Below are positions 1 through 33,208 of a stretch of 33,208 bases of DNA, piece by piece (positions within the stretch are counted from its first letter, which is position 1; each line of letters opens with the position of its first letter). Location of the stretch: positions 1 through 33,208 of the forward strand of contig JAJFLR010000094.1 in the NCBI GenBank assembly GCA_021772565.1, written 5' to 3'. This DNA comes from Opitutales bacterium. Its GTDB lineage: Bacteria; Verrucomicrobiota; Verrucomicrobiia; Opitutales; JAJFLR01. Made by a program: the position numbers and the translations under genes. The notes below the pieces were generated by a model. That model was not told the origin of the DNA. It saw nothing but the letters and a program-made list of their open reading frames with translations, and ran no database searches.

Positions 1-1
1 A

Positions 2-118
2 TATCTCGAAAAAGTTAATGCCAAACCACTTACAATGCCCGACGGCACAGGACGCAAAATAATCTTTCGACTAGGTGATAAATCGGGATTTAAACTTGCG
101 ATTGCAAATGAGAAATAA
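2..118 (+). CDS. 3' end of an unrecognised protein (partial)
   Basis: An open frame enters from the left edge and ends at a TAA at 116-118, giving 38 residues with the C-terminus KLAIANEK. The stretch is mixed polar and hydrophobic (for example PDGTGRKIIFRLGDKSGF), with beta-strand-like alternation and no membrane segment. I do not recognise the family. The gene converges on the SNF2-type gene, whose stop lies 131 bases downstream on the other strand. It is called coding because the frame is open to the window edge and the composition looks protein-like. The fragment is short, so a chance open frame is possible. Confidence 0.4.
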   Translation, partial: YLEKVNAKPLTMPDGTGRKIIFRLGDKSGFKLAIANEK

Positions 119-159
119 CGTTCTGAATACTGAGGTCTGAGACTTGACTTTTTAAAACA

Positions 160-174
160 CACAGCGCTGCTGTG
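160..174 (-). terminator. Hairpin, possible terminator of the SNF2-type gene or solo REP-like palindrome
   Basis: Perfect 6-bp arms CACAGC and GCTGTG enclose a 3-base loop. Read on the minus strand, the hairpin is followed by TGTTTTAAAAA, which could act as a weak rho-independent terminator about 75 bases past the SNF2-type stop. On the plus strand it is followed by GGGCTATAAT. That resembles the sequence flanking the hairpins near 32.2 kb (GGGCTAGTAT), so it may instead be a solitary member of that palindromic family. Confidence 0.4.
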
Positions 175-249
175 GGCTATAATGGAAAACACTTACAGTG
201 TTCGCAGGTTGATAACAGATACCTCTTGGTTTGCCTCGGGGAGCTTTAT

Positions 250-2931
250 TCAATGTGACAGCTGTGCCAAAACTTTTGCTATCTGGCTGAGCGATGTCTG
301 GTCCGGCAAGGTGATAGTAAATTGCGGACTACCGTTATTATTTTCATCAAGACAAGTTTTGAGGCTATTATGAATATCCTTACTTAAGGACATCTGTTCG
401 TCGCTTTGTTCAGTGTTAGGCAGGAGTTCGTTAAGCATATCGAATGCGGCAACCAGCATTTGGCCACCGGCTTGGGCAATCTTTTGTTTTTTCTGTTGAA
501 GAATTTCCTCTTCCTGATGTTGTCGGCTTTCATCAACCGGCGCGTGCGGTTCGGCTCCGAGCAGAACTTCCAAACGTCTTTTTAGTTCTTCGATACCACT
601 GGATAATTCGACTTCGTCTACTTTGGAATTAAAATCGAGTGAGGCAAGTGAGAGTTCGTGTTTGGCCGATAGCGTGTCGAGAAGTCTCTCTTCAATTGTG
701 TCTTCGGTGACCAGAATGTAGACTTGCACCGGTCGTTTCTGTCCCATACGATGAGCGCGGCCGATACGTTGTTCAAGCACAGCCGGATTCCAGGGCAAAT
801 CTACATTAATAACAGTATTGGCTGCTTGCAGATTCAGTCCTGTCGAACCGGCATTTGTAGCGAGAAAAACTTTGCAGTCCGGATTCTTTTGAAATTCTGA
901 CACCAGTCCCTGGCGTTTCTTTTGTGGCACACTGCCGTCCAGGCGGACATATATTATATCATGTTCTTTTAAAATTGTTTCAATAAGTCCTAGCATAGTT
1001 GTCCACTCAGAAAATATTATAATTTTTCTATCTTCCTCTGCTTTCATCTGTTCGAGAATTTCTGATAATTTACGCAGTTTGGATGAATACCCCGGTTCTT
1101 CTTTATCGCAAAGATAAGTGCTGTCGGCTGACATACGGCACATAGCAAACGCTTGTCTCAATCGCAGTAAATCCATTTCGTTGATGTATGCCTTATCCAG
1201 AATATATTTAACGATACGCGCATTAGCGCTATGTAATACTAACTGTTCTTCTGTAGGCGTTATGCGGACAATTTTTGTTCTGCGTGGTGGTAATTCTTTC
1301 ATAACCGAAGCACGAGTGCGGCGCAGCAAAATCGGTTTGAGATTATCTCTCAGTTCAGCGAGATTTTTATAGCCGATGACTTTGCCTTTTTCATCAACAA
1401 TGCGATGCCGGTTAAAAAATCGAAAAGCCGGTGCCAGTCGTTGTGAATCGATAAATTCTACGATTGAGTACAGATCGTCAACTCGATTTTCTAACGGAGT
1501 TCCAGTCAATACTAACGCAAACTTTGAATTCAAACTTTTAATAATACGACTGGTTTTGGTTTCCCAGTTTTTTATACGTTGGCCTTCGTCGAGAATAATC
1601 AAATCCCATTCAACCGCCTCAATCGCCAGGTAATCACGCAATACTTGTTCATAATTACAAATAGTAAAAAAACAGGCATTGCGATATTGCAATGTACGTT
1701 CGTCAGCGCTTCCCAGTATTAGAGAGCAGTTGTTTTCTGAAAATTTGTATATTTCACTTGCCCATTGAGATTTAAGTGATGCCGGGGAGACAATAAGCAC
1801 TTTTTTAATATCGGCTTCAATTCGAAGCAGTTCAGCAACCCCGATGCCCTGTATAGTTTTTCCGAGTCCCATATCGTCAGCCAGTATCGATCTGCCGTTA
1901 CCGGCAGCAAAAGCAATACCGTCAAGTTGGTAAGGGAGCAGCTCTGACTTGAGCAATGTTTTACGAAGTGGATGACTCGCCGGGTCTTTTCGAATCGATT
2001 CTACTTTTTTCTTCAAGTGGTGCTGGTGCAATACCTGTTGAATAAACTCTTCGGCATCCGGATAAATATTGACCAGCTGTTCCTTCGATTCCAGTTTCCG
2101 GATGCATGCAAGAAGTTCCAATACTTCCTTGCCGCTGCGAATTTCAAGCGACTTAAACTTCTCACAAATTTTCTTTAAGTTTATATCTAACAGTTCGGGG
2201 AAGAGCAGATGCAAGCAGGGTTCTTCGTCATAATTTACATGCACGGAAAAGTTTTCACGTCGATACGGCTGTTTAAGTCGAGAAGCATTAAATTTTCGTT
2301 TAGCCGATGATTGCACTTTGATAATATGTTTGCAGACACCGAGGGTATTTTTGCGAAAGTCCTGACAGGAACAATAGTTTTTACCTCGTCCCATTTCTCG
2401 TAATGCAACGCGATATGTTTTTCCGGATTCTTTATTAGTGACCAGATAATCGGTCCAGGGATTTTTCGGATCGTTAGATCGAATCTGCATCTTTTCGGAC
2501 TTTGCGCGTTCAAAACGTTCATGCAGTGCAAGTAAAATCAACGCCTCTTCATCGAGATTTTCAAACGGAATACTTTCATCAGGAAGTAACGCAAGACCAA
2601 GTAACGATTTCCCTTCCAATATAAAAGAGAGCGCAGCGCCCTTGTATAACAAAGCTTCATCACACGGAGTACAAGTCACCAGCAAACGTCTTCTGGCGGT
2701 ATCGCTGAGCCGAATCTCAACGATTTCAAATTTTTTCGGATCATCAGGATTCGGAAATTTTAACCGGAAATATTTGTTAGTTAATTTATAGTGCTCAGGC
2801 TCGATTTCAAATCGACTCCCTTGTATTAAATTACTTTTGCCATCATCGCCCAGAATGCGGCAAGCCTGTTCAAACGTCAGGCGTGAAAGCTGGTCTTTTA
2901 AAGTCAGTTTTTTCGAAGATTTTGTTGCCAT
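250..2931 (-). CDS. SWIM zinc-finger / SNF2-family DEAD-like helicase (ATPase)
   Basis: A Snf2/Rad54-type ATP-dependent DNA translocase of 893 residues, presumably cytoplasmic and acting on DNA-protein complexes. A SWIM zinc finger is visible as C187-x-C189 ... C200-x-H202. The N-terminal ATPase lobe starts near residue 330 (LLPYQLDGIAF). Its Walker A motif is DDMGLGKT (352-359, Lys358), motif II is DEGQ (448-451), and motif III is LTGTPLENR. The C-terminal helicase lobe holds IIFSEWTTML (about 638), ATNAGSTGLNLQ and the arginine-finger motif QRIGRAHRMGQ (about 727). The last 100 or so residues are unassigned and polar. The frame extends 19 codons upstream, but I chose the ATG at 2931 (MATKSSKK), because the upstream extension is hydrophobic and atypical for this family. 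No Shine-Dalgarno site is obvious at either start. SWIM plus SNF2 proteins are widespread in bacteria and mostly uncharacterised. The exact substrate cannot be read from the sequence. Confidence 0.93.
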   Translation of the reverse strand: MATKSSKKLTLKDQLSRLTFEQACRILGDDGKSNLIQGSRFEIEPEHYKLTNKYFRLKFPNPDDPKKFEIVEIRLSDTARRRLLVTCTPCDEALLYKGAALSFILEGKSLLGLALLPDESIPFENLDEEALILLALHERFERAKSEKMQIRSNDPKNPWTDYLVTNKESGKTYRVALREMGRGKNYCSCQDFRKNTLGVCKHIIKVQSSAKRKFNASRLKQPYRRENFSVHVNYDEEPCLHLLFPELLDINLKKICEKFKSLEIRSGKEVLELLACIRKLESKEQLVNIYPDAEEFIQQVLHQHHLKKKVESIRKDPASHPLRKTLLKSELLPYQLDGIAFAAGNGRSILADDMGLGKTIQGIGVAELLRIEADIKKVLIVSPASLKSQWASEIYKFSENNCSLILGSADERTLQYRNACFFTICNYEQVLRDYLAIEAVEWDLIILDEGQRIKNWETKTSRIIKSLNSKFALVLTGTPLENRVDDLYSIVEFIDSQRLAPAFRFFNRHRIVDEKGKVIGYKNLAELRDNLKPILLRRTRASVMKELPPRRTKIVRITPTEEQLVLHSANARIVKYILDKAYINEMDLLRLRQAFAMCRMSADSTYLCDKEEPGYSSKLRKLSEILEQMKAEEDRKIIIFSEWTTMLGLIETILKEHDIIYVRLDGSVPQKKRQGLVSEFQKNPDCKVFLATNAGSTGLNLQAANTVINVDLPWNPAVLEQRIGRAHRMGQKRPVQVYILVTEDTIEERLLDTLSAKHELSLASLDFNSKVDEVELSSGIEELKRRLEVLLGAEPHAPVDESRQHQEEEILQQKKQKIAQAGGQMLVAAFDMLNELLPNTEQSDEQMSLSKDIHNSLKTCLDENNNGSPQFTITLPDQTSLSQIAKVLAQLSH

Positions 2932-3120
2932 AATATTTATTCTATTTTGAGAATAAATCATAAAAAATATTATTATCCGAGCACACAAGAATTTGATACT
3001 ATTTTTTTATTCACAACTTCTCTGCATCTGTCAAAAATAGTAATTACTCCGTATGTTTATATATAATTCATATTTCTATCAGGACGATGTAATTCTAATT
3101 TGACAGAATGAGAATAGCTT

Positions 3121-3438
3121 TCATAAATCGAAGGTATATTTTAAAGAATTCTTAATCTCTTCAAAAACACTGGATTCTAATTTTCCGACTCTCTCTTTCA
3201 ATTCGTGATATTGTATGGCAACAATACCTTGAAGATTTACATAAGATTTATACCTCAGAAACCTGGGGTTACCTATTGATATTTCGTAATCACTTTCACG
3301 ATATTGCGTAGTGATCGGGGCGCATAAAGCTAACGCTCTCGGTGGATTTTCATTATCTCTGGAAACAACAACCATATATCTAACTTTTCCTGCAAATCCT
3401 AAATCTACACGATAGACTTCGCCCTGTTTAATCTTCAT
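3121..3438 (-). CDS. MazF/PemK-family toxin (type II TA endoribonuclease)
   Basis: A 105-residue protein of typical MazF/PemK length. The N-terminus (KIKQGEVYRVDLG, then VRYMVVVSRDNENPP) matches the first strands and loop of the CcdB/MazF SH3-like barrel. It continues with ALCAPITTQ, then a strand pair containing YVNLQGIVAIQYHELKE, and ends in a short helix. Known family members are mRNA interferases held inactive by their cognate antitoxin. The ATG at 3438 overlaps the 3' end of the antitoxin gene by 11 bases, so the two are translationally coupled and co-transcribed. No separate Shine-Dalgarno site is seen. Family membership is clear. RNase activity and target sequence are inferred from the family only. 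Confidence 0.85.
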   Translation of the reverse strand: MKIKQGEVYRVDLGFAGKVRYMVVVSRDNENPPRALALCAPITTQYRESDYEISIGNPRFLRYKSYVNLQGIVAIQYHELKERVGKLESSVFEEIKNSLKYTFDL

Positions 3439-3667
3439 CTATCAAATCTAATACTTGATTTCTCTTTGTTGCCGGATGGATAATATCCTCAATATCTAAG
3501 GGTGATCCCGGTACAATAATCGGAAATGGAATGCCCTTATGTAATTTGACCTGAGTAAAAAACATGCGTATTGCCTCTGTAGTCGATAGCCCTACACTTT
3601 TAAGAATATTTTCGGTATCCTTTTTCAAAGATGATTCTATTCGTGCTCTTACAACCGCTTCTTTCAT
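3428..3667 (-). CDS. RelB/DinJ-type antitoxin
   Basis: A 79-residue protein when started at the ATG at 3667 (MKEAVVRARIE). The frame extends a further 7 codons upstream, but that start places unusual residues before the canonical RelB/DinJ N-terminus. The ribbon-helix-helix motif is visible: a first strand VVRARIESSLK, helix DTENILKSVGLS, then TTEAIRMFFTQVKLHKGIPF, the classic DinJ/RelB pattern. The acidic C-terminal tail (VLDLIDED) fits a toxin-neutralising segment. Such antitoxins bind the toxin and autoregulate their own promoter through the RHH dimer. It precedes and overlaps the toxin by 11 bases. RelB/DinJ antitoxins are more usually paired with RelE/YafQ toxins, so the MazF-like partner is a mixed pairing. 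Confidence 0.85.
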   Translation of the reverse strand: MKEAVVRARIESSLKKDTENILKSVGLSTTEAIRMFFTQVKLHKGIPFPIIVPGSPLDIEDIIHPATKRNQVLDLIDED

Positions 3668-4106
3668 GAACAAAAACGTGGCACACAAAGGCTACATAGT
3701 CAAGAAATTAATTGTCGACGTCTGGAATAAGATAACACTGCCAAATCGTACATTTTTCAGTATAAGACGTTTCCTGAATCCAAGACTCGAATGAATCAGC
3801 TGACCTTCATTAAAATTATGGCCCGATATTCGCAGTCATCTCTATCTGGATACCATTTTTAATAGGCTCTTATTACTGAATTTCTTGCTCTGTTGAGAAG
3901 AAAATCAGTGATATGAGACTAATCCCAATCTCCAATTCGAAATTGAAGGATATCTCACTACGGGCTTGGTACGTATTTGAAGGATGTCGTTATTTCATTC
4001 ATCGGTACGTAATTAAGCTTTGACTCCCTCCACTATAAAATAGCTTGCATCATCAAATTTAATTATTTTTATTTTTCATTTCTGATTGCTGCCCTCAAGA
4101 TATCAT
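3668..4106. other. Intergenic region without a recognised gene
   Basis: About 440 bases lie between the divergent toxin-antitoxin operon and the giant gene at 4107. It must hold both promoters. A direct repeat GGTACGTA occurs at 3968-3975 and 4004-4011. AT-rich sequence precedes the giant gene, with TTGACT at 4020-4025 and TATAAA at 4034-4039. Their spacing of 8 bases is too short for a canonical sigma-70 promoter. No tRNA, convincing ORF or terminator was seen. Confidence 0.5.
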
Positions 4107-7100
4107 ATGAACTGTATTATCCAACTTTTACTTTCGATTCTATTAAGCTATTTTATCGTATGTGATTGTCGTGCGGGAATTAAAATTAATGAAGCAGCAG
4201 AACCGAATCGTGCTCCGATTATTCAATTTAATAATATAGATGATCAACTCGGAACTGTTGTCGGCTGGGGGCGAAACGATTTTGGCCAGGCCACCCCTCC
4301 GGAAGGTTTGCAAGATGTGATTTTTATTTCTGCCGGGAATGATTTCAGTCTGGCGCTAAAAACCGATGGCACAGTTGTCGGCTGGGGAAGGAACGATCAA
4401 GGCCAGGCAGCGTCTCCAAATGGTTTAACTGATGTAATAGCAATTGCTGCAGGTGGACAACATAGTCTTGCTTTAAAAAATGATGGAACAGTCATCGGTT
4501 GGGGCAATAATTCAAAAGGCCAAATCAGTATTCCAAACGGTTTGATAAATGTAACGGCAATTTCCGCAGGAAACAGTCACAGTTTGGCTTTAAAATCTGA
4601 CGGCACTGTCGTCGGTTGGGGAGATCACACACTTGGCCAGATCACACCTCCTTCCGAGTTGAGTAATGTGATAGCGATTGCAGCGGGCAACGACCACAGT
4701 TTAGCTTTAAAAAGCGATGGCGTAGCCGTAGGCTGGGGGAAAAATAATTTTGGACAAGCCGGTTTAGCGGATGCTGAATTAATATACAATGCATTAAATG
4801 GAAGAGCTGGATCTCCGCTTCAACTAAATAAATTTGATTTGATTTATTCAATTCCCAAATTTGATCCGGACTTGGGAACATTGAATAATGTTACAGGAAC
4901 TCTGACTGGAACTGTTACTGGAACCAGTCAGCTTGAAAGTGAGGATGATACCTCAACAAAAGGAAACCTTTTGAGAATGAGTGTGAATTTCAATATCGAA
5001 GATCCGGAATTTTCCGGTGACTTGTTTTTTGTTAATGCAATATCACAAACATTTCATAATTTGGGTGCATTTGATGGTAAGGCAGATTTTGCCGGAGCAT
5101 CCGGTGTATCTGTTACTTCTGCAGAAAGTGATTCAGATTCATTCACTTTTACAGATTCTGGAATTCTGGATTTATTTTCAGGTATCGGCAATATTGATTT
5201 GGGCGGATCTATGATTGGGACATCATTTGCTGCCGGACCAAGATCACTTATTTCTAGTTTTACTGTTTTTGCATATGCTAATTTTGAAGTTAAATATAAT
5301 TATACTGCAAAATCGGATTCTTTTTTCAAAGAAATTTCAAAAATCGCTGCAAATGGCAATCACAGTTTAGGCTTAAAGAGTAATGGAACGATAATAGGCT
5401 TGGGAAGTAGAGATGACGGTCAAATCACTCCACCAAATGGATTGAATAACGTGATTGCATTAGCTGCCGGTAATATTCACAGCCTGGCTTTAAAAAACGA
5501 CGAAACAGTTATAGGATGGGGAAGCAATAATGATGGTCAAACCACAATCCCTGAAGGATTAAAAGAAGTAATAGATATAACTGCAGGAAATTTTCATAAT
5601 TTAGCCTTAATCCGCAAAAGGACGATAACGTCATCAGGAAATGAAGAGACGCCATTGACCGTAACTTATGAAGATATCGTTACATCTCTTGGAATTGAGG
5701 ATTTAGATGGGAATGGTTTTATTCTGCAAATAGAAGCGGTTAATTCTGGAACATTGACTAAGGGGAGTATAGCCATAGTGCCCGGACAAACAGAGATTAA
5801 AAATGGAGAAAGCATTGTGTGGACACCCGAAGAGAATCAAAATGGAGTGATTGATGCTTTTAGTATTAAAGCCTATGATGGGGAATTATTTTCAACTAAA
5901 AGTGCAAAGGTTCTAATTGATGTTAAAAATATTAATGACCGACTGGAGTTGATCAGTGAACCTGTTTTTGAGTTAAGAGACTCTGAAGAGTATTTATATA
6001 AAATAGTGATTGATGATAAAGGTGACCATGGTACTATAGAGCTGATTGGCACTTTAATTCCAACATGGTTAAATTTCGATACTGAGAGTGGATTATTGAG
6101 CGGGACACCGGAAATTAGTGATGTAGGTGAACACACTGTAAAATTGTTAATCAGAGATGGTGAGTTTGAGGTAGAACAGATTTTTACAATAACAGTTAAA
6201 TTTTCTAAATCACCGGCGACACTCCCAAATTTGAAGTTGTCTAAATCGGGATTTATCAGAGCGATGGTTTTTCAAAATGATGGAAAGCTCATCATTGGCG
6301 GTGACTTTACATCTGTAAATGGGGTGCCCAGAAATAACATCGCACGTCTTAATACCAATGGCTCTGTAGATTTAACCTGGAATCCGAATATTAACAGTGA
6401 CAAAAAATTTATCTCACCAAGTTTATTGATTGATAGTAACTCAAATTTTGAAGATCAGGTTAATGAATATGGTATAGTCAATACCCTGACTATTACGAGT
6501 GAAAGTAATAGTTCTGTAGTTGAAGATCTATTTATTGGCGGCAATTTTAACTCAATACATGGAATTCCTGTAAATAAATTGGCTAGAATAAGCATCAATG
6601 GAAATGGAGAGCCAGATGATTCATTTGATTTTACCGGCAGTGAATTATTTTCTGAAATTAGAGCTGTTGTTGCAGACAAGAGATCATTGCAAATTTTTGT
6701 TGGCGGAGTAGTAAATAATGAAAATGAAGAACTAATCCCGGGAGTTGCAGGCGTAAATTATGTAAATGGACAAATTGATCAAAATTGGAATCTACCACTG
6801 TCTTCTGTACAAGCGGGTATTATAAATGGTGTAAATACGATAGCACTCAGTGGCGAAAATATATTTATCGGCGGTCAATTTGTTCATGCAGAAACTAATT
6901 TAAAATATGTCATTAATGTAGATGTGAAAACGGGTGCTGTTAATGCAGAATGGCGTCCGGGTATCAGCTCAATTGTAAATACGTTATCAATTTATAATTC
7001 ACATATATTTATCGGAGGAACAAATACTCTGGTAAAAGTGAACCGCATGGGAGATGGCACAATTGATGCCTCTTTTGACAGTGGGGTAGGAAGTGGAAGT

Positions 7101-10100
7101 AATGATGAACGAGTAACAAGCAGTTCAATAAAAGGAGATGAATTATTTTATGTTAAGGAAAAGCTGGAAGTAATCGGTAGTGGATCCTCTTCTTTAAAAC
7201 TCAGACGGTTTGATATCGAGAAAATAAATATCTCAGACAATACCAGAGGGAGTGAATTTAAATATGATGAACAACAGCCTAACTTTATCAGTTCTGTTAT
7301 TGCTAAAAATGACTCTGTTTTTATCGGTGGCACAATTAATGTAATTGATGAATCAATTTCTTTAGGGATGGGGAAATTAGATTTATTTACAGGGGCAAAA
7401 GATTTAACCTGGCCCGTTCAGGTCGAACAACCGGGAAGTGTCAAAGCACTAGTTCGTCAACTGGATGGAAAATTAATTGTCGGAGGTGATTTTTTATTGG
7501 TCGATGGAGTGGAGAGAAGAAATATTTTGCGTGTCGATGCTGGTGGAGTACTCGACAGAAATTGGACTCCGGCGGCAGACGGGCCGGTTAATGATTTGCA
7601 AATTGATGAGACCGGCAGATTTTTATTTGCTGCGGGAAACTTTCAAAATATTGGCGGATTACATCGACCCGGTGTGGCAAAACTCAATCTTGTTATATCT
7701 GATAACTCTGTTGAAGAGTGGAATCCATTTGCTCCCTATTCGAGTTTGGAAAATGAAGTAGATTTTACTGTGGATGAAGTTGGGATTAAAACTATTGAAC
7801 TGAATGATGGCTATCTCTATTTAGGCGGAGCATTTTCCATACCCTGCAGCAGCTGTAGTTCACAATCTATGAATGGATTAGTTAGAATTAATGTGTTGGG
7901 AAATGGCTCTATAGATACAAGCTGGAAGCCAATAGACACAGCCATTTCTTCTATTGATGTGAATGATATTCTCATTGATGATATTCATGTTTACATCGGT
8001 GGAAATTTTCTGTTTTCAAATGATTCTCAGTTGGTTTTAAGAATTAATGGAACGGGGGATTTAGATGACAATTGGAAACCGGCCAGAGGTAAGGACAGTT
8101 TGGAGAAGGCAAATACGTTAGCCAAAAATAACAATAATTTATATCTGGGAGGAGATTTTACTGCAGTAGGTGGTCATGTTATTAACGGGCTATCTCGCAT
8201 TTCTTTAGTTGGGACAAACAAAATTGATACTGACTGGAATCCTGTAATAAAAAATAGTCGGTCGGAGAAAATTGAAATATATGATCTCAAATTACTCGGT
8301 TCTGTTTTATATCTTGCCGGAGAATTTACCAATATTGGCAATCAGATAAAAACAAATCTGGCAAAGATCAAAGATTTTAATTTTAAAATTGAAGCTGACC
8401 GGAGCCTTGATTTTGAGATCAATGATACAGTTAGGACTTTGCTGCTGAATGGTGAAGATGTCTATGTGGGGGGTGATTTTACCGAAATAGTGGGCAAGCC
8501 CAGATTGGGTCTTGCTTATTTACCAAAACTGGATGCCCCGGTATTGTTGCAAACTTCTACCGGTAGTTTTGTCGTAAAAAGAAATATACTGGATGGCGAT
8601 GAAATAACTCACTTTAATATCACCGATATTCAAAATGGAAAATTATTTAAGAGTAACGGAAATATCCAGATCAGTTCTGGTGATTTTATAACCATTGAAG
8701 AAGGAGAAGCCGGATTGCAGTTTTCCGAAAATGGTTCTGTCTCAATCGTCTCATCACTAAGCGATACCACAGAGGGTGCAGGTATAGAAGAGACAACATT
8801 GATTATGGGACAATCGAGTCTCAAACGACTGTATAGTTTTACTCAGTCTGAATATGAAATTAATGAGCCGGCTACCGGATTTGCATCTATTGCAGCTATA
8901 ATAAATAAACTGGGTAGTGGATCGGGATCTGTTGGTTTTGTCACTGAAGATGGGACAGCATTTGACGGCTCCAGTTATTTCAGTCAAAATTCTGTTGCTA
9001 ACTTTTCCACTGTATCAAATCAATTTCCGGCTACCGCACAGATTCTGCACGATGGGGAGAATACGGGAGAAATTGTTTTTTACCTGCACCTCCAAAATCC
9101 GGATAGTAATAGCGCTTTGGCTTATCCTACAACGACGTTAATTAAAATTATTGACTATGATATTACCGGGTCGGCTGAATCTCAATTGGAGCGTACTCTG
9201 CCTCCAATTGTATTTGATGCCAATGGTATTATTAAAATAAATATTGACCAGCCAGCCAATATCAATGGGCAATGGCGTTTATTGGGAGATATTAAATGGC
9301 TAGATAGCGGTAAAAGCAAAATTGGTCTGACTACGGGAAATTATCTGATAGAATTTAAACCGGTCAGCGGATATGATCATCCACCATTTACAACTGTTCC
9401 GGTGACCTCAGGAGAAACTACTGTTGTTCCACTCAATTCAGCTCAATATACCAGAATTGCTGACACTAATGTCGGTTCATTGAGTGTGGAGATATTTCCT
9501 TCAAACATTGGTGGACAATGGCGCGTTGAAGGATCAAGTATTTGGAGAAATCACGGGGAAACTGTTTCAAAACTTTCCATCGGAAACCATGTAATTGAAT
9601 TCAGAGATGTTGCCGGATATTCTACTCCACCTAACCGGAATGCCAGGGTAGCCCCAAATCTTGTAAGTAAGATTAAAGAGAACTATTTATTATCGGATAC
9701 GACGTTTGGCGTGACACCGAAAAAATTGAATCTTACAGAAGTAACAACAAAGCCACCTTATTTTTACAACGGACTGATACAGTCAAGCATTGGAATCGGA
9801 AGTGGTGTAGTTGTAAAAAAAAGAGTCGTACTCACTGCAGCGCATGTTTTGTTCGACGACTTTACGCTGAGTTATGTAACTTTCCCGCGTTGGATATATC
9901 GCAAACATAGTAATGAGTTTGAATCGCCACTCAAACGGCCTCGAGGTTGGGTAGTCTTTTCCGGATATCAAAAACAGAGAGCCATAGACGACACGCCCGG
10001 ATTTTCCACACCTGAATCTCAAAATCTCGATATTGCCGCGCTCTATTTTTTTAGTGATGCCGGCGAGGGTGGATTCAGCGGCTATCTGGTAACTGACCCC

Positions 10101-11123
10101 GATAATGAATGGTTGACTGGTAACACTGATAAAATATTGGTCGGGTATCCGATTGATAAAATCACCGAATCAGACAGGGGGAAAATGCATGCTACGCCTC
10201 AGGGCAACTACAGTTTCACTAAAGCAACCGGCAATGTCTATGTCTCAACTGATATAAATAGTTTTGAAGGAAATAGCGGAGGACCGTTAATGGTGAAAAA
10301 TAATGGAAATTTTTATCCGGCCGGAATTTATTTGGGTGGAGACAAAGAAGCGATAGTAAGAGCCATTGACCGAAGTGTTGTCGATCTTATTAATAAAGCC
10401 GAAACTGCCGCAACCGGCGGCGGAAATAAATTGAGTGGAGGAGCCATATTTGTCGAGCCTGGTGTAACTAAAAATCTATTTCAAATTGGTACATTGACTG
10501 TACAAATTGAGCCCAATGTTGCAGCAAGGTTTGCTAAGTGGAAAATTGCGGAATTCAGTGATGATTTATTTGAAAGTAAAAAGCAGATAGCTTTAATACC
10601 AGGTGAGTTTATCATAGAGTTTTTACCGATTAGCGGATACACAACACCATCACAAAGAGTAGTAGAGGTCGTAGCAAATCAGTCATCATTGTTACTGGCA
10701 AATTATTTAGCCAATTTTGATCATTATGGTCAATGGCGAATAGATAAGTTTGGATCGTCAATACTGGCAATACCGTCCTTACAATCCACATTTTGGGGCG
10801 ATCTTGCTAATCCGGATGGTGATCAACTCAATAATATTCTGGAATTTTATATGGGTCTGGATCCGAAAAATAATGATCGATATAATGCTGATGAACCCTA
10901 TTTAAAAGCAATCAGTAACGGCATCCTATTACGCCGTTCAAAAAATGTAATAGGTTTGGATGCCAGAGTCGAATGGTCATCTGATTTAAAGAACTGGAAT
11001 ACTGAAGGGTTGACTGAAAAAATGATGAAAGACCTCGGTGATGCAGAGCTTCTCGAAATAACATTACCAACGAATGAAAATAGAAATATAGTCTTTTTCA
11101 GAATCGTCATCATTCCCGATTGA
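4107..11123 (+). CDS. Protein A: giant secreted RCC1 / delta-60 / trypsin-like protease protein
   Basis: 2338 residues, counted from the ATG at 4107. The frame also opens at a TTG 7 codons earlier, but the ATG gives a signal peptide (MNCIIQLLLSILLSYFIVC, likely cleaved after CRA). Domains in order: five RCC1 blades (about 49-221; motifs GWGxNxxGQ and AGNxHSLALK); a choice-of-anchor E-like insert (about 228-400, PKFDPDLGTLNNV); two more RCC1 blades (about 408-505); a cadherin-like domain (about 511-608); a He_PIG-type Ig domain (about 612-701); a long delta-60/DUF5122 propeller-like region (about 706-1478, GKLIIGGDF repeats); a Calx-beta-like domain (about 1577-1685); two QWR repeats (about 1709-1852); a trypsin-like protease with His1913 (LTAAH), Asp1975 (NLDIAAL) and Ser2057 (GNSGGP); a third, degenerate QWR-like repeat (about 2130-2200); and the shared C-terminal module (NPDGDQLNNILEF, then EWSSDLKNW). 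It is predicted to be an exported surface protease/adhesin. Substrate unknown. It is monocistronic and convergent with protein D. Confidence 0.9.
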   Translation: MNCIIQLLLSILLSYFIVCDCRAGIKINEAAEPNRAPIIQFNNIDDQLGTVVGWGRNDFGQATPPEGLQDVIFISAGNDFSLALKTDGTVVGWGRNDQGQAASPNGLTDVIAIAAGGQHSLALKNDGTVIGWGNNSKGQISIPNGLINVTAISAGNSHSLALKSDGTVVGWGDHTLGQITPPSELSNVIAIAAGNDHSLALKSDGVAVGWGKNNFGQAGLADAELIYNALNGRAGSPLQLNKFDLIYSIPKFDPDLGTLNNVTGTLTGTVTGTSQLESEDDTSTKGNLLRMSVNFNIEDPEFSGDLFFVNAISQTFHNLGAFDGKADFAGASGVSVTSAESDSDSFTFTDSGILDLFSGIGNIDLGGSMIGTSFAAGPRSLISSFTVFAYANFEVKYNYTAKSDSFFKEISKIAANGNHSLGLKSNGTIIGLGSRDDGQITPPNGLNNVIALAAGNIHSLALKNDETVIGWGSNNDGQTTIPEGLKEVIDITAGNFHNLALIRKRTITSSGNEETPLTVTYEDIVTSLGIEDLDGNGFILQIEAVNSGTLTKGSIAIVPGQTEIKNGESIVWTPEENQNGVIDAFSIKAYDGELFSTKSAKVLIDVKNINDRLELISEPVFELRDSEEYLYKIVIDDKGDHGTIELIGTLIPTWLNFDTESGLLSGTPEISDVGEHTVKLLIRDGEFEVEQIFTITVKFSKSPATLPNLKLSKSGFIRAMVFQNDGKLIIGGDFTSVNGVPRNNIARLNTNGSVDLTWNPNINSDKKFISPSLLIDSNSNFEDQVNEYGIVNTLTITSESNSSVVEDLFIGGNFNSIHGIPVNKLARISINGNGEPDDSFDFTGSELFSEIRAVVADKRSLQIFVGGVVNNENEELIPGVAGVNYVNGQIDQNWNLPLSSVQAGIINGVNTIALSGENIFIGGQFVHAETNLKYVINVDVKTGAVNAEWRPGISSIVNTLSIYNSHIFIGGTNTLVKVNRMGDGTIDASFDSGVGSGSNDERVTSSSIKGDELFYVKEKLEVIGSGSSSLKLRRFDIEKINISDNTRGSEFKYDEQQPNFISSVIAKNDSVFIGGTINVIDESISLGMGKLDLFTGAKDLTWPVQVEQPGSVKALVRQLDGKLIVGGDFLLVDGVERRNILRVDAGGVLDRNWTPAADGPVNDLQIDETGRFLFAAGNFQNIGGLHRPGVAKLNLVISDNSVEEWNPFAPYSSLENEVDFTVDEVGIKTIELNDGYLYLGGAFSIPCSSCSSQSMNGLVRINVLGNGSIDTSWKPIDTAISSIDVNDILIDDIHVYIGGNFLFSNDSQLVLRINGTGDLDDNWKPARGKDSLEKANTLAKNNNNLYLGGDFTAVGGHVINGLSRISLVGTNKIDTDWNPVIKNSRSEKIEIYDLKLLGSVLYLAGEFTNIGNQIKTNLAKIKDFNFKIEADRSLDFEINDTVRTLLLNGEDVYVGGDFTEIVGKPRLGLAYLPKLDAPVLLQTSTGSFVVKRNILDGDEITHFNITDIQNGKLFKSNGNIQISSGDFITIEEGEAGLQFSENGSVSIVSSLSDTTEGAGIEETTLIMGQSSLKRLYSFTQSEYEINEPATGFASIAAIINKLGSGSGSVGFVTEDGTAFDGSSYFSQNSVANFSTVSNQFPATAQILHDGENTGEIVFYLHLQNPDSNSALAYPTTTLIKIIDYDITGSAESQLERTLPPIVFDANGIIKINIDQPANINGQWRLLGDIKWLDSGKSKIGLTTGNYLIEFKPVSGYDHPPFTTVPVTSGETTVVPLNSAQYTRIADTNVGSLSVEIFPSNIGGQWRVEGSSIWRNHGETVSKLSIGNHVIEFRDVAGYSTPPNRNARVAPNLVSKIKENYLLSDTTFGVTPKKLNLTEVTTKPPYFYNGLIQSSIGIGSGVVVKKRVVLTAAHVLFDDFTLSYVTFPRWIYRKHSNEFESPLKRPRGWVVFSGYQKQRAIDDTPGFSTPESQNLDIAALYFFSDAGEGGFSGYLVTDPDNEWLTGNTDKILVGYPIDKITESDRGKMHATPQGNYSFTKATGNVYVSTDINSFEGNSGGPLMVKNNGNFYPAGIYLGGDKEAIVRAIDRSVVDLINKAETAATGGGNKLSGGAIFVEPGVTKNLFQIGTLTVQIEPNVAARFAKWKIAEFSDDLFESKKQIALIPGEFIIEFLPISGYTTPSQRVVEVVANQSSLLLANYLANFDHYGQWRIDKFGSSILAIPSLQSTFWGDLANPDGDQLNNILEFYMGLDPKNNDRYNADEPYLKAISNGILLRRSKNVIGLDARVEWSSDLKNWNTEGLTEKMMKDLGDAELLEITLPTNENRNIVFFRIVIIPD

Positions 11124-11132
11124 TAGCTGAAA

Positions 11133-11146
11133 TTTATTATAATAAA
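11133..11146. terminator. AT-only palindrome between convergent genes A and D
   Basis: TTTATTATAATAAA is a perfect 14-base palindrome in the 55-base gap between the converging stops of proteins A and D. Its position suits a bidirectional transcription end point. The stem has no G or C pairs and would be weak, so this is a suggestion only. Confidence 0.2.
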
Positions 11147-11178
11147 AATTCCTGTTAATCCAGTCTAATATATTATCT

Positions 11179-14100
11179 CTATAAATTTACTTTAAACTGT
11201 ACAAAAAACGAACGTTCTCTCGGCAGTTCTAATATGGGACTCAGAGGGGCCACTTGAAAATCCTGGTCATTAATATTTACAACGCCGAAAGTGATATCCC
11301 AAAGTCGACCTGCTGCACGGTAGCCAAAAAATGCATCCAGTTGAAAAATATTTTCATTGGGTAAATTATGATTATTCTGAATAAGCCATTTCCCTTCGGC
11401 TTTACTAAAAAATCCACTGGCATGATTGTAAATAGCATAAATAGATGGAAGTTGTAATGTTGATTGAGAATTGCTGATGGCTCCGGCAGTCACTGTCTGC
11501 GGGATCTCTGGAAAACGACGATCAAGTTCCGATTGGATAAATTCATAACGACCACCGATTGAAATATTTTCACCATAAAGTTTATTAACCGTTACGGAAA
11601 ACCTTTTTTCCTCATAATCTAATTCTTCCAGCGTTGAGGATTGAGAAAACATACCGGCGTTGACTCTTCCAAAAACACCAATCGTTCTGTCAACGTTAGC
11701 TTCTAATAGTTCAGCCTGTATATCAATAAAAGTAGTCTCGTTAAATTTCCAGGTTGTGCCTACACCAACTGTTTCAAATTCAGGCGCCTCTACTGAACCG
11801 GCGACCGACTCAGGAATCAATGATCGAAAGCCTTGCACAAATCCTGATAGCTGAACCGGTTCCAATCGAATACTTTCATCGAAACTAACACCGCCAAGAG
11901 CTTGCGTGTAAACTGCTCGAAGCGTGATGTTAGAACTCAGATTCCAGGTTAACCCAACTTTTGGTGAGACTTGATCTTTGTCATTAGTTCCATCTGAAAC
12001 GGGCAATGATCTGAAATTTATCGGATACTCTATATAATCATAGGTAACGCCGGTAGTAAAACTAATTGAATTGAAAACTTTCCAATAGTAATATCCGTAA
12101 GCACTGAATCTAAAAAAATCTGTTGTAAAATCTGAATTGGCAGCCGGATTGCTGGTGAAAAATGGAGTGAATATGGGATTACTGGAAGCTATTAAATTTT
12201 TCGAATTGAAATCACCGAATTGAACTCTTGTTCCCAAATTGAGTGTGGTTTTTTCTTTTTGAAATATTTGATTTATTTCAGCAGTATATATTTCAAGTTT
12301 AGATTCGTAATCAATGTCTGTAAGAAATCCTCCTACGCCAGTTACATTGCCAGCTCCATTGCCAGCTCCATTGCGAGTAACACCGGTTATAATAGATGAT
12401 CTATCACTAAACATTTGTTTGTTTTCCAAGCGTCCACCGAGAATCAAAGTATCCACACCGGGTGCCCAGTGGTGATGGTAGCCAACTAATGCTATCGGTA
12501 ACTGCTCCTCTGAAAAATCAAGTTTTGGTCGGGCTGTGGCAGCATTTTGTCTTAAAAATAAATCACCGCTGGTATAGTCTTGAAATTTAGTTTGAAAAAA
12601 TAACGTTCCCTTAGGTGAGAGCTGATGTTTCAATTGTGTAAACACTTCAAGGCGATCAAAATTGTTGTTAGTACGAAATCCATCGAATGTATGATAGTCC
12701 ACATCAATTGAATAACTAGTTTTATCGTAAATTCCATATTGCGAAACTAATTGACGAAATTCACCATGACTAAAGTAAGTTGATTGAGCATTAACTCCCA
12801 ATTTGTTTTTTTCAAATAAAGAGGAATATTCTTGTAGCGAGACGTGTTGGGATAATGTTCCTGCATTTACCGGTGAGAGTAGATTGGCCAATAACAATTC
12901 ATTAAACCAGGCAGTTTCATAACGGAGCTGAATCCTTTTTGGATCGCGTAAAGCATCGTAACTGTTAGCCAGAAATAAATGCGAAGAATAATTTGAATAA
13001 TCATTCTCGACCGCTTTTGTCGCCTCACGGATACTGATATCTGTCATGCCAAGATTTTTATAGATAGATGCCAGGTTAGCACTGCGCACAGAACTATCTT
13101 GATCGAGTAGAAACTTAGAGCGATACAATCTTCGGTTGTCATTTAACTGCAAAGATTTTTCCATATCAGAAACAGCTTTGTTGTAACGATTGATTTGCTG
13201 ATTATGCAGAGCGGAATAGAGCAGGGGTGTAGGATCGTTTGGGTCTAAATTTTTGGCTAGTTGCAATTCATTTTCTGCTTTGGCAAATTCATTATTATTG
13301 AATAAAGCTTTAGCTAAATAACTGCGCAGTATCGATCTATTTGGTTCGAGTGCTGCAGCTATTTTCAATTTTTGAATACCCGTTATTGAACTGCCTTTTC
13401 GAATATCAATCAGTCCGCTACCGAGCCAGGCATTAGCTAAAGCACTATCTAATTTTATAGCTTGCTCAAAACTGTTTTTAGCTTTTTCCAGTTTATTCTC
13501 ACCAGCCTGTAAAAATCCAATAATGGTCAATGCCTGAGCATTTTGCGGAGAAACTGCTAAACACTTTTCAATTGCATAAAGTGTATTGTCTCTATTGCCA
13601 AAACTAAATTCAAGCTCTGCCAATCGAGCCCAGGCATAGCCAAAATTGGGCGACAACTCAGTTGCTTTTTTGGCTGCATCTAACGCGTCTGCTAAATTAC
13701 CTGATACTTGTAAGGAATAGGAGCGCGCTAACCACTGAGAACTGCTGACAGGTTCATTAGATAAATTCTGATGATCTCCTTTAACAGTTGCTATTAGCTC
13801 AACAACTGCATCTTTTAATTTTTTTGATATCTGATTGTTACTAAGTAATTTCTCAGAACTCTTCACTTGTCCAGTAGCTAATAATAAACCAGCTAAGTAA
13901 ATACGTTCATTTTTCGAATTAAATTTTTTTGTAGCTGGAAAACTCTTCAATGCATTTAATAAATTACCCGATTGATAATGACTGAGAGATTTAGCTAATT
14001 TATTTCTTTCACTCGGTGTGAAATTTATTTCGTTCAAATCAATAATTGCAGGATAATAAAGAGACCACTGTATTGTATTAACTACGTTGATGATCGCGGA

Positions 14101-14703
14101 TTTTTCAGGTTTGTGTCCGGTTTGTATGGTTGCTATTTCACCACCGGAAAGAGATAAATTTCCTTTATCTGTTGTTAAATCAACGTTCCCGTCAATTAGG
14201 GTTAACACATTGCTACCATCATTTTCAATGTGCAGTTCAAATTCTGTACCTTTGATAGCCGCAGTAGTCACAGCAGTAGTCACTTCAATTGTTTCTGGGT
14301 TTTCCCTGCTAAAAAAATAGAGTGCCCCTTTTTTTAAATTAACAGCAGATTTACTGATCTTTTTTGTCGGTGCTCGAAGTAATATACTGCTAAATTCATT
14401 TAACCGCAGGACAACCCCGGTTGGCATTTGAATTGCAGCACGACTGTATTCTCCGGTTCTAATTTTATCTCCGTAGTGAAATTGTTGATCATTTATAGCA
14501 GTTACCCAAGGGGATCCCTTTTTTGAAAACTCCACTACACCTTCACTTGAAATTAGTGTTATCGGTGATTCATTGCCGTTTGTTGATTGAAGCAATAGCA
14601 AAAAGCTAAACAGAGTGAATAGAATATTGAAGAACTTATTGTAACTAATTTTTTGCCACAGAACTACATGGATAATCGCGGACTTTATTTTGATTAAACT
14701 CAC
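11179..14703 (-). CDS. Protein D: FecR-domain / TPR / outer-membrane beta-barrel fusion
   Basis: 1174 residues from a GTG at 14703. An extended N-region precedes a hydrophobic signal segment (about residues 24-42, FFNILFTLFSFLLLLQS). A FecR-like domain follows (about 52-200: GVVEFSKKGSPW, GDKIRTGEYSRAAIQMP, then TTAAIKGTEFELH). Next comes a TPR region with at least seven helical pairs (about 232 and 322-582; for example AWARLAELEFSFGNRDNTLY). About 560 residues of alternating aromatic strands complete the protein and end in RSFFVQFKVNL, resembling a TonB-dependent-receptor-type barrel. I see no plug domain or TonB box. FecR and TPR modules would be periplasmic and the barrel in the outer membrane. 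The gene starts 46 bases after the stop of B on the same strand, so co-transcription with the giant proteases is likely. It could be a substrate channel, or a receptor or secretion partner for B and C. That role is inference. Confidence 0.85.
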   Translation of the reverse strand: MSLIKIKSAIIHVVLWQKISYNKFFNILFTLFSFLLLLQSTNGNESPITLISSEGVVEFSKKGSPWVTAINDQQFHYGDKIRTGEYSRAAIQMPTGVVLRLNEFSSILLRAPTKKISKSAVNLKKGALYFFSRENPETIEVTTAVTTAAIKGTEFELHIENDGSNVLTLIDGNVDLTTDKGNLSLSGGEIATIQTGHKPEKSAIINVVNTIQWSLYYPAIIDLNEINFTPSERNKLAKSLSHYQSGNLLNALKSFPATKKFNSKNERIYLAGLLLATGQVKSSEKLLSNNQISKKLKDAVVELIATVKGDHQNLSNEPVSSSQWLARSYSLQVSGNLADALDAAKKATELSPNFGYAWARLAELEFSFGNRDNTLYAIEKCLAVSPQNAQALTIIGFLQAGENKLEKAKNSFEQAIKLDSALANAWLGSGLIDIRKGSSITGIQKLKIAAALEPNRSILRSYLAKALFNNNEFAKAENELQLAKNLDPNDPTPLLYSALHNQQINRYNKAVSDMEKSLQLNDNRRLYRSKFLLDQDSSVRSANLASIYKNLGMTDISIREATKAVENDYSNYSSHLFLANSYDALRDPKRIQLRYETAWFNELLLANLLSPVNAGTLSQHVSLQEYSSLFEKNKLGVNAQSTYFSHGEFRQLVSQYGIYDKTSYSIDVDYHTFDGFRTNNNFDRLEVFTQLKHQLSPKGTLFFQTKFQDYTSGDLFLRQNAATARPKLDFSEEQLPIALVGYHHHWAPGVDTLILGGRLENKQMFSDRSSIITGVTRNGAGNGAGNVTGVGGFLTDIDYESKLEIYTAEINQIFQKEKTTLNLGTRVQFGDFNSKNLIASSNPIFTPFFTSNPAANSDFTTDFFRFSAYGYYYWKVFNSISFTTGVTYDYIEYPINFRSLPVSDGTNDKDQVSPKVGLTWNLSSNITLRAVYTQALGGVSFDESIRLEPVQLSGFVQGFRSLIPESVAGSVEAPEFETVGVGTTWKFNETTFIDIQAELLEANVDRTIGVFGRVNAGMFSQSSTLEELDYEEKRFSVTVNKLYGENISIGGRYEFIQSELDRRFPEIPQTVTAGAISNSQSTLQLPSIYAIYNHASGFFSKAEGKWLIQNNHNLPNENIFQLDAFFGYRAAGRLWDITFGVVNINDQDFQVAPLSPILELPRERSFFVQFKVNL

Positions 14704-14749
14704 AATAGTGGATTAAGGGTAGTTACTTGTTATCGATTGTATTCTTAAA

Positions 14750-17700
14750 TTATCGCAAAATTTTCAGACGAAAAAATTCAGGATTATTATCTGTTGGAGA
14801 TATCCTGCGATATTCAGCTCTTTCAGAAGTGCCATTATTTGATGGTTCAGGCAGACCCATTGGTTCAAGCATATTAATTGCAGATTGCCAGTTTGTTAAA
14901 TCTGATGACATCTCTAAATTATATGTAACATTATTGATTTCATAGTTAACATCGTTACTAACTTTTCCACCACGACGTCGTCGATAGGACAGGTGTGTAT
15001 AGTTTTTTCCGTCCAACATGTTCTTTACTATGCTCACAGTCAGAGGTAGCTCAAATCCGGCCAGCTTAGGTGATGTATCCAGTGCGTATTCCAGAAGTGT
15101 CGGGATACCATCTTCGTCCGGATCCGCCAAGTCATTAACAATTGAATTATCGTTTATTTCATTTGCTGTAAAATTCTCAATTTTCCAAATATCGATGTCA
15201 CTTGATTCATCAATTGTAATTTTTGTTTCAGAAGGGGTTAACAAGATTAATCCTTGTTGATTAATTTCTGGTGCTAATAGTCGAACTTGAAATTGCTCAC
15301 CGTCATCTGCAATACTATCATTAATTATCGGAATCGATATTGATTGCAGTGTTTCACCATTACTAAAAGTTAGAGTGCCACTTTTATTTTCGTAATCTTC
15401 ACCCGAAACAGCCGTAATTTCCCTTGTTTCATATCGTACCTGAACATCACCTTTTGGTGGATTTATTAATTGAGCTACCAGTTCTATAATTTCACCTCCC
15501 TCAGGTACAGTCCTGCTTGCTGAATCAAATCTCACACCACTTAGATTAAAAGTGCCTATATCAAACTGATTGCCTGTTAAAATTGCTCCGCTATTAAGAA
15601 TTGTTTTATTCAAAGCTTCTACTCGAAGTTCAGCATCAATCACTTTTTTAATTATTTGTTGATCTATTGCTCTGACCAGGACTTGTTGGTTGCGAGCGAG
15701 AATTATACCTGCCGGTAAAAATATTTTACTATTTTTATTATCAACTTCTACATAAACAGGTCCACCACTGTTGCCGGCATAAGTTTGCAAATCATTGGTA
15801 CGAAATACCCAATTGCTCCTGCCATTATTATCGGCATTTCCAGCGAAGCGTGAAAAAGTAGTTTCACCTTTGGGCTGTGTTCCAAACATTTTTCCACGAT
15901 TGTCATTGGCTATAAAATCTGCATCTGTTGGATAGCCGACGATCATTTTTTTACCGGATGATTTTAGCCAACGATCTTCAACTGTTTTGGATCTTAAATA
16001 GCCGCCGTAGCCGTTACGACCTGCAGGCTCAACAAAAAATAACGCGGCAGCATCAAGGTTTAAAGTTTCGAGTGTCGAACTGTTTATATCTAAATCAGTA
16101 TTTTCACTATCCAATTTTCGTTGACTGGCATAACCGTCTAAAATTTCAGATCCTCGCGGCACCAAAGGTTTTGGTTCAAATGCGCCTCGCTGTTTTTGAA
16201 AGAGCCATCTAACGTTACTTGCGATAACTAATGCCTCCGGGTCAAAAATTACATGAGCCGCAGTAAGAACAACTCTTTCTCGAACAACAAATCCACTTCC
16301 TTCACCGAATTCTGTTTGAATCTGACCATTGAAGTAATAAGGTGCACCCATGGCTGACTGGGCAAATGATAAGGGCGTTACCGGATCTCCTGTAAGATTA
16401 TTACTACGTAATGAATAGACTCCTTTCGCAGAACTTCCCTGTTGATTGAATAATCGGATATTTCGACTAAAGGGTGTTTGCCAACCCTCAACAAATTTAA
16501 ACTCAATAGTATACAACCCTTCGGCAAGACTAGAAACAGTTGTTTGGTTTCGCCACTCCTGCTCACCGGCAAATCGCCACTGCGCCCCTTCATCTTTAGC
16601 CAACTGCGGTATTATTTCAACTGTTACCCAAGCAGTTAAGGGTGCGGTATTTTGTGAATATGTCACTTCGTTTCCATCCATAACGGTTGTCTCTGCGGAT
16701 CGGACTACGGCAATAGTTTCATTCGGTGGTGTCCAGTTAGGCAGTGGCTTAAATTCAATACTGTAGTTTCCTTCAGGTATGATGACACGTTCACCACTTT
16801 GGCTACTCCATTGTCTTTCACCGGTAAATCTCCATTGAGCACCGGTTGCATCTATTGGCTGAAGATTGACTATCAGTGTTCCCGTCGTCGGCTGATTATC
16901 AGGTGGAACGATATCAACTAGCGATTCTGTAAGTGTGTCTGATTCCTCTTCATTATCTATTATGAATACAGTTGCAATAGAGGGTGATGTCAATGCTCCG
17001 CCCAAACTGTTTATCGATAAATTCAAATTGACTCCAAACGATTCTGTTCCTTCACCAAAATTATCATCCAAAATCGGTATCTCAATTTTCTTTGACACGG
17101 TATCTCCATTATCAAATACAACTATACCCGTTGATAAATTAAAATCGCTACCCGCATTTGCTGTAACGTCGATTGTATTGTACTGCAGTTCAATTTTTCC
17201 GTTAGATCCGTTAATGCGTTCAATAAATAAAGTTACACTTATTTCGCTTTCACCGATAAAATATTCTTTTTCAGTAAATCTTAAAAATCCTCCGAGACTT
17301 TCATTACTTAATATATTTACGGTTAGTTCACTTGGTGAACCTAAAAGAGCATTCTGTGGATTAGATAGATTAATAAATACCGTTTCAATAGTTTCCTCGA
17401 TTAAATCGTCGCGCAATTTCAATTTAAAACTGCTTTCGATTTTACCCGGGAGAAATTCCAGTGTTCCACTAACGGGTATGAAGTCGCTTTCAGGAGTTGC
17501 TGTTCCTGTAGTTGAATTAAAATCAACTTTTACCGTACTACCGCTTGCCTTAGAGAGCAAAGCGACAATTTCAACATCACCCACTTCTTCTCCTACAGTT
17601 AATGTTCTAAAATCAAAAAATACCAATGGTTGGTTTGTCTTATCCTCATCAATAATTGTCACCGTTGCCATATTGGGTTCGCTTATCAACGGTGTTAAAT

Positions 17701-20700
17701 TTCCTTCAATTTCGCTTAAGGCAACTTTGAAAGAAACATCTCCATTTTGATCGCTATCATTTATAATGGGAATATTAATTGTTTTAATAGCGTTATCGTT
17801 ATTAATCCATTTTAATGTGAAGTTGGTTAAGGGACTATAATCTACATTATTTTTTGCAGAGTCCTCTATTGTAGAAAAATTTACTGAAAGTTCTCCATGC
17901 GAGCCATCTATTCTTTCAACGGAAATTTGGACTGATGAACTGTTTTCATTTACACTAAAGTTATTTGATGTAAATCGTACTTTACCGATAGATAAACCGT
18001 TTATACCGGTAAATACATGCACGGCGTTTTCTTTATGTGCAAGCTGATCACTAACGATCAGTGAGTCATTATCCAGATCTAAATCTCCTGCGAATCCCAG
18101 TCCTTGTTCTATAGCTTTATCCGGTGAAATAATTTCAGTTAGTCCCCAATTATTTGGACCACCGACGTTACGACCGTACAGGAACACTGCGCCAAAAAGT
18201 ATTTTTGTTGAATCTCCATCAAATTGAGGGTTTTCGGTAAATAGATTAAACCCTCGACCACCTACTGCTATCGTATCATTCTTAATTACAACTGGAGAGT
18301 TATAATCTGTGAATACATCGACATCCTGAAGTTTTAATTGGGTGACTTCTTTCCATTGGTTGTCTCCATCGAGATTCCACTCAAAAACAAAAGCATGTGT
18401 TCGGGAATCATTAAAAATCCCACCTCGTTGAATTTGTAGACCAGAGACGATAGTATTTCCACTTATAGAGACATCATCGCCGAAAAAACGCGATCCTGAG
18501 ATATTCTCGACTTCCAATTTAGAGGTTTGAGCCCAGTCTGTGGAACTCATTGTACTACGTTCAAAAACATAAATTGCACCTTGTGATGATGAAGAAAAAG
18601 GTGCTCCGGCTAACACCCGTGTTTTATCAATTGCCACAGAAGTGCCAATACGTTGATTTTCAGGCTGTTCATTTGGGGACAGTTTTTTTACTTGCTGCCA
18701 TATTCCAGTTTTATCAGATTTTTCAAAGACATAAACCGCACCCCTCTTATTATCGGCTTTCCATGCTCCAACAACTACGCTGTTTCCCTGAATGGCGGCC
18801 GATAATCCAAATTCGGCCGTTGGTTGTTTATCAGCGGGAAGTAATTTTTCTATAAGCTCCCACTTATCAGTACCATCTAGTTTGCGACTGTAAATATAAG
18901 CAGCACCGGCATCCGTTCCACCTTCATCATCATTGGGTGCTCCGACTACGATTGTATCCCCATAGATATCAACATTCGAAAATATAATCTCTTCTGAAAT
19001 TACACTGTGAAAAGGAATGGCCCATTTATCTTCCAAAACCCAATTGTCACTACCTGGGCTTGTTCTTTTGTATACATGAACTTCACTCGTAAAGTCATTA
19101 TTATTTATCAATCCTACTGCAACTCGATTTCCACTTACGGCAATTGTGGAACCAAAATAGACTTTTTCCTGAAGGTTTTCAACAGTTAACGCCTGTTTGA
19201 AATTTTGTATAAAACCGAAATTTCGGTTATCAATAATATGATTAGGTTTTGCATTGATACTGTAATGTCCATTAGGTCCTGGAGATTGCATGATGTATCC
19301 AACATGAAGCATGACTCTGACATTATATGTTTCTGGGGCTGGAAGATCAGCAAAAGTATATTTGCCATTAGTGTTTGTTTTACTAATAGGATCATCGAAG
19401 TCTCTTTTACCATCATTATTTAGATCAAGGTATACTGAGATATTGGAAATGCCTGATTCTTCCTCGTCTTTGATATTATTACCGTTACTGTCGAGAAAGG
19501 CAAATCCACTAATGTGAGTTGCAGGGAAGTATTCAAAGGCCCCAATATCCACTACAAATATACTGTCATTGTTGCCATCTTCCGGTCTTACAAAGCCTCG
19601 TTGATCAGTTAAGGGTGCTTCAAAGTTATCTCCTGTATCAATAGCCGGACTTCCCGGTTCTATCGGATGTGATAGTGTTCCATTCCGACCGGATGCAGAT
19701 ATCATTTTCAGTATAGGGTCAACATCGAGTTGATCAGTATTTATGTAACCTGAACCACCGAAAGAATTTCCAATAATATTAAATCCCTTGCTGGAGATAT
19801 TCCCGCTAATATCATTACCGGATTGTGAGCTTACATTCCCTGAAAATATACTGTTTTTAGGAATTATTGCTGATGAAGCGTCAGTTTCTGATGTTACTAC
19901 ATTGTTAGCGCCACCTCCATTTATTGCTTTGTTTGATGTTACAGTACAGTTAGTTATACTCGTATTTGCAAAACTGTTTGTTCCATCATTTGAATTATAA
20001 ATTCCTCCTCCATTTCCGTTATTACCAGAAATCTCATTGCCGGAAATTGTGCTATTAGTCATAGTAGTTGCAGCAGTAGATTTTTCTTTTATCAATATAT
20101 TTGGGTTTTCATTGGCTTCAGGTGCTTGTGCTGAATTATGGATTCCTGCTCCGTTACCACCGGCAATCTGATTATTATAGATTGCTGAATTTGTTAGATT
20201 AATAGTTGCAACTTGATTTCCTAAACCAACCTCACTCCTTGAGTAATTATTGATTCCTCCACCATCATTATTTGCTAAAGATCCACTAACGTTATTTTGA
20301 AAAATATTACACTTATCAATAGTCACATTACTTGTGATGTAACTTGCATAATTATTCAATCCACCTCCTGAGTTTTTAGTAGAACTACCGTTTCCCGTAA
20401 CAGTATTTCCGGAAATATTACAATGATTCAGATTTGTTTGATAGCCATCAATATAAATTCCGCCTCCTGCGTTTTGTAATGCATTATCACCGGTAACAGA
20501 GTTCCCTGATATTAAAGTATCAGTAAAATTAATATTTCTTTCATTATAGTAATAAGTTTCAGGTGCTGCATTCCATAAAGATATACCACCCCCATTATTA
20601 TATGAATCAGTTGAGCCGACTACCTGATTATCAATGATCTCACTGTCGGAAATTGTCAAATTAGGCTCGATATAATATATACCGCCACCGGAGTTGTAAA

Positions 20701-21997
20701 TATTGTCATTGCCGGTAACTGTATTTGCGGAGACTGTACAATTATTGAGAGTGATTTTACCAAGATTACCGAATATTCCTCCCCCACCTACGGCGTGATA
20801 TTTTTCATTTGCATTGATATTTGCAACCACACTGTTGCCTGTAACAATACAATTATTGAGTTCCAGAATTCCAAAATGAGAATAGATTCCGCCACCCGAT
20901 AATGCAGCTCGCGCATCACCCGGATCATACTTATTGACACTCAATTTTCCGCCGGTTACAGTCACGCCACTGAGGTTAAATTCAAATCCCGGATGAACGT
21001 GAAAGACGCGGTCAATTTCTTTAGCGTCGATAATCGTAGTATTCGGACTAGTACCGATAATTGTTAAATCATCTCTAATATCAAGATCACCGGAACGTGT
21101 AAAATTTTCAGAAGCACCTGCTACACTAAGATTATAATTTCCCGGCGGTAGAATGATTGTGTCATGGCCCGGTTTATTATTGGCCAGGTAAATTGCCCAT
21201 CTAAGTGAATTACGTGGCGCATCCTCAGTTGTAGTCACTGGTGGTATTATAATATCAGTTCTCTGCCCTAATATTTCCAGATTTACGGTAAAGGAAACAT
21301 TCGGGTTATCAGGATCATTCGAACTGAAATTAATTTTGCCGGTATGAGGTCCTGTTGCGAGATTGACTGTGCTAATAATTAATGAACCAGTTAATGTTTG
21401 CCCTGTTGGAATCGAAACATTCTGCGAACTATTAATTATTAACCAATCAGTGTCAGTTTCTCTTGTGATATTTAGTGGTGCTGTTCCAATGTTCTCAATT
21501 TTATATGTAATAATTTCCAGTAACCCTTCATACAAAGAAATATCAGTCGATTTCACTGCTAAATTTATTTTGGGGCTTGGTGGGGCAGTGACAGTTAAGG
21601 ATACCGGACGGCTGACAAATACACCAGATAGTAGATCTCGAACAATCAATATATCGTTATAATTACCCGGAGATAACCCATTTGTGTTTACTCTTACTGA
21701 AATATTTCTGCTGCCAAAGGAGGGTGAAAATGGTATTGATCCTGAACTTGAACTGACACTTAACCAACTGGAAGATTTTTGTTCGGTGATACTGTATGAT
21801 ATTGCAAAAAACCCTGATTTTGCAATAGTGAGTGTTTTGCTACTGCTCTCTCCTTCATTATGTGTAAAACTAAAAGATGTGGGTAAAACTGAATATTGTG
21901 CATTAAGCGTTTGTAAACTAAGCAGAGAAAAAATTAACAGACAAACTAGCAATTTAAGATTAGATTCTAAGCTAATAGATCTTCGTATTTGAGCCAT
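14750..21997 (-). CDS. Protein B: giant secreted beta-helix / FG-GAP propeller / Calx-beta / protease protein
   Basis: 2415 residues from the ATG at 21997, with a signal peptide cleaved near LNA33. Domains in order: a BACON-like domain (35-137); a choice-of-anchor D/HYDIN-like Ig domain (about 142-245); a right-handed beta-helix with NSGGGI and GNTVTGN rungs, ending in a choice-of-anchor Q motif (about 255-823; PAIDTGDN, DIGAFEY); an SdrD-B-like domain (about 825-930, DSNGNNIKDEEESGI); a seven-bladed FG-GAP-type propeller (about 936-1333, GAVYVFE strands); three Calx-beta domains (about 1338-1680); two QWR repeats (about 1703-1846); a trypsin-like protease with His1915, Asp1982 and Ser2077 (AGNSGGP); a fourth Calx-beta domain (about 2153-2265); and the C-terminal module (DPDEDGIPTLLEYAL, SYRRRRGG, FFRLKIL). 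It is a close paralogue of protein C from the beta-helix onward but has about 240 extra N-terminal residues. Predicted to be exported and surface-associated; calcium binding is expected from Calx-beta and FG-GAP. Confidence 0.9.
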   Translation of the reverse strand: MAQIRRSISLESNLKLLVCLLIFSLLSLQTLNAQYSVLPTSFSFTHNEGESSSKTLTIAKSGFFAISYSITEQKSSSWLSVSSSSGSIPFSPSFGSRNISVRVNTNGLSPGNYNDILIVRDLLSGVFVSRPVSLTVTAPPSPKINLAVKSTDISLYEGLLEIITYKIENIGTAPLNITRETDTDWLIINSSQNVSIPTGQTLTGSLIISTVNLATGPHTGKINFSSNDPDNPNVSFTVNLEILGQRTDIIIPPVTTTEDAPRNSLRWAIYLANNKPGHDTIILPPGNYNLSVAGASENFTRSGDLDIRDDLTIIGTSPNTTIIDAKEIDRVFHVHPGFEFNLSGVTVTGGKLSVNKYDPGDARAALSGGGIYSHFGILELNNCIVTGNSVVANINANEKYHAVGGGGIFGNLGKITLNNCTVSANTVTGNDNIYNSGGGIYYIEPNLTISDSEIIDNQVVGSTDSYNNGGGISLWNAAPETYYYNERNINFTDTLISGNSVTGDNALQNAGGGIYIDGYQTNLNHCNISGNTVTGNGSSTKNSGGGLNNYASYITSNVTIDKCNIFQNNVSGSLANNDGGGINNYSRSEVGLGNQVATINLTNSAIYNNQIAGGNGAGIHNSAQAPEANENPNILIKEKSTAATTMTNSTISGNEISGNNGNGGGIYNSNDGTNSFANTSITNCTVTSNKAINGGGANNVVTSETDASSAIIPKNSIFSGNVSSQSGNDISGNISSKGFNIIGNSFGGSGYINTDQLDVDPILKMISASGRNGTLSHPIEPGSPAIDTGDNFEAPLTDQRGFVRPEDGNNDSIFVVDIGAFEYFPATHISGFAFLDSNGNNIKDEEESGISNISVYLDLNNDGKRDFDDPISKTNTNGKYTFADLPAPETYNVRVMLHVGYIMQSPGPNGHYSINAKPNHIIDNRNFGFIQNFKQALTVENLQEKVYFGSTIAVSGNRVAVGLINNNDFTSEVHVYKRTSPGSDNWVLEDKWAIPFHSVISEEIIFSNVDIYGDTIVVGAPNDDEGGTDAGAAYIYSRKLDGTDKWELIEKLLPADKQPTAEFGLSAAIQGNSVVVGAWKADNKRGAVYVFEKSDKTGIWQQVKKLSPNEQPENQRIGTSVAIDKTRVLAGAPFSSSSQGAIYVFERSTMSSTDWAQTSKLEVENISGSRFFGDDVSISGNTIVSGLQIQRGGIFNDSRTHAFVFEWNLDGDNQWKEVTQLKLQDVDVFTDYNSPVVIKNDTIAVGGRGFNLFTENPQFDGDSTKILFGAVFLYGRNVGGPNNWGLTEIISPDKAIEQGLGFAGDLDLDNDSLIVSDQLAHKENAVHVFTGINGLSIGKVRFTSNNFSVNENSSSVQISVERIDGSHGELSVNFSTIEDSAKNNVDYSPLTNFTLKWINNDNAIKTINIPIINDSDQNGDVSFKVALSEIEGNLTPLISEPNMATVTIIDEDKTNQPLVFFDFRTLTVGEEVGDVEIVALLSKASGSTVKVDFNSTTGTATPESDFIPVSGTLEFLPGKIESSFKLKLRDDLIEETIETVFINLSNPQNALLGSPSELTVNILSNESLGGFLRFTEKEYFIGESEISVTLFIERINGSNGKIELQYNTIDVTANAGSDFNLSTGIVVFDNGDTVSKKIEIPILDDNFGEGTESFGVNLNLSINSLGGALTSPSIATVFIIDNEEESDTLTESLVDIVPPDNQPTTGTLIVNLQPIDATGAQWRFTGERQWSSQSGERVIIPEGNYSIEFKPLPNWTPPNETIAVVRSAETTVMDGNEVTYSQNTAPLTAWVTVEIIPQLAKDEGAQWRFAGEQEWRNQTTVSSLAEGLYTIEFKFVEGWQTPFSRNIRLFNQQGSSAKGVYSLRSNNLTGDPVTPLSFAQSAMGAPYYFNGQIQTEFGEGSGFVVRERVVLTAAHVIFDPEALVIASNVRWLFQKQRGAFEPKPLVPRGSEILDGYASQRKLDSENTDLDINSSTLETLNLDAAALFFVEPAGRNGYGGYLRSKTVEDRWLKSSGKKMIVGYPTDADFIANDNRGKMFGTQPKGETTFSRFAGNADNNGRSNWVFRTNDLQTYAGNSGGPVYVEVDNKNSKIFLPAGIILARNQQVLVRAIDQQIIKKVIDAELRVEALNKTILNSGAILTGNQFDIGTFNLSGVRFDSASRTVPEGGEIIELVAQLINPPKGDVQVRYETREITAVSGEDYENKSGTLTFSNGETLQSISIPIINDSIADDGEQFQVRLLAPEINQQGLILLTPSETKITIDESSDIDIWKIENFTANEINDNSIVNDLADPDEDGIPTLLEYALDTSPKLAGFELPLTVSIVKNMLDGKNYTHLSYRRRRGGKVSNDVNYEINNVTYNLEMSSDLTNWQSAINMLEPMGLPEPSNNGTSERAEYRRISPTDNNPEFFRLKILR

Positions 21998-22078
21998 ATC
22001 GTGAAATGATTAATATTTGGTTAGCGTGAGTTAGATTTGTTCAGGTTGTCATTAAAATAAATTTTGCATGTATATAAT

Positions 22079-22115
22079 TTTATCACAAGAATTTTTTTCC
22101 ATTTTTTGTGATAAA
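22079..22115. promoter_or_regulatory. Perfect 10-bp dyad upstream of protein B
   Basis: Arms TTTATCACAA (22079-22088) and TTGTGATAAA (22106-22115) are perfect inverted repeats separated by 17 AT-rich bases. They lie in the 233-base gap between the stop of C and the start of B. The dyad could be an operator controlling B and D, or an RNA hairpin in a C-B-D transcript. The TGTGA/TCACA half-sites face outward, the reverse of a CRP-type site. No T-run follows that would make a canonical terminator. Confidence 0.35.
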
Positions 22116-22230
22116 TACGGCAATTTTATCTTTATCCATGATAATATAGAGATATTCTAGCTGAATAGTAGGGCTTGGCATAGTTGCGTTAGTGGAAATT
22201 TGTCTCTAAAATCCAACCCTCAAATTTTTA

Positions 22231-25200
22231 TTAAAGTCTGTTAATACTTAGTCTCATAAATAAATTTTTTTGTTGGTCATTCTGTAAAATTCGGAAGCTG
22301 GCTTTTTCTGTCAACCCATCCAATAACGGTTCAGGTAATCCAACAGCTTCAAGTTGATCCATTGCAAGTAACCAATTTTCTAAATTTTCGGACATTTCCA
22401 ATTTATACTCAACTCCATTAGCTCTATAAATACCGTTACTACTAATTACACCACCACGTCGACGAATATAGGAAACATGTATATATGTTTTGTTATTTAT
22501 TTTATCTTGCACGACCGACACAGTTAATGGAATTTTAATACTGGGTCTATCAGGTAATGAATTTATGGCGTATTCAATTAAGGTTACTATGCCATCCAAA
22601 TCATTATCTGCCAGGTCGCCACTAATACTTGAGTCCAGTAATTCCAGCGAGCTGAAGTTTTCAGATTTCCAGACTTCAACATCACTTGATTCATCAATTG
22701 TAATAGTTAATTCAGAGGGTGTCATTAAAACGATGTTTTGTGAATTATTATCAGGAATTTTTAAGGTAACTCTAAATTGTTCACCATCATCAGAAACATC
22801 ATCATTAATAATTGGGATTTCAATAAATTGAATTGAAGAGTTGTCACTAAATTTAACAGTTCCAATTTTTTCAATGTAATCGCTACCTGCTGTGGCAGAA
22901 ATAGCTGTAGTATTAAACTGGATTTCTGTATCTGATTCAATCGGATTAAATAATCTAACAGCAATTCTAATAGCTTCACTGCCTTCAGGAACAGTAATAT
23001 TGGAAGTTTCAAATCGAACACCGCTTAAATTAAAATTATCAAAGCCAAATTGATTCCCGGTAATAATAACTCCACTGTTTAAAATTGTTTCATTTAAGGA
23101 ATTGGCTCGAATCTCAGCATCAATAATTTTTTTAATTATTTGTCTATCAATTGCTCTAACTAAAACTTGTTGATTTCGTGCGAGAAGGATTCCTGTCGGA
23201 ATAAATTTTAGTTCAGAATTTATTTCTGTTTCTACATAGAGTGGCCCTCCACTGTTACCTGAATAGGCCATAATATCATCAGTTTTATAAACCAGGTTAT
23301 TTTGTCCATTTCTATCAATACTCCCACCAAGTCGTCTAAAGTTTATATTATTATTCGGATTGGTTCCGTGCATTTTTCCACGATTATTCTCAGATATAAA
23401 TTGTGGGTCGGTTGGGTAGCCGATAAGAATTTTTCTGCTGTTTGATTTTATCGGAATTGTTGTTGTTGTATCTGAGCGTAGGTAACCTCCGTAACCGTTA
23501 CGCCCTGCCGGTTCAATGAAGTAGAGCGCAGCTGCATCAAGGTTGAGTGTTTCAAGTGTGGATGTCCCAGGAGTTAATACGTTATTAATTTCATCTGATT
23601 CTCGTTGATTGGAATACCCATTCATGATTTCTGCTCCTCGGGGGTATAGCGGTATTGGCTCAAAAGCACCACGCTGTCTTTGAAACAACCATCTGACATT
23701 TGCAGCTGTTGTAAGATTTGTCGCATCAAATATTACGTGGGCAGCAGTCAAGACAACACGTTGTCTAACCACAAAACCACTGCCTTCCCCAATTTCAGAT
23801 TGGATTTGACCATTAAAGTAGTACGGTGACTCCAATGCAGTTTGGGCATGCTTTAACGTTTCAGATATTGAACCTGAGTTATTCGTTTGCAAAACATAAA
23901 CAGATTTAATTTCTGTTCCATTATGTGCTGTCAGAGTTACATTCCTGTTAAAGGGTGTTTGCCAACCATCAATTGTTTTAAACTCAACTGTATATTCTCC
24001 ATCAGCCAAACCTGAAGCCGTCGAACTACTTCTCCAAAATTCTTCACCTGAAATACGCCATTGAGCACCGTCATCTTTAGCCAGTTGTGGCAAAATTTCT
24101 ACAGTTAGCCAGGCTGTTAGTGGAGCACTTCCTTGCGTATAACTTACTTCATTGCCATCCAGAATAGTAACTTCACCGGATTTGATTACAGCCAGAGTGG
24201 GTGATGGTTTTATCCAGTTAGGAATTGGTTTGAATTCAATTCCCAAATTTCCCTCGGGAAGAATAGTTCTTTCACTTTTACGATTACGCCAGATATTTTC
24301 TCCAATAAATCTCCATTGTGCACCCTCTGCCGCAGGTGGTTGCAGATTAACTATTAATGTGCCAGTTGTCGGCTGTGGATCCGGTGGTACGATATCTGTA
24401 AAAGAATCCGTTTCAGATTCAAGATTTTCTTCATTGTCTGCAATAAAAATTGTTGCAATTGAAGGAGAAACCAACGTTCCAGAATCATTGCTACCGGAAA
24501 AGTTCATTTTGATGCCAAAGGACTCTGTGCCTTCGCCGATAGAATCTTCCAGCAGTTTAATAGAAATATTTTTTTGATTATCATCACCATTCTCAAATTT
24601 TATTATACCACTTTGTAGTTGATAATCTTCCCCGGCATTTGCTGTGGCATCAACTGTAGTATACTCCAAATCAATTGGGCCGTTATTTCCGTTTATTCTA
24701 TCAATGAAAACCGTTATAGTATCATTCCCTTCATCGGTAAAATAATCTGAACTATTAAATTTTACAAAACCTCCAATACTTTCATCACTTAATATTTGTA
24801 ATTCCATTTCAGCATCAGCTGCCAAAATCGACTGCGTTGGATTTTTAAGTGATAATATTACAGTTTCTGTAACTTCATTTATTTTATCATCTAAAAGTTT
24901 AATATTGAATGAACCAATTGTTTTGCCTGGTTGAAATGTTACTTTTCCTTCAGTTAATAAAAAATCAGAATCTAGATTTGCTGTACCACCTGAGACTGTA
25001 TAGTCTACGGTGACAATCTCAGTGCTTGCTGCAGATAGAATGACAAATATAGTGAGTTCACTTACTTCTTCTCTAACTCTTAATGTAGCGGATTCAAAAT
25101 AGACAAGTGGGGTAGTCGGATTATCATCATCATAGATTGTTATTAATGCCGATTTAGGATGAGTGATGATTGAAGTTGAGTTTGTGTCAGTGTCTTCCAA

Positions 25201-28200
25201 TAAAATGCTAAATGTTCGCTTACCATTTACAATTGTGTCGTTAGTGATAGGTAACGTAACTGATTTAGGCAATCTGTCACCGTCGTTCCAAATTAACTCC
25301 ATATTGGATAGTGGTGTGAAGTCAATATTGTCTAACGCTGTATCTTGTTGAGTATTTAGTTTGGCTTTCAACTGTCCGGTAGAACCGCTAATTCTCTCAA
25401 CAGTTACTGTAAGGCTTTCATTGTTTTCATTAACATCATATGAATTGCTACTGAGTCGAAGTTTTCCTGATTTGGAATTATTTATCTCATTAAAGAAATA
25501 TATATGATTTAATTTATCTGCAATTCCTTCACTGGTAATTAAATTGCCATTATCAATTTCCACATCTCCACCCAATGCCAAATAATTATTTTTATCAGGC
25601 GATAAAATTTCTGCTAAACTCCAATTCCCAGAGTCGTCGTTATTTCGATTATAAACATAAACGGCTCCGAAAAGATCATTGAATTGTCTTACTAATGGAA
25701 GGCCGATTGCAATAGTGTCATTATCAATTGCTACAGATGAAGCTGATCCGAGTGAAAAATCGACATCATTACCAATTGATAATTTTTCTGTTTTTTGCCA
25801 GATATTCGTAGTCGGATCTTTTTCATAAACATAAGCCACTACACGATCGATTAAGGAACCCGCATCATTTACCACACCGACAATAATTGTGTTATTACTC
25901 ACTGCAACTGTATTGCCAAATTGTCTCGATCCTAGTGGAATATCAGCAGCCAATCTTTGCGTAAAAATCCACTCAAGTGCATTTGTTTTGTTTCTTTCAT
26001 AAACATAGGCTGCACCGAGTCGGCCATTTTCATTTGAAGATCCGACAACAATAATATCGCCATCAATTGACAGAGATACGGCGAAATTTTGAAACTGAAG
26101 ATTACTTGTAGATTTTAACTTTGATGCCAGTAGCCAATTATTCGAATTAGTGGAATCTCTTTCATAAACAAAAACTGATCCGGTCATAAATTCATCAGCA
26201 AAGGCGGCAATCGCTAATGTATTATTACTGATATCGACTTCGCTGCCAAAATTATCACCCGGTGATCCCTCAGGATTTTCAATTACTTTACTCAACCCCC
26301 AATTATTATTACCACCGTTATTTTTTTCAAATACAGTAACAGATCCTTCAAATAATGAACCATCTAGTTGTGCACCGATAATCAGAGTGTCATTGTCAAT
26401 TGCTGTGGATTGCGAGAAGGCATCTTTATTATGGCTTGTGGATACAAATTCTTTTATCTGTCTCCATCGATTTGAGTTATTGGGATCTAATTGGTACAAA
26501 AATGTTTTACCTTCGAAAGGAATAAAGTTCGTGGTTTTTTCAAGATTGAAAAGTGTGGCTACCGCGTAATCTTTACTGATATCGATATCAAAGCCAAAAT
26601 AATCTTTATCTTCCAGGCCATCCAAATTAATATTCTGATCAGAGGCTTTGTCTAATGCAAAATTTTGATTATCGGCAATATTGTTTGGTTCAATTGATAC
26701 TTGTTGCTTAAAATTATTTTCAGTATCATTTATTATAATTCCGTATTTAGGTTCCAATCTAATTGTATAAACATTGGGTGCATCTAGATTTGAAAATTCA
26801 TAATGACCATTTTGATCGGTTGTAGTTTTAATATCAGTAATATCTTTTCTATCATTATTATTTAAATCGAGATAAAGTGAAATTTCAGCAATACCAGGAT
26901 CTGAAAAATCTTTTAATCCATTATTATTTAAATCCTGATAAACAAACCCGTTAATTGTTGCTGGTGGATAGTTTTCATAAGCACCAATATCAACTACTGC
27001 AAATCCATCATTGTCTGCATCGATCGGCCTTATCTTGTCTCTTTGATCTGTTGTTACTGCGTTAAAATTATTTCCACTATCTATAGCCGGACTACTTTTT
27101 AAAAGTGGATGCCATAGTGTAAAATCATCGTTAGTAGTTTCCAGCGGCCCGATTAACGGATTAATATTAAGTTTATCATTAACACTAAATCCCGTTAAAT
27201 TTTCATCGTTGCCAATTATGTTAAACCCGTTACTGTTGATAGCTCCATGGATATCGTCACCCTGATTGCTGGCAATATTGTCGGCAATAATTGAATTGTT
27301 TATAAGAATAACAGTTCCGGAAGTTTCAACAGATGTTGGGTTAAAGATTCCACCGCCATTTGTTGACTGGTTATTGGCGACAGTACAACTATTTAGATCG
27401 ATAGCTGCAGCACTTGATTTTCCCTCTGTTAAATTATAAAAACCACCACCCGAATTAGTTGCTCTATTATCTGATACGGTTGTATTTTCAATGCGAATAA
27501 ATGATATTGAATCTTCATCAGTAACAACAGATATTCCGGAAGAAACTGGTTCAGTGGCAAAATTAAATATTGCCCCTCCACTATTTTCAGTAGCACTTTC
27601 ATCTGTTAGTAAATTACTAAAGATGGCCGATCTTTTTATTTTAATTTCTGAAGTAATATCACCGGTGGTTAGTTTGTTGTGAGTAATGTTACTCATGCCA
27701 CCCCCTCTATTGATTGATGATTCACCGTTTAAAGTGTTACTAAATATATTGCAGTTAGTTATTTCAATTGGACTGCTGACCAGATCGCTATAGTTAGCAA
27801 TGCCACCCCCTTCATTTATCGTATCAGTATTTACGCCGGTTCCCGTAATACTGTTTCCTGTAATATTGCAGGTATCGATAATTAGAGAACTACCGCTGTT
27901 ACTAATACCGCCACCTCGATTGAGGATTTGCTCATTTCCGGTTATACTATTACCATTGATTGAACTATCAGTAATAGTTAGTTTTTTTTCAATCCCTTGA
28001 GCCGGATTATTAACAATTCCACCAAAGATTCCTCTATCGATATTCGATATTCCAGCACCTGTATTGAACTTCCCATTTGAAATCGTATTTTGAAACAATG
28101 TACTGTTTTCTATTTCAACATTGCTATCAATTATTTTTATGCCACCCCCTAAATTATGAAATGTTGAATTACCATTATTTGAACTAACGGAATTATCTGA

Positions 28201-28812
28201 GAGGGTGCTGTTCTTGATTTTAGTTATTGATGCAAAGATGGATATTCCACCACCACCTAACATCAGTGTGTAATTTGTGTTTTCAATATTGGAAGTAACG
28301 GAATTCGATTTAATGATTGATTGGTTAATATCAAGTTGTCCAGATGTGACCTGTATGCCGCCTCCTCCCGCATCAATAATCCCACTGGTGTTTAGTAAGC
28401 CCAGATCATCATTATCAATTTTTAACTGATTATCGATATTGCTTTCATCCAAAATAAATTGGCCACCGGTTACAGTGATATCCTGAATATTTAGACTGCT
28501 GTTTAATACATCAAAAACGCGATCAATCCCATTGCCATCAATGATTGTATTGATATGACCAGACCCTATGATTGTCAGGTCGTCAGTAATGTCTAAATCT
28601 CCTGTTTGAGCCATATTTTCATTTCTACCTTCGATGGTCAGTTTGTAATTGCCGGCAGGTAATATTATAAAGTCCGGGCCGGGATTTGCATTGGCATCAA
28701 TAATTGCCTGCCTAAGTGATCCGGTTCCACTGTCATTTGTCGTCGTGACAGTCGCATACCCTATACTACAGATGAGTAGTATCCATGAGAGAATATAATG
28801 TGATTTACTCAA
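22231..28812 (-). CDS. Protein C: giant secreted beta-helix / FG-GAP propeller / Calx-beta / protease protein (paralogue of B)
   Basis: 2193 residues from a TTG at 28812. No other in-frame Met precedes the mature region, and the first 20 residues (MSKSHYILSWILLICSIGYA) make a convincing signal peptide. A CSLREA-like start (TNDSGTGSLRQAI) leads into a right-handed beta-helix with GGGI rungs and a choice-of-anchor Q end (21 to about 616). Then follow: an SdrD-B-like domain (about 618-725, DLNNNGLKDFSDPGI); a seven-bladed FG-GAP-type propeller (about 731-1111); three Calx-beta domains (about 1113-1458); two QWR repeats (about 1482-1628); a trypsin-like protease with His1692, Asp1759 and Ser1854 (SGNSGGP); a fourth Calx-beta domain (about 1926-2041); and the C-terminal module (NDLDGIVTLIEYAI, SYIRRRGG). 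Protease stretches such as SGFVVRxRVVLTAAHVIFD and EPAGRNGYGGYLRS are almost identical to B, indicating tandem duplication. It is likely the first gene of a C-B-D unit and is divergent from E. Confidence 0.9.
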   Translation of the reverse strand: MSKSHYILSWILLICSIGYATVTTTNDSGTGSLRQAIIDANANPGPDFIILPAGNYKLTIEGRNENMAQTGDLDITDDLTIIGSGHINTIIDGNGIDRVFDVLNSSLNIQDITVTGGQFILDESNIDNQLKIDNDDLGLLNTSGIIDAGGGGIQVTSGQLDINQSIIKSNSVTSNIENTNYTLMLGGGGISIFASITKIKNSTLSDNSVSSNNGNSTFHNLGGGIKIIDSNVEIENSTLFQNTISNGKFNTGAGISNIDRGIFGGIVNNPAQGIEKKLTITDSSINGNSITGNEQILNRGGGISNSGSSLIIDTCNITGNSITGTGVNTDTINEGGGIANYSDLVSSPIEITNCNIFSNTLNGESSINRGGGMSNITHNKLTTGDITSEIKIKRSAIFSNLLTDESATENSGGAIFNFATEPVSSGISVVTDEDSISFIRIENTTVSDNRATNSGGGFYNLTEGKSSAAAIDLNSCTVANNQSTNGGGIFNPTSVETSGTVILINNSIIADNIASNQGDDIHGAINSNGFNIIGNDENLTGFSVNDKLNINPLIGPLETTNDDFTLWHPLLKSSPAIDSGNNFNAVTTDQRDKIRPIDADNDGFAVVDIGAYENYPPATINGFVYQDLNNNGLKDFSDPGIAEISLYLDLNNNDRKDITDIKTTTDQNGHYEFSNLDAPNVYTIRLEPKYGIIINDTENNFKQQVSIEPNNIADNQNFALDKASDQNINLDGLEDKDYFGFDIDISKDYAVATLFNLEKTTNFIPFEGKTFLYQLDPNNSNRWRQIKEFVSTSHNKDAFSQSTAIDNDTLIIGAQLDGSLFEGSVTVFEKNNGGNNNWGLSKVIENPEGSPGDNFGSEVDISNNTLAIAAFADEFMTGSVFVYERDSTNSNNWLLASKLKSTSNLQFQNFAVSLSIDGDIIVVGSSNENGRLGAAYVYERNKTNALEWIFTQRLAADIPLGSRQFGNTVAVSNNTIIVGVVNDAGSLIDRVVAYVYEKDPTTNIWQKTEKLSIGNDVDFSLGSASSVAIDNDTIAIGLPLVRQFNDLFGAVYVYNRNNDDSGNWSLAEILSPDKNNYLALGGDVEIDNGNLITSEGIADKLNHIYFFNEINNSKSGKLRLSSNSYDVNENNESLTVTVERISGSTGQLKAKLNTQQDTALDNIDFTPLSNMELIWNDGDRLPKSVTLPITNDTIVNGKRTFSILLEDTDTNSTSIITHPKSALITIYDDDNPTTPLVYFESATLRVREEVSELTIFVILSAASTEIVTVDYTVSGGTANLDSDFLLTEGKVTFQPGKTIGSFNIKLLDDKINEVTETVILSLKNPTQSILAADAEMELQILSDESIGGFVKFNSSDYFTDEGNDTITVFIDRINGNNGPIDLEYTTVDATANAGEDYQLQSGIIKFENGDDNQKNISIKLLEDSIGEGTESFGIKMNFSGSNDSGTLVSPSIATIFIADNEENLESETDSFTDIVPPDPQPTTGTLIVNLQPPAAEGAQWRFIGENIWRNRKSERTILPEGNLGIEFKPIPNWIKPSPTLAVIKSGEVTILDGNEVSYTQGSAPLTAWLTVEILPQLAKDDGAQWRISGEEFWRSSSTASGLADGEYTVEFKTIDGWQTPFNRNVTLTAHNGTEIKSVYVLQTNNSGSISETLKHAQTALESPYYFNGQIQSEIGEGSGFVVRQRVVLTAAHVIFDATNLTTAANVRWLFQRQRGAFEPIPLYPRGAEIMNGYSNQRESDEINNVLTPGTSTLETLNLDAAALYFIEPAGRNGYGGYLRSDTTTTIPIKSNSRKILIGYPTDPQFISENNRGKMHGTNPNNNINFRRLGGSIDRNGQNNLVYKTDDIMAYSGNSGGPLYVETEINSELKFIPTGILLARNQQVLVRAIDRQIIKKIIDAEIRANSLNETILNSGVIITGNQFGFDNFNLSGVRFETSNITVPEGSEAIRIAVRLFNPIESDTEIQFNTTAISATAGSDYIEKIGTVKFSDNSSIQFIEIPIINDDVSDDGEQFRVTLKIPDNNSQNIVLMTPSELTITIDESSDVEVWKSENFSSLELLDSSISGDLADNDLDGIVTLIEYAINSLPDRPSIKIPLTVSVVQDKINNKTYIHVSYIRRRGGVISSNGIYRANGVEYKLEMSENLENWLLAMDQLEAVGLPEPLLDGLTEKASFRILQNDQQKNLFMRLSINRL

Positions 28813-28881
28813 TTTATATCAGGTTAATAGTTTAAATAACTGTGCTTATGTGAAATAAATTTCAAAAACATAATTTTAACA

Positions 28882-28909
28882 TTGTGATGTATTTTATAAT
28901 TACTATTAT
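28882..28909 (+). promoter_or_regulatory. Possible sigma-70-like promoter for protein E
   Basis: TTGTGA (28882-28887) and TATTAT (28904-28909) are 16 bases apart and lie about 60 bases upstream of the chosen ATG of protein E, in the divergent gap shared with protein C. The -10 element overlaps a small dyad, TATAAT-TACT-ATTATA (28895-28910), which could be a regulator site. In sequence this AT-rich, such matches arise easily by chance. Confidence 0.3.
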
Positions 28910-28969
28910 AAGATAAGTTAATCATAATTGAATAAAAGGCTAATATACCTAATCTCAACATCTATATCA

Positions 28970-31912
28970 ATGAATATTACTCTCACCACTCATTATTCTA
29001 AATTATTCAATTTTATTTTAGTATTATTACTGCCACTATTGTGCAATCTTAACATGTCGGCTCAGACAATATTTTCAGGTGGCAGCCTTGATGATTTAAA
29101 AGCCCTCAGTCCAACACTCACTTTTAATCAGTTAGTAATTGATGGTGAGTTAAAGCTCGATGAATTTGACAATACGACAATAAATGCAACAGACGTGACA
29201 ATAACTGACAAGGGGAGTGTTTCTTTTTCTCAAGGTCTTTGTGATTATTTTGATGCCCCCAATTTTTTTATTAATGCAACCGGCAATGTTATTATAGATG
29301 GAAATATCAGACTTGATGGTAAATCTGGCAGATCGCAACTGAGTTCCTCAACATGTAATCGATGCGGAGGCAAGGCTGGCGGTAAAGTTAAAATTGATGC
29401 TGGGTCTATTACGATATCAAGTATCATATCTGTTGATGGGGGATCAGGTTCTAGTTTCAAAATTGCTGGGATATCAGGTAGTACTGGCTGTGTAGGTGGA
29501 GCTGGTGGAAGTATTGAGCTCAATGCCAATAATATAGATCTCAGTGATGTACAATTGGAAAATGAATCGGGTAATGGCGGGTTTGGTAGTCGTAGTACTG
29601 GATCTGATGGAGCAACTGGAACAATTGTTATTAATACAACTGGAAAAGTAACAATGAAGGGTGGGTCTGTTGTTACAAATGGTGCTATAAATCTGACTGC
29701 TGGATCGTCAGAAATTTTTGCGCCATTTACTTATAACACTTTTACTGAATCGATCGATGGCAAAACTGATAGCATGCTTCCAGTTGTTGCTATTATATTT
29801 CCAGTTGCAACAACCCAAGTTAGGTACAGTCAACCGTTACAAATTCAAATAGATGTCAATGACAATAATGGAACCGGTGTAAAGGAGATTAAGATAACAG
29901 GTCTTGGCACTGATCAGACTTTTTCCTCTAATGAAATTATTAACGGTCGTCTAACGGCTACAATATCCGATCCGGTATCTCCGAATTCTATTACAGTTAT
30001 TGTTACTGACAATAAAGGAAATAGTACAACAAAGAAATTGGAGAACCTTGTGCTGGCAGGTTCATTCAACGTTAACCAGGGGGAAACATTAACCATCAGT
30101 GAAGACCTGAATATAGGATCAAACTATGCAATACAAGTTGATGGAACAATAATAATTAAAAGAGGCAGTAATCCACAAATAAACTCAGGGACATTTACCT
30201 TAGGCACAACCGGAAAAATTTTGGCTGAAACTGCTACATCCGCTACAATAACTAGCAAAGCACCTTCATTAACAATTAATGTAGCTAACGGAATCGATAT
30301 TAAAGGTGAGATTAGTTTATCGGGAAGTAGCGGTTTTTCACCATTTGGCTCAAATAATGGAGAATCGGGTGGTAATTTAACAATATTTGCCGGTTCTGCC
30401 AATATATCAGGTGTGATTAATTTAAATGGGGGCAACGGAACTAGTTTTACCTGTCCTAACCCTTTTGGTTTTGGTACAGTTCAATGTGGTGGTGACTCTG
30501 GTGATGCCGGGTTCTTGTCAGTTTATTCTCGTGGTTCATTGACAATAAGTGGAACTATAAATGCCAATGGAGGTGATGCGAAAATTACCAATATAAGTTC
30601 ATGCTTTGTTGGGGGTATCGGTGGCAGAATTCAATTAGACTATAGCACAACAACTGAAGTATCATCAGCTACTTTTAATACCAATTATGGTGAACCAGTA
30701 TATTTTGAGAGTTCATGTGGTGGTAATACCGATACAAGTGAACCCGGATTGGTAAATTTAACATTTCGTGGCACCGGTGATACTCCTACAGATCCTTCAA
30801 TTACAATTGCTGAAATTGAACCCAATGACCAAGTTGGCAGTAGCCAAACTATTTCCTACCAACCTTCAACTTTTATTAACGGAAATATTAAAACAACTGA
30901 TAACAAAGTAGGGCCAATAAATTTCACTAATAGTACACAAGATATGTATGACATATTTGCTGTTAATTTTGAAGAAGACCTACTATTTAGTGCAACACTT
31001 ACTTATACTTCGAGTAGTATACGCATGGGGTTGATTATTTTTGATAGCCAAGTAAATATAAAGGGAGGTAATGCTTCAGATGAGTTCGGAGATAAAGTTA
31101 GACTTTTGTTTTTAAATATTGGTGATGCTATAGAACTACCGAAAGATATTTATTATGTTGGTGTTACAAGAGATAGAAATTCACTAGGTACAAGTATCGA
31201 TTATTCGCTGAATATTACGACTTCGGGTCTAGTTGATGAAAATCCTCCTACACCTGATGTCGTCCCTAACATCGGTAACGTTTGGAATTTATTTGTCACG
31301 GCCAATCCATTAACTGGTGGTTCTACAACTGGTGTAGGAAGTTTTAATAATGGCACACAAGCTTTGATAACTGCATCACCAGCGACAGGCTTTAAATTTA
31401 GTAAATGGATCGGTGCGGGGATTAATGATATTAATAGTTCTTCTACTACTGTATTAATGGACATGGATCGAACGGTAACTGCAGAGTTTATAGTCGATGT
31501 TCCGGGTAATCTAAATGATTTTGTAACGTGGATCCAAAATAGATTTCCAAATATAACCAACACCGAAACAATTGGTTTCAATAAAGATCCAGATAGAGAC
31601 GGTATCCCAAACTTACTTGAATTCGCTTTGGGATTGGAGCCCTTCAAAGTCGATCGAAATAAGATTCTCAATGTTTTAAAAACCGGTGATGTAAATAAAT
31701 TAAAACTGGTTTATCAAAGACATCCAAATAGAAGTGGCATTCAATATAGATTTGAAACGTTAGAAATTGGGTCAGGAGATTGGATTCCCTACTCACCAGC
31801 TAACTCCAATAAAGTAACGTCACTTGGTGTAGACATGGAAGAAGTGGAGGTGGAGATTGATTCGAGTTCAACAGACCAAATGATTATCCGCATGCAGATT
31901 TTACAAAATTAA
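28970..31912 (+). CDS. Protein E: secreted glycine-rich beta-solenoid protein with PPC and InlB-type repeat domains
   Basis: 980 residues from the ATG at 28970. A TTG 14 codons upstream is also in frame, but the ATG starts a good signal peptide (hydrophobic core LFNFILVLLLPLLC, cleavage likely after MSA31). Two related glycine- and cysteine-containing solenoid regions follow (about 35-260 and about 380-600), each alternating short beta strands with GG-rich turns (CNRCGGKAGG and CGGDSGDAG). They are separated by an Ig-like domain (about 280-380). Then come a PPC-like domain (about 614-752, IAEIEPND), a Bacterial_repeat/InlB-B-type domain (about 769-841, PATGFKFSKWIGAG) and the shared C-terminal module (KDPDRDGIPNLLEFALGLEP). 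There is no protease domain. It resembles adhesin- or matrix-type proteins, but its function is unknown. The shared C-terminus and its position next to C tie it to the A-B-C family. Confidence 0.85.
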   Translation: MNITLTTHYSKLFNFILVLLLPLLCNLNMSAQTIFSGGSLDDLKALSPTLTFNQLVIDGELKLDEFDNTTINATDVTITDKGSVSFSQGLCDYFDAPNFFINATGNVIIDGNIRLDGKSGRSQLSSSTCNRCGGKAGGKVKIDAGSITISSIISVDGGSGSSFKIAGISGSTGCVGGAGGSIELNANNIDLSDVQLENESGNGGFGSRSTGSDGATGTIVINTTGKVTMKGGSVVTNGAINLTAGSSEIFAPFTYNTFTESIDGKTDSMLPVVAIIFPVATTQVRYSQPLQIQIDVNDNNGTGVKEIKITGLGTDQTFSSNEIINGRLTATISDPVSPNSITVIVTDNKGNSTTKKLENLVLAGSFNVNQGETLTISEDLNIGSNYAIQVDGTIIIKRGSNPQINSGTFTLGTTGKILAETATSATITSKAPSLTINVANGIDIKGEISLSGSSGFSPFGSNNGESGGNLTIFAGSANISGVINLNGGNGTSFTCPNPFGFGTVQCGGDSGDAGFLSVYSRGSLTISGTINANGGDAKITNISSCFVGGIGGRIQLDYSTTTEVSSATFNTNYGEPVYFESSCGGNTDTSEPGLVNLTFRGTGDTPTDPSITIAEIEPNDQVGSSQTISYQPSTFINGNIKTTDNKVGPINFTNSTQDMYDIFAVNFEEDLLFSATLTYTSSSIRMGLIIFDSQVNIKGGNASDEFGDKVRLLFLNIGDAIELPKDIYYVGVTRDRNSLGTSIDYSLNITTSGLVDENPPTPDVVPNIGNVWNLFVTANPLTGGSTTGVGSFNNGTQALITASPATGFKFSKWIGAGINDINSSSTTVLMDMDRTVTAEFIVDVPGNLNDFVTWIQNRFPNITNTETIGFNKDPDRDGIPNLLEFALGLEPFKVDRNKILNVLKTGDVNKLKLVYQRHPNRSGIQYRFETLEIGSGDWIPYSPANSNKVTSLGVDMEEVEVEIDSSSTDQMIIRMQILQN

Positions 31913-32344
31913 AATGATTTGAAGGGCAGGGATGATCCCGTTGTTAAACAGGGATTCTCCGAGGCCAAAATCAAAATTAATTATAAAAACGAAAAATTAT
32001 TCAGCGAAACAGAAACACAAATCGTTTTTGGCAGATGCTACATATGCCTGTAAGGCAGCTCTAACCCAGCCCAGGGGTTTATAGCCCTGGGGAAAAATAG
32101 ATATAAATAAACGAGCCCTGAAAGGGCGATATAGTATCGTTGGTGCTAAAGATGATGTGAAGAAAATTTTTTGTGCGGGATTGTGACACACTTGAAAAAT
32201 TACTTCACCCCGTTAGGGCTTGTGATGAAAACAAATAATTATTCCCAGAGCGGTACTCTGGGCTAGTATAGATTAACCCTTCGGGCTATGGAAATTTATG
32301 GGTCTACAGAAGAATCAGTGGGTAAATTAAGAAAATAGACGTCC
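31913..32344. other. Non-coding region downstream of protein E
   Basis: No gene is supported here. The first 130 bases are AT-rich, apart from a small palindrome GGGATGATCCC at 31929-31939 just after the stop of E. The middle holds the hairpin array described separately. A 64-codon reverse-strand frame at 31997-32191 reads straight through these hairpins and is judged spurious. Confidence 0.6.
32045..32285. repeat. Cluster of short G+C-rich hairpins (REP-like array)
   Basis: At least four clear hairpins stand out from AT-rich spacers: TGCCT-GTA-AGGCA (32045-32057), CCCAGGG-N8-CCCTGGG (32070-32091), GCCCT-GAA-AGGGC (32115-32127) and CCCAGAG-CGGTA-CTCTGGG (32244-32262). Weaker ones follow the same style: CCC-CGTT-GGG-like near 32208 and CCC-TTC-GGG at 32277-32285. 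This looks like repetitive extragenic palindromic sequence, of the type mobilised by REP-associated tyrosine transposases in many phyla. No such transposase gene is in the window. The array sits in the gap between protein E and an insertion sequence. Confidence 0.6.
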
Positions 32345-32454
32345 CATACAGGCAAGAAAATGTCAATAAAAATAACGGCATAAACTCGCTTTGCTCAACC
32401 CTGCAAGCAGGGCACTTTATACGATATTTTTCCTGAAATTTTCTTGCCTGTATG
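32345..32454. repeat. 110-base foldback with perfect 17-bp terminal inverted repeats (MITE-like)
   Basis: CATACAGGCAAGAAAAT at 32345-32361 is the exact reverse complement of 32438-32454. Inside, pairing resumes with AAAAATA (32368-32374) against TATTTTT (32425-32431) and ATAAA (32380-32384) against TTTAT (32416-32420). The tip carries the hairpin CCCTGC-AA-GCAGGG (32399-32412). It is non-coding and lies between the REP-like array and the ISL3 element. I found no clear target-site duplication. It could be a miniature transposable element or a structured RNA. Confidence 0.55.
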
Positions 32455-32458
32455 AATA

Positions 32459-33208
32459 AGGTAGTGTTGTTGCTTTTTCAAAAAAGCATTAATTAATTGC
32501 TCTTGGGTATGGAAAAACACTGGAGATATTCCCAAGATGTTAGGTGAATTAAATCTAAACTCAAAGAAAGTTCCAGTGTTAATTAAAACCTTATTAAATT
32601 GTTGTCATCCACTCAAGTGTTTTGTTTATGAGAAAGCCTCAAGGACATTGATAAAGGGCAAGGAGGCTATTGTCGTTAAAATTGTTCCTCGCAAAAACAG
32701 TAAGCCGATTTGCTCAGGCTGCAATAAAGCACGAAGATGTTATGACTGCACAAAGTCGACTCGGCGGTTTCAGTTCATTCCAATCTGGGGCTTTCAAGTT
32801 TACTTTTTATATTTGATGCGGCGGGTTAATTGCTCAACCTGCGGGATAAGAGTTGAAAGTGTGCCTTGGGCACAAGGCAAAAATCGACTGACTCAAGCCT
32901 ATCAATGTTTTTTAGCTCAATGGGCGAAACGACTGAGTTGGAAAGAGACCGCTGAGGCTTTCCAAACTTCATGGGACAATGTGTTTAACTCGGTGAAAAT
33001 GGTAGTTAAATATGGTCTGAAGAACCGGAATTTAGATGATATTACAGCCATAGGAGTAGATGAATGGCAATGGGGAATAGGACACAAATACGTTACGTTA
33101 GTTTATCAGATTGATGAAGGCCGGCGTCGCTTACTCTATATTGCCAGAAAACGCACGGTAAAATCCTTATTAGGATTTTTTCTAATGTTAGGTAATCAAA
33201 GAACAGAG
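32459..33208 (+). mobile_element. ISL3-family insertion sequence, left part (truncated by window end)
   Basis: The transposase of an ISL3-type element begins at 32537. The sequence just before it (GTAGTGTTG at 32461, then the small dyad GCTTTTT-CA-AAAAAGC near 32471) is a plausible position for the left end. The exact terminal inverted repeat cannot be fixed without the right end, which is outside the window. ISL3 elements usually make 8-base target duplications; this cannot be tested here. Confidence 0.6.
32537..33208 (+). CDS. ISL3-family transposase, N-terminal part
   Basis: An open frame of 224 codons runs from the ATG at 32537 to the end of the window without a stop. A GGAG lies 11 bases upstream of the start. 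The N-terminal zinc-finger region has paired cysteines C59/C62, C68/C71 and C99/C102 (CSGCNK, NCSTCG). It is followed by the ISL3 signature VPWAQGKNRLT and a helix-turn-helix-like stretch (LSWKETAEAFQTSWDNVFNSV). The start of the DDE catalytic domain, AIGVDEWQWGIGHKYVTLVY, gives Asp175 as the first acidic residue. These features match the ISL3 (zf-ISL3 plus DDE_Tnp_ISL3) family, whose full length is about 400 residues. The visible part shows no frameshift, so the element may be intact. Confidence 0.9.
   Translation, partial: MLGELNLNSKKVPVLIKTLLNCCHPLKCFVYEKASRTLIKGKEAIVVKIVPRKNSKPICSGCNKARRCYDCTKSTRRFQFIPIWGFQVYFLYLMRRVNCSTCGIRVESVPWAQGKNRLTQAYQCFLAQWAKRLSWKETAEAFQTSWDNVFNSVKMVVKYGLKNRNLDDITAIGVDEWQWGIGHKYVTLVYQIDEGRRRLLYIARKRTVKSLLGFFLMLGNQRTE

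Follow-up and report, generated by a model that had tools for sequence, protein, structure and literature searches.

The closest described counterpart of the system analysed here is NsrA of Sinorhizobium meliloti, which two papers present as the outer-membrane receptor for signalling through CyaK and CyaD1/D2 (PMC7529298; PMC13001267). According to them, these cyclases depend on NsrA to perceive a plant signal of peptidic nature, for which the ribosomal protein uL2 is named as the candidate, and signal-dependent activation of cAMP synthesis is reported (PMC7529298; PMC13001267). One of them assigns the barrel portion to residues 600-1200 (PMC7529298). The nsrA gene is located directly upstream of cyaK, the product of which consists of CHASE2 and cyclase parts. 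A cluster in Campylobacterota comprises a CHASE2 cyclase, a phosphodiesterase, a FecR-domain outer-membrane protein, and a TPR protein (PMC9239204), while the Burkholderia BiofilmReg operon encodes a LysM-FecR protein together with a CHASE2 histidine kinase (PMC5192318). The former has the CHASE2, FecR, TPR, and outer-membrane logic in common with the locus described below, but its FecR and TPR parts are encoded by separate genes. In the latter, as in the family described below, the gene for a FecR protein adjoins a CHASE2 kinase gene; however, this FecR protein is peptidoglycan-binding and has no described barrel or TPR. TonB-independent signal passage across two membranes is poorly understood, and little is known about the ligands and activation of CHASE2 proteins. 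A literature search found no paper describing FecR-TPR-barrel/CHASE2 systems in Verrucomicrobiota.

Gene and Domain Architecture

The window, i.e., the whole stretch of 33,208 nucleotides analysed (contig JAJFLR010000094.1 of an Opitutales bacterium), contains a gene, P0001, for a FecR-TPR-barrel protein. This protein is probably an NsrA-type trans-envelope receptor, the arm of which would act on an inner-membrane CHASE2 enzyme. Its features are as follows:

11179-14703, minus strand: FecR-TPR-barrel gene P0001, probable NsrA-type outer-membrane receptor (1174 aa, GTG start)
14590-14649, minus strand: signal-peptide hydrophobic helix, residues 19-38 (predicted), ahead of the FecR domain
14095-14562, minus strand: FecR domain, residues 48-203 (PF04773, E = 1.6e-14), with the fold of the PupR C-terminal cell-surface signalling domain
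12877-14085, minus strand: helical TPR solenoid, residues 207-609 (Pfam TPRs and predicted structure)
12805-12876, minus strand: segment between solenoid and barrel at the usual plug position, residues 610-633, within a conserved hinge (586-633)
11185-12804, minus strand: 22-stranded outer-membrane barrel, residues 634-1173 (PF00593, E = 1.7e-7; structure model, Z about 18-20)
11782-11895, minus strand: conserved 38-residue extracellular loop between strands 13 and 14, residues 937-974 (mean conservation 0.71)
11212-11277, minus strand: conserved extracellular loop between strands 21 and 22, residues 1143-1164 (mean conservation 0.72)

The Pfam matches of P0001, with the E values listed above, were FecR at residues 79-174 and, above the cut-off, TonB_dep_Rec_b-barrel at residues 739-937; TPRs were located at about residues 312-524. 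The Plug domain (PF07715) was not detected in the Pfam scan up to E = 1, and no TonB box, a short and degenerate motif, was recognised by eye. An early "PITLISS" stretch turned out to be the first strand of the FecR domain rather than a TonB box. The FecR domain directly follows the signal peptide, without a cytoplasmic anti-sigma domain or an inner-membrane segment before it. No sigma-factor gene was found among the large ORFs of the window, and no ECF sigma ORF adjoins the barrel gene. The barrel of Slam, the type XI secretion protein, has 14 strands. In P0001, which has 22, the Pfam model TPR_Slam reached 13.7 bits against a cut-off of 35.2, and the Slam barrel model gave no match. The Rfam scan of the window also gave no match.

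Predicted Structure and Conservation

The structure of P0001 was modelled with AlphaFold2 on an alignment of 72 sequences (pLDDT 89.6, pTM 0.86). The model comprises the signal-peptide helix (19-38), the FecR beta structure (48-203), the solenoid (207-609), and 22 barrel strands (634-1173), so that the barrel, put at roughly 560 residues in the original prediction, takes up about 540. The barrel turns are 2-5 residues long on the periplasmic side, and the extracellular loops are longer. A C-terminal Phe, the usual terminus of outer-membrane barrels, is present in 64 of the 72 relatives. Between the final solenoid helix and barrel strand 1 there are 24 residues, too few to accommodate a plug (about 130 residues); together with the Pfam scan, the model thus agrees with the earlier suggestion, made from the sequence alone, of a barrel without a visible plug.

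The barrel resembles TonB-dependent transporters (Foldseek E values down to 2e-14, Z about 18-20), and the FecR region resembles the PupR signalling domain (6ovk_R; Z 18.2, rmsd 2.1 over 135 residues); therefore, both halves of a FecA/FecR-like pathway are found in one chain. In the model, the TPRs join the barrel to the periplasmic signalling domain at the place of the plug. P0001 thus has the 22-stranded fold and the PF00593 match of FecA, FhuA, BtuB, and FoxA but, unlike these transporters, lacks a plug and a recognised TonB box and carries a FecR-TPR arm in front. With the FecR/PupR anti-sigma regulators, it has the FecR domain fold in common, whereas its FecR domain is placed on the outer-membrane protein itself, with neither an anti-sigma domain nor a sigma-factor gene. 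The arrangement suggests that a TonB-type barrel can be converted into a receptor by replacing its plug with a signalling arm. Apart from the two loops listed above, the mean conservation of the extracellular loops was 0.18-0.68; the solenoid and the pre-barrel hinge (586-633) were likewise well conserved.

Distribution and Relationship to NsrA

Full-length relatives of P0001 were found in 30 of the 286 genomes of the class, as well as in named Verrucomicrobiota and on at least one contig of Pontiellaceae (Kiritimatiellota). A total of 115 distinct FecR-TPR-barrel loci were examined, and the family alignment spans the full length of the protein. Since the architecture is kept full-length in more than 100 distinct loci, the union of a FecR-like domain, a TPR array, and a barrel in one polypeptide, as originally read from the sequence, is not due to chance; the family is real, well-defined, and widespread. 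The genome of the window encodes a second copy on contig C107 (41% identity to P0001). At C36:15240-15347, a short stretch of 36 aa with one stop resembles the barrel (E = 7e-4); its reading as the remnant of a third barrel was set aside because the match is too weak. One barrel copy in another genome (G248, locus L123, 9084-11473) is split over several frames and appears to be a decaying gene.

NsrA, which was located through its CHASE2 neighbour gene, has the same FecR-TPR-barrel order and length (about 1200 aa): FecR at residues 66-160 and TPRs at 378-587, followed by about 600 residues. All three parts are homologous. The P0001 profile matched the NsrA family with probabilities of 99.7% (FecR), 98.7% (TPR), and 96.7% (barrel), compared with at most 1.4% for reversed and shuffled controls, and BLASTP gave E = 3e-13; a tblastn search of P0001 against plasmids gave no match. 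NsrA also has no Plug match in Pfam, and its gene, as in the P0001 family, is upstream of and adjacent to a CHASE2 cyclase gene. The two proteins differ in belonging to different phyla and in having an identity of just 19-21%, because of which the ligand of P0001 need not be that of NsrA. By analogy with NsrA, this ligand is most likely a protein or peptide. NsrA, so far a rhizobial subject, is hereby tied to a broad phylum-wide system.

CHASE2 Partner Genes

A CHASE2 enzyme is the commonest neighbour of FecR-TPR-barrel genes. Among the 100 testable loci, i.e., those with 1.5 kb of downstream sequence, 56 had a CHASE2 gene in the same orientation no more than 1.2 kb downstream of the barrel, with a median gap of 66 bp (profile coordinates). 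In the 49 barrel loci with long flanks on both sides, CHASE2 was present anywhere nearby in 38 and absent in 11. At the genome level, CHASE2 was detected in all 30 barrel-positive genomes versus 154 of the 256 others; this test is weak because CHASE2 is common (184/286 genomes), and the argument rests on the adjacency counts.

All 71 partner proteins of barrel genes contained the CHASE2 domain, whereas their outputs varied: 53 cyclases, 9 Ser/Thr kinases, 5 histidine kinases with a receiver, and 3 TIR proteins. A signalling pair predicts a constant sensor with swappable outputs, and the partner pattern matches this. The barrel tree resembles the CHASE2 tree (Mantel r 0.80, 0 of 2000 permutations), a correlation that partly reflects shared species history. 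With relatives adjoining CHASE2 enzymes as NsrA does, P0001 most likely serves to receive signals at the cell surface, not as a pore for secretion. The signalling-receptor function, one of two proposed in the original prediction, is thus upheld by the full-length homology to NsrA, the conserved operons in which barrel genes are combined with genes for CHASE2 cyclases or kinases, and the PupR-like FecR fold. The more than 100 natural receptor-CHASE2 loci, with outputs swappable among cyclase, Ser/Thr kinase, histidine kinase, and TIR, open the coupling to co-evolution and chimera studies. In the three TIR cases among the 71 aligned CHASE2 proteins (loci L051-L203), a CHASE2-TIR fusion, a sensor coupled to a TIR output, is encoded beside the FecR-TPR-barrel gene.

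The contig of the window contains no CHASE2 gene. An orphan CHASE2 cyclase gene is present on contig C36 of the same genome (locus L211), and its product shares 48% identity, along its length, with the cyclase encoded directly downstream of the L052 barrel, which is the closest relative of the window barrel (50% identical). The two cyclases cluster in the tree as their barrels do. The CHASE2 distances correlated with the window-barrel distances with r 0.58 for C36, 0.35 for C100, and 0.18 for C107, and the C107 barrel adjoins its own CHASE2 histidine kinase. Judging from these sequence relationships, the C36 cyclase is likely the best candidate partner of the window barrel. Its gene (L211, 3212-4834) is convergent with a gene for a trypsin-like protein of the RILGG type (4918-6921).

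Co-Encoded Large Proteins and Alternative Functions

Three genes for large proteins, A, B, and C, adjoin P0001 or each other in the window:

14750-21997, minus strand: protein B, large secreted protein (BACON, choice-of-anchor Q, FG-GAP, Calx-beta, QWR repeats, trypsin-like protease, C-terminal domain)
15518-16894, minus strand: QWR and trypsin-like protease module of B, with invariant His, Asp, and Ser
22231-28812, minus strand: protein C, paralogue of B (45% identical), upstream of B
4086-11123, plus strand: protein A, convergent, with an RCC1-like N-terminal part and a QWR-protease module at 9213-10682
14753-15211 (B), 22234-22692 (C), 10677-11120 (A), and 31460-31909 (P0006): copies of a shared C-terminal domain

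The reading frame of P0001 begins 46 bases past the stop codon of B, the gap given in the original prediction, and the two genes are probably co-transcribed. The module of QWR repeats and trypsin-like protease is common to A, B, and C, and its His, Asp, and Ser are invariant. Full-length QWR-proteases occurred in 9 of the 286 genomes, and all nine were barrel-positive, in line with the co-occurrence of barrel and protease that had been put forward for checking; the Fisher value of 5e-10 ignores shared ancestry, and a single family contributes five of the nine genomes. For about half of the QWR-protease genes, a barrel is found no more than 12 kb away. The association is real, and the model contains a barrel, so neither of the two outcomes named as refuting the original prediction occurred; however, barrels do without a protease at many loci, and their more frequent partner is CHASE2.

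The same data bear on the other function originally proposed, that of a secretion or anchoring partner for B and C. As an export port, the plugless barrel would release or hold its giant neighbours, the TPR arm would capture them in the periplasm, and CHASE2 would report the export status. TPR arms precede barrels in the known exporters Slam, BcsC, and PgaA. The confinement of full-length QWR-proteases to barrel-positive genomes fits this explanation, as does the excess of large neighbours: an ORF of at least 1000 aa was the nearest non-CHASE2 neighbour in 16 of 55 barrel loci, compared with about 9% expected (p 2e-5). However, the domains of these neighbours vary (Ig, Kelch, FG-GAP, DUF5122, and others) and none is common to them, a QWR-protease is present at just 14 of the 49 well-flanked loci, and several are far from any barrel (on contig C65 of the same genome and in genomes G095 and G169). 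The barrel, with 22 strands, is of the TonB-transporter type, and the Slam models either fell far below the cut-off (TPR) or did not match (barrel). With the supposed cargo absent from most loci and without a common domain, the port explanation is weaker than the receptor one and appears unlikely; as a general function, secretion or anchoring of B and C is unsupported, given the absence of a protease from most barrel loci and the large distance of some proteases from any barrel.

The C-terminal domain of B also counts against a port, being found on many unrelated proteins of its own genome. This domain of about 150 aa (DPDxDGxxNLLEFAL..., with a beta-rich end) closes A, B, C, P0006, and at least nine other proteins of the genome. 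It had no Pfam or NCBIfam match, and its model (pLDDT 73.9) had no significant match in the PDB. It is possibly a sorting or anchoring domain; its role as a ticket for the barrel was dropped in view of the nine or more further unrelated proteins. SprA of type IX secretion (PF14349) had no match in the genome of the window, and the control genomes likewise gave none.

A TonB-dependent nutrient transporter, in which the plug has been swapped for the FecR-TPR arm and which still imports a ligand, would account for the similarity of the barrel to such transporters in sequence (PF00593) and fold (Z about 18-20), and the adjacent proteases could yield peptides for uptake. This explanation is weakened by the missing plug (Pfam and model) and the lack of a recognisable TonB box, and the conserved neighbours of the barrel encode signalling enzymes rather than uptake functions; it is very improbable. 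Signalling of the FecR type to an ECF sigma factor, by a single chain that unites receptor and regulator, would agree with the match to the PupR signalling domain but can be given hardly any credence: the signal peptide of P0001 is accompanied by neither a cytoplasmic anti-sigma domain nor an inner-membrane segment, no sigma factor is encoded among the large ORFs of the window, and the partners in other loci are CHASE2 enzymes.

Proposed Mechanism

As an NsrA-type receptor, P0001 would form a TonB-transporter-like, 22-stranded plugless barrel in the outer membrane, without evident TonB input. An external ligand would engage the conserved extracellular loops or the lumen of the barrel, and the TPR solenoid with the FecR domain would serve as a periplasmic arm that reaches the inner-membrane CHASE2 enzyme and alters its activity; the direct contact between barrel protein and CHASE2 is presumed. 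The enzyme is an adenylate/guanylate-type cyclase in most relatives, and a Ser/Thr kinase, a histidine kinase, or a TIR protein in some; the output of the pathway would be a second messenger or phosphorylation. For the window barrel, the unlinked C36 cyclase would be the likely partner. Proteins B and C would be co-encoded accessories, which may make the signal by proteolysis, be the ligand themselves, be regulated cargo, or combine several of these; a protease role for them in the pathway is, again, presumed.

The system is a variant of NsrA/CHASE2 signalling found in Verrucomicrobiota, and it adds two features. The first is output swapping, as its partners, in contrast to those in the NsrA system, also include Ser/Thr kinases, histidine kinases, and TIR proteins; the second is the co-encoding of giant secreted proteins and proteases. 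The window copy further differs from NsrA in that its likely partner is unlinked. More speculatively, and with the odds against it, receptor, CHASE2 enzyme, and giant QWR trypsin-like protease might constitute one system in some Verrucomicrobiota, in which cleavage of an extracellular target, or of the protease by itself, yields a product that is sensed by the plugless barrel and signalled onward through the FecR-TPR arm. If true, this would be a bacterial counterpart of protease-activated receptor signalling.

Other Features of the Window and Related Loci

The proteins of one family, c6, are about 400 aa long and have no confident Pfam match. Their genes recur in a subset of barrel loci, e.g., L118 (4654-5880) and L213 (12405-13601), where they are placed between those for CHASE2 and the protease, and a c6 gene pairs with the protease on contig C65 of the window's genome. 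Two QWR-protease modules are encoded per single frame (2704-5537 aa) in G242 (C13, 37061-42394, and C49, 21424-26790) and also in G233, G260, and G315. At the end of the window, positions 32537-33208 contain an open-ended ORF which, by eye, has the look of an ISL3-type transposase with a zinc-finger start.
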